The notes below the pieces were generated by a model. The model saw only the letters and a list, made by a program, of their open reading frames with translations, ran no database searches and had not been told where the DNA came from. A stretch of DNA of 64,000 bases, taken from positions 1-64,000 of the forward strand of contig NZ_AFPK01000036.1 in assembly GCF_000220525.1 (NCBI RefSeq). The letters are read 5' to 3'. Source of the DNA: Ochrovirga pacifica. GTDB lineage: Bacteria > Bacteroidota > Bacteroidia > Flavobacteriales > Flavobacteriaceae. Each line of letters opens with the position of its first letter. Positions within the stretch are counted from its first letter, which is position 1. Made by a program: the position numbers and the translations under genes. This document shows positions 1 through 64,000 of the stretch, in pieces.

Positions 1-1682
1 TAATTATGGAATTTGGTTTCTAAACTTACTGGTATAAACCCTTTTCTATGCAATTTGTATGCAATTTCTTTACTGGGCTGTTTTCCTTTTTTACAAGCCC
101 TTGCTTTGATAACCAACTCATCTTTCCCTTTAAAATCTATAGGAATCCCTTTTTTGTATACCATTGCACTGTCTGTTACTTTGGTGTTAAAGCTATACTT
201 TACAATAGCTTCTGGATCCAAATGTGTTAAGTGCAACACATCTCCTGTGTTTAGCACATTGGCCCTCCCCTTTACCACAGGTGGAGGCAATACACTTTTT
301 TTACTACTCTCTTTAATTCCTTTTTCCAAACGAACAGTAGGCAATTCAGCAGCTAATTTTTCTTTATCTATTGGGGTATCCCAAACACAAAGAGTTGCTA
401 ATTCCGCTATTTTTTTAAAGGATTCGATACTTTCATTATCCAAAGCTGTTCCTGCAGCCGATAGCATTTTTAAATGTTCCAAACTCACTATTTCCATGAG
501 TCCCTTACTGGTGATGTCTGTAAAATTCAACCACAACTTTTCTAAGTTCACAAATTCTTTTACCAATTGCATGTCGGCATCTGTAACTGCCAAGTTTGAT
601 AGGTTTAAAGACACTATTTGCTCTTTGACTGCCAACAAACTTTTTAAATTTTCAGCATGATAAGCACTTCCGCCTAAAATGGTTGCATCTAGCGCAGGAG
701 AACTAGCAGATTTTGGCTGTATACTGATGTAGGGCGACCCTTGTAGTTGTTCAAGAGTTTCCGTAGCTGCGTAGTCAAATTCATACACGGGTTCATTTTC
801 TTTTTTTATCCATTTGGTGCTAATCAACTTTTTCAACGGATTTGCATCTTCTAACGTAGCAAGATGAACGGTGTCATTTGCCCCTTGCTGAATCCACACC
901 GTAAGGAGCTGAATTTCTTCTTTACTTAACTGAGGTTTTCCATCAGGAGCCATGTGTTTTTTATGTTCTAAAGGCAAATGGACTCGTTCTAAAAACAAAC
1001 TTTTTTCTGGTTGATGAGCTACCCACAAACCTCCGTGTTTTCCTCCTTTATTAATTGCTACTATGGAACTCATGTCCAATCCACCCTTGGGTTTGTCTGT
1101 ATTGTGACAACTTACACATTTGGCATCTAAAATAGGTTGTATGTGTATTTTGTAAATAGATTGATTTTCAAGAGCTATTTCTTTTGTTTGTAAAGGCTCT
1201 GTTATAAATGAATTTCCATGGGTTAACCCAGCTCCAAAATGCCCTACCAAAATCACCATCAACACACCTCCGTACAACAACGGTACATAGACTTTTTTGT
1301 TATAGATATACACCAATCCATACAAATAAAAACTTAGGGCAATTCCTAACCATTTGTGTAATTGCATCAAACTAGATTCATACCCTTCTAACGAAAGTAA
1401 AAATCCCATCAAGGTGGCCACCACCGTCGTAAAAGCCGTAAATACCAACAAACGATAGTGCAATTCCTTGTATGTTTCTTTATCTAAACTGCTTTTTATC
1501 AAATTCATCAAAGCCAATAGAACAATAAATGCTACCGGAAAGTGCAACACCAACGGATGCATCCTTCCTAAGGGTTGGATCCAGAAAGGCACTTGCAAAT
1601 GACTTTCAAAAATCAGTAAAAAAGCCAAAAAAATGTGCAACAAAAACAAGGATTGCACTAAATATTCAGTTATTTTTTTCAT
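1..1682 (-). CDS. DUF2231-like membrane protein with cytochrome c motif, leucine-rich repeats and CHB_HEX-like domain (3' end outside window)
   Basis: The start ATG is at 1682 and the frame stays open to the left edge, so at least 560 codons are present and the C-terminus is missing. About five hydrophobic helices fill residues 8-155 (DUF2231-like), including an MHPLVLHFPVAF segment. A single haem-binding CVSCH follows at about 189-193, in a 'planctomycete cytochrome c' setting (PILDAKCVSCH, then a QLSKEE/WIQQGA segment). Leucine-rich repeats then occur (NLSNLAVTDADMQLV and similar), and the end resembles a chitobiase C-terminal-like domain. It is the last gene of the operon visible here, starting 3 bp after the DUF1501 gene. 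Inferred role: inner-membrane electron carrier or sensor working with the DUF1549 and DUF1501 proteins. The substrate is unknown. Confidence 0.85.
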   Translation of the reverse strand, partial: MKKITEYLVQSLFLLHIFLAFLLIFESHLQVPFWIQPLGRMHPLVLHFPVAFIVLLALMNLIKSSLDKETYKELHYRLLVFTAFTTVVATLMGFLLSLEGYESSLMQLHKWLGIALSFYLYGLVYIYNKKVYVPLLYGGVLMVILVGHFGAGLTHGNSFITEPLQTKEIALENQSIYKIHIQPILDAKCVSCHNTDKPKGGLDMSSIVAINKGGKHGGLWVAHQPEKSLFLERVHLPLEHKKHMAPDGKPQLSKEEIQLLTVWIQQGANDTVHLATLEDANPLKKLISTKWIKKENEPVYEFDYAATETLEQLQGSPYISIQPKSASSPALDATILGGSAYHAENLKSLLAVKEQIVSLNLSNLAVTDADMQLVKEFVNLEKLWLNFTDITSKGLMEIVSLEHLKMLSAAGTALDNESIESFKKIAELATLCVWDTPIDKEKLAAELPTVRLEKGIKESSKKSVLPPPVVKGRANVLNTGDVLHLTHLDPEAIVKYSFNTKVTDSAMVYKKGIPIDFKGKDELVIKARACKKGKQPSKEIAYKLHRKGFIPVSLETKFHN

Positions 1683-1685
1683 GGT

Positions 1686-3140
1686 CTATGCAATAATATC
1701 TTTAACAACATGTCCTGCTACATCAGTCAAACGGAATCTTCTTCCCAAGTGTTTGTAGGTCAATTTTTCATGGTCTAATCCCATTAAATACATGATGGTT
1801 GCGTGCAAATCATGAATATGAACTGGGTTTTCAATTACATTATACCCCAATTCATCGGTTTTTCCATAAACCGTTCCTGCTTTGATACCTCCACCGGCCA
1901 TAAACATACTAAAACACCTAGGATGATGATCTCTTCCGTAATTTTTAGGAGTCAATTTACCTTGGCAGTAATTGGTTCTACCAAACTCTCCTCCCCAAAT
2001 CACTAAGGTTTCGTCTAACAAGCCTCGCTGTTTCAGATCGGTAATTAAAGCAGCAGATGCTTGATCGACATCTTTGGACTGCCCCTTTATACCGCCAACC
2101 AAATTGTTGTGTTGGTCCCATCCTTGGTGGTACAACTGCACAAAACGCACTCCCGATTCAGACAGCTTTCTAGCCAACAAACAGTTGGCAGCGTAGGTTC
2201 CTGGAATAGTACAATCAGATCCGTACAATTCTTTTATACTCTCAGGTTCTTTAGAAATATCGGTAACTTCTGGAACAGCTGTTTGCATGCGGTAGGCTAG
2301 CTCGTATTGTTGAATTTTTGCATGAATTTCTGGATCACCAAACTCTTTGTAATTCATGTGATTCAATTCACTCAAATGGTCTAACATTTTTCTTCTATTC
2401 GTCCTATCCATCCCTTTGGGATTGTTTAGGTACAAAATAGGATCTTCACTAGCACTTAACTGTACTCCTTGGTGTGTGCTGTCTAAAAATCCGTTGGACC
2501 ATAATTTGGAATAGACTCCTTGTCCATTCCCCCTACCTTTTGACAATAACACACAAAAAGAGGGTAGATTTTTATTTTCACTCCCTAAACCATAACTCAA
2601 CCAAGACCCCATACTAGGACGAGACCCTACTTGAGAACCCGTTTGTAAGAAAGTTAATGCTGGATCGTGATTAATGGCTTCTGTATGCATACTTTTTACG
2701 ATACATAAATCATCCGTTATACTAGCTATGTGTGGTAGCAATTCACTCACATAAGTCCCGTTTTGTCCGTATCTGTTAAACTTAAAATGTGACCCCACTA
2801 AAGGAAAATTTTTCTGATTGGCAGTCATTCCGGTCAATCGTTGCCCACCTCTTATAGATTCTGGCAAATCTTGTCCAAACATTTGTTCTAGCTTAGGTTT
2901 GTAATCAAACGTTTCTAATTGCGAAGGAGCTCCGTTTTGCATTAAAAAGATAATACGTTTGGCTTTGGGAGCAAAATGCGTTAAACCTAAAGGCAATTCG
3001 TCCGAAACCTGTTGTTTTCTTTTTAACAAATCGGGCATTAGTAAAGAACCTAATGCTACTCCCCCCATACCTAGGGCTGCTTTGGATAAAAAATGTCTTC
3101 TATTGATGTTCAATCTATGTTCAAATTGTTCTTTTTCCAT
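1686..3140 (-). CDS. DUF1501 family protein, Tat-exported
   Basis: This 484-residue protein belongs to the DUF1501 family, which has an alkaline-phosphatase/sulfatase-like fold and no firmly assigned reaction. A twin-arginine signal is visible near the N-terminus (NRRHFLSKAALGMGG), so it should be exported folded. Family hallmarks are a QNGAPSQLETFDYKP segment, WDQHNN, the WGGEFGRT motif, a GRDHHPRCFSMFMAGGG motif and a closing HIHDLHATI stretch rich in possible metal-binding His and Asp. It sits 5 bp downstream of the DUF1549 gene. The two families nearly always occur as a pair in Planctomycetes and Verrucomicrobia, so a shared periplasmic job is likely. The call to the family is secure; the function is not. 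Confidence 0.93.
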   Translation of the reverse strand: MEKEQFEHRLNINRRHFLSKAALGMGGVALGSLLMPDLLKRKQQVSDELPLGLTHFAPKAKRIIFLMQNGAPSQLETFDYKPKLEQMFGQDLPESIRGGQRLTGMTANQKNFPLVGSHFKFNRYGQNGTYVSELLPHIASITDDLCIVKSMHTEAINHDPALTFLQTGSQVGSRPSMGSWLSYGLGSENKNLPSFCVLLSKGRGNGQGVYSKLWSNGFLDSTHQGVQLSASEDPILYLNNPKGMDRTNRRKMLDHLSELNHMNYKEFGDPEIHAKIQQYELAYRMQTAVPEVTDISKEPESIKELYGSDCTIPGTYAANCLLARKLSESGVRFVQLYHQGWDQHNNLVGGIKGQSKDVDQASAALITDLKQRGLLDETLVIWGGEFGRTNYCQGKLTPKNYGRDHHPRCFSMFMAGGGIKAGTVYGKTDELGYNVIENPVHIHDLHATIMYLMGLDHEKLTYKHLGRRFRLTDVAGHVVKDIIA

Positions 3141-3145
3141 AATGT

Positions 3146-5458
3146 TTAACTTTTTACAATGGTTTCTTCCATGTTGTATAAGGTGTGAATCACTTGCATC
3201 AATGTAGCAACCTTAACAGACTGAGTGTTTTTGCTTAATGGATGTTCTCCTACATTTATAAATTCAGAGGCTTCTTGAGGATGTGCATTAAAATATTCTT
3301 GTTGTTCTTGATAATAGTTTACCAAAAGCTCCTTTTCTTCGGGTTTTATTTTTCTACACAAAATTGTTCTAAAAGCTTTGGCTATTTTTTCGGAAATGGT
3401 TCCTTTTTCCTCTGTCATCTTTTCAGACAACACCCGAGCAGCCTCTAAGATTGTTGGATCGTTTAGATTAATGAGTGCCTGCAAAGGTGTAGAAGTGGAT
3501 AACCTTCTCACTTCACATTGTTCTCTTGAAGTTCCGTCATACACCATTTGTACAGGAGGCATAGAAGTTCTTTTTACAAAAATGTACAAACCTCTTTTGT
3601 ATAATAGTTCTCCTTTGTCTTGTATGTATTCCGTTAAATGTCCACGTCCTGCAGTAGAAGCCTCCCACAAGCCGTCTGGCTGATACACACGTACACTTCT
3701 ACCTCCAATATCCTTATTTAGCAAACCACTAGTTGCCAAAGCATGGTCTCTTACCATTTCGGTTGTAAATCGGTTTCTACTGGCTCTGGCCAGCAAATTA
3801 TTATCTGGATCTACCGATAGATGTTCTTGTGTAATGACAGAGGATTGTTGATAGGTAGCCGACATGACCATTTTTTTAATCAAGTATTTAATGTCCCAAT
3901 CGTGTTCCATAAAATCTGCAGACAACCAGTTAAGTAAAGCAGCGTGACTAGGTAATTCTCCTTGCATTCCAAAATCACCTGAGGTATTTACAATTCCTTT
4001 CCCAAATAATTCTTGCCAAATTCGGTTTACATATACACGACTTGTCAACGGATTGTTCTCATCAAACAACCATTGTGTTAAGCCCAAACGATTGGGTTTG
4101 TATTGCAAAGTATCAAAAGGCATAATGGCTGATGGGGTTGCACTTTCTACCACTTCTCCCTTAGCATCATAGGCACCTCTGTTAAGTATATGAGTTTTTC
4201 TAATATTCGGAATATCTTTCATCACCATCGATTCTACCTTTACATTGGGAGTTTTGTTGATAAACGGTAATGTCTTTGTTACCAAAGAATCGGTGATTAA
4301 AATCTTAGGAGGCTCAGCAAAGAGTTTGGCAGCTGCGTATTCGTTGTTTTCTCTAAAAGGAACTCGGTCAAAAAACGCAAAAGTTTGAAAATACTCTTTT
4401 TGAGAAATAGGATCGTATTTATGATCGTGACACTTGGCACATTCAAAAGTCATCCCTAAAAATGCTTTCCCAAATGTATTGGTACGGTCGGTTACATTTT
4501 CTATACGTGTTTCTTCTCGTATAATTCCGCCCTCTTGATTGATTTTGTGATTTCTATTAAAACCAGATGCCAACAAAGCTTCTACATTGTCTTTGTCTAG
4601 CATATCTCCAGCCAATTGGTAAGTCACAAATTTTTGATAACTGTAATTTTCATTAAAAGCATGTATAACCCAATCTCTCCAAGGCCATTGGGTACGTAAC
4701 TGATCGTCTTGAAACCCGTGTGAATCTGCATAACGAGCAACGTCCATCCAGGTTGCAGCCATTTTCTCGCCATAATGTTTGCTAGCCAACAACTCATCTA
4801 CTATTTTTTCGAATGCATTTTTAGACGTATCTCTTAAAAAACGTTCTTGCATAGCTATGGTTGGAGGCAAACCTGTAATATCAAAAGCAACGCGTTTTAG
4901 CAAGCGTTCTTTGTCTGCCTTTGGATTGGGCATTAAATCATTTTCGGCTAGTTTTTCTGCTATGAAATAATCAATTTCATTCGCTACCCATTCGCTAGTT
5001 TCTAATGTTGGCAAGTCTGGTTTTTCTACCTTTTTAAACGCCCAATGGGTATCATAAGCAGCTCCTTGTTCTATCCATTTTTTGATGATTTTTTTCTCAT
5101 AATCACTCAATTGCAAATTGGATGATTTTGGAGGCATTAATTGTGTGGTGTCTTTCGTTACGATTCTCAAGTACACTTCAGACTCCATAGGTTTTTTGGG
5201 CACAATTCCATGAGCTGATGGATCTTCTTTTAGCGCCTTGTAAGCTCCTTCCTGCGTATCTAAACGCAGTCCTTTGAAACGCTTTTTTACATCGGGACCG
5301 TGACAACTAAAGCATTTATCCGATAAAATTGGACGTACATCAAAATTGTAATCCACTACTTTAGGCACTTTTTTTTCTGCCATTTTATTATAGTCTCCCT
5401 GTTCCTTACACGAAACCAAAAGACATAAAATAGCTATAATGCTTGTAAACTGTTTCAT
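3146..5458 (-). CDS. DUF1549/DUF1553 protein with two haem c motifs (planctomycete-type cytochrome), lipoprotein
   Basis: This protein has 770 residues. A lipoprotein signal ends at Cys17 (LCLLVSC). The planctomycete cytochrome c domain holds CFSCH at about 49-53, with a distal methionine candidate in the LMPPK segment. The DUF1549 domain follows (ITGLPPT), and a second haem motif, CAKCH, lies near residue 339 in the ECAKCHDHKYDPIS hallmark. The C-terminal half is DUF1553 (TSRVYVNRIWQELFGKGIV, then STPLQALINLND). It is therefore probably a periplasmic or surface-anchored dihaem redox protein. It starts 3 bp after the NHL gene and ends 5 bp before the DUF1501 gene, so it is co-transcribed with both. 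The electron donor and physiological substrate cannot be read from the sequence. Confidence 0.93.
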   Translation of the reverse strand: MKQFTSIIAILCLLVSCKEQGDYNKMAEKKVPKVVDYNFDVRPILSDKCFSCHGPDVKKRFKGLRLDTQEGAYKALKEDPSAHGIVPKKPMESEVYLRIVTKDTTQLMPPKSSNLQLSDYEKKIIKKWIEQGAAYDTHWAFKKVEKPDLPTLETSEWVANEIDYFIAEKLAENDLMPNPKADKERLLKRVAFDITGLPPTIAMQERFLRDTSKNAFEKIVDELLASKHYGEKMAATWMDVARYADSHGFQDDQLRTQWPWRDWVIHAFNENYSYQKFVTYQLAGDMLDKDNVEALLASGFNRNHKINQEGGIIREETRIENVTDRTNTFGKAFLGMTFECAKCHDHKYDPISQKEYFQTFAFFDRVPFRENNEYAAAKLFAEPPKILITDSLVTKTLPFINKTPNVKVESMVMKDIPNIRKTHILNRGAYDAKGEVVESATPSAIMPFDTLQYKPNRLGLTQWLFDENNPLTSRVYVNRIWQELFGKGIVNTSGDFGMQGELPSHAALLNWLSADFMEHDWDIKYLIKKMVMSATYQQSSVITQEHLSVDPDNNLLARASRNRFTTEMVRDHALATSGLLNKDIGGRSVRVYQPDGLWEASTAGRGHLTEYIQDKGELLYKRGLYIFVKRTSMPPVQMVYDGTSREQCEVRRLSTSTPLQALINLNDPTILEAARVLSEKMTEEKGTISEKIAKAFRTILCRKIKPEEKELLVNYYQEQQEYFNAHPQEASEFINVGEHPLSKNTQSVKVATLMQVIHTLYNMEETIVKS

Positions 5459-5461
5459 CTC

Positions 5462-6520
5462 TTAAACTCTTTCTAATTTGATTGGATACGATTTGTTGGC
5501 ATTCCACTGACAGACATATATGTTTTTGTCTTCGTCTATACATACATCGTGACAGTGATGAAACAAAGGAGTTTCTTGCAACATCAATTGCAATTCGCCA
5601 TGCTTGTATTTTGGTTTGGTTCCGCCAGGGTTAGAAACCACTTTATTGTTTTTGTCTAAAATGGTTACAAAACCTGAATTGGGCACTCGTTCTAGATATT
5701 TCAATCGAGACCAACAAGCACCCGAATACAAGTTTTCGCCATCAATTACTGGACGGCACACATACGCACCAGGTAAAAAAATGGTTTCTAAATACTGACC
5801 GTCTAGCGTAAAACGCTTAAAAGAATTGTGCACCCTAGAGGTACACAACAAAGTAATATTGTTGGGGTCTCTATCATCAATAGCTACTCCATGTGCATTG
5901 TTTAGTTTTTCGTCTTGATGTCCTTTTCCTCCAAACTTTCGGATAAATTCTCCGTTTTTATCAAACTGCAAAATATAGTCAGAACCATAACCGTCGGCTA
6001 CATAAATATCTCCGTTGGGAGCCACTGCAGTTTCTGTAGGTCTGTAACGTTCTCTTTCTTGGTACAATCCTATTTTTTTGGGGTTGGGTAACTCCATCAA
6101 CACCTTACCATCTATAGTCGTTTTAATAATTCGTTGATTGTTATCGGTAATAAACAAAACATCTTCACCTCCTTCATTAAAAATAGACAAGCCATGTCCA
6201 CTTTTCATTTGGTGTGTCCAAGAAGTCAATAATTTTCCAGACTTGTCATACACTATAATATTGTTTTGCACATGATCGGTTACCATAATCAAACGACCTT
6301 TAGAATCCATTACCATTTCGTGGCAATTTTTTACAGGCGTGGTTTGTGGATTTAGATTTCCCCATTCCTTGTGAACTCGGTATTTAAAATCTCCGTGGCC
6401 AATGCTATTTTTTGATAAATTAGGTTTATTGATAATGGTAAAACCATAAGAAGGTGTTAGGCTCAATCCTGCTCCAACTAAAGCTGAATTTTTTAGAAAT
6501 TCTCTTCGTGTGTTTTTCAT
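5462..6520 (-). CDS. NHL-repeat / six-bladed propeller protein with Tat signal
   Basis: A start at 6520 is preferred, giving 352 residues beginning MKNTRREFLK. It gives a clean twin-arginine signal, and a -7 promoter box at 6546-6553 would put the transcription start just upstream. An in-frame ATG at 6535 would sit almost on the transcription start. Repeated NHL-type blades are visible (MVMDSKGRLIMVTDHVQNN, VAPNGDIYVADGYGSD, GVAIDDRDPNN), together with a DVCIDEDKNIYVCQWN segment. Such propellers are periplasmic and act as binding scaffolds or as lactonase/peptidylglycine-lyase-like enzymes; nothing here decides between these. It is the first gene of the operon downstream of the HTCS regulator. 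Confidence 0.85.
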   Translation of the reverse strand: MKNTRREFLKNSALVGAGLSLTPSYGFTIINKPNLSKNSIGHGDFKYRVHKEWGNLNPQTTPVKNCHEMVMDSKGRLIMVTDHVQNNIIVYDKSGKLLTSWTHQMKSGHGLSIFNEGGEDVLFITDNNQRIIKTTIDGKVLMELPNPKKIGLYQERERYRPTETAVAPNGDIYVADGYGSDYILQFDKNGEFIRKFGGKGHQDEKLNNAHGVAIDDRDPNNITLLCTSRVHNSFKRFTLDGQYLETIFLPGAYVCRPVIDGENLYSGACWSRLKYLERVPNSGFVTILDKNNKVVSNPGGTKPKYKHGELQLMLQETPLFHHCHDVCIDEDKNIYVCQWNANKSYPIKLERV

Positions 6521-6545
6521 GTTTGTAGTCCTCATTGTTGCTCTA

Positions 6546-6553
6546 CAAACTTA
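6546..6553 (-). promoter_or_regulatory. Predicted -7 promoter box of the NHL-DUF1549-DUF1501-cytochrome operon
   Basis: The minus strand reads TAAGTTTG, an exact match to the Bacteroidota -7 consensus TAnnTTTG. It lies about 26 bp upstream of the preferred ATG at 6520. No TTG (-33 element) is seen at the expected 17-23 bp spacing, which is common for activator-dependent promoters. The inverted repeat at 6584-6612 begins 31 bp upstream. Confidence 0.5.
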
Positions 6554-6583
6554 TTGATGATTGTAAAAAAACATGTGGATTAA

Positions 6584-6612
6584 TTGTGTAAACTGGTGCA
6601 TATTTTACACAA
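6584..6612. promoter_or_regulatory. Perfect inverted repeat, candidate operator of the adjacent HTCS regulator
   Basis: TTGTGTAAA, an 11-bp spacer, then TTTACACAA: nine of nine bases pair. It lies in the 153-bp gap between the HTCS gene and the NHL gene, centred about 50 bp upstream of the predicted -7 box. That is the usual place for an AraC-type activator to contact RNA polymerase. It is not followed by a T-run and its long spacer makes a terminator unlikely. Assignment to the HTCS is inferred from position only. Confidence 0.5.
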
Positions 6613-6673
6613 AAACTGAATTTTAATCAACAAAAACAAGGTTTTAACTCGTTTTTAGCAATACACCAAACTA

Positions 6674-9600
6674 TTAGTTATTTTTCTTTAAATAATAAGA
6701 AGGTGCATGACCAAAGTGATTTTTAAACACCCTGCTAAAATATCTACTATCATCAAAGCCAACCGAAAATGCCACATTTTTCACACTAGTGTTTCCTTTT
6801 TTCAGCATCTCCATAGCTGCCGATAATTTGTAAAAATTCATGTATTCAATGATAGATTTCCCCGTTAGAGATTGAAGTTTTCGATACAATTGCGAACGGC
6901 TGATTCCCATTTCTAAACAGAGACTTTCAACTCCAAAAGATGTGTTTTCTAAATGCTTATGCAAGCATTCATTTAAGGATATTAAAAACTGATCTTGCTT
7001 TTGGTCTTGTGATTCTTGTACGGTTGTCTGCTGTTTCTTTTGAATGAGTTCTCTACGGGTTTTGAGTATATTTTTTATTTTAAGTTGTACTTCAGAGATA
7101 TGAAAAGGTTTTTGAATATAATCATGCCCCCCAGAGTGTAATCCTGCCAATTTGTTTTCTACTCCTGTTTTAGCTGTTAAAAATATCACGGGAATGTGCG
7201 AGGTAAGTTCGTTGGCTTTAAGTTGTTGAGTAAGTTGTATCCCATCAACCATTGGCATCATAATATCACTAATAATCAAATCAGGAATATGTACAACTGC
7301 CTTAGTTAAGCCTTCTTTACCATCTTTAGCTGTAATTACCGTATAGGTTTGGTTGAGTTCGTTTTCTAAATAGGCTCTAATATCTTCATTATCTTCAACC
7401 AACAGCAATAGCTCTTTATTGTTGGTTTCTAGTAGCTCATCTGTTATAGCAAGTGATGTGGTTTCTTGATTTTTAGGCTTGTGTAATGGAAGAATTACTG
7501 TAAAATGTGCTCCTTTATTGGGTTCGCTTTGTAAAGCTATGGTTCCTTTGTGCAAAGCCACCAAATCGGCACATAAAGATAAACCGATCCCTGAACTATT
7601 TAACGCTGCAGAATCTTTATCTAACTGAAAATAGCGTTCAAATATTTTTTGCTGATATTCTTTGTCAATCCCTTTACCGTTGTCTATTACCTCTATGATT
7701 AAATTATAGTTTTGAGAAGTTGTTTCTAAAGGCTCAGAACTTGCCTGAAAGCTTACTCGCAACATTACTTTACCATAATCTGGAGTATATTTTACTGCGT
7801 TTGAAATGAGGTTTGAAGTAATTTTTTGAACCACATCTACATCTAAATAAAGTGATGATGTAGGCATTTTTTCGATATCCTTTTGTAATTGAATGTGTTT
7901 TTCTTTGGCCCAATATACATAGGCATCGTAAATATTTTGAAACAGTTCTAAAGACTTGACCTCAGTAATGTTTACCTGTTGCTTATTTTCAAATTTTCTA
8001 AAATCTAAGATTTGATTGATAAGTTCTAACAAACGGATGCTATTTCGGTACATCATTTTAAGCACTTTAGTATTTGGAATAATACCCTTATCCGAAAATT
8101 TATGAAGCGGTGCAGTAATCAATGTCAAAGGCGTACGCAATTCATGAGAAATATTGGTAAAAAAACGTAATTTCATTTGAGAAATTTCATCAAATTGTTT
8201 GAGCCTCTCTTTTTCTAATTCAAATTTAGACTTGGCTTTTTCGCGGTGTATGAACCAACGGAATATACCAAAAATCAAAACAATAAGTGTAATAAATCCA
8301 GCCGTACGCACCCACCATAAATCCCAAAAAGGAGGGGCTACAATAATCATTAAACTTTTTTCTTGATTGTTCCACACCTGATCTTCGTTAGAAGCTTTGA
8401 CTAAAAAAGTATATTTTCCTGGAGGAATATTGGTATAAGTAGCTTTGGAATTAAGTGCATGAGTGTAGGTCCACTTGTCATCATATCCTTCTAATTTGTA
8501 AGCATATTTGCAACGTTTGTTGTTACTAAAATGAATGGCCTGAAAGGCAATTTCAAATTTGCTATCTGTATAGTCTAAGTGCAGAGTTTCTGCAACCTCT
8601 ATGTTTTTTTGAATGTACTTATTGGTTGGGTTAGGCTTGACTAAAAAATTGTTAACCCATAGTTTTGACAAATACACATGAGGTTTTTTGTTACTTGCTT
8701 TTATTTTTTTAGGATCAAAACGCATTAGTCCTTTGTCTGTACCAAAAACCAAACTCCCATCATCCAACAGCAAACTTCCTCCCGTCATTCTATTGGATAA
8801 CAAACCATCTTCTGTATTTAACACCCTTACCTCTTGCGTTTTTTCATTAAACTTTACCAATCCATTGGTGGTTCCTACCCAAAAATTGCCTTCTTGGTCT
8901 TGCTGTATGGCTTGAATAATTTTATCTTTAAGTGCTTCTATCTCAAAAGGCAATACTTGCTCGTTTTCTAAAGAAATTTTAGACAAGCCTGACTGAGTTC
9001 CTACCCATAAATGGGCATTTAAATCTTCATAAATAATATCTACAAAATTGTTGCTAATTGTATGAACATCTCCTATTTTATGTCTAAAATGCTTGAATTT
9101 TTGTGTTTTTGCTTGGTATTTTTTCAATCCATCTCCAGTAGTTCCTAGCCAAATATTCCCTCTACTATCTTCAAAAACATCCACACAGCGATGAAAATAT
9201 CCCACTCCATCTGGATCGTCCCAATTGCACTGAAAATAATGTTGTTGTTTAAACGGAACTGCTTGATACTGTTGCACCCCTAAAATTTCGCCCATCCAAA
9301 GCTGGTTTGTGGTTGTGTGCAAAAAACTTCGGGTATGGTTCGATTTTTTTCGTTCTTGTTTTTCTATAAGGGTACCATTTTCTTGATACCTGTAGAAAAA
9401 CTTGGTATCCACAGCACTTACTCGATCTGATTGAGGTGTATTTGAAATTTGTAGATCTTTGTATGGAGTTTTAAAACGTTTGACTTCTGTATGCTTTTGT
9501 TTGTCAAAAAGGATAACTTCATTAGCACAATTCATCCATATAAAACGTTGGGTTTGCAAAAGGTTATTGGGTTTTTGATTGCTTAAATACCTATCAAACA

Positions 9601-10585
9601 CACGTTCTTTTTTTTGAAATCTAAAAAAAGTCCCTTTGTTAGATAGTACCCACATTTCATCTTTCGTGCTACTTTTAAATACACCGTGTAAAAAATATTC
9701 TTTTTGAAACCAATAGTCTAATGAAATACGCTCTTCTTGATTTGGAAAATCAGAATAAATTGAAACGTATTTCCAATTAACAGCCCAAGTATTTCCTGAA
9801 GTATCATGGTCTATATTTAGCTTAACGAAGCTATGCTGCTGATGGTCTAGAATTTTCCAAGAAGGGGATTTTTTTAATCTAGGGATTTTGTTGATGATAA
9901 AAAAAGAATGATCTGTTTTATTTTTTGCATCAATCCATCGGTGGATTTTACGGGTTTTATAATTTAATAAATTTAGGCCTCTCCAGGTTCCAATTAATAG
10001 TTTTCCAGGCTCTAACTCTTGTAGCTCAAGCACATTGTTGTGACTAAGGCTTTGCGGATTTTGTGGTTGATGTTTAAAGGAATAAAAGCTTTTATTTTTT
10101 CTATCCATCAAATTAAGCCCCCCACCATCAGTACCGATAAAAAACTGACCGTCCGAGGTTTCATAAATTACCTTTATTTCATTAAAACTTAAACTTTTAG
10201 GATTGTCATCGTTGTGAACAAAACGCTCAAAGCAATCGCATTCCCTAATGTATTTTAGTAAGCCCCCCCCATAGGTACCAATCCACAAATCGCCCTTTGT
10301 ATCTTCAAACAAACATGAAATGTGATTGTCTGTAATACTGGTAGGATCTAGTTCATTTTTTAGATAGTTTTTAAAACTTCCACCGTCGTATCGCCAAAGC
10401 CCATTGGTTGTGGCAATCCAAACAAAACCATATTGGTCTTGTAGCAAATCACCAGCATATGTATCTATGGGCAATTGGTATTGGGTAATTTTGTAATTTT
10501 TGGTAAAAACTTGCGAAAATCCATCAGCACAAAACAAAAAAAGACAAACTAAAAAGAGAAGATGTTTTTTCATTTTTATAGACAT
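6674..10585 (-). CDS. Hybrid two-component system regulator (HTCS), intact
   Basis: This 1303-residue protein joins sensor, kinase, receiver and DNA-binding parts in one chain. It has a signal peptide (residues 1-25), two sets of Reg_prop propeller blades (about 45-630; for example DLWIGTYGGG and NIWLGTTGDG), a Y_Y_Y domain (about 690-750) and a membrane helix (about 756-778). The HisKA domain has NISHELRTPL with His814. The ATPase carries an N-box (Asn925/Asn929) and IDNGKG with Asp968. The receiver has acidic ED1065, phospho-acceptor Asp1107 and Lys1159. An AraC-type HTH spans about 1205-1300. All catalytic residues are present. HTCS proteins sense a periplasmic ligand and activate neighbouring catabolic genes, here probably the operon starting at 6520. 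An alternative start at 10573 (MKKHLLF) is equally plausible. Confidence 0.96.
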   Translation of the reverse strand: MSIKMKKHLLFLVCLFLFCADGFSQVFTKNYKITQYQLPIDTYAGDLLQDQYGFVWIATTNGLWRYDGGSFKNYLKNELDPTSITDNHISCLFEDTKGDLWIGTYGGGLLKYIRECDCFERFVHNDDNPKSLSFNEIKVIYETSDGQFFIGTDGGGLNLMDRKNKSFYSFKHQPQNPQSLSHNNVLELQELEPGKLLIGTWRGLNLLNYKTRKIHRWIDAKNKTDHSFFIINKIPRLKKSPSWKILDHQQHSFVKLNIDHDTSGNTWAVNWKYVSIYSDFPNQEERISLDYWFQKEYFLHGVFKSSTKDEMWVLSNKGTFFRFQKKERVFDRYLSNQKPNNLLQTQRFIWMNCANEVILFDKQKHTEVKRFKTPYKDLQISNTPQSDRVSAVDTKFFYRYQENGTLIEKQERKKSNHTRSFLHTTTNQLWMGEILGVQQYQAVPFKQQHYFQCNWDDPDGVGYFHRCVDVFEDSRGNIWLGTTGDGLKKYQAKTQKFKHFRHKIGDVHTISNNFVDIIYEDLNAHLWVGTQSGLSKISLENEQVLPFEIEALKDKIIQAIQQDQEGNFWVGTTNGLVKFNEKTQEVRVLNTEDGLLSNRMTGGSLLLDDGSLVFGTDKGLMRFDPKKIKASNKKPHVYLSKLWVNNFLVKPNPTNKYIQKNIEVAETLHLDYTDSKFEIAFQAIHFSNNKRCKYAYKLEGYDDKWTYTHALNSKATYTNIPPGKYTFLVKASNEDQVWNNQEKSLMIIVAPPFWDLWWVRTAGFITLIVLIFGIFRWFIHREKAKSKFELEKERLKQFDEISQMKLRFFTNISHELRTPLTLITAPLHKFSDKGIIPNTKVLKMMYRNSIRLLELINQILDFRKFENKQQVNITEVKSLELFQNIYDAYVYWAKEKHIQLQKDIEKMPTSSLYLDVDVVQKITSNLISNAVKYTPDYGKVMLRVSFQASSEPLETTSQNYNLIIEVIDNGKGIDKEYQQKIFERYFQLDKDSAALNSSGIGLSLCADLVALHKGTIALQSEPNKGAHFTVILPLHKPKNQETTSLAITDELLETNNKELLLLVEDNEDIRAYLENELNQTYTVITAKDGKEGLTKAVVHIPDLIISDIMMPMVDGIQLTQQLKANELTSHIPVIFLTAKTGVENKLAGLHSGGHDYIQKPFHISEVQLKIKNILKTRRELIQKKQQTTVQESQDQKQDQFLISLNECLHKHLENTSFGVESLCLEMGISRSQLYRKLQSLTGKSIIEYMNFYKLSAAMEMLKKGNTSVKNVAFSVGFDDSRYFSRVFKNHFGHAPSYYLKKNN

Positions 10586-10638
10586 GGTGATGGAACGTAA
10601 ATATAGTTGAAAAATTACATTCTCAAAACCAGTCTAAA

Positions 10639-11166
10639 TTACTCTTTTATCTTTTCGGAAATCACTACTTTTTGGTAAGCATTACGCGGACTATTTCTAA
10701 AATATACCTGACCACAATACACATAACCTCTCTTTTTAAATATAGACAGCATAGGAAAATTGTCATGATTGGTATCGGCTTTTATGCTGTCTACTTGTAG
10801 TTCTTTGGCAAAAGCCTCTATCAACTCCATCATTTTTTTTGCGTAACCTTTTCCAAGATGATTTTTAGCAATGGCTACTCTATGAAACACCAAATAATCA
10901 CCTCCGGTTAGCCAATCACCTCCTATCAAATTGTCGTATTCAGGCTCTCCGTTTACTAGCAAAGACACATAGCCCACAATTTCATCTTGTGCTATTAAAA
11001 CATAGGCAGCCTTCTTTTTAATATCACTAGCAATTACATCAAGATTTGGGTAACCATCTTGCCACTGAGAGCTGCCTTCACTTTTACGTTTGGCTATGGC
11101 TTCTTGCAAAATTTCCCAAATAACAGGTACATCCTGTTCTGTAGCTTGTTTTAAATATTCTTTCAT
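10639..11166 (-). CDS. GNAT family N-acetyltransferase
   Basis: This 175-residue protein has the single GNAT domain that moves an acetyl group from acetyl-CoA to an amine. The N-terminal segment has the usual EIL..A.......S.QW pattern. The acetyl-CoA binding motif A is visible in the HRVAIAKNHLGKGYAKKMM segment (Q/RxxGxG/A type), followed by IKADTNHDNFPMLSIFKKRGYVYCG, typical of the C-terminal half. The substrate cannot be predicted. It stands alone: the HTCS gene follows downstream and the sdh terminator lies just upstream, so it needs its own promoter. Confidence 0.85.
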   Translation of the reverse strand: MKEYLKQATEQDVPVIWEILQEAIAKRKSEGSSQWQDGYPNLDVIASDIKKKAAYVLIAQDEIVGYVSLLVNGEPEYDNLIGGDWLTGGDYLVFHRVAIAKNHLGKGYAKKMMELIEAFAKELQVDSIKADTNHDNFPMLSIFKKRGYVYCGQVYFRNSPRNAYQKVVISEKIKE

Positions 11167-11217
11167 TTAATTTTTTTTCAATTTTCTATAGCAAATTTTA
11201 TTCTAGTTCTATTTAAA

Positions 11218-11247
11218 AAACCCTTTCCAAGTTAAAGGAAAGGGTTT
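11218..11247 (-). terminator. Rho-independent terminator of the sdhCAB operon
   Basis: On the minus strand AAACCCTTTCC, an 8-nt loop and GGAAAGGGTTT form an 11-bp perfect stem. The run of T continues past the stem (TTTTTT). It lies about 30 bp beyond the sdhB stop codon. Confidence 0.85.
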
Positions 11248-11275
11248 ACTTTAATGTTATATTACTGTTACTTTC

Positions 11276-12022
11276 TTAAATATTTGCTTTTAAGAATTCA
11301 CGGTTCATACGTGCAATATTGTCTAAAGAAATTCCTTTTGGACATTCAACCTCACAAGCTCCTGTGTTGGTACAATTCCCAAAGCCTTCTAAATCCATCT
11401 GAGCCACCATATTTTTAACACGGTCTGCGGCCTCTACTTGCCCTTGTGGTAACAATGCATACTGAGATACTTTTGCACCTACAAACAACATAGCTGATGA
11501 GTTTTTACAGGTAGCCACACAAGCTCCACATCCTATACAAGTTGCAGCATCCATTGCCTCGTCTGCTGCATGTTTAGAGATTGGTATAGCATTGGCATCT
11601 TGAGTATTCCCTGAAGTATTTACAGAAATAAATCCTCCTGCATGTTGAATTCTATCAAAAGAAGAACGATCTACTACTAAATCTTTAATTACAGGGAACG
11701 CTTTGGCACGGAAAGGCTCTATGTAAATAGTATCTCCGTCCTTAAACTTACGCATGTGTAACTGACAGGTAGTAATTCCTCTGTCTGGTCCGTGGGCTTC
11801 TCCGTTTATGTACAAAGAACACATTCCGCAGATTCCTTCACGACAATCGTGATCGAAAGCTACAGGCTCGCCTCCTTCGCTTATAATTTGTTCATTTAAT
11901 ACGTCTAACATTTCTAAGAAAGACATATCTGGTGACACATCACTAATACTGTAGTCTACCATTTTACCTTCATCGTTGGCTCCGTTTTGTCGCCAGATTT
12001 TTAGTTTTAAATTCATATTCAT
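11276..12022 (-). CDS. sdhB: Succinate dehydrogenase / fumarate reductase iron-sulfur subunit
   Basis: This 248-residue subunit carries electrons from the flavoprotein to the membrane quinone site. A [2Fe-2S] cluster motif is seen at CREGICGMC with a later Cys in [18 protein letters not shown] and [14 protein letters not shown] provide the ligands of the [4Fe-4S] and [3Fe-4S] clusters. The length and the closing NREFLKAN segment match Bacteroidota SdhB. It is the last gene of sdhC-sdhA-sdhB, 8 bp after sdhA, and is followed by a strong terminator. It acts on the cytoplasmic face of the inner membrane in the TCA cycle and respiration. Confidence 0.97.
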
Positions 12023-12030
12023 GGCCTTTC

Positions 12031-14043
12031 TTATTTGTATGATCTCGTTTTTAGCTCGATATCGTTAAACTCTAATTGTTCTTTGTGCAACACTGCATCA
12101 GCAGGTTCTCCTTTGTATTCCCAAGCCGAAACAAAAGCAAAGTTTTCATCGTCACGTTTTGCTTCTCCTTTTTGTGGTCCTTCGGTTTCGGCAGATTCTT
12201 CACGGAAATGTCCTCCACAAGATTCTTCTCTTACCAAAGCATCTTTAGCAAATAATTCTCCTAACTCTAAGAAATCGGCCACACGCCCTGCTTTTGCTAA
12301 TTCTTCGTTATAAGTATCTGCAGCTCCAGGAACTTTTACATCCTTCCAGAACTCTTCACGTAGCTCTTTAATTTCGGCCATAGCCTCTTTTAAACCTTGT
12401 TCGTTACGAGCCATTCCTACTTTGTTCCACATAATTTTTCCTAAACGTTTGTGGAAGTGGTCTACAGATTTTGACCCTTTATTGTTAACAAAGAAATCTA
12501 ATTTTTCTTTTACCTCTTTCTCTGCTTGATCAAATTCAGGAGTATCTGTTGAAATTTTACCTGTTCTAATATCATCAGATAAATAATCACCTATTGTATA
12601 TGGTAACACAAAATATCCATCAGCCAAACCTTGCATTAAAGCAGAAGCTCCTAAACGGTTCGCTCCGTGATCAGAGAAGTTAGCCTCTCCAATACAGTAA
12701 CATCCAGGAATGGTGGTCATTAAATTGTAATCAACCCAAACACCTCCCATAGTGTAGTGTACTGCAGGATAAATCATCATTGGAGTATTGTATGGATCTT
12801 CATCAACAATCTTATCATACATTTGGAATAAGTTACCGTACTTTGCTTTTACGATTTCTTTTCCTAGTTTATCTACTAAAGCAGCATCCTCAGTATTTAA
12901 ACCTTTTACCAATGCTTGCTCTTTTCCGTAACGTTCAATAGCAGCAGCAAAGTCTAAGTATACTGCTTCTCCTGTTGCGTTTACTCCAAATCCGGCATCA
13001 CAACGTTCTTTAGCTGCACGCGATGCAACATCACGTGGTACCAAGTTACCAAATGCAGGGTATCTTCTTTCTAAGTAATAATCTCTTTCTTCTTCTGATA
13101 AATCAGTAGGTTTCTTTTTTCCTTCTCTAATCGCTTGCGCATCTTCTAACTTAGCAGGCACCCAAATACGTCCATCGTTACGTAAAGATTCTGACATCAA
13201 TGTTAATTTAGATTGATGATCTCCCGAAACGGGAATACATGTTGGGTGAATTTGTGTATAACAAGGGTTTGCAAAGTATGCTCCCTTTTTATGAATTTTC
13301 CAAGCTGCAGACACGTTAGATCCCATAGCGTTGGTAGATAAGAAGAATACATTACCATACCCCCCCGAAGCAATTACAACTGCGTGTGCAGAATGCCTTT
13401 CTATTTCTCCGGTAACCAAGTTACGTGTTATAATTCCTCTTGCTTTTCCATCTACCAGTACTACATCCATCATTTCATGGCGGTTGTACATTTGAATTTT
13501 TCCACGACCAATTTGACGGTTCATTGCAGAATAAGCTCCTAACAACAATTGTTGTCCTGTTTGTCCTTTTGCGTAAAAAGTACGAGATACTAATACTCCT
13601 CCAAAAGAACGGTTATCTAACAATCCTCCATAATCACGAGCAAAAGGAACCCCTTGTGCAACACACTGGTCAATAATATTTGCAGAAACCTCAGCCAAAC
13701 GGTAAACGTTTGCTTCACGAGCACGGTAATCTCCTCCTTTTACAGTATCGTAAAACAATCTGTAAGTAGAATCACCATCTCCTTGGTAGTTTTTAGCAGC
13801 GTTAATACCTCCTTGAGCAGCAATAGAGTGTGCTCTACGAGGTGAGTCTTGATAAGCAAATGCTTTTACGTTATATCCTAACTCAGCCAAAGTTGCAGCA
13901 GCAGAACCACCTGCCAAACCTGTACCCACAACAATAATATCTATATTACGTTTATTTGCAGGGTTTACTAAGTTGATGTGATTTTTATAATTAGTCCATT
14001 TCTCAGCGATAGGACCTTGTGGTACTTTAGAATCTAATGCCAT
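12031..14043 (-). CDS. sdhA: Succinate dehydrogenase / fumarate reductase flavoprotein subunit
   Basis: This 670-residue catalytic subunit oxidises succinate to fumarate using covalently bound FAD. The dinucleotide fold begins [19 protein letters not shown], and the FAD-attachment region [12 protein letters not shown] follows. Active-site segments are HPTCIP, a [10 protein letters not shown] segment and [12 protein letters not shown], and the FAD-binding [18 protein letters not shown] stretch is present. The longer length relative to proteobacterial SdhA is normal for the Bacteroidota/epsilon type. It lies between sdhC (12 bp upstream) and sdhB (8 bp downstream). Confidence 0.98.
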
Positions 14044-14055
14044 AGTTATAATGTA

Positions 14056-14715
14056 TTAGTGTTGATTGAAATGGTGGAACAAAGCAATAACGATAAACCC
14101 AACAGGAATACCAATTGCATAAATTTTTGATACGGTCTCTAATTTAGCAGCACGCTTGGCACTCATTCCGCTTGATTGAAATGCAGATTTAAACCCATGC
14201 AACAAGTGCAATGCTAAAAAAGCAAAAGAAGCTACATAAGCACCTGTTCTTATTGGTGAATGGAATTTATGAACCAATTCTTCATAGTATCTGTTTGGAC
14301 TTTCAGGTAAAAAATCGATGTATTTGTATTTCATCTCAGGAATCCAAAAATCAATAAAGTGCAACACTATAAAAGCCAAAATTACCAATCCAGAATAAAT
14401 CATGTTTCTACTTACCCAAGTAGAGTTGGCAGCACCGTTATTTTTTACATACTTAACGCTTGCTTTTTTGTTACGTGCTTCTAAAATAAACCCCATTACA
14501 AAGTGAAAAACTACCCCAAATATTAATACAGGTTGCAAAACAAATTGTACTGCTGGGTTGGTACCCATAAAGTGCGATAGTTCATTAAACGTTTCGGGAC
14601 TAAAAATAGAAGTAATGTTTATTACAAAATGTTGTAACAAGAAAAACATTAAAAAGAAAGCAGAAGCAGCCATAGCTACTTTTCTTCCTATCGAAGAAGA
14701 TAAAACTCCACTCAT
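14056..14715 (-). CDS. sdhC: Succinate dehydrogenase cytochrome b subunit (five-helix type)
   Basis: This 219-residue membrane anchor of succinate dehydrogenase binds haem b and quinone. About five transmembrane helices are visible, with conserved His residues in LLQHFVIN, FHFVMGF, VLHFIDFW and ALHLLHGFKSAFQSSG that are candidates for haem ligation. This is the single-subunit, dihaem-type anchor used by Bacteroidota, so no sdhD is expected. It is the first gene of the operon. A -7 box (14750-14757) lies 35 bp upstream. Confidence 0.95.
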   Translation of the reverse strand: MSGVLSSSIGRKVAMAASAFFLMFFLLQHFVINITSIFSPETFNELSHFMGTNPAVQFVLQPVLIFGVVFHFVMGFILEARNKKASVKYVKNNGAANSTWVSRNMIYSGLVILAFIVLHFIDFWIPEMKYKYIDFLPESPNRYYEELVHKFHSPIRTGAYVASFAFLALHLLHGFKSAFQSSGMSAKRAAKLETVSKIYAIGIPVGFIVIALFHHFNQH

Positions 14716-15138
14716 TTGTTTAAAAATTGATTTAGTTAATAACCGAAAACAAATTTAAGTGATTTGGGGAATTATCTTATGATTTTAGTCATTTTGAACC
14801 GCTATTTAGAAAGATTAAAAGGTAAAATTTAAAGATTTATCAAATCTGTATGATTGATTGAAAAATTAAACAAGTAAAATTCACAAATCAATAAAATTAT
14901 GAATCCTCTTTTCATACTTTTTAAAATTTTATATAGCCAATGGTATTTTATCACAACAATCTAAAAAGCAAAAGCTTACCCTAGCTCTTGCAGTTTAAAT
15001 ATTTTGTCAATTTGGTAAATCAGATAAAATTTTAACAAATTGTATAGTTTTCAGTCTTTTATAAAAATAGAAACATGGTTTTTTGCCATCTTTGCAGTCT
15101 GAAAATAAAAAAACTAGAGACTAATAAAATATTAAAGT
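14716..15138. other. Divergent intergenic region between sdhC and asd
   Basis: A 423-bp AT-rich stretch without a convincing gene; the longest plus-strand frame from the ATG at 14899 is only about 21 codons. It must hold the promoters of sdhC (leftward) and asd (rightward). A good -7 match for sdhC is at 14750-14757. For asd only a one-mismatch box, CATCTTTG at 15087-15094, was found. No strong hairpin was seen. Confidence 0.6.
14750..14757 (-). promoter_or_regulatory. Predicted -7 box of the sdhCAB promoter
   Basis: Minus strand TAAATTTG matches TAnnTTTG exactly, 35 bp upstream of the sdhC ATG. No clear TTG at the -33 position. Confidence 0.4.
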
Positions 15139-16137
15139 ATGAAAGTAGCAGTTGTAGGAGCTACCGGAATGGTAGGAACCGTAATGTTAAGAGTATTGGC
15201 TGAAAGAAATTTCCCAGTTACAGAATTAATCCCAGTAGCATCGGAAAGATCTGCAGGAAAAAAAATTGAATATCAAGGTAAAGAATACACAATTGTAACT
15301 TTAGAGGATGCTGTTAAATTAGCTCCAGATGTAGCCTTATTTTCTGCAGGGGGTGATACTTCTTTGGCATGGGCTCCTAAATTTGCAGAAGTAGGAACTA
15401 CAGTAGTAGACAACTCTTCGGCATGGAGAATGGATCCTACTAAAAAATTAGTAGTACCAGAAATTAATGGTGATGTTTTAACTACCGAGGACAAAATTAT
15501 TGCCAATCCTAACTGTTCTACGATTCAATTAGTAATGGCTTTGGCTCCTTTACATAAAAAATACAAAATGAAACGTTTAATTGTTTCTACCTACCAATCT
15601 GTTTCGGGTACAGGTGTAGCTGCGGTAAGACAGTTAGAAAACGAACAAAACGGAATTTTAGACGGAGAAATGGCTTACAACTACCAAATTAACCGTAACG
15701 CAATTCCTCACTGTGATGTATTTATGGAAAACGGATACACTAAAGAAGAAATGAAACTAGTAAAAGAACCAAAGAAAATCTTAGGTGACGATTCTTTTGC
15801 CGTAACAGCTACTGCAGTTCGTATTCCAACTGCTGGAGGACATTCAGAATCTGTAAATGTGGAGTTTGTAAACGATTTTGATTTGGCTGAAGTTAGAGCC
15901 ATTTTAGAAGCTACTCCTGGTGTAATTGTTCAAGATGATTTGGCTAATAACATCTATCCGATGCCCGCTTTAGCAAACGATAAAGACGAAGTATTTGTAG
16001 GACGTATTCGTAGAGACGAATCTTTACCAAACACTTTAAACATGTGGGTAGTTGCAGACAACTTAAGAAAAGGAGCTGCTACCAACACCGTTCAAATTGC
16101 GGAATACTTGGTAGAAAAAGGAATTTTAAAAGCATAA
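15139..16137 (+). CDS. asd: Aspartate-semialdehyde dehydrogenase
   Basis: This 332-residue enzyme reduces aspartyl phosphate to aspartate semialdehyde with NADPH, the branch point to lysine, threonine, methionine and diaminopimelate. The N-terminal nucleotide-binding motif is VAVVGATGMVG. The catalytic cysteine lies in NPNCSTIQ (near residue 125). The catalytic histidine lies in RIPTAGGHSE (near 234), and an arginine-containing FVGRIRRDES segment closes the active site. The length is normal for the family. It is transcribed alone on the plus strand and ends at a bidirectional terminator shared with katG. Confidence 0.97.
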   Translation: MKVAVVGATGMVGTVMLRVLAERNFPVTELIPVASERSAGKKIEYQGKEYTIVTLEDAVKLAPDVALFSAGGDTSLAWAPKFAEVGTTVVDNSSAWRMDPTKKLVVPEINGDVLTTEDKIIANPNCSTIQLVMALAPLHKKYKMKRLIVSTYQSVSGTGVAAVRQLENEQNGILDGEMAYNYQINRNAIPHCDVFMENGYTKEEMKLVKEPKKILGDDSFAVTATAVRIPTAGGHSESVNVEFVNDFDLAEVRAILEATPGVIVQDDLANNIYPMPALANDKDEVFVGRIRRDESLPNTLNMWVVADNLRKGAATNTVQIAEYLVEKGILKA

Positions 16138-16158
16138 CTCTTTTATTATTTTATACAA

Positions 16159-16193
16159 AAAAGAGGCTGTTCTAATGTAGAACAGCCTCTTTT
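16159..16193. terminator. Bidirectional terminator between asd and katG
   Basis: AAAAGAGGCTGTTCT, loop AATGT, then AGAACAGCCTCTTTT: a perfect 15-bp stem flanked by A-run and T-run, so it can work on either strand for the two converging genes. Confidence 0.88.
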
Positions 16194-16210
16194 AGTTTCA
16201 ATCGTTTTGA

Positions 16211-18385
<2,175 letters not shown>

Positions 18386-18621
18386 TTAAGATTATATTCT
18401 ATTATACTCCTTTCTAAAATTACAACGAATTTATATAGTTTAAAACTTTATAATTTAAAATCTTAATAACTTTTTATTATACCACTATATATATTGTTAG
18501 ATGCACACGTTTTAAAAATGATGGAAAGTGTAGTAAAACATAATGTTCTACCCTATAGAAAGCAAGACTAAAAAAGCTTTAATAAAAATAAATACCAAAA
18601 ACTTTTTTAGATTAAATAAGT

Positions 18622-19515
18622 TTAGTTTTTACGACAGGTTTCTTGGTAAAGAATTTGTTCTTTTGTTGGATTGTAGGCATTACCACTTACCACATAACTG
18701 TCTCCAAAATTTACCAACCGTAGCGTACAAAAATCTTCTAATAGATTGTTTTCTTTTATAGATAAAGAACCTACAGAAGTTAAATCTTTTAAGGAAGAAA
18801 TGGATTGTAAATTTCTATTCTGCTCAATAATCAATTTACTTACTACAGAGATTAAATAATTAAAACCGTTGAGTTCTGTTAATGCTTGGTTATCCTTTAT
18901 CGTTAGTGTGTTCCCTATTCTGGCTATGCTTTTAAAGCCATTTAACTGTACTAAATTTCTGTTATTGTTAACATCAACATGACTTATTATTTCCGACACT
19001 TGGTTAAGCCCATTAATTTCCACAAGGTTGGGATTGGAGTATATGTTTACAAAACCTGTAACACGATTTATTTTATCTAAATTATTGAAACGTTCTAGCC
19101 TACTGTTTTCGTAAATAGCAATATTGCCACCTAAATCTATAAGTTGATCTAAACCTGTAAGCGACTTAATTCCTTTATTTTGATAAATATTTAAATCGCC
19201 CCCAATACGAGTTACATTTTCTAACCCTTTTAAGTTTTCTAGTTCAACCTTATTGTTTCGTATTTCTAGTTTTCCATCAACATACGTTAGGTCTGCTAAG
19301 GGCATTAAATCTTCGCAATTAAAAATGTACAAATTGCCTTTAACACCAACAAAATGATGGTTGGCAAAATCTTCTAAAACTGCCTGAGATTCTATCTGAT
19401 AATCTCCTATAAATTCTTTTGACTTGAAATCCGTATCTAACGAGCAAGAAACTCCAAAAAAGCTACAAAAGGCAATCAAATAAAAGCTTGATAATCGTTG
19501 GAGTTTTGTTTTCAT
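18622..19515 (-). CDS. Leucine-rich-repeat lipoprotein (receptor L-domain type)
   Basis: This 297-residue protein has a lipoprotein signal ending at Cys24 or nearby (FFGVSCSLDTD), so it is probably outer-membrane anchored. From about residue 60 on, short repeats of about 22-24 residues follow the pattern LxxLxxVxxIGGxLxIxxN (for example LENVTRIGGDLNIYQN and LDQLIDLGGNIAIYEN), as in receptor L domains. A few Cys at the end (EDFCTL, QETCRK) may form a disulfide. Such proteins in marine flavobacteria probably bind ligands at the surface; no specific role is known. It begins 10 bp after the MTHFR-family gene and may be co-transcribed with it, although no functional link is evident. Confidence 0.75.
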   Translation of the reverse strand: MKTKLQRLSSFYLIAFCSFFGVSCSLDTDFKSKEFIGDYQIESQAVLEDFANHHFVGVKGNLYIFNCEDLMPLADLTYVDGKLEIRNNKVELENLKGLENVTRIGGDLNIYQNKGIKSLTGLDQLIDLGGNIAIYENSRLERFNNLDKINRVTGFVNIYSNPNLVEINGLNQVSEIISHVDVNNNRNLVQLNGFKSIARIGNTLTIKDNQALTELNGFNYLISVVSKLIIEQNRNLQSISSLKDLTSVGSLSIKENNLLEDFCTLRLVNFGDSYVVSGNAYNPTKEQILYQETCRKN

Positions 19516-19525
19516 AGAATTCGTA

Positions 19526-20449
19526 TTACATCATTTCCTTAACCGATTTTACTAAGGCTATAGAGGCTTCAATTTCTGCTTTACGAATAGCAACAGACTC
19601 TATATTAAAACCAATTGGCATGTCTTTTTCTTTGGCAAAAGCAATCAAATCGTTTGCAATAAATTTGCAAATATTAATCGATGTTGCTAAAATATCTTCA
19701 GAAACCTTAAGTTCGTTTTCTAGCCATCGTTGAATATCAATTCCCAACCATTTGGTAAATTCTAATGTTTTTAACGAACCTATAGGAGTGAGCGTAAAAA
19801 TAATTGGCAACGGTTCTAATTGATGTTCTTGCGTATAAAAATAATAATCAGACAATACATCTTTGGCATTGTCTAAATTGTAAACACATTGCGAAATAAA
19901 AAAGGAACATCCGCTTTGAGCTTTGTTTAAAATTCGTTGATGCTCATCGCCTTTGGCAAAATGCCTTTCGGGTATGGTAACCCCACCTAACAACATACTA
20001 GAGTTTGATGCTTTTTTTATGCGATATGCTTCTTGCAGTGTTAAATTTACTTGCTGCTCTCTAGAGGGAGCTCCAACAAATACTGTCACATCAAAGATGT
20101 CTTCGTTTTTAACCAACCAGTCTTTTAGGCTATTTTCTGTAAACTTACCTACGCTTTTGTAAATAATTTTGGGAACCTCTAAATCTTTTAAATAACTATT
20201 GGCATACGTATCTGGAGCCCAAGTAGACATAAAAGGAAAAGGTCTTGGATTGTTGTTTCTAGAGGTTTCATCCTGTATGTCGTACAACACCAAACCATCA
20301 ATATCTAAACTTTTAATTCTTTCTATTTGTCTGGCTGCAATTCCTTCAAGTTTTTCAGGATCGGTGGCTAGCTTAGGAGGAGTTAATCCGTAAAAAAGAT
20401 AACCTCCTTTTTTGGCTTTTATTTTGTGTTTTAACGTTTTAGAATTCAT
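19526..20449 (-). CDS. Methylenetetrahydrofolate reductase family protein
   Basis: This 307-residue protein belongs to the MetF-like TIM-barrel family of FAD enzymes. Segments typical of the fold are FYGLTPPKLATDPEKLEG, the VLYDIQDETSRNNNPRPFPF segment near strand 2, GGVTIPERHFAKGDEHQRI and CSFFISQCVYNLDNAKD, the last equivalent to the FFVTQ strand of MetF. The C-terminal GFNIESVAIRKAEI segment differs from classical MetF. It may be a true 5,10-methylene-THF reductase or a divergent paralogue; no metH or metE is nearby to settle this. Confidence 0.7.
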   Translation of the reverse strand: MNSKTLKHKIKAKKGGYLFYGLTPPKLATDPEKLEGIAARQIERIKSLDIDGLVLYDIQDETSRNNNPRPFPFMSTWAPDTYANSYLKDLEVPKIIYKSVGKFTENSLKDWLVKNEDIFDVTVFVGAPSREQQVNLTLQEAYRIKKASNSSMLLGGVTIPERHFAKGDEHQRILNKAQSGCSFFISQCVYNLDNAKDVLSDYYFYTQEHQLEPLPIIFTLTPIGSLKTLEFTKWLGIDIQRWLENELKVSEDILATSINICKFIANDLIAFAKEKDMPIGFNIESVAIRKAEIEASIALVKSVKEMM

Positions 20450-20487
20450 GTATATTTAGCACAAAATGTGACTTATTTTTTTATTGA

Positions 20488-20946
20488 TTACACTCCAAAT
20501 TGCTGAAAATGGTGGTCTAAATGTTTTTGAAATAGATTGCTCCATTCCTTGGCCGTTAAGTGCCCAAAAGAACGGGTTAGTCTTCCTTCAAAATAATCAG
20601 AACCTTTTTCAAAAGCCCACTGCATGTTTTGTAGCAATTTGGATTTTTCTTCTTCAAAATCCTTAATTTCTGTTACCAAGTAATAAGGATTTGTTTTTGC
20701 ATTTTTAGGATATGGTTTGTTTCCTACAATGGTTTTCTTTAAAAAAGTTTTGATAAAAAAATGCATAAAAGGATCCATTTCAATCCTAATTTTTCCTCTA
20801 GAAGTATCATACGTTTTATTTAGATGTGCTAACATTTGTGCCGAACTCATCTTGCCCCACAAGGGTGATGTTTTTGGCGTTAACTGGTCTAAACGCTTTT
20901 TATTTTCTGCCAAAGTAGCTACTTCAAAAATACTTGGATACGGCAT
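20488..20946 (-). CDS. DUF1569 family protein (DinB-like fold)
   Basis: This 152-residue protein has the DUF1569 pattern: an N-terminal LAENKKRLDQLTPKTSPLWG followed by MSSAQMLAHLNKTYD, the central PYPKNAKTNPYYLV segment, and the C-terminal FGHLTAKEWSNLFQKHLDHHFQQFG. The His residues in LAHLNK and KHLDHHFQQF resemble the metal ligands of DinB/YfiT four-helix proteins. The function of the family is unknown. The gene lies between the MTHFR-family gene and sufS on the same strand, 32 bp after sufS. Confidence 0.8.
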   Translation of the reverse strand: MPYPSIFEVATLAENKKRLDQLTPKTSPLWGKMSSAQMLAHLNKTYDTSRGKIRIEMDPFMHFFIKTFLKKTIVGNKPYPKNAKTNPYYLVTEIKDFEEEKSKLLQNMQWAFEKGSDYFEGRLTRSFGHLTAKEWSNLFQKHLDHHFQQFGV

Positions 20947-20978
20947 AAAAAGTGATTTTTTGGATGTAAATATAGGGT

Positions 20979-22193
20979 TTATGACAACATCATTACCGCT
21001 TTTTGTAAAGCATTTACCAATACATCTACCTCTTGTTTTGTATTGTAAAAAGCAAAAGAAGCCCTTAAGGTACCTGGAATAGCAAACCGATCCATAATAG
21101 GTTGAGTACAGTGGTGTCCTGTTCTTACAGCGACTCCTAATTTATCTACAATACTTCCCACATCATACGGATGCAAATCTGCAATATTGAATGAAATAAC
21201 ACTTGCTTTTTTGGCTGATGTACCATAAATTTTTAACCCTGGTACGTTTAACAATGCTTGGGTTGCGTAGTTTAGCAAATCGTGCTCATAGGCTTCAATA
21301 TGCTCTAAACCAATCTTGTTTATATAATCTATAGCGGTTCCAAAAGCAATTACATCTGCAATGTTTGGGGTTCCTGCTTCAAATTTATGTGGCAATTCGG
21401 CATAGGTTGTTTTTTCAAAATTACATTCTTTAATCATTTCTCCTCCTCCGTGATAAGGTGGCAATGCATTTAAAATATCTTCTTTTCCGTATAAAAATCC
21501 TATCCCTGTTGGTCCTAACATTTTATGTGCAGAACAAGTAAAAAAATCACAATCTAAGGCTTGCAAGTCTACTCTCATATGCGGACAAGATTGTGCTCCA
21601 TCAATTAACACCCAAGCACCTACTTTATGGGCTTTTTCAATAATTTCTTCTACAGGATTGATGGTTCCCAAGGCATTAGAAATATGGTTAACTGCTACAA
21701 TTTTTGTTTGATTGGATATCAATTCCTCAAAAACATCCATTTCTAACTCTCCCTTATCATTTATCGGAATTACCTTTAGCTTTGCTCCTGTACGTTCGCA
21801 CAATAATTGCCAAGGCACAATGTTAGAGTGGTGTTCTAATCCAGAAATGATAATCTCATCTGTTTTCTTTATAAAAGGTGTAACTGCTGTGGCAACTAAG
21901 TTAATTCCTTCGGTAGTACCACGAGTAAAAATAATTTCGTGTTCGTGAGCAGGATTGAAATGAGCTTTTATCTTTTTTCTAGTTTCTTCAAAAGCATCGG
22001 TAGCTAGCTGACTTAGCGTATGTACTCCTCGGTGTACGTTAGAGTTAATGTTTGAATAGTAGTTGGTAATAGCATCTATCACCACTTGTGGCTTTTGACT
22101 GGTAGCTCCATTGTCAAAATAAACCAAAGGTTTTCCGTTTACTAGTTGTTTTAAAATAGGAAAATCTGCTCTTATTTTATCAATGTCAATCAT
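20979..22193 (-). CDS. sufS: Cysteine desulfurase, SufS type
   Basis: This PLP enzyme takes sulfur from cysteine for Fe-S cluster assembly. The start at 22193 (MIDIDKIRADFPIL) is chosen because a -7 box at 22212-22219 would put transcription start downstream of the longer reading frame's start. The PLP lysine is in the SAHKMLGP motif (near residue 221). Other hallmarks are HHSNIVPWQ, NHISNALGTINPV and DGAQSCPHM. The catalytic cysteine is in RTGHHCTQP (near 360), a short loop typical of group II (SufS) enzymes. No sufBCD genes are in the window, so it is separated from the rest of the pathway or acts with a sufE elsewhere. Confidence 0.94.
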   Translation of the reverse strand: MIDIDKIRADFPILKQLVNGKPLVYFDNGATSQKPQVVIDAITNYYSNINSNVHRGVHTLSQLATDAFEETRKKIKAHFNPAHEHEIIFTRGTTEGINLVATAVTPFIKKTDEIIISGLEHHSNIVPWQLLCERTGAKLKVIPINDKGELEMDVFEELISNQTKIVAVNHISNALGTINPVEEIIEKAHKVGAWVLIDGAQSCPHMRVDLQALDCDFFTCSAHKMLGPTGIGFLYGKEDILNALPPYHGGGEMIKECNFEKTTYAELPHKFEAGTPNIADVIAFGTAIDYINKIGLEHIEAYEHDLLNYATQALLNVPGLKIYGTSAKKASVISFNIADLHPYDVGSIVDKLGVAVRTGHHCTQPIMDRFAIPGTLRASFAFYNTKQEVDVLVNALQKAVMMLS

Positions 22194-22211
22194 GGAATAT
22201 TTTATTTGTAA

Positions 22212-22219
22212 CAAAGGTA
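22212..22219 (-). promoter_or_regulatory. Predicted -7 box of sufS
   Basis: Minus strand TACCTTTG matches TAnnTTTG exactly, 19 bp upstream of the chosen ATG. It decides the start codon, as the longer frame would begin at or upstream of the transcription start. Confidence 0.45.
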
Positions 22220-22310
22220 CTTCTTTCTTGCTAGATTGAGAAAAACTTTCCTTTAAGTCTTTTACTTAGTATGATTAAAATTAGTATCTTTTTTGACCGA
22301 ATTTACTCCT

Positions 22311-23663
22311 ATGAAAATTATAAAGTTTGTATGCATTGGCCTTTTGTGTGTTGTGATTGCAATTGTTGCTTTTAACATTTCTAAGCTAAAACTTATCTCC
22401 GGTTTTGCAGCCAAGAACATGGCCAGTTGCTATTTTTTAGCCAAGCAAGATCCTACTCTTACCGAAAATGAAGACAACAGTTCTTTTTTGATTAGCTTGG
22501 CAAAAACCGAAATCGATGAACTTAACAAAACTGTTACTGCCAGTGTATTTGGTATGTCTAAAAGCAAGGCTGTATACAGGCAAGGAGTAGGTGTGGCTTT
22601 GGTTAGTGATGATAAAAAAAAGCTACATAACAATCAACCCAACCGAAAACAAAAACACATTAATTTACCTTACCCCTATGGTCATCTTGCTGCAATTGAT
22701 ACGGTTTTTTCTAACATCAACTACTCAGAATTAGATAGTGTTGTAACCAATTCTTTTGTAGAAAACCATCCTGACGGAATTAAAAATACCAGATCTATTC
22801 TAGTGCTGTATAAAGGAAAAATTATTGCCGAAAAATATGCAGCAGGTTTTTCTAAAAACTCTCTTTTACAAGGTTGGTCCATCACCAAAACTTTGCTAAG
22901 TACATCTTTTGGTGTTTTAGAACAATCTGGTTACGATATTTACCAACCTATAACAGCTTTTCCAGAATGGACTAGCAAAGAACAGCAGCAACTTAACACC
23001 AATCATTTTTTACAAATGGAAAGCGGTATGAAATGGGAGGAAAATTATGGTAAAGTTTGCGATGTTACCAAAATGCTTTTTAAAGATTCTGATTGTACGC
23101 AAAGAGCCATTAAACAACCTTTGGTAGCTACTCCTGGAACTACGTTTTACTACCAATCTGGCAACAGCAATGTTCTTAGTGCCCTTTTAAGAAAGCAATT
23201 TAAAACTCATCAAGAATATTTAGATTTTCCGTACAAAACTTATATCGATAAAATTGGAATGCATTCTATGATTCTTGAAACAGATGTAGTAGGTAATTAT
23301 GTTGCTTCTTCATATAGTTGGGCAACTACTAGAGATTGGGCTAAATTTGGTCAGCTATTTTTACAAAAAGGATGTTGGAATAACGAGCAAATCTTAAGTC
23401 CAAAATGGGTAGACTACGTAACCACCCCTAGTCCGAACTCTAAAGGAGAATATGGTGGACAATGGTGGTTAAATACAGGGGGCTACATGCCCAACGTTCC
23501 TAGAGATTGTTATTATGCCGATGGATATCAAGGGCAGAGAATTTTTGTAATTCCGTCTAAAGAACTAGTGATTGTTAGGTTTGGAGTTACAGAATTGGGT
23601 CGTGTTGGTTTTTATCCTCTTTTTGATAAAATGGTCAGTCAAATTTGTGCCACCATTCATTAA
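22311..23663 (+). CDS. Membrane-anchored serine hydrolase, beta-lactamase class C family
   Basis: A start at the ATG at 22311 gives 450 residues and an immediate N-terminal membrane anchor (IKFVCIGLLCVVIAIVAF); a TTG start at 22293 is possible but unlikely. The nucleophile motif SxxK is GWSITKT. The Tyr-containing second motif is probably FYYQSGNSNVL. The third-motif region is GYQGQRIFVIP. This pattern fits the EstB/6-aminohexanoate-dimer-hydrolase branch of the family rather than a true beta-lactamase. The active domain should face the periplasm. The substrate is unknown. It overlaps the converging zinc-ribbon gene by 4 bp. Confidence 0.87.
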   Translation: MKIIKFVCIGLLCVVIAIVAFNISKLKLISGFAAKNMASCYFLAKQDPTLTENEDNSSFLISLAKTEIDELNKTVTASVFGMSKSKAVYRQGVGVALVSDDKKKLHNNQPNRKQKHINLPYPYGHLAAIDTVFSNINYSELDSVVTNSFVENHPDGIKNTRSILVLYKGKIIAEKYAAGFSKNSLLQGWSITKTLLSTSFGVLEQSGYDIYQPITAFPEWTSKEQQQLNTNHFLQMESGMKWEENYGKVCDVTKMLFKDSDCTQRAIKQPLVATPGTTFYYQSGNSNVLSALLRKQFKTHQEYLDFPYKTYIDKIGMHSMILETDVVGNYVASSYSWATTRDWAKFGQLFLQKGCWNNEQILSPKWVDYVTTPSPNSKGEYGGQWWLNTGGYMPNVPRDCYYADGYQGQRIFVIPSKELVIVRFGVTELGRVGFYPLFDKMVSQICATIH

Positions 23664-24019
23664 AAATCTTGATTGTTTTTTACCAACAGTACAAAATCAT
23701 TTTCTAATAATAAATATCCTTGGTTGTAACAGTAAAAATACTGATTGCCAGTTTTGGTGGTATAAATGGATGTAAACAACTGAAAGTTAAACCCTTTTTG
23801 CAACAAAACTGTTTTGTTAAGCTTTGTTTTCCCTGTCGGATTTAATTCACATAAAATTTTATAGTTTTTCTTTAATGCATTGTTGGTATTTCTAACCAAA
23901 TTTTTGTCTCCAACATTTAACTTGTTGTTGTAGGCATTTCTGCAATAATCATTGCAAAATTTTTTATCAGATCTACCAACAATACGCTCTCCACACTCTA
24001 AACAACTTTTTTCTTCCAT
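23660..24019 (-). CDS. Small zinc-ribbon protein of unknown function
   Basis: This 119-residue protein begins with a zinc-binding knuckle: CLECGERI, then CNDYCRNAYNN, a C-x2-C...C-x3-C arrangement similar to the zinc-ribbon that marks many short flavobacterial proteins. The rest (TGKTKLNKTVLLQKGFNFQLFTS, then YCYNQGYLLL) looks like a small beta-rich domain. I do not recognise a characterised family. It is divergent from ssb and shares a 164-bp promoter region with it. Confidence 0.8.
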   Translation of the reverse strand: MEEKSCLECGERIVGRSDKKFCNDYCRNAYNNKLNVGDKNLVRNTNNALKKNYKILCELNPTGKTKLNKTVLLQKGFNFQLFTSIYTTKTGNQYFYCYNQGYLLLENDFVLLVKNNQDF

Positions 24020-24052
24020 CTTTCTAATTTGATTAAAGATACTATTTTTTTA

Positions 24053-24066
24053 TCGTTTGCAAACGA
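24053..24066. repeat. Perfect 14-bp palindrome TCGTTTGCAAACGA in the zinc-ribbon/ssb promoter region
   Basis: The 14 bp equal their own reverse complement. The first 10 bp (TCGTTTGCAA) recur at 24122-24131, 69 bp further on. A second inverted repeat, TGTCGA-AAG-TCGACA, is at 24140-24154. These may be protein-binding sites between the divergent genes; no regulator is known. Confidence 0.4.
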
Positions 24067-24139
24067 CTACAAACAGTTACATCCGCAAACAAACAATTAG
24101 ATACCGATTACAACAAAAGTTCGTTTGCAATTTTGTCCT

Positions 24140-24154
24140 GTCGAAAGTCGACAA
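24140..24154. repeat. Inverted repeat TGTCGA-N3-TCGACA upstream of ssb
   Basis: Six perfect pairs around a 3-bp centre, ending 29 bp before the ssb ATG. It could be an operator or the 5' leader hairpin of the ssb message. Confidence 0.35.
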
Positions 24155-24183
24155 CAGTTTTCATCATTTAAAAATTATACGTT

Positions 24184-24519
24184 ATGAACAATTTAAGAAA
24201 CAAAGTACAGTTAATCGGACATTTAGGAGGAAATCCATCAATCAAAACTTTTGGAAAAGACAAAAAATTGGCTAGCTTCTCATTAGCAACTAAAGAGGTG
24301 TATTACAATAAAGACGGGGAACGAGTTACTGAAACAGAATGGCACAACATTGTTTGTTGGAACAAAAATGCAGAAATAGCAGAAAAATATTTAGACAAAG
24401 GAAGTGAAATTGCCTTAGAAGGAAAATTAACCACAGAAGCTTGGGAAGATAAGGATGGTAACAAACGCTATACTACAAAAATTAGAGTACACGAATTACT
24501 TATGTTGGGATCTAAATAA
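24184..24519 (+). CDS. ssb: Single-stranded DNA-binding protein, short form
   Basis: This 111-residue protein has the OB fold that coats single-stranded DNA. Typical segments are NKVQLIGHLGGNP, FSLATKE, TEWHNIVCWNKNAEIAEKYLDKGS and IALEGKLTTEAWEDKDGNKRY. It ends at HELLMLGSK, so it lacks the acidic C-terminal tip that recruits replication and repair partners in full-length SSB. It is therefore probably a secondary copy, with the main ssb elsewhere. It ends at a perfect 34-bp palindrome. Confidence 0.93.
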   Translation: MNNLRNKVQLIGHLGGNPSIKTFGKDKKLASFSLATKEVYYNKDGERVTETEWHNIVCWNKNAEIAEKYLDKGSEIALEGKLTTEAWEDKDGNKRYTTKIRVHELLMLGSK

Positions 24520-24537
24520 TAGCTTTTTTTACAACTC

Positions 24538-24571
24538 ACAAACACCTAACATACGTATGTTAGGTGTTTGT
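24538..24571. terminator. 34-bp perfect palindrome between ssb and the converging outer-membrane gene
   Basis: The 17-bp half begins ACAAACACCTAACAT and pairs perfectly with the second half. It lies between two converging genes, as expected for a shared terminator. T-runs on each side are weak, so it could instead be an RNA-stabilising hairpin. Confidence 0.6.
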
Positions 24572-24578
24572 GTAAGTT

Positions 24579-25931
24579 TTAAAATTTCATACTAAAACCA
24601 ATATAAGGCCTAACCTGATTTACAGTACCAAAAGTTCCATCATCTTTTTGGGCATAGGTCCACTGATAATCTACACCTGCTTCCATAAATTGATTTAGCC
24701 TGTAGGTAACCAAAGCATTGGCAAGAGCATTTCCATTAAACTTAAAAGCATCATCCAAATTGGTTAATTGAGATTTTACATACGTTCCTCTTACTCTAAA
24801 ATTGGCTATTTCTTTGGTTTGTAAACTAAGTCCTACAATGGCTCCTCGATTGCTATTTTCTAAATCGTCGGGTAGTAACAGCTCCCCTTTTACTTTTACT
24901 AAATCTAAGATTTCGCTTCCTAAACGAGCATAAATTCCTTGTGAATTTTCTGCAGGAACTAACTCTTGTAACCTAGCATCTTTGTTAATCTCGTAAGCAA
25001 AATTAAAAAACTGGGGAATGTAGTTATCTCCATACCATTGTCTTTCTATTCTAGCATTTACATGAAGAACATTTGCGATAAAGTTAAAGCCTCCTTCTAA
25101 ACCAATTGCATATCCTTGACCAGTATCGTAATTTGCTGTAGGAACTGTGTTAGAAATATGTGCTGCTAGTGCATCGTTTTTTAGCAGCTTTGCATATTGG
25201 ATATCTGCCGTAAGTTCTAAAAACATATTTTTTAATAAAATTGCTCCTACGTCTACTCCGTATGCTTTATTTCCATCTCTAGTAAATTGAGTGTGATTGG
25301 TTGTACCCGTATCAGTTGTTTCTTCAAAATCATCTTTATCTACCACCATGCTTAACCCAAATTCAATTGTGTTTACAATAGGAATCTCTAAGGCACCAAA
25401 AGGTTTGTAATAGGGTCGGACAGCTAGTAACTTTAAACTTCCATCAAAATTTAAATCACTGTATAAAAACTCCAAACCTATCTTTTTTTCAAAAAGTAAA
25501 TCGGCACTAATTCCTACTTTTCTTCTCTCAAAAGAAACAGCGTTGGTGTAATTTCCTAAAATCGCTCCATAGCCAAGTCTTTCACCAGTCATATCACCTA
25601 ATTTTACATATACAGGGTCTTCTTTTTTAACTCCATAACGCAAATATCTAATCATCCTTAACACTCCCACACCATTAGAAAACTCCTCTGTTCTTAAATT
25701 ACCGTTTTCAATATCAAATAATAAGGGCACATCTAAACCCAATCCTATTTTTCCAAAAGAAAATTCTGGTTGCAATCTAAATCCAACAAAGGTTTGTTCT
25801 CCTATAGTAGTAAAACCTACGTTTCCTGAGATAACATTTTCATCCTTAAAAGAGCTTTCGTAATTTGTTTGAGCAAAGGCTGTATGAAAGCCTACAAAAA
25901 GCAATCCTAACCAAAAAATTGTTTTTTTCAT
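24579..25931 (-). CDS. Outer-membrane beta-barrel protein of unknown function
   Basis: This 450-residue protein has a clear signal peptide (residues 1-20, ending AFAQ) and a long series of alternating polar and aromatic strands, as in outer-membrane barrels (for example GISADLLFEKKIGLEFLYSD and VTYRLNQFMEAGVDYQWTYA). It ends VRPYIGFSMKF, with the terminal Phe that the BAM machinery uses to recognise barrels. No family name can be given. It converges on ssb, with the palindrome at 24538 between them. Its upstream region is shared with the divergent ABC ATPase gene. Confidence 0.75.
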   Translation of the reverse strand: MKKTIFWLGLLFVGFHTAFAQTNYESSFKDENVISGNVGFTTIGEQTFVGFRLQPEFSFGKIGLGLDVPLLFDIENGNLRTEEFSNGVGVLRMIRYLRYGVKKEDPVYVKLGDMTGERLGYGAILGNYTNAVSFERRKVGISADLLFEKKIGLEFLYSDLNFDGSLKLLAVRPYYKPFGALEIPIVNTIEFGLSMVVDKDDFEETTDTGTTNHTQFTRDGNKAYGVDVGAILLKNMFLELTADIQYAKLLKNDALAAHISNTVPTANYDTGQGYAIGLEGGFNFIANVLHVNARIERQWYGDNYIPQFFNFAYEINKDARLQELVPAENSQGIYARLGSEILDLVKVKGELLLPDDLENSNRGAIVGLSLQTKEIANFRVRGTYVKSQLTNLDDAFKFNGNALANALVTYRLNQFMEAGVDYQWTYAQKDDGTFGTVNQVRPYIGFSMKF

Positions 25932-26001
25932 GAGTTTGTATCGTTTTAGTTTTTTGGAAAATTAATATTTATTTTATCAATACTTAAGCTTTTTAGTTAT
26001 T

Positions 26002-26009
26002 TATATTTG
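26002..26009 (+). promoter_or_regulatory. Predicted -7 box of the ABC ATPase gene
   Basis: TATATTTG is an exact TAnnTTTG match, 19 bp upstream of the ATG. No TTG at the ideal spacing. Confidence 0.4.
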
Positions 26010-26028
26010 TTGTTCAATCTCTTATTTT

Positions 26029-26967
26029 ATGCTTAAACTAGACCATATTTCTTATGCTTATCAAGCTTCTAAACCTGTATTGCAGAACATTTCTTTTAAT
26101 GTAAAGGATGGCGAATATGTTGCACTATTGGGTGAAAGTGGTTGCGGAAAAAGTACTCTTTTAGAAATAATTTATGGTTTGATGGATTTAAAACATGGAC
26201 AGGTTTTTTATAACAATGAAAAACTTTTAGGCCCAAAATTTCATCTAATTCCCGGTCATCCATTTATGAAGTACTTGGCACAAGATTTTAGTCTAATGCC
26301 CTACACAACGGTTGCAGAAAATGTAGGAGAATTTTTGTCTAACATCTACAAAGCCCAAAAAAAAGCTAGAGTTGTAGAACTACTAGAAGTGGTAGATATG
26401 TTAGATTTTGCAGATGTTAAAGTAAAAAATCTTAGTGGTGGACAGAAACAGCGAGTAGCTATTGCTCGTGTTTTGGCCAAAGAACCTAAAATTTTATTGT
26501 TAGACGAACCCTTTAGTCATATTGATAATTTTAGAAAAAACCATTTAAGAAGAAGATTGTTTGGGTATTTAAAATCTAAAAAAATTACATGTATTGTTGC
26601 TACTCATGACAGTACGGATGCTTTGTCTTTTGCAGATACTTTGCATATTATTCGCAATAAAAAAATAATTGCAAGCGGAAGCCCATCCGAATTGTACCAC
26701 CATCCCAAATCGGTGTATGTAGCTTCGTTTTTTAATGAAGTAAATGAAATTCCCTACCAACTTTTAAACATTGATAGGGAAGGAAAAGCAATATTGTATC
26801 CTGAGCAACTAAAAATTGTGGAGCAATCTGAGGTTACTGCTATTGTAAAAAATTCTTTTTACAAAGGAACACATTATCTTATAGAGGTTTTATTGCAAAG
26901 ACAATCTGTTTTAATTTATAGCCAAAAAGCTTATGCTAAAAACAGCAATATTTGTATTGCTATTTAA
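26029..26967 (+). CDS. Orphan ABC transporter ATP-binding protein
   Basis: This 312-residue protein hydrolyses ATP to power a membrane transporter. It has Walker A GESGCGKST, signature LSGGQKQRVAIARVL, Walker B ILLLDEP and the H-loop VATHD. A C-terminal extension (about residues 235-312) has the look of a TOBE-type domain, as in PotA, FbpC or ModC importers (VTAIVKNSFYKGTHYLIEVLL). No permease or binding protein is adjacent, which is unusual for this class. It overlaps the converging DUF4837 gene by 8 bp. The substrate is unknown. Confidence 0.9.
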   Translation: MLKLDHISYAYQASKPVLQNISFNVKDGEYVALLGESGCGKSTLLEIIYGLMDLKHGQVFYNNEKLLGPKFHLIPGHPFMKYLAQDFSLMPYTTVAENVGEFLSNIYKAQKKARVVELLEVVDMLDFADVKVKNLSGGQKQRVAIARVLAKEPKILLLDEPFSHIDNFRKNHLRRRLFGYLKSKKITCIVATHDSTDALSFADTLHIIRNKKIIASGSPSELYHHPKSVYVASFFNEVNEIPYQLLNIDREGKAILYPEQLKIVEQSEVTAIVKNSFYKGTHYLIEVLLQRQSVLIYSQKAYAKNSNICIAI

Positions 26968-27967
26968 GTTGTGTGGTTTTTAAAATCGCTTCCAACTCAA
27001 AAACAAAATCACGCTTGTTTACCGATGGTGCATAATTAAATCCTTCTACCACAATAACTCGGTTATTTTTTTCATCAACAATAGAATAGTTTAAAAAAGG
27101 ACCTGCATTGTAGGCTCCAAAAACCTCCCAAGTTCCACGAGTTTCATAGGCTTTTTTTCCGTGAATGCGGACTTCTTTTACTACAGGAGTTCTTGCTGCT
27201 TCGGTAATCATGTACATTTTATCAACATCGTTTCCTCTAATAAACATCTTACCAATACTATCTCTATTTTTTATAATTTGATTTACAATTGGTTTGCTTT
27301 CATCAAACAAAGGAGCTTGGTACACCAACAGTTCGTTGGTTTGGTCTCCTACTGCTACACCTCCTGCTATATGGCTTCTCATCCAAAGAAAAGATCCCAA
27401 AGTATCCATTACCATTCTGTATTTATTTGGAATAGTCATAGACACCCCTAATTTGTTTAGTGCATCAATTTTTTTAGTATATCGATTGGATGCATGTTCT
27501 TTTTGGGTAGATTTGATATCACCTTCCTTAAATGCTTCAACAATTTCGGCTCCTCTTTTTTGTATTAGTGCCACCAGTGCTTTTTTATCGGGTGCAGCTA
27601 CTTCTACAATGGTTTGAGGTCTGGCATATTTGTCTGTGTAAATACGAAAGTTTTCTTGTTGCCCTATATCCAGTTTTAGTACATTTCTATTGTTTTTAAA
27701 CATTTTGGTAAAAGCACTGTGCGGAATGGTAGAAACATTTAGCTGATATTCTAATTGTGGCAATCCTGGAATAGGATCTGAAATTAACTCTACAAAAGAC
27801 TCTTCTAACTTTCCTTTCCAATCATAAGGTTCTACTACTACAATTACATGATTTATTCTTCCGTTAGATTCGGCTTTTAAATCTGCAGCATCACGTTTTT
27901 TTTCACCGTCTTTACTACCACACGCTACTAAAAGGACAATACTAAGTAAGGTTATAATTTTTTTCAT
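26960..27967 (-). CDS. DUF4837 family lipoprotein
   Basis: This 335-residue protein belongs to the Bacteroidota-specific DUF4837 family. The lipoprotein signal ends at Cys16 (SIVLLVACGSKDG). Conserved-looking parts are the NHVIVVVEPYDWKGK start, LGQ..-like DIGQQENFRIY, and a C-terminal NYSIVDEKNNRVIVVEGFNYAP. The function is unknown. It is the last gene of the envelope operon and starts inside the stop codon of the lytic transglycosylase gene (ATGA overlap), which points to translational coupling and a related envelope role. Confidence 0.88.
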   Translation of the reverse strand: MKKIITLLSIVLLVACGSKDGEKKRDAADLKAESNGRINHVIVVVEPYDWKGKLEESFVELISDPIPGLPQLEYQLNVSTIPHSAFTKMFKNNRNVLKLDIGQQENFRIYTDKYARPQTIVEVAAPDKKALVALIQKRGAEIVEAFKEGDIKSTQKEHASNRYTKKIDALNKLGVSMTIPNKYRMVMDTLGSFLWMRSHIAGGVAVGDQTNELLVYQAPLFDESKPIVNQIIKNRDSIGKMFIRGNDVDKMYMITEAARTPVVKEVRIHGKKAYETRGTWEVFGAYNAGPFLNYSIVDEKNNRVIVVEGFNYAPSVNKRDFVFELEAILKTTQLK

Positions 27968-29502
27968 TTGTCTAGCATTTTATAAATGACCAATTTTTTT
28001 CCTAGTTTAAGATTGTTATTCGTCCAAAGATTGTTCCAAGATCTTATAGCTGTTACTGTAACCTTGTATTTTTTTGCAATATCCCACAAATTGTCTCCTT
28101 CTACTATGGTGTGTTCTCTTTTAGGGCCTTGTTTAGGAATCTGGACTTTAGCTACATTTTGTTTTTTAGGTTCGGAAATGGTATAGTTTATTTTTTTAGG
28201 AAAAATGGTTAATCGCTGTCCTACTTTTAAATTGTTAGAGCTTAAGTTGTTCCATCGTTTGATATCTCTTACATAAACCCCAAACTTTTCGCCAATAGCC
28301 CCTAAATAATCACCCGATTGTACTTTGTAACGAATTCTCTGACTCATTTCGAAATACTTTGGCAACGGCTTTTCTCTTTTTTTGTCTTGAGCATCGACAT
28401 AGGCGTAAATTTCTTGCTCTTTGCTGGCAAATGCTAAAGCATCTTTTACTGGCAAAGCCAATTTGTAATTTCTTCCTTGTACATAAGGTACAATGTTTAG
28501 CTTGTAAGCTGGATTTAAAAACTCTAAAAGTTCTACCTCAGTTCCTACCATATCGCTTACTTGTTTAAAGCTTATCATTTGTTTTACTTGCACACTATCT
28601 ACTTCAAAATGTCTAATTCTTGGAGTTTCTTTTTGTATACCATGTTCTTTAGCATATTCAAAAATGTACATAGTTGCATAAAAAGCTGGCAAATAGTCTG
28701 AAGTTTCTTTGGGTAAAAAAGGACGTATGTTCCAGTAGTTTGTTCTGTTTCCAGACCTTCTTATGGCTTTGGATACATTTCCCGGACCTGAATTGTATGC
28801 GGCAAGTGCCAAATCCCAATCGTCAAAAATATCGTGTAATTTACTTAGATACTGACAGGCTGCTTTTGTAGATTTTAAAGGATCTTGGCGTTCATCAACA
28901 TAAGAACTTACCTTTAGATTGTACAACTTTCCTGTATGATACATAAATTGCCACATTCCTGTTGCTCCTACAGGAGATTTTGCTCTTGGTCTTAATGCAG
29001 ATTCTATAATTGCCAAATACTTCATCTCTAGCGGAATGTTGTAATTGGCCAACTGCTCTTCAAAAAAAGGAAAATAGTAATCTGCTCTGGCCATCATTGC
29101 AGGGTAATATCGTTTTCTGTATTTAAGGTAACTTTTAATAATGCGCTCTAGTTCCTTATTGTACTCTATGTAAAAAGGCGTTTTTTCGTTCAGCCTTTCC
29201 AAACGATATTTTAAGGTATCTGTAGCTAACTCTTCTAACGAAAAGTCTAACGTTTCTTCTTTTGCAAACATCGGAAAAACACTATCTACCTCTGCTTTTT
29301 TGTATAAATTTTGTAACCATTGCTGATCTATTTTTTCTAAAGAATCGTTGGCAATCGTATATTCATCAATCTCTAGTTCTTGTGTTGTGTGTGGTATAGT
29401 GTCTTGATGTGGAGTTTCTTGAGCAAACATGCAAGTCCCTACAAAAATCAACCTTAGAAAAAGTAATCTATTCCTTTTGTTTTTTTTCATCTTATTGGTC
29501 AT
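27964..29502 (-). CDS. Lytic transglycosylase with two LysM domains (MltD-like)
   Basis: This 512-residue envelope enzyme cleaves glycan strands of peptidoglycan. It has an N-terminal signal peptide ending near FAQ. The SLT domain (about 145-290) has the catalytic Glu near 163 in LAIIESALRPRAKSP, then GATGMWQFMYHTG and LALAAYNSGPGNV. Two LysM peptidoglycan-binding domains follow at about 393-440 and 460-510 (VQSGDYLGAIGEKFGV; VEGDNLWDIAKKYKV). This layout matches MltD. Its start overlaps ompA by 11 bp; a second in-frame ATG at 29490 lies just past that stop. Confidence 0.93.
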   Translation of the reverse strand: MTNKMKKNKRNRLLFLRLIFVGTCMFAQETPHQDTIPHTTQELEIDEYTIANDSLEKIDQQWLQNLYKKAEVDSVFPMFAKEETLDFSLEELATDTLKYRLERLNEKTPFYIEYNKELERIIKSYLKYRKRYYPAMMARADYYFPFFEEQLANYNIPLEMKYLAIIESALRPRAKSPVGATGMWQFMYHTGKLYNLKVSSYVDERQDPLKSTKAACQYLSKLHDIFDDWDLALAAYNSGPGNVSKAIRRSGNRTNYWNIRPFLPKETSDYLPAFYATMYIFEYAKEHGIQKETPRIRHFEVDSVQVKQMISFKQVSDMVGTEVELLEFLNPAYKLNIVPYVQGRNYKLALPVKDALAFASKEQEIYAYVDAQDKKREKPLPKYFEMSQRIRYKVQSGDYLGAIGEKFGVYVRDIKRWNNLSSNNLKVGQRLTIFPKKINYTISEPKKQNVAKVQIPKQGPKREHTIVEGDNLWDIAKKYKVTVTAIRSWNNLWTNNNLKLGKKLVIYKMLDK

Positions 29503-30442
29503 TCAGCAATTTGGTTACCTCATCTAAATTAGGTGATAAAATAATTTCTATCCTTCTGTTTTTTGCTTTTCCTTCTGGTGATGTGTTTTCTGCAACAGGT
29601 TTGTATTCTCCTCTTCCTGCTGCTGTCATTTGTTTAGGAGCAACATTTTGTTTTTCCAAAATTCTTACAATCGCTGTGGCTCTTTTTACAGACAAATCCC
29701 AGTTGTCTTCTATTATAGCTCCTCTATAAGGTACATTATCTGTATGCCCCTCTATCAACACTTCAATTTCTGGATTTTGCACCAATACTTTTGCCAGCTC
29801 TTCTACAGCAGATTTTCCTTGTGCTTCTACGGACCACTTACCCGAACGGAATAGCAATTTATTATCCATAGACACATAAATTTTTCCATCACGGTGTTCT
29901 ACAGTTAATCCTTTTCCTTCAAAACCAATCAACGCATCGCTAATGGCTTTTTTTAAGGCTTGCATTGCTTGTTCTTTACTAGCTATTAAAGCCTCTAAAT
30001 CTGCAATTCGTTTAGACCTTGCCTCTAAAGCTGCTTGTAACTTTCTTAAATTGGCTTCTTCTGTAAACAGTTTTTCTTCTTTTTCTTCTAAAGCCTTTAA
30101 TAATTGTTGATTTTCTTTGGCTTTTGCACTAATTTCTGATGAACTTTTTGAAGCCAACAAATCATAAGAATCCTTTAAGTTTTCTTGCTTTTTTTGAGTT
30201 GCTTCTAGTTCTTGTTCTAATAAAGAAAGTTGATTTTTAACTTTTTGCTTTTGCTTTTGCAATTCCTCAATTTCATTCTCCAACTGATTATTTGCCTTTA
30301 ATAATTCATCATTTTTGGCAATTAATTCTCCGTTTGTTTTGTACAACTTGTCGTACTTGTTAGACAATTCTACAAAACGTTTTTTGGTAACACAGCTGCT
30401 AAGTACTATGGCAGAAAGTAAGACAGTAATATACGTTTTCAT
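29492..30442 (-). CDS. OmpA-family peptidoglycan-binding lipoprotein with coiled coil
   Basis: This 316-residue protein links the outer membrane to peptidoglycan. The lipoprotein signal ends at Cys17 (AIVLSSCVTKK). Residues about 25-165 are a long Glu/Lys/Leu-rich coiled coil. The C-terminal OmpA domain has IEVLIEGHTDNVPYRG, NWDLSVKRATAIVRIL and AENTSPEGKAKNRRIEI, the diaminopimelate-binding motif. It lies between xth and the transglycosylase gene in the envelope operon. Confidence 0.93.
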   Translation of the reverse strand: MKTYITVLLSAIVLSSCVTKKRFVELSNKYDKLYKTNGELIAKNDELLKANNQLENEIEELQKQKQKVKNQLSLLEQELEATQKKQENLKDSYDLLASKSSSEISAKAKENQQLLKALEEKEEKLFTEEANLRKLQAALEARSKRIADLEALIASKEQAMQALKKAISDALIGFEGKGLTVEHRDGKIYVSMDNKLLFRSGKWSVEAQGKSAVEELAKVLVQNPEIEVLIEGHTDNVPYRGAIIEDNWDLSVKRATAIVRILEKQNVAPKQMTAAGRGEYKPVAENTSPEGKAKNRRIEIILSPNLDEVTKLLNDQ

Positions 30443-30448
30443 ACAATT

Positions 30449-31213
30449 CTAATTTTCTATTTCTAAAACAATTGGGCAATGATCTGAGTGTTTGGCTTCG
30501 GGCAAAATATAGGCTCTTTGCATACGATTTTTCATCGGGTTGGCAACCATGTGGTAATCTATTCTCCACCCTTTATTATTTGCTCTTGCATTGGCTCTAT
30601 AGCTCCACCAAGAATAGTGATGTGGTTCTTTGTTAAAGTGCCTAAAACTATCAACAAAACCACTAGCTATAAATTTGCTTAGCCATTCTCTTTCTACGGG
30701 TAAAAATCCGGAAGTATTTTTGTTTTGTTTAGGGTTATGGATGTCTATCTCTTCATGACAAATATTGTAGTCGCCACAAATAATTAGATTGGGAATTTCC
30801 TTTCTTAACTCGGATACGTAGTCTAAAAACTCATCCATATAATTTAGTTTAAATCCTAAGCGAGCATCATTGGTTCCCGACGGAAGGTACAAGCTCATCA
30901 CCGAAAATGTATCGTAATCTACACGTAAATTTCTACCCTCTATGTCCATGTGCTGAATTCCTGTTCCGTAAGCTACATGGTTGGGTTCTTCTTTGCATAA
31001 AATAGCCACACTACTGTATCCTTTTTTTTCGGCAGAAAACCAATAATGATACCTATATCCTAGCGTTTCGAATACAGAAAGGTCTAGCTGTTCTTTATGG
31101 GCTTTGGTTTCTTGCAAACACAAAATATCTGGATTTGCAGCTGCCAACCATTCTAAAAAACCTTTTTTTAAGGCTGCCCTAATTCCGTTTACGTTGTACG
31201 ATATTATTTTCAT
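30449..31213 (-). CDS. xth: Exodeoxyribonuclease III family AP endonuclease
   Basis: This 254-residue DNA-repair enzyme acts on abasic sites. The metal and catalytic motifs are ISYNVNGIRAA, LCLQETKA, the central GDYNICHEEIDIHNPK, the NNKGWRIDYH segment and the closing SDHCPIVLEI. The length is typical of ExoA/XthA. It lies 12 bp after PBP1A and 6 bp before ompA in the same operon, a housekeeping passenger in an envelope operon. Confidence 0.95.
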   Translation of the reverse strand: MKIISYNVNGIRAALKKGFLEWLAAANPDILCLQETKAHKEQLDLSVFETLGYRYHYWFSAEKKGYSSVAILCKEEPNHVAYGTGIQHMDIEGRNLRVDYDTFSVMSLYLPSGTNDARLGFKLNYMDEFLDYVSELRKEIPNLIICGDYNICHEEIDIHNPKQNKNTSGFLPVEREWLSKFIASGFVDSFRHFNKEPHHYSWWSYRANARANNKGWRIDYHMVANPMKNRMQRAYILPEAKHSDHCPIVLEIEN

Positions 31214-31225
31214 TGTCTTTTCAGT

Positions 31226-33517
31226 TTAAAAACCTGTTCCATCCTCCTGAGGAATAAACACTTCTTCTTCGTTTTCTTTAGAGCTATCACAATCAATCGC
31301 TATACCAAAATTATCTGGTCTCTCAAAATCTTCTTGACTAATATTAAGGGTTTCATCGGCATACAATCGTTTCATAAATAAAGCCCAAGTAGGCAGAGAC
31401 ATACTTGCCCCTTGACCAAAGGTGATACCTGCAAAATGCGTAGCTCTTTCTTCTCCCCCAGTCCACACTCCTACTGCTAAATTAGGAACGACCCCCATAA
31501 ACCATCCATCCGATTGATTTTGCGTAGTTCCTGTTTTTCCCGCAATAGGATTGGTAAATTGATAAGGATAACCTGTAGCAACATTTTCTGGATATTTACC
31601 CCACTTACCTCTAAGGCGTACCCCAGATCCTTCCATTGTTACTCCTTTTAGCAAGCTTAAAACGGCATAAGCTGCCTCTTCACTCATCACCTCTTCTGAA
31701 GAGGGTATAAAACGTTGCAATACACTTCCGTTTCTGTCTTCTATTCGCATCACCATGGTCTGATGTACTCTAAATCCTTTGTTGGCAAACATGGCATACG
31801 CTCCAACCATATCAAACAAACTAACATCTACAGTTCCCAATGCAATAGACGGATATGGGTCTATGTGTGATGTAATTCCAGATTTTTTTGCCAAATTCAC
31901 TACATTTTCAGGCCCCACTCTATCAATCATTCTAGCTGTAATTACGTTAATGGATTTTGCCAATGCTTGTTTTAACGTAAGTTCCCCTCCATAATCATCG
32001 CCAGAGTTTCTTGGAGTCCAATCTTTTAGCAAGTCATATTTACCTTTGGGTATGGTATACGGAGTGTTTGGATATTTTTCACAAGGAGAAATTCTAAATT
32101 GATTGATAGCAGATGCATATACAAAAGGCTTAAATGTAGAACCTGCTTGTCTTTTTCCTTGTTTTACATGATCGTATTTAAAATATTTATGATTGATACC
32201 TCCTACCCATGCTTTTATATGTCCTGTTTGAGGTTCTACTGCCAATAATCCCGAACGCAAATGTGCTTTGTAGTACCTAATAGAATCATAAGGAGACAAT
32301 ACCGTATCTTTTTCCCCTTTTTTCCAATCAAATACTTTCATTTTTCTTTTGATTTTAAAATTCTTTAAAATCTCTTTTTTACTAGCTCCATTCGCTTTTA
32401 AGGTTTGGTATCGTTGTGTAGGCACCATTGCTCTCCACATTATTTTATCAATTTCTGATTGAGTTAAATCGTAAAACGGAGCCGTTCTGTTTCTTTTTTG
32501 TTCCTTAAAAAATATTCTTTGCAAGTTAGACATGTGTTGTGTAACTGCTTCTTCTGCATGTTTTTGTATACGAGAATCTAGAGTTACATATATTTTTAGT
32601 CCATCTCTGTAAATATCGTAATACGTACCATCTTCTTTTGGGTGCTCTTTGATCCAGCTTTTTAAATAATCTCTTAAATATTCTCTAAAATAAGTAGCAT
32701 GTCCATCACTATGGCCTTCGGGAGTAAATGTTATTTTAATAGGCAGGCTTGCTACAGAGTCTTTTTGTTTGGTATCTATTGCACCATTTCTTTCTAATTG
32801 TCCTAAAACTACATCTCTTCTTTTTTTAGCATTATCGGGAAACCTTTTAGGATTGTATAACGATGGATTTTTTGCCATTCCCACCAAAATTGCAGATTCT
32901 TCTAAAGTTAAATCTTTAGGTTCTTTGTTAAAATAAATTCTAGAAGCAGAACGAATACCAATAGCATTGTACAAAAAGTCATATTTATTTAGGTACATGG
33001 TAATGATTTCGTTTTTAGTGTATTGTCTTTCAAGCTTAATAGCAATTACCCATTCTTTTAGCTTTTGTTTTATTTTCTTAAAAATAGAAGCATTTTCTCT
33101 TTTGTGAAATAATTGCTTAGCCAACTGCTGTGTAATGGTACTTCCTCCTCCATTTTGCCCTAATTTTCCAACCGCCCTGGCAATGGCATAAAAATCTATT
33201 CCAGAATGTTCGTAAAAGCGTTCGTCTTCGGTAGCTACTAATGCTTTTACTAAATTATCGGGTAAATCTCTAAACTTTACAGGTGTACGGTTTTCTCTGT
33301 AATATTTTCCTAAAGTTATCCCATCTGCTGATATAATTTCTGAAGCAAAGTTTTTTTCAGGATTTTCCAAATCTTCAAACGTTGGTAATTTTCCAAAAGC
33401 TCCGTAGTTTATAGCTACAAACAAGGTTGCAATTCCCAAAACTGAGAATAAAAAAACGCCCCAAAGTATTCTTAAATACAAAGAATAATTAGGTTTTGTT
33501 TCTGTTTTTTTTGTCAT
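31226..33517 (-). CDS. Class A penicillin-binding protein 1A
   Basis: This 763-residue bifunctional peptidoglycan synthase has a single N-terminal membrane helix (about 15-38). The glycosyltransferase (GT51) domain carries TEDERFYEHSGID with the catalytic Glu near residue 92, and GGSTITQQLAKQLF. The transpeptidase has the SxxK motif in GSTFKPFVYA (Ser near 458), SINVITARM and the KTGTTQNQSDGWFMG triad. It should build and crosslink glycan in the periplasm. It lies 11 bp after gldH in the envelope operon. Confidence 0.96.
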   Translation of the reverse strand: MTKKTETKPNYSLYLRILWGVFLFSVLGIATLFVAINYGAFGKLPTFEDLENPEKNFASEIISADGITLGKYYRENRTPVKFRDLPDNLVKALVATEDERFYEHSGIDFYAIARAVGKLGQNGGGSTITQQLAKQLFHKRENASIFKKIKQKLKEWVIAIKLERQYTKNEIITMYLNKYDFLYNAIGIRSASRIYFNKEPKDLTLEESAILVGMAKNPSLYNPKRFPDNAKKRRDVVLGQLERNGAIDTKQKDSVASLPIKITFTPEGHSDGHATYFREYLRDYLKSWIKEHPKEDGTYYDIYRDGLKIYVTLDSRIQKHAEEAVTQHMSNLQRIFFKEQKRNRTAPFYDLTQSEIDKIMWRAMVPTQRYQTLKANGASKKEILKNFKIKRKMKVFDWKKGEKDTVLSPYDSIRYYKAHLRSGLLAVEPQTGHIKAWVGGINHKYFKYDHVKQGKRQAGSTFKPFVYASAINQFRISPCEKYPNTPYTIPKGKYDLLKDWTPRNSGDDYGGELTLKQALAKSINVITARMIDRVGPENVVNLAKKSGITSHIDPYPSIALGTVDVSLFDMVGAYAMFANKGFRVHQTMVMRIEDRNGSVLQRFIPSSEEVMSEEAAYAVLSLLKGVTMEGSGVRLRGKWGKYPENVATGYPYQFTNPIAGKTGTTQNQSDGWFMGVVPNLAVGVWTGGEERATHFAGITFGQGASMSLPTWALFMKRLYADETLNISQEDFERPDNFGIAIDCDSSKENEEEVFIPQEDGTGF

Positions 33518-33528
33518 TTTTATGTTGA

Positions 33529-34023
33529 TTAGTTTTGTACTTCTTCTATTCGTAAACCAAAATCTCTTACCCCTTGTAAGACAGGCAATCCTTGTAAATC
33601 GCCTCTTTTTCTCATGGCTTGAGTAAATTGAAATTTATAATTTCCTGGCTCTGGAAACGTATAATTTTCTAAAAAATAAAGTGCATTGTCTTTTACATCA
33701 GTAAGTCCTGTACCCAACCAATTTCCATAAGCATCGGTCATTTGATATTCTAAAGTATCTTTTACTGCAATTCCATCAGGAAAAGTAACCTTACTAATAA
33801 GGTATAGATTTCTATAAGGATATTCTTTATCGGTTCGTACGTTTAAAAAAACATGATGTGGTTTTGAAACGTCTTCTAAGTTTACTTCAAAAGAAACAGG
33901 CTGATCCAATGGCCAACCTGTGTTTCCTAAAGTTTTGTAGGTATCGTATTTTGGATGGTCGCAAGCAACCAAAATTAGCACCCAAATTGTAAAAAGGATT
34001 TTATTCGCTTTTTGTCGTTCCAT
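33529..34023 (-). CDS. gldH: Gliding motility lipoprotein GldH
   Basis: A start at 34023 (MERQKANKILF) is chosen, giving 164 residues: it gives a good lipoprotein signal ending at Cys20 (LILVACDHPKYDTYK) and leaves a 23-bp overlap with ricT, whereas an earlier start would overlap much more and add a non-signal tail. The body (MTDAYGNWLGTGLTDVKDN, then FPEPGNYKFQFTQAMR) matches GldH of gliding Bacteroidota. It is required for gliding in Flavobacterium johnsoniae and appears next to the PBP1A gene in related genomes. Confidence 0.9.
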   Translation of the reverse strand: MERQKANKILFTIWVLILVACDHPKYDTYKTLGNTGWPLDQPVSFEVNLEDVSKPHHVFLNVRTDKEYPYRNLYLISKVTFPDGIAVKDTLEYQMTDAYGNWLGTGLTDVKDNALYFLENYTFPEPGNYKFQFTQAMRKRGDLQGLPVLQGVRDFGLRIEEVQN

Positions 34024-35554
34024 TGTTTGGTTTGTTAGGCTTTCTTCTTGGATTCCTTCTTTTGGGTTTGTTGGTATTACTTTTTTCAGTAGAAACTCCC
34101 TGCTTGTTGTTTTGCACATTTTGTGTTGGGTTTGCTATTTTTTCTACAGCATTGGTATTGGGCTTATTTCTCTGATTTCTTCTTTGGGGTCTTTTATTGT
34201 TTTTTGAAACAGGTTTGGTACTTTCCGTTTGTTTAGGTGCTTGTGCTGATTGTTTTTGCTCTGTTGTTTGTTGATTTCTATTTTGTGCGTTTTGAGGCTT
34301 TCTTCTATTATTGGGTTTTCTAGTAGGTTTTGCTCCAGATGGCTTTTCTGTATTTCTTACATTTCTTTTTTGAGGAGAATTTCCTTCTTGCTTGTTCTCT
34401 GTATTTGTGGTATTGTTACTTCTGTTTCTGTTAGATTTTCTGTTTCTTCTTCGTTTTGGTTTTTTGGGTTCATCAAAACGAGTTAAACTATCTTGTCCTA
34501 CTACATTTTCAAAATCAACTTTAGTTTCTTCAATATTTTCGGCATCAAAGTCTTCTAAACTTTCTACAGTGTTTCCTTTTTTGTTTTCTTCTACTATTTC
34601 TAAAACCTGGTCTAAAGTGAGCTTAAACCACTTGCTTTTATCGTCTTTGTATGTGTACCAAAGTACTTCTTTAAAAATATCCATCTTTACAAAAATCCCC
34701 AATCCTTTTTCTGTTTTTAGGGTTACGTTCTGTGATGGAAATTCTTTTAAAGCATCTAAATATGTATCCAACTCATAGTTTAAACAGCATTTTAATTTTC
34801 CGCACTGTCCTGCTAATTTTAATGGATTTAGTGACAGTTGTTGATATCTTGCTGCTGCAGTATTTACTTTTCTAAAATCTGTTAACCAAGTAGAACAGCA
34901 CAATTCTCTTCCGCAAGAACCAACACCTCCTAAACGTGCTGCTTCTTGACGTAGTCCTACTTGTTTCATTTCTACTCGAATAGAAAATGCCGAAGCCAAA
35001 TCACGAATCAATTGACGAAAATCCACACGATCGTCAGCTGTATAATAAAAAGTAGCTTTGTTTCCATCTCCTTGATATTCTACATCCGACAACTTCATTT
35101 TTAAGCCCAAACGGATAATAATTTCTCTTCCTCTTCTTTGGGTTTCTATTTCCTTTGCTCTGGCTTCTTGCCAAATATCGATATCTTTTTGAGTGGCTTT
35201 TCTATAGATTTTTTTTACTTGTTCTCCTTCAACATCAATCTTTTTCTTACGCATCTGAATACGTACCAATTCTCCTGTTAAAGAAACCGTACCAATATCA
35301 TGCCCAGGATTTCCTTCTACAGCTACAACATCTCCTATACTAATAGGAAAATTTTTTTCGTTTTTGTAAAAATGTTTTCTTCCGTTTTTAAAACGTACTT
35401 CAACAATATCAAAAGGTTTTTGTCCTGTTGGCAGCTCCATATTAGACAACCAATCAAATACCGTTAATTTATCACAACTTCCTGTACCACAACTCCCATT
35501 GCTCTTGCAACCTTTTGGAGCTCCATCTTTAGTTGAGCAACTATTACAGCTCAT
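34001..35554 (-). CDS. ricT: PSP1 domain protein (RicT/YaaT type) with Cys-rich N-terminus and basic low-complexity tail
   Basis: This 517-residue protein has a PSP1 domain at about 75-290 (IRLGLKMKLSDVEYQGDGNK, ARLGGVGSCGRELCCSTW, GQCGKLKCCLNYELDTY). Its first 27 residues carry five Cys (positions 3, 6, 16, 22 and 27), and more Cys pairs lie in the PSP1 core, which suggests metal or Fe-S binding, as known for the RicAFT complex. From about residue 350 the tail is dominated by Asn, Lys, Arg and Gln. RicT in Bacillus binds partners controlling RNA maturation; in Bacteroidota its role is less clear. It is the first gene of the envelope operon and overlaps gldH. Confidence 0.88.
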   Translation of the reverse strand: MSCNSCSTKDGAPKGCKSNGSCGTGSCDKLTVFDWLSNMELPTGQKPFDIVEVRFKNGRKHFYKNEKNFPISIGDVVAVEGNPGHDIGTVSLTGELVRIQMRKKKIDVEGEQVKKIYRKATQKDIDIWQEARAKEIETQRRGREIIIRLGLKMKLSDVEYQGDGNKATFYYTADDRVDFRQLIRDLASAFSIRVEMKQVGLRQEAARLGGVGSCGRELCCSTWLTDFRKVNTAAARYQQLSLNPLKLAGQCGKLKCCLNYELDTYLDALKEFPSQNVTLKTEKGLGIFVKMDIFKEVLWYTYKDDKSKWFKLTLDQVLEIVEENKKGNTVESLEDFDAENIEETKVDFENVVGQDSLTRFDEPKKPKRRRNRKSNRNRSNNTTNTENKQEGNSPQKRNVRNTEKPSGAKPTRKPNNRRKPQNAQNRNQQTTEQKQSAQAPKQTESTKPVSKNNKRPQRRNQRNKPNTNAVEKIANPTQNVQNNKQGVSTEKSNTNKPKRRNPRRKPNKPNNGTTKSE

Positions 35555-35758
35555 ATATTTTATTGTATTAATTCACTTTCGTGAAGGATTCTTAATTTAT
35601 TTTAACCCATTTAGAAACGGTTAAATTTTGTTTTATTTTTTAAAGATATAATTATTTCACAAAAGGATAAAACATATTCTTTTATGCTAGAATCTTATCA
35701 TTCGTCTGCGAGCATAAATCTTTGACCAAAAGAAGTTTGTTTAATTTTTACAAGTTGT

Positions 35759-36790
35759 CTACTTTTTAAACTTTAAGACTTCTGAGCGTCCTTTTTTAAA
35801 GATTTTATTGCTATTGGTTTTTCCTTTTCTTAACTTTTTTTGTTCTTCATAAGGCAAAGCATTTATTTCTTTACAGGCATCAGAACAACACTGATCCATT
35901 TTTTCTTTACAAGCATCGCATTGTATAAATAACAAATGACATGCTTCATTAGCACAATTAACATGAGTATCGCATGGTGCACCACATTGATGACAATTAG
36001 AAATTACATCTTCAGAAATTCTTTCCGACTTTCGATGATCGAAAACAAAGTTTTTTCCTTTGAATTTGTTTTCAATACCCTCTTCTTTTACCTGACGAGT
36101 GTATTCTATAATTCCTCCTTCTAACTGGAATACATTCTTAAATCCCTTGTGTTTGTAATATGCACTGGCTTTTTCGCATCGGATTCCTCCTGTACAATAC
36201 ATTAATAAGTTTTTATCTTCTTTGTGCTCTTTTAGATCTTCTTCAATAATGTCTAACGAATCTCTAAAAGTATCTACATCTGGTGTAATAGCTCCATCAA
36301 AATGACCAATTTCACTTTCGTAATGATTACGCATGTCTACACAAACGGTGTTTGGGTCTTCTAACATTTTGTTAAAATCTGCAGCACTTAAATGCACTCC
36401 TTTGTTGGTTACATCAAATGTTTGGTCGTTTAAACCATCGGCTACTATTTTATCTCTTACTTTTACTTTTAACTTTAAAAAGGATTTGTTGTCTTGTTCT
36501 ACCGCAATGTTTAGTCGAATGTCTTTTAAGAAAGAAATACTATCTAGATGCTCTTTAAATTCATTAAATCTATCTGCTGGTAAAGATAACTGAGCGTTAA
36601 TTCCTTCATTGGCTACATAGATTCTTCCTAAAACCTCTAATTGATCCCAAACTAAAAAAAGGTGATCTCTAAATACTTGTGGGTTTCCTATTTGATGGTA
36701 TTGGTAAAATGAAATGGTTAAGCGATCTTTTCCTGCCTGGTCTATTAATTGGGCACGTTCTTCTGCGCTTAACTTATTATACAGTTGCAT
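35759..36790 (-). CDS. trhO: tRNA uridine(34) hydroxylase, TrhO/YceA
   Basis: This 343-residue protein hydroxylates U34 in tRNA. A YceA N-terminal ferredoxin-like region (FLVWDQLEVLGRIYVANEGINAQLSL) precedes a rhodanese domain with its catalytic Cys near 197 in MYCTGGIRCEKASAYYKHKGF. The C-terminal extension has a Cys-rich CHQCGAPCDTHVNC...CDACKEKM pattern, probably zinc binding. It is single in its transcript, with a -7 box 35 bp upstream. Confidence 0.93.
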   Translation of the reverse strand: MQLYNKLSAEERAQLIDQAGKDRLTISFYQYHQIGNPQVFRDHLFLVWDQLEVLGRIYVANEGINAQLSLPADRFNEFKEHLDSISFLKDIRLNIAVEQDNKSFLKLKVKVRDKIVADGLNDQTFDVTNKGVHLSAADFNKMLEDPNTVCVDMRNHYESEIGHFDGAITPDVDTFRDSLDIIEEDLKEHKEDKNLLMYCTGGIRCEKASAYYKHKGFKNVFQLEGGIIEYTRQVKEEGIENKFKGKNFVFDHRKSERISEDVISNCHQCGAPCDTHVNCANEACHLLFIQCDACKEKMDQCCSDACKEINALPYEEQKKLRKGKTNSNKIFKKGRSEVLKFKK

Positions 36791-36824
36791 GCTATATGAA
36801 TTTAGTTAAACATTTATTTTAATA

Positions 36825-36832
36825 CAAAGGTA
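36825..36832 (-). promoter_or_regulatory. Predicted -7 box of trhO
   Basis: Minus strand TACCTTTG matches TAnnTTTG, 35 bp upstream of the trhO ATG. Confidence 0.45.
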
Positions 36833-36880
36833 GTAAACTTTTTGTCTTTGATATGCAGTACATCCACCTCTATAAAATAA

Positions 36881-36913
36881 GTTCTCCCTACAGAAAAGCT
36901 CTGAAGGGAGAAC
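36881..36913. repeat. Hairpin A in the trhO-tonB gap
   Basis: GTTCTCCCT pairs with AGGGAGAAC, then an A-A mismatch, then CAGA with TCTG around a 5-nt loop. On the minus strand it is followed by TTATTTTAT, a weak terminator-like tail. Confidence 0.6.
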
Positions 36914-37011
36914 ATCTAAACTAAAACTTATGAAAAACTACTATTTTAAAAAAACTAAACTAACTGTTATAGTAGTTAACAAAGCACGTGCCAAAAGAAT
37001 TGAATACAGGT

Positions 37012-37043
37012 GTTTAAAAGTTGATTGCTATCAACTTTTAAAC
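37012..37043. repeat. Hairpin B, 14-bp perfect stem, in the trhO-tonB gap
   Basis: GTTTAAAAGTTGAT, loop TGCT, ATCAACTTTTAAAC. It abuts hairpin C with no spacer. Confidence 0.65.
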
Positions 37044-37077
37044 AAAAAAAGCTACATTAAGAAATGTAGCTTTTTTT
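37044..37077. terminator. Terminator hairpin C downstream of tonB
   Basis: Seven A, GCTACATT, loop AAGA, AATGTAGC, seven T: a perfect 15-bp stem with T-run on either strand, 23 bp beyond the tonB stop. It would end tonB on the minus strand and any plus-strand transcript from the gap. Confidence 0.85.
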
Positions 37078-37099
37078 GTTTCTATAAGTATGTATAAAA

Positions 37100-37828
37100 C
37101 TATTCTACTCTAAATACTAAAGGTAAAGAGAATAATAGGTTTACTTTTCTTCCGTTTTGACTTGCTGGTACCATTTGTGGCAATTTATTAATTGCACTTT
37201 CAAATTCTTTAGACAACTCAGGATTTTTAGATCTTACTCTTACCTCAGTTACTTTACCATTGGTATCAATTTTAAAGATGGCAGCCATTCTAATAATCCC
37301 TGACAATCCTAACTCATCTGCCAAACCTGTATCAAAGTTTTTACTAATATGTTTGTTTACTTTTTCACTGAAACAAGCTTTTTTATCTTTTGCTTTTTCA
37401 CATCCAGGAAAAATTGCTGGGTTTTGAATAGCAGCAAACGGTATGTCTTCGTATACTACTTCTTCTACTTCCTCACTATATTCAATAGTTTCAACTTCAA
37501 TTTTATCGTCTAACTCAATCTCTGTAGATTGGATAACTACCTCCTCTACTTCTACATCATCTTCTACTTTTTCAAATTGCTCAGGAGATGGTGGTGGCGG
37601 TGGCGGCGGTGGTGGTGGTGGTGTAGATGGTGGTTTGATTTGCATCATCACCATATCTTCTACTTCTTCAGACTGTAAGGTCACTGCTTGTAGTTCATCT
37701 ACAACCCTGTCATAAGTTTTGTGCTCTATAGCGATGTACACTATATAAAGAGCCAAAACCAATCCAAGTAAAGTGAAAACCTTACTAAAATTTTCAAGAT
37801 TTGATTTGGGATTCTTTTTAACTTCCAT
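37100..37828 (-). CDS. Energy transducer TonB family protein
   Basis: This 242-residue protein transfers inner-membrane energy to outer-membrane receptors such as SusC. It has one N-terminal membrane helix (about residues 15-33), a Pro-rich stretch with a run of 11 prolines and a Glu/Val-rich linker (EVEEVVIQS, EVEEVVYE). The C-terminal TonB domain (about 145-242) has GIIRMAAIFKIDTNGKVTEV and a closing KLPQMVPASQNGRKVN...LPLVF. An ExbB/ExbD pair is not nearby. It follows vanZ by 50 bp with its own likely -7 box. Confidence 0.92.
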   Translation of the reverse strand: MEVKKNPKSNLENFSKVFTLLGLVLALYIVYIAIEHKTYDRVVDELQAVTLQSEEVEDMVMMQIKPPSTPPPPPPPPPPPSPEQFEKVEDDVEVEEVVIQSTEIELDDKIEVETIEYSEEVEEVVYEDIPFAAIQNPAIFPGCEKAKDKKACFSEKVNKHISKNFDTGLADELGLSGIIRMAAIFKIDTNGKVTEVRVRSKNPELSKEFESAINKLPQMVPASQNGRKVNLLFSLPLVFRVE

Positions 37829-37878
37829 TTTTATTCAGTTCAATTGAATTTTAGTTCGCTAAAATAACGAAATTAGAA

Positions 37879-38268
37879 TTAGACTTGCAAATATATACGG
37901 TTAACTAATTTCAAAAATAAATATCCTAAAAACACTCCTAGAGAATTGGCAATAATATCTAGCAAATCGCCAGTCCTGTAGGTAGTTAACCTCATCTGTA
38001 ATACTTCAATAATCACACCATATGCAATAATTATCAAAATTAAATGCAAAATTTTAATGTTTATTTTACCTAACTGACAAGATATAAGCCAAAAAAATGA
38101 CAAAACTGAATATGCAAGGATGTGTTTTACCTTATCGGAATTTTGAAAATTTCCTATATCTGGAAAGCTGTTTAGTTTTGCCAAACTTAAAATTAGTATC
38201 AAAATAGCAAAACCAATTGCTAAGTAGATACTACTACGCTCCAACCAAGTCTTTATAATCTTCAGCAT
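37879..38268 (-). CDS. VanZ family membrane protein
   Basis: This 129-residue protein has about four transmembrane helices ([68 protein letters not shown]). The VanZ hallmark is the [16 protein letters not shown] segment, with the E-x-x-Q and D(L/I)..N (DIIANSLG) positions following. Function is unknown; the family was named for a teicoplanin-resistance protein. Its start overlaps gcvH by 35 bp, so translation is probably coupled. Confidence 0.88.
37888..37895 (-). promoter_or_regulatory. Predicted promoter of the TonB gene
   Basis: Minus strand TATATTTG is an exact -7 match, with a TTG 16 bp further upstream (37912-37914) close to the -33 spacing rule. It overlaps the end of vanZ, so tonB may be transcribed alone as well as by read-through. 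Confidence 0.45.
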
Positions 38269-38614
38269 TTAATAAATTTTGAATATCTTCAAGATTCTCT
38301 GGTTTTACTTTAATCATCCAACCTTTACCGTAAGGGTCTTCGTTTACAGCTTCTGGCTCGTCTTCTAATAAGTCATTAAATTCTATTACTTCACCTGTTA
38401 CCGGCATAAATAAGTCCGATACTGTTTTTACAGCTTCTACAGAACCAAAAACCTCATCGGCTTCTACTGTATCGTCTAAGGTATCTACATCTACATATAC
38501 AATGTCTCCTAACTCACTCTGAGCAAAATCAGTAATTCCAATAACCAAGTGGTCTCCTTCTACCTTTACCCATTCGTGATCTTTTGTGTACTTTAATTCT
38601 TCTGGAAAATTCAT
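38234..38614 (-). CDS. gcvH: Glycine cleavage system H protein
   Basis: This 126-residue lipoyl carrier shuttles the aminomethyl group between the other glycine cleavage enzymes. The lipoyl-lysine motif is [20 protein letters not shown]. The N-terminal [14 protein letters not shown] and the closing [11 protein letters not shown] are typical. gcvP and gcvT are not in the window. It lies 18 bp downstream of sprA, an arrangement common in Flavobacteriaceae. Confidence 0.97.
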
Positions 38615-38632
38615 ATTGGTTTGTTTGTTTTG

Positions 38633-41600
38633 TTAATTTCCTAAATTGTAGACCAAACTAATTCCTGCGTTTATAGATTGATTTGGATACAGGGTAGAAA
38701 TGGCATAGTTGGTTACATTTTGATCGTAATACAATGATGCTGTAAAATTACGACTTAAATTGTAATCTGCTGCAACTTTAACTCCTAATAAATTTTGTCC
38801 TCCTACTGGCTGATTAGAACTTGCATCAACACTTCTTACAAAAGTCTCATCGGTTCTGTAGCTAATGTCTGCTTTTATATTTATGTCTCCTTGCAAGACT
38901 CTTAATTTTCTAAAAAATCGTGTTCTAAGTTTAACATCTTTAATTCTGTAACCAAGTCCAAAAATGTACTCACTTCCTACCATTTCTGACAGGGTAATGT
39001 TGTTTAAATTTAGCGAAAGCGTTCTGCTTGTGTTTACAGTTCCTCTAAAGGTTAAAGAGTTTTTTAGTTTTACATCTAGCTTAATTAAAGGAGAAAAAGC
39101 ATCAATAAGTGTAACTCCAGAGTATATTAAATCAGATTGAAAAGGGTTGCTTGTATCAGAATTTAAATTGGTAGAATAATTATTAATTGCAAAAGACGAG
39201 TTGTAACCATGTGTTACTGTAAAGTTAGAAAAACGCTCTTTAAAAAACTTCAATCGCATTAAGCCTTTGTATGTTAGCTGCCAATTAGGAACAGGAATGT
39301 TTTTAAAAATACTTTTGTTTTCTACTTCGTTACCGCTATAAGCTGCCAAGAAAGATTGAATTAAAACTTCTTGACTATTTAACGCTTGCGACAACGTTCC
39401 TTCTCCGTTGTCTACTAGGCTTTGGTAATTGGGGTGTATGCTTCCTACCACTTTTTGTCTATTTTCTAAAAAGGTAGTAAACAAAGCTTCGGGTTGTTTT
39501 CCTACTGCAGTTTTAAATAGCGAATATGAAATGCTAAAGTTTCCAAAATCGTTACGTTGTGTTGGCGACAACACCTCTTCGCCTCCTACTTGCTGATTTA
39601 CAACTTGCATCTGCCTATTACGACTATAACTTCTGTCTGCAGTTAACTGAATGTTTAGATCTTTTATTGGCTTTAGTGTTAGACTATAATCTAAAGTGGT
39701 AATCTGATTTTGATTGTAAATTCTGTTGTAAGTTACATCAGGATCTACCGAATCCCCTGTACCAATAAACCATCCATTTAAAATGGCATTTCTTACTATA
39801 TTTTTTTGCTGACCAAATACAAATCCCAAACTTGGAGCATATCCTCCTCCAAAATTATCCCTTCCTAAAAACCCTATTTCTGGTGTATATCCGTTTAGGG
39901 TACTATTGGTGTTACGTACATAACTTACTCGTCCTTGTTTTACAGAGGTTAGCAAATCGTAAATTACATCTTTTACCGAAGTCTTTTTAGAAGATTTTAA
40001 TCGATCGTTTTTAGAGCTAAACAATTTCTTTAAGCCTATTTCACTATACAGTTTAGAAAAACTTAAACTTCCTGTAAGGTTGTGTGTATTTCCGTTGCTA
40101 ATGGCATTTCCTACTCGTTCTACAAAATCTGGTGAGGCTGCTTGCCAATTAAAATTACCAGTGTACGAATAATCTGCATTTACAAAACTTAAAAACGGAA
40201 GCTTATGAATAGGCAATTTATAAGTGGCCGTTAAATTCTGACTGTATTGACTGGGTCTTCCTATTTCAAAAAAGTTAGAATACAATCCTATCTCATCCAA
40301 TGCAGCTTCTTGCTCGTCTGTGTTTATATTACGTTCAAAAGCATCATACACATAACTATTGTTGGCATTAAAAGTTAGGTTGATGGCATTAGACAATTGA
40401 TAACCTATTCTATAATCCCAATTAAACATAAAGTTACGTTGCTTTAGCGTTGGCAATTCAATTCCTTCATTCTCTAACAAATCGCGCGTTCTAAACTCGT
40501 TATAAGTCCTGTTAATATTGCTATTAATACTAATGTCCGATGGTAGCAAATTAAAATTAAAATCTTTTAAAATAGCCAGTTTTTTGTTTTTAAAAAGCTT
40601 AGATTTCTTAAAAGGCTCTACTTCTATTTGTTTAAATTTATAAGTATAATTTGCCGATGCTTTTACACTTTGCATAAGATCTTTTTCTACCACATAGCTT
40701 TCATTAATTGCATCGCTATAGCTATAGGAAACACTAAAATTTTCAATGTCATAAGGTTGTGGTTTTCGTAATGTGCTTGTCGATCTTTCTTTTTTTACAT
40801 TGATAAAACTAATTCCCCTACGCTTGTTTTTTATTTCAATATTTTGGGTATCTACTCCCTGACTTTTGGCATCTTCTACTTTTACATCTTCATATCTAGG
40901 ATCAAATTTTGGCGTTCTTATTTCTTCAGACACCGTGTAGTTTACAGGAATTTTAACATTCCATTTTTTTGGCAATAGCTGCCCTGCATTTACGCTTGTA
41001 TTTACGCTATAACTTTTTATTTCTTCTTGACTTCTTTCATTTACCGTTTGGTCTATATTTCCAAAACCTACTGATTGGTATCCTCCTGTTGCAGATACTT
41101 TTGCAAAATCTGCAATAGTTGCATCGGCAGCCACTGTTGTTGCCCATCCTCCTTGATTATCAAAACCAGCCATTCTAAGTTCGTTGAACCAAACTTCGGC
41201 AGATTTTTGAATAACGTCTGCATTTTTAATTCCTAAAAATACAGTTCTTACATTCGATAAATTTGGATTTCCTTTTACTCTAATTATATTCGTGTTATCT
41301 GTTACAATACTTGATGTATATATTTCCGAAGCCGAGAATTTAGCTTGATCTCTTTGTAACTTAGCACTTACCAATTTGCTTAACGCAATGTCTAAATTAT
41401 TTTCTTCTGGCCAGACAGCTGTTGGGCTTAAGGTATTGTTTGTTCCTAAGTTGTTTACTTTGGTAACTTTTAACGGAATTTCTATCTGATAAAAGTTATC
41501 GTTTGTATCTGATCCTAACCTTATTATAGCCACCAAGTCTTTATCGCTAATGGTGTTTAGCTGCAACTCCTCTGCGTGTATAAACATCTTTAAACGTTTA

Positions 41601-44600
41601 AACATACGCATATCTACATTTACATTTTTATAAACCCCAACAGTGTGGTTTTCTTGTAGTTTATCAACTGTAACGGTTAACGATTGCTCGTTTTGTTGCA
41701 ATACGTTAGATGTTCCTTGCAAACGTTCTCTAGTAATTGTAGGAGGCAACGTATAGTTAATTGGCACACGATTTTCATTCTCTTCAAAGTTTACCGTTCC
41801 TGTTTCTACAATATTTTCACTGGCTTCGTTAGGTCTATCATAAATTAAATCGTTATTGTCTATAATTTGATCGTAAATTCTCCAATCTCCTCGTACCATT
41901 TGCAAATCTGCAAAACGTAAGTTGATGGGAATTTCAAAATCGGTTAAGAACATACGCATAAATCTAATAGATTGAAAGCTGTTTATGTTACCAATAGCTT
42001 CTCCATCAGAAATAGGAACTCTAAACAAATACCATTTAAAACTTTCTTGTCTTCCGTTGTCTAATGTTACGGTAGTGGTGCGTTCATCAATTATATAGTT
42101 GTTGGTGGTTTTGCTTAAATTTGCTTGAGACAAATCAATTTTATACTGCCAATATGCATCTAGCGTATTCATGGTTTGGTCTCTATCGGCATCTTCAACA
42201 TCCGGATTGTTGGTTGCTGAAATAGGATAATCTTCGTTATTTAGTCCAGCAGTTGGCGAGTTTCCTTGTGGATTGTTGTAGTTTTTATATCGGGTTAAAA
42301 TAGAAGCGTTTTGAGCATCTAAATTACTTCCTCTAAAAAACTGATAGTTGTCCGATGATGGATCTTCTAAGGCAGCGACTTCAGGAAATCTTTCTCGTTC
42401 TCTATCGTCATTCATCCCATCCAAACCTACATCTTGATTTCTTCTTGCGGCATCACCCGAACCAAAGGCATATAACAAAGATTTTTCTGTAGGAATGTCT
42501 GCCAGGTTTGTGGTTTCTATGGCATTTTGGTCTCCGTCTTCTGGCAAACCGTTTTCAAAAGATTTTCTACTATCTTTTAACACATCCTCCGAAATGCTTC
42601 CTAAATTAAAATACAAACTTCCTTTTTGGTTCGTTGGATTTGGATTTTCTACAATGGCTTCGTTATTGTTAATGCTGTAGTGCTCGTACGGGTCTTGCAA
42701 CCAAAACTCTATATATTGTATGTTAGATCTTTGAAAATCTGTGGTAATTAAACCTCGTGTAATTCCTGCCCAATTCTCGGCTGGATTTTGTATTTTTTTA
42801 GGGTTTGTTGCATCCGAAATAGATTGGTAGTTGTAAGGACCGCGTTCGTTAGGATAATACGTCATATCAAAAGTACGGATGGTATTTCTTTGGGTAACGT
42901 CTAAATTTCTTTCTGGGTATAGTTCTCCGTTTTCTACTTGTCTTACTTCTGCTCTAGACAGCTCTTCTGAATTGATGTTTCCTGGTTTTAATGAAGAGTT
43001 GCTATAGAACAATTGATCGATATTGTACCACGCCAATTTGGCTCTTTTTTTTCCCGAGTCTGTACTATTGCTGCTTTCTGCTCCAAAAGAATTTCCATCA
43101 AAAGAAACGGGAACACTGGCCAAAGACCAATCTTGCGATATTCCTATGTTGATGGGAATTTGAGCACCTTCAAAATCATCTATATAAGTGGTTGCTTCTC
43201 CTCCAATATCTATGCTTGATGGAGTTCCTGGTTTTAAATAAGCAATGTCTCCCCTAACCGATATGGTAGACGGTGCATCTGTATCTATATTGGGCAAATA
43301 ATTTACCATGTCTGTTAAAAAAGGAACTTCTCCGCTGTAGCTTAAATTCATTCCGTACATAGAGTTGTTAATGGGATCCTGTCCTAACTGAACTTTGTTG
43401 GTAATGGGTCTTTCTTTAATGTTTAGGTAGGTTGCTCCTAAGACAAACTTATCGCTAAACTTGTGCTCTACATCCAATCCTAAAAAGGTTTTTTGCTGTT
43501 GATTAAAAAACGAGTTGTTTTCTAAAGAAACATTAATTGCTTGCCCCGATGACTCTATAGATGGATTGATAATTCTAACACGTCCTGCCACATAATCTAC
43601 CGTATAATCTATTCCTTCTACCAGCTGAATTCCTCCTGCTGTTACCGTAACAGATCCTCTTGGTACATTAAATGCACCCAATGGAATTCCGTCATCACCA
43701 CTAGAGGTGTACAAACCTGTTACAAAAAATTTATCCTTATTTTGATAATCATTCTCTGCAACAGAAGCAGTAGTGGTATACATTTCATTAAAAGGATATT
43801 TATTTCGATCTTCTGCAATTGTTAATTGTGCTTGCAGGTCTCGTCCAAACGGCTCTATAGATGGGAAAATGATTGTTCCGTTGGTAGAATTTACTGTGAG
43901 TCCTTCAATAAAATCAAAAAAACCATCTCCTTTTTGATAGGTTGTTCCTCCATCCGTTGTATAAGTTCTGGTTTGATTACTATTTACATCCAATCGGTCT
44001 AAGCGAGTAATGTTTAAGAGTGTTCTTTTTTTTATTTCATCATCTTTGGCTTTTAGTAAGTTGTTAGTAGCTTGTCCTGTAGCATCTTCTCTATACAACA
44101 AACTCATTCTAAAACCGTCTCTATCTAAATTATATGCACCAATATTGTAAACGTTTTTCATCATTAAATCCCAAACTTTTTCTTGGGTGTTAATAAGTTG
44201 TGGCCTTACTAATTTTACTACAATATTTTCATTACTAGCAATACCATCGGTAGACAATTCTCCTACTCTGTATACTTGTCCGTTTTGTATATATTCAAAT
44301 GCAACGGCTAATACATCTCCGTCGTTTAGGCGAGAATTTAAAGATATATATCCTAGTTGCGTATGAAATGTATACTCATCGGCTCTTAACTTTCTGGCGT
44401 TTTCTAGAATGGTATATTCGCTTCCTTTGTTAAAACTGGCTAAAGTATTGTCTACATCTTGCACCCTTCTTAGTTGCGTTTTGTCTGTTCCGATGTATTG
44501 ATTTAAGGAGTTGACTTTATTATCTGGCAACACATTAATTGCCGTAGGGTTGGTTGCAGTAACCTGATTGCTAGTAATGTTACTTTTGCTTGTGTCGTAT

Positions 44601-45679
44601 TTGTCTTTTCCTGACTCTCCTAAATCTACCAAACCTACAATGTTTCTAACTTCTTCGGTATTGGTATTTCTATTGGTTACCCAAACTTCTAACTTAGTAA
44701 TTTGTACATTAGAATTAATTAAAGGCAACTGAGCCAAAGCATCGTTGTAGGTGTTTCTAAAATATTGAGCTATAAAAAAGTGTCTGTTATTATCGTATTG
44801 TGTAGTTCTTAACTCAAACTCTGTTAAGGCAGATGCTCCTTCGGCCATAATATTTTTTGCCTGAGATTGTTGTTGAGAAAAAACTCCAGTAACAGTGGTA
44901 GCTCCAAATTGCAACTTGGCTTTTATCCCAAACAAACTTTGCGATCCGCTAATCAGATTGTTTTTAATATCCATGTTGATGTTTCCTACTTCTAATTTTT
45001 GAATCAAATCGTCTTCATTAGACTCAAAATCTAATTTTAATTGATTTTGAAAACTAAAAGTAGATTGGGTATCGTAGTTAATTTCAGCCGTTAATGCCTT
45101 TCCTACTTTTGCAGAAATACTTGCTCTAATTTGCTGATCGAAATTAGGTGTAAGGCTTCTTTGATTTTCTTCGGAAATCGTAGGATTTTCTACATTTTGA
45201 TACAAAACCCCAAAATTTAAAGTTAAAGACCCTCTAGGAACTAATTTAATTTCTGTTCCGCCAAATAAAGTTTCAAAAAACTTACTGTTTACATACATTG
45301 TTGGTAGTAAGTCTTTTTGAGCCTCTTCCGAACCTTTTTTCTTTCCTTCTATAGCCGCTGTTTTATTCCTAAAGTAATTGTGAATATCTTGCTGTAATCT
45401 ATATTTTTTGTATTCCTCTTCGGTATAGTACTTGGGTAAGGTAAAACTAGTTTGTCCAATACGTTCTCTAACAATATACCTACCAATACTAGGATCGTAT
45501 TCTGTTGTTTTCTCTGTAGGATTCTTTAAATAAAGTGTACCGTCCTTCTTGTTGTCAAAAGAAAAACGAGGCTTACGAATAGAGTCTGTTTCCTTTTTTG
45601 TAGGCTCGGTGTTTTCTTGTCCGTATCCTGTAACTAAAACGAACAAAAACAAAATGAATATTTGAAAACTCTTATTCAA
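38633..45679 (-). CDS. sprA: Cell-surface gliding and type IX secretion protein SprA
   Basis: This very large 2348-residue protein forms the giant outer-membrane barrel translocon of the type IX secretion system and is needed for gliding. The signal peptide ends GYGQ. Length and sequence agree with Flavobacterium SprA (Sov in Porphyromonas): many repeats of outer-membrane strand pairs, the SLTLNFGVLYQNVENP start of the N-terminal domain, a PYEHYSINN segment, and the closing LYPNQSINAGISLVYNLGN. It lies 9 bp after ruvA and 18 bp before gcvH. Its length, seven kilobases without any frameshift, argues for function. Confidence 0.97.
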   Translation of the reverse strand: MNKSFQIFILFLFVLVTGYGQENTEPTKKETDSIRKPRFSFDNKKDGTLYLKNPTEKTTEYDPSIGRYIVRERIGQTSFTLPKYYTEEEYKKYRLQQDIHNYFRNKTAAIEGKKKGSEEAQKDLLPTMYVNSKFFETLFGGTEIKLVPRGSLTLNFGVLYQNVENPTISEENQRSLTPNFDQQIRASISAKVGKALTAEINYDTQSTFSFQNQLKLDFESNEDDLIQKLEVGNINMDIKNNLISGSQSLFGIKAKLQFGATTVTGVFSQQQSQAKNIMAEGASALTEFELRTTQYDNNRHFFIAQYFRNTYNDALAQLPLINSNVQITKLEVWVTNRNTNTEEVRNIVGLVDLGESGKDKYDTSKSNITSNQVTATNPTAINVLPDNKVNSLNQYIGTDKTQLRRVQDVDNTLASFNKGSEYTILENARKLRADEYTFHTQLGYISLNSRLNDGDVLAVAFEYIQNGQVYRVGELSTDGIASNENIVVKLVRPQLINTQEKVWDLMMKNVYNIGAYNLDRDGFRMSLLYREDATGQATNNLLKAKDDEIKKRTLLNITRLDRLDVNSNQTRTYTTDGGTTYQKGDGFFDFIEGLTVNSTNGTIIFPSIEPFGRDLQAQLTIAEDRNKYPFNEMYTTTASVAENDYQNKDKFFVTGLYTSSGDDGIPLGAFNVPRGSVTVTAGGIQLVEGIDYTVDYVAGRVRIINPSIESSGQAINVSLENNSFFNQQQKTFLGLDVEHKFSDKFVLGATYLNIKERPITNKVQLGQDPINNSMYGMNLSYSGEVPFLTDMVNYLPNIDTDAPSTISVRGDIAYLKPGTPSSIDIGGEATTYIDDFEGAQIPINIGISQDWSLASVPVSFDGNSFGAESSNSTDSGKKRAKLAWYNIDQLFYSNSSLKPGNINSEELSRAEVRQVENGELYPERNLDVTQRNTIRTFDMTYYPNERGPYNYQSISDATNPKKIQNPAENWAGITRGLITTDFQRSNIQYIEFWLQDPYEHYSINNNEAIVENPNPTNQKGSLYFNLGSISEDVLKDSRKSFENGLPEDGDQNAIETTNLADIPTEKSLLYAFGSGDAARRNQDVGLDGMNDDRERERFPEVAALEDPSSDNYQFFRGSNLDAQNASILTRYKNYNNPQGNSPTAGLNNEDYPISATNNPDVEDADRDQTMNTLDAYWQYKIDLSQANLSKTTNNYIIDERTTTVTLDNGRQESFKWYLFRVPISDGEAIGNINSFQSIRFMRMFLTDFEIPINLRFADLQMVRGDWRIYDQIIDNNDLIYDRPNEASENIVETGTVNFEENENRVPINYTLPPTITRERLQGTSNVLQQNEQSLTVTVDKLQENHTVGVYKNVNVDMRMFKRLKMFIHAEELQLNTISDKDLVAIIRLGSDTNDNFYQIEIPLKVTKVNNLGTNNTLSPTAVWPEENNLDIALSKLVSAKLQRDQAKFSASEIYTSSIVTDNTNIIRVKGNPNLSNVRTVFLGIKNADVIQKSAEVWFNELRMAGFDNQGGWATTVAADATIADFAKVSATGGYQSVGFGNIDQTVNERSQEEIKSYSVNTSVNAGQLLPKKWNVKIPVNYTVSEEIRTPKFDPRYEDVKVEDAKSQGVDTQNIEIKNKRRGISFINVKKERSTSTLRKPQPYDIENFSVSYSYSDAINESYVVEKDLMQSVKASANYTYKFKQIEVEPFKKSKLFKNKKLAILKDFNFNLLPSDISINSNINRTYNEFRTRDLLENEGIELPTLKQRNFMFNWDYRIGYQLSNAINLTFNANNSYVYDAFERNINTDEQEAALDEIGLYSNFFEIGRPSQYSQNLTATYKLPIHKLPFLSFVNADYSYTGNFNWQAASPDFVERVGNAISNGNTHNLTGSLSFSKLYSEIGLKKLFSSKNDRLKSSKKTSVKDVIYDLLTSVKQGRVSYVRNTNSTLNGYTPEIGFLGRDNFGGGYAPSLGFVFGQQKNIVRNAILNGWFIGTGDSVDPDVTYNRIYNQNQITTLDYSLTLKPIKDLNIQLTADRSYSRNRQMQVVNQQVGGEEVLSPTQRNDFGNFSISYSLFKTAVGKQPEALFTTFLENRQKVVGSIHPNYQSLVDNGEGTLSQALNSQEVLIQSFLAAYSGNEVENKSIFKNIPVPNWQLTYKGLMRLKFFKERFSNFTVTHGYNSSFAINNYSTNLNSDTSNPFQSDLIYSGVTLIDAFSPLIKLDVKLKNSLTFRGTVNTSRTLSLNLNNITLSEMVGSEYIFGLGYRIKDVKLRTRFFRKLRVLQGDINIKADISYRTDETFVRSVDASSNQPVGGQNLLGVKVAADYNLSRNFTASLYYDQNVTNYAISTLYPNQSINAGISLVYNLGN

Positions 45680-45688
45680 ACTTTATGA

Positions 45689-46270
45689 CTATAATTTTTT
45701 CAAAGCTAATTTTATCAATTCTTCCACGGATGCATTTGGTGTTTCTTTTAATAAAGCATTTACTACTTTTTCTGCTTGTCTTTTTATATATCCTAACACC
45801 TCTAATGCTGATAATGCTTCTTCTTTAACACTATTACTTTCTGCAATTACTTCGGCAGACAATCCGTATGTTTTTGCTACTTTGTCTTTTAACTCAAGAA
45901 TAACTTTCTGAGCTGTTTTGGCTCCAATCCCTTTAACAGACTGTATCACCGATACATTTTCAGATACTAATGCATGTTGAATCTCGTCTGTGGTAAGAGA
46001 TGACAATACAGTTCTTGCAATGCTCGGTCCAATGCCCGAAACTGAAATCAGCAATTTAAAAATTTCTCGTTCCAAAATAGACATAAACCCATATAAAGTA
46101 TGTGCATCTTCTCTAACGATTAAATGCGTATAAATTGTAATAAGTTCTGAATCTGGGATTTGGGAAAAAGATGTTAATGAAATATGTAAAAAATAACCTA
46201 CGCCATTGCATTCTACAATAGCATAGGTTGGATTTTTTTCTATAAGTTTTCCTCTTAAGTGTGTAATCAT
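45689..46270 (-). CDS. ruvA: Holliday junction branch migration protein RuvA
   Basis: This 193-residue protein binds four-way junctions and loads the RuvB motor. It starts MITHLRGKLIEKNPTYAIVE, the N-terminal OB fold. Two helix-hairpin-helix motifs follow (LLISVSGIGPSIARTVLS and VKGIGAKTAQKVILELKDK), and the C-terminal RuvB-binding domain (ALSALEVLGYIKRQAEKVV) is intact. It is 6 bp after maeB and 9 bp before sprA. The next gene after maeB-ruvA being sprA is normal for this family. Confidence 0.97.
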   Translation of the reverse strand: MITHLRGKLIEKNPTYAIVECNGVGYFLHISLTSFSQIPDSELITIYTHLIVREDAHTLYGFMSILEREIFKLLISVSGIGPSIARTVLSSLTTDEIQHALVSENVSVIQSVKGIGAKTAQKVILELKDKVAKTYGLSAEVIAESNSVKEEALSALEVLGYIKRQAEKVVNALLKETPNASVEELIKLALKKL

Positions 46271-46276
46271 TTATGG

Positions 46277-48541
46277 TTATTGGTTTTGAGCATCGATGAC
46301 TGCAACCGCAATAATGTTTACAATTTCGTCTACACTTGCTCCTAACTGTACCACATGTGCTGGTTTTTTTAATCCCATCAACAAGGGTCCAATAGAAGTT
46401 GCATCAGTCAATTCCTTAATCATTTTATAAGAAATGTTTGCTGCATCTAAACTAGGAAAAATAAATGTATTTGTCTCCTTTCCACACAATTCTGAGAAAG
46501 AAAATTCTTTTTCTAACAAATCATGATTCAGTGCAAAATCTGCCTGAATTGGTCCATCTACATTTAAATCTGGTCTTTGGGTTTTAATCACCTCTACAGC
46601 TTTTTCTACTTTGGCAACTCCAGCAGAAGGCACACCACCAAAATTGGTGTACGATAAAAACGCTATATGTGGTTCTATTGCAAATATTTTAGCCATTCCG
46701 CTTGTTAGCTCAGCAATGTTTGCAAGTGTTTCAGAATCAGGATCAATATTTACTGTAGTATCTGTAAAAATTAATGGTCCTTTTTCGGTAATCATAATAT
46801 TGGCAGCCGCAATTCTTTTTACCTCATCTCTTTTACCAATCGTTTCAAAAATAGGTTTTACGGTAGATGGATAATTTCTAGAATACCCTGATACCATTGC
46901 ATCTGCTTCTCCTTCATCAACCATCATGGCCGCAAAATAGTTACGCGTTACCATGTGTTTTTGAGCATCTAACAGACGAATTCCTTTGCGTTGGCGTTTT
47001 TTCCAATATTTTTCTGCATATTCATTTACTTTGTCAGTGTACTCATCACTTTGCGGATCGATAATTTCAACTTCTTTTTCAAAACCAATTTCTTCTTTTA
47101 GGGCTTTGATAAGCTCTACATTTCCTAACAAAATAGGAATAGCTATTCCCTCATCACTAGCAATTTGTGCTGCTTTTAGTACATTCATGTGCTCTCCTTC
47201 TGGAAAAACCACACGTTTTGGATCTTTTCTAGAACGGCTTACCAACATACGTTCAAATTTACTTCCTGCTCCCGAACGCTCCATCAATTCGTGCACATAG
47301 GCATCCCAATTGGTTATAGGTGCTTTGGCTACTCCACTATCCATTGCAGCTTTGGCAATTGCAGGTGGCAATTCGTAAATTAATCTTGGGTCAAAAGGTT
47401 TTGGTATGATGTATTCTCTACCATATTGAAGGTTTTTCTCTCCATAAACAATGTTTACTTGCTCTGGCACATTTTTTTTAGCCATATCTGCCAAGGCATT
47501 TACAGCAGCCATTTTCATTTCTTCGTTAATTGCTGTAGCTCTTACATCCAAAGCTCCTCTAAAAATAAATGGGAATCCTAAAACGTTGTTTACCTGATTA
47601 GGATAATCAGATCTACCTGTTGCCATAATCACATCATCTCTTGTTCCAACAGCCAAATCGTAGTCTATTTCTGGTACTGGGTTGGCCATGGCAAATACAA
47701 TGGGGTTGGGAGCCATTGTTTTTAACATATCTGGAGTTAAGGCACCCGCAACCGACAACCCAATAAACACATCCGCTTCGTTAATAGCTTCTTCTAAAGT
47801 GGTAAAATCCGTAGTTACGGCAAACTCTTTCTTCTGTTCTGTCAGGTCTTCTCGCTTTGTAGAGATTACTCCTTTACTGTCGCACATGATAATATTTTGT
47901 GGCAACACCCCTAATGCTTTGTACAATTTTGTACAAGAAATAGCAGCTGCTCCAGCTCCGTTCACCACAACTCTTATAGCGGCCATTTCTTTTCCTGTTA
48001 ATTCTACTGCATTTTTTAAAGCAGCAGCAGAAATAATAGCTGTACCATGCTGATCATCGTGCATTACAGGAATATCTAACTCTTCCTTTAATCTTCTTTC
48101 AATTTCAAAAGCTTCAGGAGCTTTAATATCTTCTAGATTGATTCCTCCAAACGTTGGAGCAATTGCCTTAACCGTTTCTATAAACTTGTCAACGTCTTTG
48201 GTGTCTACTTCAATATCAAATACATCGATATCTGCAAAAATTTTAAACAACAATCCTTTTCCTTCCATAACAGGTTTTCCTGCCAAAGGTCCAATATCTC
48301 CCAATCCTAAAACTGCTGTTCCATTAGAAATCACGGCAACCAAGTTTCCTTTAGAAGTGTATTTATAGGCATCTTCTGGATTTTTTTCTATCTGCAAACA
48401 TGGAGTGGCTACACCAGGCGAATAAGCCAAAGCCAAATCTCTTTGTGTTGCGTATCTTTTGGTAGGCACTACCTTAATTTTTCCTGGTTGCGGAAACTGG
48501 TGGTAATGCAGTGCTTCTAGTTCTTTTTTAGTTAAGCTCAT
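46277..48541 (-). CDS. maeB: NADP-dependent malic enzyme with C-terminal phosphotransacetylase-like domain
   Basis: This 754-residue enzyme decarboxylates malate to pyruvate. The malic enzyme part (about 1-420) has LALAYSPGVATPCL, GTAVLGLGDIGPLAGKPVMEGK, the HDDQHGTAI motif and NGAGAAAISC for NADP. The C-terminal phosphate acetyltransferase-like domain (about 430-754) has RVVFPEGEHMNVLKAAQ and NISYKMIKELTDATSIGP; in MaeB this domain is regulatory and binds acetyl-CoA. The length is typical of the fused MaeB type. It heads the maeB-ruvA-sprA cluster. Confidence 0.96.
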   Translation of the reverse strand: MSLTKKELEALHYHQFPQPGKIKVVPTKRYATQRDLALAYSPGVATPCLQIEKNPEDAYKYTSKGNLVAVISNGTAVLGLGDIGPLAGKPVMEGKGLLFKIFADIDVFDIEVDTKDVDKFIETVKAIAPTFGGINLEDIKAPEAFEIERRLKEELDIPVMHDDQHGTAIISAAALKNAVELTGKEMAAIRVVVNGAGAAAISCTKLYKALGVLPQNIIMCDSKGVISTKREDLTEQKKEFAVTTDFTTLEEAINEADVFIGLSVAGALTPDMLKTMAPNPIVFAMANPVPEIDYDLAVGTRDDVIMATGRSDYPNQVNNVLGFPFIFRGALDVRATAINEEMKMAAVNALADMAKKNVPEQVNIVYGEKNLQYGREYIIPKPFDPRLIYELPPAIAKAAMDSGVAKAPITNWDAYVHELMERSGAGSKFERMLVSRSRKDPKRVVFPEGEHMNVLKAAQIASDEGIAIPILLGNVELIKALKEEIGFEKEVEIIDPQSDEYTDKVNEYAEKYWKKRQRKGIRLLDAQKHMVTRNYFAAMMVDEGEADAMVSGYSRNYPSTVKPIFETIGKRDEVKRIAAANIMITEKGPLIFTDTTVNIDPDSETLANIAELTSGMAKIFAIEPHIAFLSYTNFGGVPSAGVAKVEKAVEVIKTQRPDLNVDGPIQADFALNHDLLEKEFSFSELCGKETNTFIFPSLDAANISYKMIKELTDATSIGPLLMGLKKPAHVVQLGASVDEIVNIIAVAVIDAQNQ

Positions 48542-48560
48542 AATTTGATTTTTGGTATGA

Positions 48561-48568
48561 CAAAGATA
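48561..48568 (-). promoter_or_regulatory. Predicted -7 box of maeB
   Basis: Minus strand TATCTTTG matches TAnnTTTG exactly, 20 bp upstream of the maeB ATG. This would drive the maeB-ruvA-sprA cluster. Confidence 0.45.
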
Positions 48569-48845
48569 GCATTTGTATATAGACTGAAAATTTATGCTTG
48601 CTTTTTAAAGATTCTTCATTTTTTAGATACATATCAGAAAAACAGATGCAAAATATAGAATAATACTAAAAGATGCTTGCGATTTTTTTAGGGAATTTTA
48701 AAGGTTTTAGCCTTTTTGTTTTTATAAATCTGTCTTCTGGATTAAAATTTATGGAATTGATGTAAGAATTAGTTACTAAAGTTTTTGCTAAATATATATT
48801 TACATGTCTTAACACCAAATTGTTTTACTTTTCATTTTCTTATTT

Positions 48846-48861
48846 CTAAGCTAATGCTTAG
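48846..48861. promoter_or_regulatory. TetR operator site 1 (autoregulation)
   Basis: CTAAGC-TAAT-GCTTAG, a 6+6 bp palindrome with a 4-bp centre, ending 15 bp before the TetR ATG and overlapping the -7 box TAGTTTTG (48859-48866). The same half-sites with a different centre recur at 49456-49471, so binding by the encoded TetR protein is the natural reading. Confidence 0.7.
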
Positions 48862-48876
48862 TTTTGTAGATATACC

Positions 48877-49437
48877 ATGGCAAGAAAAAAACAATACAAC
48901 GAACAAGAAGTCATCGAAAAAGCAATGCATCTTTTTTGGAAGAATGGTTACGAGGCTACTTCGGTGCGCATGTTAGAAAAAGAGATGGGCATCAACCAGT
49001 TTTCTATGTATGCCAGCTTTAAAAATAAGCAAGGGGTTTTTTTAAAAAGTATTGAATGTTACAATCGCCAATTGCACAAAATCAAATCGAAGCTTGCAAA
49101 CTCGCAAAATGGAGTTGCAGGCATACAGCAATATTTTTACGATTTTTTAGATTTTTCTCTAGAAGGAATCAGCTACAAAGGTTGCTTAGTAACCAATTCC
49201 ATCAACGAAATAAAACCTACAGATGTCGAGATTTTAGAAGCCTTAAAAAGGTTTGCTAACGAAATTCGAAATTTGTTTGTAAGCAATCTAAAACAAGACG
49301 ACTTAAAAAAGGAAGCAATCGTTCAAAAACAAGCGGATTATTTAATGAACAATTTATTAGGACTTTCATTAGCTTCTAAAGTTTTTGACAAAACACAATT
49401 GAACAACATGATAGAAATTACATTTTTACACCTGTAA
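48877..49437 (+). CDS. TetR family transcriptional regulator
   Basis: This 186-residue repressor has the TetR DNA-binding domain in its first 60 residues (EQEVIEKAMHLFWKNGYEATSVRMLEKEMGI, with recognition helix QFSMYASFKNKQGVFLKSI). A second domain for ligand binding follows (AGIQQYFYDFLDFSLEGISYKGC, then NLLGLSLASKVF). It is flanked by two palindromes: one overlapping its own promoter and one before the downstream AhpD-like gene. This strongly suggests autoregulation plus control of that gene. The inducer is unknown, though some relatives respond to reactive or electrophilic compounds. Confidence 0.93.
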   Translation: MARKKQYNEQEVIEKAMHLFWKNGYEATSVRMLEKEMGINQFSMYASFKNKQGVFLKSIECYNRQLHKIKSKLANSQNGVAGIQQYFYDFLDFSLEGISYKGCLVTNSINEIKPTDVEILEALKRFANEIRNLFVSNLKQDDLKKEAIVQKQADYLMNNLLGLSLASKVFDKTQLNNMIEITFLHL

Positions 49438-49455
49438 CTTTTTTTTACAACATAA

Positions 49456-49471
49456 CTAAGCATTTGCTTAG
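49456..49471. promoter_or_regulatory. TetR operator site 2, upstream of the AhpD-like gene
   Basis: CTAAGC-ATTT-GCTTAG, extended to an 11-bp arm on each side (TAA before and TTA after; 49453-49474). It lies between the TetR stop and the start of the AhpD-like gene, 39 bp upstream of its ATG. Both half-sites are identical to site 1. Confidence 0.72.
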
Positions 49472-49512
49472 TTATAAATTATAAATAGTATAACCCTTAA
49501 AATTAAACAAAA

Positions 49513-50067
49513 ATGACAACTTTAAAAGTTCACGATTTAGACTCAGCACCTGAAGCAAGCAAACCCCTGATAGAAAAATCACAAAAAGCTTATGGAATGA
49601 TTCCTGGATTGCACGGTGTGTTGGCAGGAGCTCCAAGCATTTTAGACGGATATCAAAAATTGCACGAACTGTTTACAAAGACTTCTTTTAACGAAGACGA
49701 ATTGACTGTTGTTTGGCAAACCATTAATGTAGAACACGCATGTCATTACTGTGTACCAGCACATACAGGTATTGCAAAATCTATGAACGTTGACGATGAT
49801 ATTATAGAAGCGTTGCGTAACGAAACACCCTTGGCAGATGAAAAATTAGAAGCCTTGCGCACATTAACCCTAAAAATTGTAAGAAATCGCGGACATGTAA
49901 GTCAACAAGAATTGGAAGCATTTTACGCTGTTGGTTATGGTGAGCAACAGGTCTTAGAAATTATTTTAGGACTGTCTCAAAAGGTAATTAGCAATTATAC
50001 CAACCATATTGCCAATACTCCAATAGATGCTCCATTCCAAAAATTTGCTTGGGAAAAACAAGCATAA
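49513..50067 (+). CDS. AhpD-like carboxymuconolactone decarboxylase family protein
   Basis: This 184-residue protein has the CMD fold with a redox CxxC motif: the EHACHYCVPAHTGIAKS segment has the Cys-x-x-Cys and downstream His of the AhpD proton-relay type. Members act as peroxidase-reducing partners or thiol-dependent peroxidases; others act on unrelated substrates. The rest (GEQQVLEIILGLSQKVISNYTNHIANTP) is the usual helical C-terminus. It is the likely target of the upstream TetR via operator site 2, and a terminator-like hairpin follows it. A role in peroxide or electrophile detoxification is plausible. Confidence 0.88.
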   Translation: MTTLKVHDLDSAPEASKPLIEKSQKAYGMIPGLHGVLAGAPSILDGYQKLHELFTKTSFNEDELTVVWQTINVEHACHYCVPAHTGIAKSMNVDDDIIEALRNETPLADEKLEALRTLTLKIVRNRGHVSQQELEAFYAVGYGEQQVLEIILGLSQKVISNYTNHIANTPIDAPFQKFAWEKQA

Positions 50068-50087
50068 AATAACAATACAAACAATTA

Positions 50088-50119
50088 AAACCCTACAGAA
50101 AATATTTTTTGTAGGGTTT
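50088..50119 (+). terminator. Terminator-like hairpin after the AhpD-like gene
   Basis: AAACCCTACA pairs with TGTAGGGTTT across a 12-nt loop, 21 bp after the stop codon. The following T-run is short. Confidence 0.6.
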
Positions 50120-50164
50120 GTTGCTTTCTTATAAAATGATAACAAATAGGCAATTTATAGCCTG

Positions 50165-50172
50165 TACCTTTG
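50165..50172 (+). promoter_or_regulatory. Predicted -7 box of the MFS gene
   Basis: TACCTTTG matches TAnnTTTG, 21 bp upstream of the MFS ATG. The TetR palindrome is absent here, so this gene is probably controlled separately. Confidence 0.45.
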
Positions 50173-50193
50173 TGATACATAAACATTCACTTA

Positions 50194-51357
50194 ATGAAAA
50201 AAGAATTACTTCCCTTAGCTTTAGGAGGACTTTCTATAGGAACTACGGAATTTGTGATGATGGGCTTGTTGCCCACCGTAGCAGAATATTTTGACATTAG
50301 CATCTCTCAAGCAGGAGGATTTATTTCTTTGTACGCTTTGGGTGTGGTCATAGGTGCACCCCTCATTGTATTTTTATCAGGAAGGTTTACACCAAAAAAA
50401 ATTGTTTTAGGCTTGATGTCTCTTTTTACCTTTTTTCATATTCTAACGGCATTAAGCCCTAATGAAAATGTAATGTATTTGCTTCGATTTTTTTCTGGAT
50501 TGCCTCATGGAGCTTTTTTTGGAGTCGGATCCATCATTGCAAGTAGATTGGCAAAAAAAGGAGAAGAAGCTAAAAATATATCGATGATGTTTGCGGGTTT
50601 AACTATAGCCAATTTGATTATGGTACCTTTAGGAACAGTCTTAGGACAAACTTTGTCCTGGCGAATTACATTAGGTATCGTAGCGGTTATAGGGCTTATT
50701 ACAATGCTATCTTTGTATTATTGGTTGCCTAATTTACCTATTAAAAACCAAACCGATATCAAAGGAGAATTGTCCTTTTTTAAAACCAAAGAAGCTTGGA
50801 TTATTACCTTAATGACCGCCATAGGTACAGGAGGAGGATTTGCTTGGTTGAGTTATATTGCTCCGTTAATGACTAAAGTAGCCCACATACCCAAAACCTA
50901 CTTGATGGGCATTATGACTTTGATTGGCTTGGGCATGTTTGTAGGGAATATTTTAGGTGGAAGATTGGCAGATAAAGTTGCACCTATCAAAGCTTGTATG
51001 ATTTTGTTTGGAGCCATAGCAATCAACTTAATGTTGGTGTTTTTGTTTGCTCACATCACTAGCATTGCCTTGATTTTATGTTTTACTGGAGGTGCTTGTT
51101 TTTTGGCTTTGGGGGCTCCCATACAGACTTTAATGATTAAAACTGCAGGAAAATCAGAGATGGTGGGGGCAGGAGTTTCCCAAGCTGCATTTAATGTAGG
51201 AAATTCACTAGGAGCTTTCTTAGGTGGTGCTATATTAACATTTGGTTTTGGATACACCTATCCTTCATTATTAGGTGTAATATTGGCCCTGATTGGTTTG
51301 CTGTTTACCTATTTTTTGTATCTATTAAACCAAAAAAGAAATTATAAAATCATTTAA
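50194..51357 (+). CDS. MFS transporter, drug-efflux (DHA1/AraJ-like) type
   Basis: This 387-residue protein has about 12 membrane helices. The N-terminal GGLSIGTTEFVMMGLLP segment and the first MFS signature (GRFTPKKIVLGLM) are typical of DHA1 antiporters that export drugs, sugars or amino acids. The central helix 4-5 region has FFSGLPHGAFFGVGSIIASRLAK, a hallmark of AraJ/YdhP-like exporters. It lies 12 bp before the haloacid dehalogenase gene, so both are co-transcribed. The substrate is unknown. Confidence 0.92.
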   Translation: MKKELLPLALGGLSIGTTEFVMMGLLPTVAEYFDISISQAGGFISLYALGVVIGAPLIVFLSGRFTPKKIVLGLMSLFTFFHILTALSPNENVMYLLRFFSGLPHGAFFGVGSIIASRLAKKGEEAKNISMMFAGLTIANLIMVPLGTVLGQTLSWRITLGIVAVIGLITMLSLYYWLPNLPIKNQTDIKGELSFFKTKEAWIITLMTAIGTGGGFAWLSYIAPLMTKVAHIPKTYLMGIMTLIGLGMFVGNILGGRLADKVAPIKACMILFGAIAINLMLVFLFAHITSIALILCFTGGACFLALGAPIQTLMIKTAGKSEMVGAGVSQAAFNVGNSLGAFLGGAILTFGFGYTYPSLLGVILALIGLLFTYFLYLLNQKRNYKII

Positions 51358-51369
51358 ATTATTCGTAGC

Positions 51370-52053
51370 ATGAAGCCCTCTAAACCCAAAGTATTATTTT
51401 TTGATGTGAACGAATCGTTGTTAGATTTGAAGGAACTAAAAATAACGGTTGGCAAAGCCCTTAACGGAAGAGAAGGTCTAGCTCCCTTATGGTTTAGTAT
51501 GTTATTACATCACTCTTTAGTGAGCACCGCTAGTAACCAATTTGCAGATTTTAGTCAAATTGCTGTAGCTACTTTACAAATGGTTGCTACGCAAAATAAT
51601 ATAGTTCTACACAAAGAAAAAGCAAAAGAAGTTATACAACACTTTCAAAAACTTTCTCCACATCCTGAAGTAGAGGAAGCCTTGGCATTGCTAAAAAGTG
51701 CCGGCTACCAATTAGTTGCGTTGACCAATTCTTCTGAAAAAGCCATGAATGCTCAGCTTAGAAACGCAGGAATTTCCTCTTTTTTTGATGCACAACTCAG
51801 CGTAGAAACTTTGGGTACCTACAAGCCTCATAAAAAAGTCTATCAATGGGCCGCAGAAAAACAAGGGGTAACTCTTAATGAATGCATGCTTATTGCTGCT
51901 CACGGATGGGATGTAGCAGGTGCTTTGTGGGCAGGTGCAAGAGCAGCTTTTATTGCCAGACCTCAACAAGAACTGTATCCACTAGCTCCTTTGCCCGAAA
52001 TACATGAAAAAAACTTATTGGATATTGCAAAAAAATTGATTGCTATGGGTTAA
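51370..52053 (+). CDS. Haloacid dehalogenase type II family hydrolase
   Basis: This 227-residue HAD enzyme has the nucleophile Asp in VLFFDVNESLLDL. The second motif is LVALTNSS, the Lys is in LGTYKPHKKVY, and the final acidic motif is HGWDVAGALWAGARAAFIAR. The pattern is that of L-2-haloacid dehalogenases. The first motif has DVNE rather than the common DVYG/DAYG form, so the true substrate is uncertain. It is the second gene of the MFS operon. Confidence 0.87.
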   Translation: MKPSKPKVLFFDVNESLLDLKELKITVGKALNGREGLAPLWFSMLLHHSLVSTASNQFADFSQIAVATLQMVATQNNIVLHKEKAKEVIQHFQKLSPHPEVEEALALLKSAGYQLVALTNSSEKAMNAQLRNAGISSFFDAQLSVETLGTYKPHKKVYQWAAEKQGVTLNECMLIAAHGWDVAGALWAGARAAFIARPQQELYPLAPLPEIHEKNLLDIAKKLIAMG

Positions 52054-52151
52054 TGATGTGAGTGCATATACTAGTACTCGGATTCACATCTTAAACCCGT
52101 ACTATTCATCTATTAGAAAGCAGTCAAAAAAATAACATTTTCTGATGCGAC

Positions 52152-52186
52152 AAAAAACGACCTAAGGAAAATTCTCAGGCCGTTTT
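52152..52186. terminator. Bidirectional terminator between the dehalogenase and alkaline phosphatase genes
   Basis: AAAACGACCTAAG (52154-52166) and CTCAGGCCGTTTT (52174-52186) form a 13-bp stem with G-U pairs and a 7-nt loop. The minus-strand side ends in six T. It lies between converging genes. Confidence 0.75.
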
Positions 52187-52206
52187 ACTCAAACTTAAAA
52201 CAAAAT

Positions 52207-54006
52207 TTACTCTAAAACTTCTAAGATTTTATGAAACACTTGGTTGTTTTCATAAACTCCACTAAAGGTACTGGCACGAGGGCCATAAGAAAAAATGGGA
52301 ACCATACTCCCTGTATGGTCATGGGTAACAAAACCTCCTTCTATTTTGTGTTCATCTACATTTCCGCTAGAAACGCTAAATCCAGAGGTTTCGTGGTCTG
52401 CAGTAATAATCACAAGAGTTCCTGGATTATTATCGGCAAACTGAATGACTTTGCTGATGGCTCTATCAAAATCAATTCCTTCTAAAACAATACCTTCTGT
52501 GTTGTTGGCATGACCAAAGCTGTCAATTTGAGCAGCTTCTATCATCAAGAAAAAAGGCTGTTGTTTGTTATTTAAAAACTGTAATGCTCCTTGGGTCACC
52601 TCTGCCAAAACATTCCCTCTGTCCGACAATATAGATGGCACACCTCCTTCTGCTAAAAAAACTCCAACTCGGTCTGCTTTGGTTTTAGGCAATTCATCAA
52701 CCTTAGCTAACAAGGTAAATGTATTGTGAATAGGTAAATCGTAAAATGTTTTGGCACCACCAGCAGCAAAAAAGTCGAGTTTGCTTGCTAATAAATCTTG
52801 AGCAATTTCCTTTTTTTGCGATCTATCTATCTGATGTGCATAAAAAGAAGACGGTGTTGCTCCTGTAATTTCATCTGTAGTAATAACCCCAGTAGCAAAA
52901 CCTTTGTTGTGCAATAATTCTGTAATGTTTTGTAAATCTGCTCCATGAACATCGGTACCAATGGCACGATTGTTCGTTTTTTGACCAGTAGCAAGAGCTG
53001 TTCCTGCTGCTGCAGAATCGGTGGTAAAATCGTCTGCTGACTGGGTTTTTATCAAGCCAATATTTTTTAACTGTGTTAGCGTTAGCTCTCCTTTATTAGC
53101 TAAGGCTGCTGATGAAATTTGAGACAATCCATTTCCATCACCAATTAAAAGAATAATGTTTTTTACCTTTTCTTGTGCGTTGTCGTACGCAAAAGTAGGT
53201 TGATACACTTTTGAGGCAATTTTTGCATGAATGGTTCTGTGCTGCAAACTACGTACATAGGTTGCACAACGGTGAGGCTGATCGGTATTGATAACATCAA
53301 CGCCCAACTCTATAAAAATTCGCCATGCTGTTTTAGAATCTGGTGTTGCCCAAAAACGAAAAGGCTTTCCAAACCTTTTTCCTTTTCTAATTGCTGAGGT
53401 TACTTTGTTATAATCTTGATGAGTTAATCTCCCCTTACCATTCCACTCGGAATAGTCTTTAAAACTAGTACTAACCATAGCTACTTTTTTTAAATCTCTA
53501 GGTGCTAAATCGGCATCCAATTCTTGATAATCAAAAGAAATATATTTGGGATAGGTATGATACGTATTGGATGCTGGTCTGTTCCCCGAAATCACAAAAT
53601 TGATGTGCGGATGAGCTACTATTTGCGGGTATTTTTCTAATTCTTTATGAATGGCTTTTAAAGTCTGGATGGCTTCTGATTTTACATCGATTAGTAAAGT
53701 AAAGTCCTTGTGCAAATCTTCAGCTTTGCTAGAGATTTGATCAAGAGGTTGTAAATACAATTTATCAAAAGTAGCCTCAGAGTGAATTTCAGAAGCTGTA
53801 TGTGCAACCATAAGTTGTCCATGTTGTAAAAAAACATCAGCCTCTATAACATTTAAACCGCTAGTAAAAGCAGTCCAAAAAGGAGTTTTTTGCAAATAAT
53901 CGTTGTGAGATTGTATTCTTATATCTTGATTGTGCTGAGAAAAACATAAGGTGCTAAAAAGCATTAAAACAAAGAGGTAAACTTTATTTTTGAAAACTAA
54001 AAACAT
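52207..54006 (-). CDS. Secreted GDPD-like phosphodiesterase fused to alkaline phosphatase
   Basis: This 599-residue two-domain protein has a signal peptide ending CFSQ. The N-terminal domain (about 25-260) is GDPD/PI-PLC-like: His34-Asn35 in IQSHNDY, Glu55 and Asp57 in IEADVF, His69 in LMVAHT, and the INTDQP ending typical of the family. The C-terminal alkaline phosphatase (about 280-599) has LLIGDGNG (metal Asp290), DSAAAGTALATGQ with nucleophile Ser331, ATPSSFYAH, QIDSFGHANN, ITADHETSGF (537-538) and a final metal His in THDHTGSMVP. One secreted protein could therefore cleave a phosphodiester and then remove the phosphate. It lies 79 bp downstream of susD behind a terminator. Confidence 0.92.
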   Translation of the reverse strand: MFLVFKNKVYLFVLMLFSTLCFSQHNQDIRIQSHNDYLQKTPFWTAFTSGLNVIEADVFLQHGQLMVAHTASEIHSEATFDKLYLQPLDQISSKAEDLHKDFTLLIDVKSEAIQTLKAIHKELEKYPQIVAHPHINFVISGNRPASNTYHTYPKYISFDYQELDADLAPRDLKKVAMVSTSFKDYSEWNGKGRLTHQDYNKVTSAIRKGKRFGKPFRFWATPDSKTAWRIFIELGVDVINTDQPHRCATYVRSLQHRTIHAKIASKVYQPTFAYDNAQEKVKNIILLIGDGNGLSQISSAALANKGELTLTQLKNIGLIKTQSADDFTTDSAAAGTALATGQKTNNRAIGTDVHGADLQNITELLHNKGFATGVITTDEITGATPSSFYAHQIDRSQKKEIAQDLLASKLDFFAAGGAKTFYDLPIHNTFTLLAKVDELPKTKADRVGVFLAEGGVPSILSDRGNVLAEVTQGALQFLNNKQQPFFLMIEAAQIDSFGHANNTEGIVLEGIDFDRAISKVIQFADNNPGTLVIITADHETSGFSVSSGNVDEHKIEGGFVTHDHTGSMVPIFSYGPRASTFSGVYENNQVFHKILEVLE

Positions 54007-54018
54007 ATACTATTTTTT

Positions 54019-54048
54019 AAAAAGGTGCTACCGAAATAGCACCTTTTT
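54019..54048 (-). terminator. Terminator after susD
   Basis: AAAAAGGTGCTA, loop of 6, TAGCACCTTTTT: a perfect 12-bp stem with T-run on the minus strand, between susD and the phosphatase gene. Read-through would still give phosphatase expression, since no separate promoter box was found. Confidence 0.8.
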
Positions 54049-54085
54049 GGATTTGTGAAAAACTTAATTACTAAAAAACAAACTA

Positions 54086-55675
54086 TCAATTCCAACCTTT
54101 GTTCTGAGGAATTCCTGAAGACTGTATTACCTTACTTGGTATAGGCCATACATTCATATAGGTATCATCAAAATTTCTAGCTGGCCAAACAATTTCTGAA
54201 GTATATGGAGAATCAGGGTTAGATCTATCTGTATAAATTCTACCATAAATTGGTTGTGCATATGTCTGTTTTGCATCTCCCCAACGAACCAAATCAAAGT
54301 GTCTGTTAGCAAATTCTCCCGCCAGTTCTACTCTACGCTCGTGTTTTAAATCGTCCATCGTTGCGTTGGTAATAGACTCCAAACCAGCTCTTTGTCTCAC
54401 TAAATTTAAAGGAGCATCACCGTTTTGTCCTTGCATAATTAATGCTTCTGCTTTCATTAATAACACCTCTGCATAACGCATTAGAGGCACATTGTAAACG
54501 GTAGAGGGATTGTCTCCATTGGAGTTTAAATAAGTTCCTATAGGGTTTTCAAACTGGAATTCGTACATGTATTTGTTGAACTGGAAACCAGACAAAGAGT
54601 TTTCTGAGTAATACCTTCTGTCCTCTCCAAAAAAAGTAAAATCGTCACCAAAACTTAAAATTGTTACTGCTTTACGAGCATCACCAACTTCAAATTCGTT
54701 GTACAAACCTTCAGATGGTGTGTAATAACCCCAACCGTTGTATTTACCCCAGCCTTTGTTTTCTAACATTACACCTGACAAAATACTTCCATTGTTTACA
54801 CCAGAATTTACAGACCAAATGTATTCACTTCCCCAATTGTTTAGATGACTGTGTAATTCTCTAAAATCTTGTGATGGATTTCCTGTGTTTACCAACCCTC
54901 TACCTGAACCGGAGTTGGTTACCAAATCTGCATATTTTACCACCTCAGCATATCTAGAAGCATCGTATGCTGCCCAGTACAAATTGGTTTTTGCTATGTA
55001 AGCCAAAGCAGCATCTTTGTGTGCTCTTCCTTTGTCTTCTGCACTATAGGTTGTAAATAGTGGTAATAAATCTGCAGCTTTTTGCAAATCTTCAACAATC
55101 ATTGCATAGTTTTCTGTAACACTTGCAGGTCTTGTATAACTACCCGAAGGGTCGAACATATTTTCTTCTGTAACAATAGGCACACCACCATTTACATCAT
55201 CTCCATACGTATGTGCTACCCAAAAGTAACTAAAGCCACGCATAAAATAGGCTTCTCCCAAAACTCGATTTTTAAGCTCTTGATCGATGTCCATAGCTGG
55301 GACATTTAAAATTATATCATTAGCTCTTCTGATAATTCTGTAACTTTTTTCGTAACAAGTAGAAGTGTAACTACCCTCGCTACCATCTATATTAAAATCT
55401 TTAATTACATCTGCCGTTGCTTTAATACGTCCTGTAATCATATCATCTGATGCATTTATGTACCAAAAGAAACCTCTACCAAACATTTCTTGATCGTGCA
55501 TCAATCCATATAAACCATTGGCCGCTTGTATAGCATCGGTTTCATTTTTCCAGTAGTTCGCATTAGAAACACTTCCTAATGGTTGCAAGTCTGTAAAATC
55601 ATCGGAACAAGAAATGTTGTTTAACGCTAAACAACTTAGCATGATGACTCCTAATTTTCTATATATATTTTTCAT
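54086..55675 (-). CDS. SusD/RagB family surface lipoprotein
   Basis: This 529-residue protein binds substrate at the cell surface and passes it to SusC. A lipoprotein signal ends at Cys23 (LNNISCSDDFTDLQPLG). RagB/SusD segments are VSNANYWKNETDAIQAANGLYG, RGFSYFWVAHTYGDDVNGGVPIV and YYTPSEGLYNEFEVGD. The C-terminal part has the TPR-like VLLMKAEALIMQG and VRWGDAKQTYAQPIYGRIY. It lies 23 bp after susC. Confidence 0.95.
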   Translation of the reverse strand: MKNIYRKLGVIMLSCLALNNISCSDDFTDLQPLGSVSNANYWKNETDAIQAANGLYGLMHDQEMFGRGFFWYINASDDMITGRIKATADVIKDFNIDGSEGSYTSTCYEKSYRIIRRANDIILNVPAMDIDQELKNRVLGEAYFMRGFSYFWVAHTYGDDVNGGVPIVTEENMFDPSGSYTRPASVTENYAMIVEDLQKAADLLPLFTTYSAEDKGRAHKDAALAYIAKTNLYWAAYDASRYAEVVKYADLVTNSGSGRGLVNTGNPSQDFRELHSHLNNWGSEYIWSVNSGVNNGSILSGVMLENKGWGKYNGWGYYTPSEGLYNEFEVGDARKAVTILSFGDDFTFFGEDRRYYSENSLSGFQFNKYMYEFQFENPIGTYLNSNGDNPSTVYNVPLMRYAEVLLMKAEALIMQGQNGDAPLNLVRQRAGLESITNATMDDLKHERRVELAGEFANRHFDLVRWGDAKQTYAQPIYGRIYTDRSNPDSPYTSEIVWPARNFDDTYMNVWPIPSKVIQSSGIPQNKGWN

Positions 55676-55698
55676 TGTTTTTTTAATTTTTTAAACGA

Positions 55699-58600
55699 TT
55701 ATAAAGACATTAACAATCCTAATGATAGAGTTCTAGCTACAGGATACTTTGCAATGTCCAATCCTTTTCCTCCTACTTCTGGATCCAATCCTGAATAATC
55801 TGTTAGGGTAAATAAGTTTTCGGCTGATACATACAATCTTAAAGACGAACCTGTAGCCAATTTGTCCATCACCGCTTTATTAAACGAATATCCTAGAGTG
55901 ATGTTTTTTACTCTTAAGTAAGATGCATCTTCTAAATACCAGCTAGAAGTTGTTCCAAAGTTTCGGTTGTCGTCTTTGGTTGACAATCTAGGAATATTGG
56001 TGTTGGTATTTTCAGGAGTCCATGCGTTTAATACGCGGTTGTCTAAATTGTATCCAGATAAAGAGGCATTGTAAGTAGTGTATTTGTAACCATTAAACGC
56101 TTTTACATCTGCTACTCCTTGAAAAATCATGCCCAAGTCGAAACCTTTGTAGTCTAAATTTAAACCAAAATTATATGTAAGTTTTGGTTGATATGCTTTG
56201 TAGTATTTTCTATCTGCATCTGAAATTTTACCGTCATTGTTGGTATCTTCAAATTTAAAATCACCTGGTTTTGCGTTGGGCTGAATTAAATTTCCATCTT
56301 TGGTATAAGCATCAATTTCTGCTTGATTTTGGAAAATTCCTACATAAGGTACTAAAAATGGCGTGTATAACTCACCTCCTACTTTAGTTTGGTAAGGTCT
56401 TAACACACTTCTTACATTATCTCCATGGTTATACGTAACTTGGTTGATAGCATTGTATCCGTCTAGGTTTTCTAATTTATTTTTTAACGAAGTTGCATTG
56501 GCGTTTACCTTATATCCCAAAGCTCCTATTTTATTTTGATAGGTAGCTGCAATTTCAAAACCAGTATTTTTAACCTCTCCTCCATTTACACTTGCAGGAC
56601 TAATTCCTTGGTTTAAATCAGACAAACCAGGAATAATCATTCCTTTGGTTGTTTTCTCAAAATAATCAAAGGTTAGATTTAAACTGTGGTTTAAGAACGA
56701 AACATCAAAACCAAGGTCTAAAGACTCAATCGTTTCCCATTTTAAATCTGCATTTCCGTTTCTTCCTACATACCTACCAATATTGTCTGGCTTAGCATCT
56801 TCACCAATTACAACGTTTCCTGCGCTAATAGGAACATCAAAAGCGTAGTATCCTGAAATAGATCTAATATTTCCTATTTCTCCCCAAGATGCTCTAATTT
56901 TAAAGTCATCAATAGCGTTTACATCAAAAAAGTTTTCGTTAGAAATTCTCCATCCAGCAGAAACAGATGGAAAAAAATCTGATTGATTGCTTCCCTTTAA
57001 TCTAGAAGTTGTGTCTTCACGACCACTTGCAGATAGGTAATATTTGTTTGCATAGCTGTACATTACTCTGGCAATGGCAGAAGTTAAACCTTCTTCAAAT
57101 GGACTGTTAGAAGGCTGTCTTACGTCGTTTGCATTTCTTATGTATTGGTTGTACGCTTCTTCCGAAGAAAAATCATATCCTATAATAGAGAAAGAATCTC
57201 CTTTTTCTTTTTGAGCAGAATAGACAACTGTTGCATTTACATCATGATCTCCAAAAGATTTTTTATAGCTTAACTGGTTTTCCCAAATCCACTTGTTTGC
57301 TGTATAAGTGCTTTGAGATAGTGAATTTTGATTGCTAGATCTCCCCAATTCAGGAACTTTAGGAGTAAATTCCTTGCTTTGGTTGTGCTTGTAAGCAAAA
57401 GAATAGTTCGACTTAAAAGAAAGTCCGTCCCAAATATCGTAAGCTAAAAATGCATTTACATTTACATGTGTTCTCGGTGAAGTTTTAGTAGGCCTTAGCA
57501 ACAATGCAAGCGGATTGTAGGTATCACCATATGCACCAGCAAAATCTGACAAATCTTCCGGAACAACACCTGCAAAACTTCCATCTTGGTAACGTGTTGG
57601 CGATGCAGAAGGCATATAAATTGCATTGATAATGGTACCAGAATACGGATTGTCTGTATTGGTTCCGTATGCTTCGTCTCTAGACAAATACAAATTTTCT
57701 CCAACAGTTAATTTTTCGGTAATATTGTACGTAGATTTTAACCTTAGGTTGTAACTTTTAGACTTGGTTCCTTCTAAAACACCTTCTCTGTCTCTGTAAG
57801 CAAAAGAAGTAAAATAGTTAAAGCTTTTTCCAGCTCCACTTAAATCTACGTTGATGTTATTTACTTTAGCATCTCTAAAAATAGCATCTATCCAATTGGT
57901 TCTGTTTACTTGTCCATAAGGATTTAAAGTAGCATCGTGTGCAGATTGTCTTGGTACCCCTGCATTGTCTGCTGCAATATTGTATACATCTGCTTGCTGT
58001 TGTGCAGTTAAAGGTGTTGGCAAATTGGTTGCACTGTTGATTGCTGTGTAATAATTTACACTTAATTTAGGTTTTCCTTCTTTTCCTTTTTTAGTTTCTA
58101 TTACAATTACCCCTGCCGATGCCTGAGCTCCATAAATTGCTGCTGCTGCTGCATCTTTTAGTACAGAAACAGAAGCAATGTCGTTAGGATTGATATCGGG
58201 TCCATTATATGGAAAACCGTCTACAACAATTAAAGGAGATTCTGAGTTAAAAGAACCCACACCTCTAATTTTAATATCAGCACCACTGGTTGGATCACCT
58301 CCTTGGTTAGACACAGTAACCCCAGCAATGTTTCCTTGTAAAAACTCTTTGTATCCAGCAACCGGTCTACTTTGGATGCTTTCTACATTGGATGCAATTC
58401 CGATAGAAGATGTTAAATCTCCTTTTTTTGCCGATCCATAACCAATTAAGACTACTTCATCCAAGTTGCTAGCATCTTCTGCTAAAGAAATTTCTAAAAA
58501 TTGCTCGCCAACAAAGCTAGTTTCTTGATTTTTATAACCTAAAGAAGAAACTTCTATAATTCCTTTACTTGCTTTAGATTCTAGTACAAAATTACCATCA

Positions 58601-58764
58601 AAATCGGTAATGGTAGAATTTGTTTTCCCTTTAAGCACTATATAAGCACCTGGTACTGGCATGTTATCTGCTTTAGAAACTACTTTCCCTTTTACAGTAA
58701 CTTGTGCAAAGGAATGCGAAATACATCCCAAAAGCACTAATAAAAATACATACGTTTTTTTCAT
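55699..58764 (-). CDS. SusC/RagA TonB-dependent outer-membrane receptor
   Basis: This 1021-residue TonB-dependent transporter has a signal peptide (residues 1-20), a carboxypeptidase-like domain (about 22-95, VTVKGKVVSKADNMPVPGAYI), the TonB box DEVVLIGYG, a plug (about 115-225) with INPNDIASVSVLKDAAAAAIYG, and a barrel that ends in a LSLGLLMSL tail. The length is typical of SusC. A -7 box is seen upstream at 58791-58798, without a clear -33, as expected for an activated promoter. It lies between the HTCS gene and susD. Confidence 0.96.
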   Translation of the reverse strand: MKKTYVFLLVLLGCISHSFAQVTVKGKVVSKADNMPVPGAYIVLKGKTNSTITDFDGNFVLESKASKGIIEVSSLGYKNQETSFVGEQFLEISLAEDASNLDEVVLIGYGSAKKGDLTSSIGIASNVESIQSRPVAGYKEFLQGNIAGVTVSNQGGDPTSGADIKIRGVGSFNSESPLIVVDGFPYNGPDINPNDIASVSVLKDAAAAAIYGAQASAGVIVIETKKGKEGKPKLSVNYYTAINSATNLPTPLTAQQQADVYNIAADNAGVPRQSAHDATLNPYGQVNRTNWIDAIFRDAKVNNINVDLSGAGKSFNYFTSFAYRDREGVLEGTKSKSYNLRLKSTYNITEKLTVGENLYLSRDEAYGTNTDNPYSGTIINAIYMPSASPTRYQDGSFAGVVPEDLSDFAGAYGDTYNPLALLLRPTKTSPRTHVNVNAFLAYDIWDGLSFKSNYSFAYKHNQSKEFTPKVPELGRSSNQNSLSQSTYTANKWIWENQLSYKKSFGDHDVNATVVYSAQKEKGDSFSIIGYDFSSEEAYNQYIRNANDVRQPSNSPFEEGLTSAIARVMYSYANKYYLSASGREDTTSRLKGSNQSDFFPSVSAGWRISNENFFDVNAIDDFKIRASWGEIGNIRSISGYYAFDVPISAGNVVIGEDAKPDNIGRYVGRNGNADLKWETIESLDLGFDVSFLNHSLNLTFDYFEKTTKGMIIPGLSDLNQGISPASVNGGEVKNTGFEIAATYQNKIGALGYKVNANATSLKNKLENLDGYNAINQVTYNHGDNVRSVLRPYQTKVGGELYTPFLVPYVGIFQNQAEIDAYTKDGNLIQPNAKPGDFKFEDTNNDGKISDADRKYYKAYQPKLTYNFGLNLDYKGFDLGMIFQGVADVKAFNGYKYTTYNASLSGYNLDNRVLNAWTPENTNTNIPRLSTKDDNRNFGTTSSWYLEDASYLRVKNITLGYSFNKAVMDKLATGSSLRLYVSAENLFTLTDYSGLDPEVGGKGLDIAKYPVARTLSLGLLMSL

Positions 58765-58790
58765 TTAAATAGATTCGTTTTAATTCTGCC

Positions 58791-58798
58791 CAAATGTA
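58791..58798 (-). promoter_or_regulatory. Predicted -7 box of the susCD operon
   Basis: Minus strand TACATTTG matches TAnnTTTG exactly, 27 bp upstream of the susC ATG. No TTG at the -33 position, which fits activator control. Confidence 0.45.
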
Positions 58799-58934
58799 CC
58801 TGTCTGGTAATGCTTAAGGGGTGGAATATTGTTTTGTAAAAGTGTATTTTGGTTTCAAAATGGGAGGTAAAAAAGAACAAAAAAGGGGTAATTTGGTTAC
58901 ACTAACATTAGGATAACATTGCCATAATCCTATA

Positions 58935-61900
58935 CTAACAAGTTGTTATTGATTTTTTGTATTCTTTGGGACTCATTCCAAAATACTTTTTAAACGACCT
59001 AGCAAAGTATTTAGGATCGTTAAAACCACATTCAAAACTAACCTCAGAAACATTTAACTTTTTATTTTCTAATAAAAATGCTGCTTTTTGAAATCTAAGT
59101 GAAGTAATAACATCCGACGGTGATTGATTTAAAACTTCTTTAAACAATCGGTAGCATTTTACTCTAGAAATTCCCAACAACTCTATCAGCATCTCTACAT
59201 TAAACAAAGGGTTAGAGAGTTCTTTTTTTATAATCTCTAAACTGTTTTTAACCATTTTATCATTCGGGTTCTCTAGTTCTGTACCGTTGGTTAAAATCTG
59301 AAAAATTTCTTTTTGTAATTTGTTCTTAGCTTCTTTTTTCTTGGGTTGTAATAAAGACGAAATTTTCTTAAAAATAAAAGATTCACTTGCAGGTAGCTGA
59401 ATAACAGCATCAATTCCGTACTCTACCGATTGCTCTTGCAGTGTATAGTTAATTTCTTCGGAAATAAACAACTTAGGCAGATGCAAAGTTTTATCTTTTT
59501 TGTGTTCTTGTAAAAAACTAGTGAACTCTTTGGTAAAATAGGCTTGATAAAACACCAACATATGAACCTCTATTTGCTGTAAAGCCGATTTTACATCTTG
59601 TACTGCGGTTTCAAAAAGTAAATTGTATTGGTTGTTTTCTAATAATTGATGTGCTATTTCTAAACTTTCTGCTTCACAAAAAATCAATACAGTTTGCTTA
59701 TTAGAATCTAATTTTTCGTTTAAATTTAGATGTTTCCAAGCAATTACTTCTGTTACTTTTTCTTGAACCATCAACTCCATTGGAATACAAACAGACAACT
59801 GTATGCTGTTTTTAGTTGGTTCTTGCACCGTAAAAGTTCCATTAACATCTTGTAGCAAAACTTTTAATGCCTTGTGATAAGGACTAAATTTAAAAATACT
59901 TTCCCAGCTATTTACCAACACCAAACTAGAAGAGGTTAAGGAAAGTTGAAACTGATTTTCTTGATGTGTAATTTGCAAAGATAGTTTACTTTGCTCGTCT
60001 GCATACTTACAAATATCGTTAAACAAATATTGCATTATTAGCTTAAAACGAATCAAATCGGTTTCTACCCAACCAAAATCTTTATCTACTGTTACCGAAA
60101 ACTGCACGTTGTTTTGATGCAATTTTCCTTTTAATTTTTCGATTATTTTCATCAAAATAGGAGACAAATCTATGGAACTGGTTTTGTATTTCTGCAAGTC
60201 TTTTACATGATCTAGGTAATTCCATTCCGAAATTAAATTGATCAACTTTAACGATTGTTTTTGTAATTTTTTTTGAGCCTCCGACTCTTTAATTTGATGT
60301 GCTACTTTTACAATTTTATTGATTGGATTTTGAAACTCTGACAAGACAAAAGTTTTAAATTTGTCTATTTCAAAGTCTTCATTCTTAAGATTGTTGTGCA
60401 ATTCTAACAGCTTTTCTTTTTGAAAAAAGATTTCTTTGTTTTTATCGTCTAAAGTTTTGTTTATCAGAATTAAATCTTGTTTTTGTTGCTGTATAACTTT
60501 GGTTCTTTGTGCTATTTTTTCTTCTAACTTTTGTTGCTGTAATAATGCATTTTTATTTTTTACGTAAATTAGAATACTAAAAATAATCAGCATCAATAAG
60601 CACATCAATCCATAAAAAAGAGGAGATTCGTAAAAAGCCTGTTCAATTTCAATATTAAAAAACTTTTGACCTTCTTGTATAGAATCGGCATCTTTTACAT
60701 AAAAAGTGTATACCCCTGTGGGAATGTTTTTATATTGAATTTCGGGCTTATTTATGTCTATGGTTTTCCATTTGTTATCGTATCCTTTTAACTGATATAA
60801 AAAGTTTTTATTGGCCAATCTGTTGGTAGGGAAAACAATGGGAGTTACTGAAACATTTAGTTCATTTTCGGAATGCTTTTTATGAATTGTACTAGGATAA
60901 TGTTCTTTATTATTAACCAACACCCTAAGATTGGGATGCACCTCTCTAAATTGAATGTTATTTGGGCTGAAATAATTCAATCCGTTTACACCACCAAAAA
61001 ACATTACTCCCTTTTCGTCTTGATAATAAGAACCTTCGGAAAACTCTGGTGCTTGCCAACCTTCGTTAGGGTCTAAAACATGAATTTTAAATGTATTTTT
61101 ATCAACCGTAGCAATTCCCTTAGTAGTACTTAGCCACATTTGTTGGTTGTTTTCTAACAAACCGTACACCATATGGCTTGGCAATCCATCTTGCTCTGTA
61201 ATGTTTTTTATCAATCCTTTTTGGGGATGATAAATACTCAATCCACCTAAACTAGCAATCCAAATATTTTGGGTGATTTTGTCTTTGTAAACCGAATAAA
61301 TACTGTTTCCTAAAATACCATCGTTAAGGGTAATATTTCTAGATTTTCCTGTTTGTAAATCTAGCAAAATCACTCCATCTAACTCCGTAGCTACCAACAG
61401 TTGTTGTTCGTGTTTTCTTACATTTCTTATATGGTATTTTTCTAGTGATTTTTGTCCTTTAAATGCTTCAAATTTATTGGTTTTTAAATTGAATTTTGCC
61501 ACACCACCCCAACAAGCAATCCACAAAAATTGCTGCTTATCTTCATAAACATAATAATTACGATTGTTGGGTAAATTTGCATCGTCTTTTGCTTGATAAA
61601 TTTGATAAGAATCCTTGTAAATTCTTAGCAACCCAGCATAAGTTCCTACCCAAACACTACCGTCAGAGGAGGTAAACAAGCTTCTTACCCGATCCCAATC
61701 TGGATTTAAAGTTCTTTCGTAAAATTTGTATTGTAAATAGCAATTAGTGTTATAATCAAAATAATACAAACCTTGCGTATAATAACCCAACCAAATTTCT
61801 CCATTAAAATCTTTGGTAACTGCCCTAATTGTTTCGTTAGGCAAATGTGGGTATTTTACTGGATGATGAATAACCGATGAAATGGACTCTGAACCTTGAT

Positions 61901-62657
61901 AAGCCATACTTAATCCACCATCTTTTTGTGCCAACCAAATGTTTCCAAAAACATCTAAATGTAATTTAACAACCTCATTGCTATTAAAACTATAAGGGGC
62001 GTATAAATCTGACACATAATGTTCTATAGCTCCATTATTTAAGTTTTCTAAACTATTGGGTATTCTATAAATTCCATTTTTACGTGTCGCAATCCAAACA
62101 TTACCTTGCGGATCTTTTAGCACATCGTTAATAATTAAATCTGGATATTTTTTTAGAATTCTATCTCTAAACATTGGATAGGTTTCTTGTGAAAGTTGTG
62201 AGTTGTTTTTACGTAGAAATCCATTGTTTATAAACTCATGCCATCCTCCTTCTGTGTAGACCATTGCATTGCCATCCACAGATATTTTTAGACTGCTTAT
62301 CGGTTTTTTAAAATCATAGTTCTCAAACTTGTGATTTCCTACATATCTAGATACTTTTCCTTCGTTGGTTAAAATCCATATATGCTGACAGGCATCTTTT
62401 TTTAAATAAAAAATTTGATTTCCTGCTATAGAAGTTGTGTCGTTAAGTTGATGTTTGTAAGTAGTAATTTTTTGACCATCAAAATAATTTAGTCCATCCC
62501 AAGTAGCAATCCACAAACCACCATCCTTGCCATTCTCTATATCTACAACAGAGTTGTTAGAAAGTCCGTTGTGAGTAGTATAGCTTTTGAATTTTATTTT
62601 TTGACCAAAAACCGTGTGAAAAATTAAAAAAAAAAGAATCCGAATTTCAAACCGCAT
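58935..62657 (-). CDS. HTCS-like regulator with degenerate kinase and receiver domains
   Basis: A start at the ATG at 62657 (MRFEIRILFF) is chosen, since the longer frame needs a TTG start and lacks a clean signal. Residue numbers below count from that longer frame's start, eight residues earlier. It has a signal peptide, Reg_prop propellers (about 45-600; GLWIATWDGLNYFDG, NIWLAQKDGGL), a Y_Y_Y domain (about 625-675), a membrane helix (about 688-707) and a coiled coil. The HisKA box reads LSEFQNPI, so the phospho-His is Ser781. The ATPase lacks recognisable N and G boxes. The receiver has CE for the acidic pair, Tyr1045 for the phospho-Asp and Leu1096 for Lys. The AraC HTH (about 1150-1245) is intact. 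It probably signals without phosphotransfer. Confidence 0.9.
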   Translation of the reverse strand: MRFEIRILFFLIFHTVFGQKIKFKSYTTHNGLSNNSVVDIENGKDGGLWIATWDGLNYFDGQKITTYKHQLNDTTSIAGNQIFYLKKDACQHIWILTNEGKVSRYVGNHKFENYDFKKPISSLKISVDGNAMVYTEGGWHEFINNGFLRKNNSQLSQETYPMFRDRILKKYPDLIINDVLKDPQGNVWIATRKNGIYRIPNSLENLNNGAIEHYVSDLYAPYSFNSNEVVKLHLDVFGNIWLAQKDGGLSMAYQGSESISSVIHHPVKYPHLPNETIRAVTKDFNGEIWLGYYTQGLYYFDYNTNCYLQYKFYERTLNPDWDRVRSLFTSSDGSVWVGTYAGLLRIYKDSYQIYQAKDDANLPNNRNYYVYEDKQQFLWIACWGGVAKFNLKTNKFEAFKGQKSLEKYHIRNVRKHEQQLLVATELDGVILLDLQTGKSRNITLNDGILGNSIYSVYKDKITQNIWIASLGGLSIYHPQKGLIKNITEQDGLPSHMVYGLLENNQQMWLSTTKGIATVDKNTFKIHVLDPNEGWQAPEFSEGSYYQDEKGVMFFGGVNGLNYFSPNNIQFREVHPNLRVLVNNKEHYPSTIHKKHSENELNVSVTPIVFPTNRLANKNFLYQLKGYDNKWKTIDINKPEIQYKNIPTGVYTFYVKDADSIQEGQKFFNIEIEQAFYESPLFYGLMCLLMLIIFSILIYVKNKNALLQQQKLEEKIAQRTKVIQQQKQDLILINKTLDDKNKEIFFQKEKLLELHNNLKNEDFEIDKFKTFVLSEFQNPINKIVKVAHQIKESEAQKKLQKQSLKLINLISEWNYLDHVKDLQKYKTSSIDLSPILMKIIEKLKGKLHQNNVQFSVTVDKDFGWVETDLIRFKLIMQYLFNDICKYADEQSKLSLQITHQENQFQLSLTSSSLVLVNSWESIFKFSPYHKALKVLLQDVNGTFTVQEPTKNSIQLSVCIPMELMVQEKVTEVIAWKHLNLNEKLDSNKQTVLIFCEAESLEIAHQLLENNQYNLLFETAVQDVKSALQQIEVHMLVFYQAYFTKEFTSFLQEHKKDKTLHLPKLFISEEINYTLQEQSVEYGIDAVIQLPASESFIFKKISSLLQPKKKEAKNKLQKEIFQILTNGTELENPNDKMVKNSLEIIKKELSNPLFNVEMLIELLGISRVKCYRLFKEVLNQSPSDVITSLRFQKAAFLLENKKLNVSEVSFECGFNDPKYFARSFKKYFGMSPKEYKKSITTC

Positions 62658-62675
62658 GTTACACTTTTTAGTAAC
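62658..62675 (-). repeat. Short inverted repeat next to the HTCS-like gene start
   Basis: GTTAC and GTAAC pair around an 8-nt centre, ending directly against the chosen ATG. It also carries GTTACACT, an 8-mer seen again upstream of susC (58896-58903). Either a hairpin at the ribosome-binding site or part of a regulator site. Confidence 0.35.
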
Positions 62676-62741
62676 CTGCAAGTTTATTTATACGGACTCA
62701 TTTTTTCTAAAGAATGCTATTAAGTTTATGGTACTGTAACT

Positions 62742-63143
62742 TTACTTTATAGTTACCAACTGTTTAAACGCTGAAAAGAAGAATAACAAAAGGTAGGATT
62801 GATATACCACCCAAAACCAAATATTTTTTAGGTTGATTTGAAACTCTTGAGGAGTTTCTGTAAAAATATTTCCGTTGTTGATTTTCCAGATATAAAAACC
62901 CAAGTACAATATCAAACCAATGGCAATAAAATGGCTTAACATCATAAAAATACGCAATAAAACCACCGAAATAGGTCTAAATACTTTTTGAAAATAAATA
63001 ATGCTACCAATAAAGAAAAAATACAAATGTACCAGCCAAATACAATTAGGAACCATGTACAGTGTACCAAACACATTAAAATCTGTTAAAAATAAGACAG
63101 AACAAATAGCAAAAATAAAGGCAATAATTTGTTGTTTTAACAT
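62742..63143 (-). CDS. Small four-helix membrane protein of unknown function
   Basis: This 133-residue protein has about four membrane segments (IIAFIFAICSVLFL; CIWLVHLYFFFIGSIIYF; LRIFMMLSHFIAIGLILYLGFYI; IWFWVVYQSYLLLFFFSAF). No motif of a known enzyme or transporter was recognised. Its start is 2 bp after the waaA stop codon, so it is co-transcribed with waaA; a role connected with the envelope is possible but not shown. Confidence 0.7.
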   Translation of the reverse strand: MLKQQIIAFIFAICSVLFLTDFNVFGTLYMVPNCIWLVHLYFFFIGSIIYFQKVFRPISVVLLRIFMMLSHFIAIGLILYLGFYIWKINNGNIFTETPQEFQINLKNIWFWVVYQSYLLLFFFSAFKQLVTIK

Positions 63144-63145
63144 AG

Positions 63146-64000
63146 CTATAATAGTTTATAAATTTCTTTTAAAATGGTAGATGTAGCTCCTAAATTCTGA
63201 GTTACATAGTTTTTGGTAATGGTAGATTTGTTTTCTCTTATAAAATCATTATCCCTTAACTCGTTTAACTCAGAAATTAAATCTTTAACGTTGGTAACAC
63301 TAATACATCCCTTTAAAGCTACTAAATCTTGTACTTCTTTAAACTTTTTAAAGTTAGGACCAATAACAATAGGCAATCCATAAGTTGCTGCCTCTAAAGT
63401 ATTGTGCACTCCGCTTTTGGTATAACCTCCTCCTACATAAGCCACATGAGCATAAGCATATATTTTGGATAAAATTCCAAAAGTATCAACAACAAAAACA
63501 TCGTATTCAGAAAGATTTTTCCCCTCTTTTTCAGAAAATAAGACAACTTTTTTTTGACAGTTTTTTTGTAGATTCTGAATGTCTTCTTTTTTGATATTAT
63601 GCGGTGCAATGATAAATTTTTCGTTTTCCTTAGCCTGATGATTGATGTATGCAAGCAATTGTTCCTCGTCTTCTGGCCAAGTGCTACCTGCTACCAACAC
63701 GTATGCATCCTGAACAAATGCTTGTATAAAATCTAATTTTTCGTTGCTTTCTATTAGTTTCTGAACTCTGTCAAAACGAGTATCTCCTGCAATAGTAACA
63801 TTGTTAAAACCAATATAAGTTAATAGTTTTTTTGACAAGGCATCTTGTACAAAAAAATGAGTAAAAGCCTTTAAAGCTTTATTCATCCAAAATCCATACG
63901 GTTTAAAAAATTGTTGATTTTCTCTAAAGATTCCTGAAATTAGCAATGTAGGAATTTGCTGTTCTTTAAGTTCTAACAGGTAATTGGGCCAAAATTCGTA
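63146..64000 (-). CDS. waaA: 3-deoxy-D-manno-octulosonic acid (Kdo) transferase, C-terminal part
   Basis: The frame is open to the right edge, so the 5' end lies outside the window; about 285 codons are seen. The upstream edge reads YEFWPNYLLELKEQQIP, the EFWPN motif of WaaA/KdtA. The GT-B C-terminal domain follows: FKPYGFWMNKALKAFTHFFVQD, GDTRFDRV, VAGSTWPEDEE, FIIAPHNIKKED, and the binding segment YVGGGYTKSGVHNTLEAATYGLPIVIGPNFKKF. WaaA adds Kdo to lipid A precursor at the inner face of the inner membrane. Confidence 0.94.
   Translation of the reverse strand, partial: YEFWPNYLLELKEQQIPTLLISGIFRENQQFFKPYGFWMNKALKAFTHFFVQDALSKKLLTYIGFNNVTIAGDTRFDRVQKLIESNEKLDFIQAFVQDAYVLVAGSTWPEDEEQLLAYINHQAKENEKFIIAPHNIKKEDIQNLQKNCQKKVVLFSEKEGKNLSEYDVFVVDTFGILSKIYAYAHVAYVGGGYTKSGVHNTLEAATYGLPIVIGPNFKKFKEVQDLVALKGCISVTNVKDLISELNELRDNDFIRENKSTITKNYVTQNLGATSTILKEIYKLL

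Follow-up and report, generated by a model that had tools for sequence, protein, structure and literature searches.

The window analysed here, i.e. the whole 64-kb stretch at positions 1 to 64,000 of contig NZ_AFPK01000036.1 of Ochrovirga pacifica (family Flavobacteriaceae), raises the question of what a regulator built like an HTCS may still do when the residues of phosphotransfer are missing from both its kinase and its receiver. The gene concerned, 58935..62657 (−), encodes 1240 amino acids from the ATG at 62657, with an in-frame TTG at 62681; from either start the frame is open to the TAG at 58935, in line with the intact frame reported in the initial annotation. That annotation interpreted the protein as being under direct ligand-driven control without phosphorylation rather than as the product of a decayed gene, and proposed to inspect the orthologues and to model the ATPase domain, orthologues with intact motifs being what would indicate a recent ruin. 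The losses it listed stand, with one correction given below, but its residue numbers are 8 too high with respect to the ATG, because they were counted from the TTG although its coordinates use the ATG; the ATG numbering is applied from this point onwards.

The protein begins with a periplasmic sensor, a Reg_prop propeller (60888..62585 (−), residues ~25–590; Pfam Reg_prop 4e-27, five stretches), matching the HTCS sensor structure 4a2l (E=4e-52), and continues with a Y_Y_Y domain (60681..60806 (−), residues 618–659; Pfam 1.6e-7) and a predicted single transmembrane helix (60549..60617 (−), residues ~681–703), the hydrophobic stretch of which, LFYGLMCLLMLIIFSILIYVKNK, was read by eye. There follow a DHp-like two-helix hairpin (60183..60365 (−), residues 765–825) and a pseudo-ATPase (CA) domain (59763..60182 (−), residues 826–965), both assigned from the alignment and from AlphaFold2 and Foldseek, the hairpin by its matches to histidine kinases, then a pseudo-receiver (59328..59702 (−), residues 986–1110) with the receiver fold kept and the phosphorylation site lost, and an AraC-type DNA-binding domain (58944..59255 (−), residues 1135–1238; Pfam HTH_18 6.7e-21). 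The sensor and the C-terminal AraC domain, both described as whole at the outset and both recognized by Pfam, are thus present in one chain, as in HTCSs. Concerning the modules between them, HisKA, HATPase_c and Response_reg all went unmatched in the regulator with the Pfam threshold relaxed to E≤1, while the HTCS at 6674–10585 of the same window matches these three as well. Judged from the sequence only, the protein would join a sensor to a DNA-binding output without working phosphotransfer modules.

The regulator was aligned with the canonical HTCSs of its own genome and then within a wider set, in which 47 rows of its clade (the query and 46 relatives, 44 different sequences) were compared with 58 canonical rows, the latter selected by means of a DNA-binding-domain pattern and therefore not a random sample of HTCSs. 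In the alignment, the phospho-His is replaced by Ser773 (codon 60339..60341 (−)), the N-box Asn by Asp881 and the G1 Asp by Ser909, the ATP lid and the G2 box being deleted, whereas in the receiver the acidic pair ED has become Cys994-Glu995 and the Lys column holds Leu1088 (codon 59394..59396 (−)). The Ser781, the missing N and G boxes, the CE pair and the Leu1096 of the initial annotation are all recovered in this way after renumbering. Its Tyr1045, however, was assigned to the wrong column: that of the phospho-Asp contains Gln1038 (codon 59544..59546 (−)), and the tyrosine, Tyr1037, stands one residue earlier, where normal HTCSs have Ser, Thr or Cys.

These losses characterize the entire clade. 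The phospho-His, the N-box Asn, the first acidic residue of the receiver and the receiver Lys are each found in 0/47 clade rows versus 58/58 canonical ones, and the G1 Asp in 0/47 versus 55/58. The phospho-Asp, kept in all 58 canonical rows, persists in 4/47 of the clade (the rest having mostly Gln or Asn), and those four also lack the Lys and the first acidic residue. The column of Ser773 is occupied elsewhere by Ala, Asn, Thr, Lys or Asp. Most rows retain the switch Ser/Thr, and two new invariants unlike the canonical sequences have appeared, the Tyr before the Asp column and a Glu after the switch Thr/Ser, both in 47/47 rows. Over 17 clade members, Pfam recognized HisKA and HATPase_c in none and Response_reg, weakly, in four. 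The losses are not a matter of chance, being common to the clade while 58/58 canonical rows keep the His, Asp and Lys; and since the His, the ATP site, the Asp and the Lys are all missing, it is strongly implied that the regulator works without phosphorylation.

The folds have nevertheless outlived the chemistry in the predicted structures. The cytoplasmic part, modelled by AlphaFold2 with the clade alignment (mean pLDDT 81), matches histidine kinases in Foldseek, including ShkA and DivL, the CA fold being kept in a lidless form. The receiver together with the AraC domain (34 sequences, pLDDT 87.7) is predicted as a regular five-fold beta-alpha receiver and matches DivK, RR468 and AraC domains of the YesN type; the packing of the domains in the models is uncertain (pTM 0.50–0.60). 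In Bacteroides HTCSs, a contact between the receiver and the DNA-binding domain (REC-DBD; S/CHIP-DK) holds the latter off the DNA, and breaking this latch in BT4124 resulted in phosphorylation-independent DNA binding (PMC11253607). In the clade, the latch His is found in 3/47, the Asp in 0/47 (Asn in 43/47) and the Lys in 0/47 rows, as compared with 53, 51 and 56 of the 58 canonical ones, the D and K columns having been placed by the published residue spacing (PMC11253607). Such a loss is consistent with a regulator whose release has ceased to depend on phosphorylation.

With regard to taxonomic spread, the genus sample consisted of a single genome and the family sample of 400 genomes from 237 genera. 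A full-length copy (E<1e-290) occurs in 17/400 of the latter, covering 14/237 genera, with the own genome counted; the 16 relatives share 41–55% identity with the query, and all have open frames of ~1240–1265 residues. A TGA flagged in one of them (L014) falls just before the start of its 1243-residue frame and is thus not a break. A second sample, searched with a profile of the pseudo-modules, contained six members in one large genus, and Flavobacterium is included, as seen from identity with named records. A scan of named genomes added Wenyingzhuangia, Cellulophaga, Polaribacter, Zobellia, Maribacter, Tenacibaculum, Pustulibacterium, Confluentibacter, Myroides marinus and several Flavobacterium (F. 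pectinovorum among them), as well as two members from Cytophagales, a MAG and Pleomorphovibrio marinus; the more distant of the sequences added (32–37% identical) are dead, too. The regulator is thus kept across many marine and soil Flavobacteriaceae. The losses are common to the orthologues in the 14 genera of the family sample, and no orthologue with intact motifs was found among the relatives. Outside the family, the matches to the pseudo-module profile were all ordinary kinases and receivers (1e-10 to 1e-6), and in the order- and class-level samples no intermediate between canonical and dead forms was seen between ~1e-125 and 1e-10, the order-level matches being listed to 1e-15.

In a tree of 98 proteins, built by maximum likelihood (quick method, LG+G4) and rooted at the midpoint, the dead clade occupies one side of a branch with an SH-aLRT of 100 and a length of 0.96; it has one origin on this tree and is sharply separated from normal HTCSs. 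The pairwise dN/dS (Nei-Gojobori, where dS was unsaturated) amounts to ~0.03–0.19 in the DHp, CA, REC and HTH regions and to 0.08–0.15 in the propeller of intact members, the propeller identity averaging 52% over the clade. Purifying selection therefore acts on the sensor as well as on the dead domains. The claim that the gene is not decayed is consequently well supported by the shared losses, the single origin and the selection, and a recent pseudogene is ruled out by the orthologues with the same losses, the monophyly and the low dN/dS.

As far as the neighbourhood is concerned, the regulator is followed on the same strand by a SusC-like TonB-dependent transporter (55699..58764 (−); TIGR04056 1.9e-249), a SusD-like lipoprotein (54086..55675 (−); Pfam SusD_RagB 1.1e-29) and a PhoA1-like alkaline phosphatase PhoA fused to GDPD_2 (52207..54006 (−); PF00245 6.5e-56, PF13653 3.3e-8). 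The order regulator-susC-(susD)-phosphatase is seen in 17/17 sampled genomes (susD being called in 16, the exception being L031) and in 22/22 complete loci of Flavobacteriaceae from the named genomes; the two Cytophagales members are without the phosphatase neighbourhood. Another SusC (~31% identical) takes this place in Flavobacterium, Polaribacter and one Cellulophaga, with the phosphatase still present; what the regulator is linked to is thus the phosphatase function and not one particular transporter. PhoA-GDPD is present in all 17 genomes with the regulator and in 48/400 genomes overall (P=1.2e-17); in genomes without the regulator it lies beside other SusC/D pairs or none. Taken together, the protein is a conserved, monophyletic and selected HTCS descendant, dead in phosphotransfer and tied to an organophosphate locus. 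The substrate is, by the PhoA1-like architecture of the enzyme, probably a phosphodiester.

The gap of ~170 bp between the regulator and susC contains two kinds of repeats. The pattern [AG]TTA-N7-[AG]TTA occurs in 22/23 of the sequences versus 1.06 in shuffles, and the autocorrelation is highest at lag 11 (z=15) over the first 50 nt and at lag 21 (z=13.7) over the remainder, kinship of the sequences inflating both z values. The corresponding motifs are AATGTTAgc..AATGTTA and the tandem TTTGAAaCAaaAgTcCaCC, with a half-site correlation of 0.79 at lag 21. Within the window, the former is represented by a Pho-box-like 11-bp direct repeat, AATGTTA-tcct-AATGTTA (58903..58920 (−), a further repeat starting at ~58931), and the latter by a tandem repeat with 21-bp spacing, TTTTGAAACCAAAATACAC...ACAAAACAATATTCCACCC (58819..58860 (−)), which is the putative operator of the regulator and adjoins the expected −33 region of the susC promoter; its Bacteroidota-type −7 box, TACATTTG (58791..58798 (−)), conforms to the conserved TAnnTTTG. 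Strong matches to both motifs within the 64 kb are found only in this gap. A period of 11 bp is typical of PhoB-type sites, and the element suggests a second input, possibly phosphate starvation. In 6/6 Flavobacterium, the region upstream of OprP gives a high score for the Pho-box-like motif (p 0.003–0.037, on the opposite strand); upstream of the best PhoX genes no clear match was seen. Genome-wide, the generic pattern is no commoner than expected by chance and so cannot define a regulon, the name Pho box being hypothetical. The direct repeats beside linked susCD agree with Bacteroides HTCSs, whose operators are direct repeats ~21 bp apart (PMC3878776).

Based on the above results, the protein is seen, with somewhat better than even confidence, as an HTCS descendant that controls organophosphate uptake from the membrane as a one-component regulator, independently of phosphorylation, and that combines a ligand-gated mechanical relay with a PhoB input. 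The periplasmic propeller would bind a product of organophosphate (phosphodiester) breakdown, and this binding would shift the geometry of the dimer via the transmembrane helices and the DHp-like hairpin. The pseudo-CA and pseudo-receiver may act as rigid relays that determine where the AraC domains sit on the repeats of 21 bp beside the −33 region, while the Pho-box-like element upstream would add phosphate starvation through PhoB, so that substrate and starvation could jointly switch on uptake, susC being activated by the regulator together with PhoB. That the propeller directly drives control by its ligand we only infer, the purifying selection on it favouring this. A bolder extension, possible yet clearly the more doubtful, sees in the phosphorelay turned mechanical relay a distinct class of transmembrane regulators whose sole task in Flavobacteriaceae would be the scavenging of organophosphate; their receiver core would be re-tooled (the invariant Tyr and Glu, and Leu for Lys), possibly with an emptied CA pocket reading a cytoplasmic signal.

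The protein might instead be a ligand-relieved repressor, which, having lost the latch, would bind DNA by default and be released by the ligand. This appears unlikely, despite the latch residues being gone throughout the clade and the putative operator adjoining the expected −33 region; tandem repeats upstream of and abutting that region are also the usual arrangement for AraC-type activators. Repression by HTCSs with a deviating latch has been proposed, with reference to BT2391 (PMC11253607).

Marginally less probable is a constitutive DNA binder with a dispensable sensor, the real signal coming from PhoB, for which the Pho-box-like repeats in the promoter would speak. In two Flavobacterium genomes the propeller and Y_Y_Y have been deleted with the same junction, so that the signal peptide region runs straight into the transmembrane helix; the cytoplasmic parts of this pair show a dN/dS of 0.106 (14 nonsynonymous and 32 synonymous changes; Fisher 8e-14). 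A conserved remainder after sensor deletion is not predicted by a purely ligand-gated switch; it suggests that the cytoplasmic part may have a function without the sensor and that a ligand-independent role is possible. On the other hand, the propeller is itself constrained in intact members, as judged from its dN/dS and its mean identity over the clade, and one of the two deletion lines later gained a frameshift.

It is quite improbable that phosphorylation has been preserved by another route, the receiver being served by a partner HTCS or a small donor, or Ser773 being modified: the Asp survives in a few rows and the switch Ser/Thr in most, but even the rows keeping the Asp lack the Lys and the first acidic residue, Ser773 itself varies, and the ATP lid has been deleted together with G2. 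A decaying gene with a frame open by chance is hardly credible, for although many canonical residues are missing and two relatives are truncated, the shared monophyletic losses, the purifying selection, the new invariants and the conserved neighbourhood and promoter contradict it.

Signalling from propeller to AraC domain across the membrane is normally confounded by phosphorylation in HTCSs; a natural phosphorylation-free clade, with a defined promoter and a pair of intact and sensor-deleted forms, makes mechanical HTCS signalling directly testable. The regulator is also a candidate substrate-level regulator for organophosphate uptake of the SusCD type, about whose control, apart from phosphate starvation, little is known; it also warns that 'hybrid sensor histidine kinase' as a genome annotation can be wrong.

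Compared with known systems, the protein resembles the HTCSs of Bacteroidota polysaccharide utilization loci in its order of propeller, Y_Y_Y, TM, DHp, CA, REC and AraC, in adjoining susCD and in the architecture of 21-bp direct-repeat operators, but differs from them in that its clade is without the phospho-His, the ATP site, the phospho-Asp and the Lys, has lost the REC-DBD latch and is linked to phosphatase genes instead of glycoside hydrolases. With SusR-like regulators it shares the single chain, the control of a sus operon and the absence of a phosphorelay; those regulators, however, have no pseudo-kinase or pseudo-receiver and a different DNA-binding domain, so that the regulator, with its HK/REC region and AraC-type HTH, falls outside that type. 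The SusR-like operator spacing is 67–77 bp (PMC3878776). The single precedent found for an HTCS without the phospho-His is BT4236 from Bacteroides thetaiotaomicron, in which Q848 replaces the His and the latch reads CSIP-EK, and for which phosphorylation-independent control was suggested (PMC11253607); that is one protein, for which the publication gives only the His change and a deviating latch, whereas here a whole clade has lost the kinase and receiver chemistry together. DivL (4q20), ChxR (PMC3960148) and the ChrS pseudokinase (PMC9491836) likewise retain the fold for signalling after loss of the phosphorylation chemistry, but each is a separate protein within an ordinary two-component system and not a single-chain regulator from propeller to AraC. 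The locus itself, with its SusC/SusD pair and a PhoA containing PF13653, corresponds to PUSII of Flavobacterium johnsoniae (Fjoh_3249-3252), which comprises PusC, PusD and PhoA with PF13653 and is induced by phosphate depletion, the PhoA-GDPD_2 having the same domain pair as Fjoh_3249, the PhoA1 of PUSII (PMC8115612). Neither a FecR-like regulator beside SusC nor a PF16344 match in SusC was found at this locus; where PUSII has a FecR-like regulator (PMC8115612), the HTCS descendant described here takes its place.

Purifying selection persists on the cytoplasmic part of the regulator, the kinase-dead HTCS-like protein encoded at 58935-62657 (-), in the two Flavobacterium genomes where its sensor is missing. 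The deletion, which removes the entire sensor, is common to both copies (L082:12065-13951 and L084:11992-13943), the frame being intact in one of them and interrupted by an additional frameshift in the other. Concerning the receiver, four members of the clade (L021, L023, L094 and L104) still carry Asp in the phosphorylation column, even though they have lost the first acidic residue as well as the Lys.

The SusC/SusD pair adjoining the regulator has been swapped for a distant one (~31% identity) in Flavobacterium and Polaribacter and in a single Cellulophaga (L086, L089-L091, L093-L097 and L079-L084), while the regulator and the phosphatase, a PhoA-GDPD fusion, have been retained. Some genomes (L026, L030, L033, L037, L039 and L040) possess more phosphoester genes 3' of the phosphatase, their products being, as judged from sequence reading, calcineurin-like and purple-acid-phosphatase-like enzymes as well as a protein similar to PI-PLC X; these added genes hint that the substrates of the locus may be phosphodiesters.

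The clade's two Cytophagales members, L105 and L109, both adjoin unrelated genes, those of L109 resembling PSCyt/DUF1501 genes, and their regulon therefore differs. The reference canonical HTCS, the intact protein at 6674-10585, belongs to a stretch (1686-10585) in which it adjoins DUF1501, PSCyt1/PSCyt2/DUF1553 and NHL-propeller genes rather than susCD.
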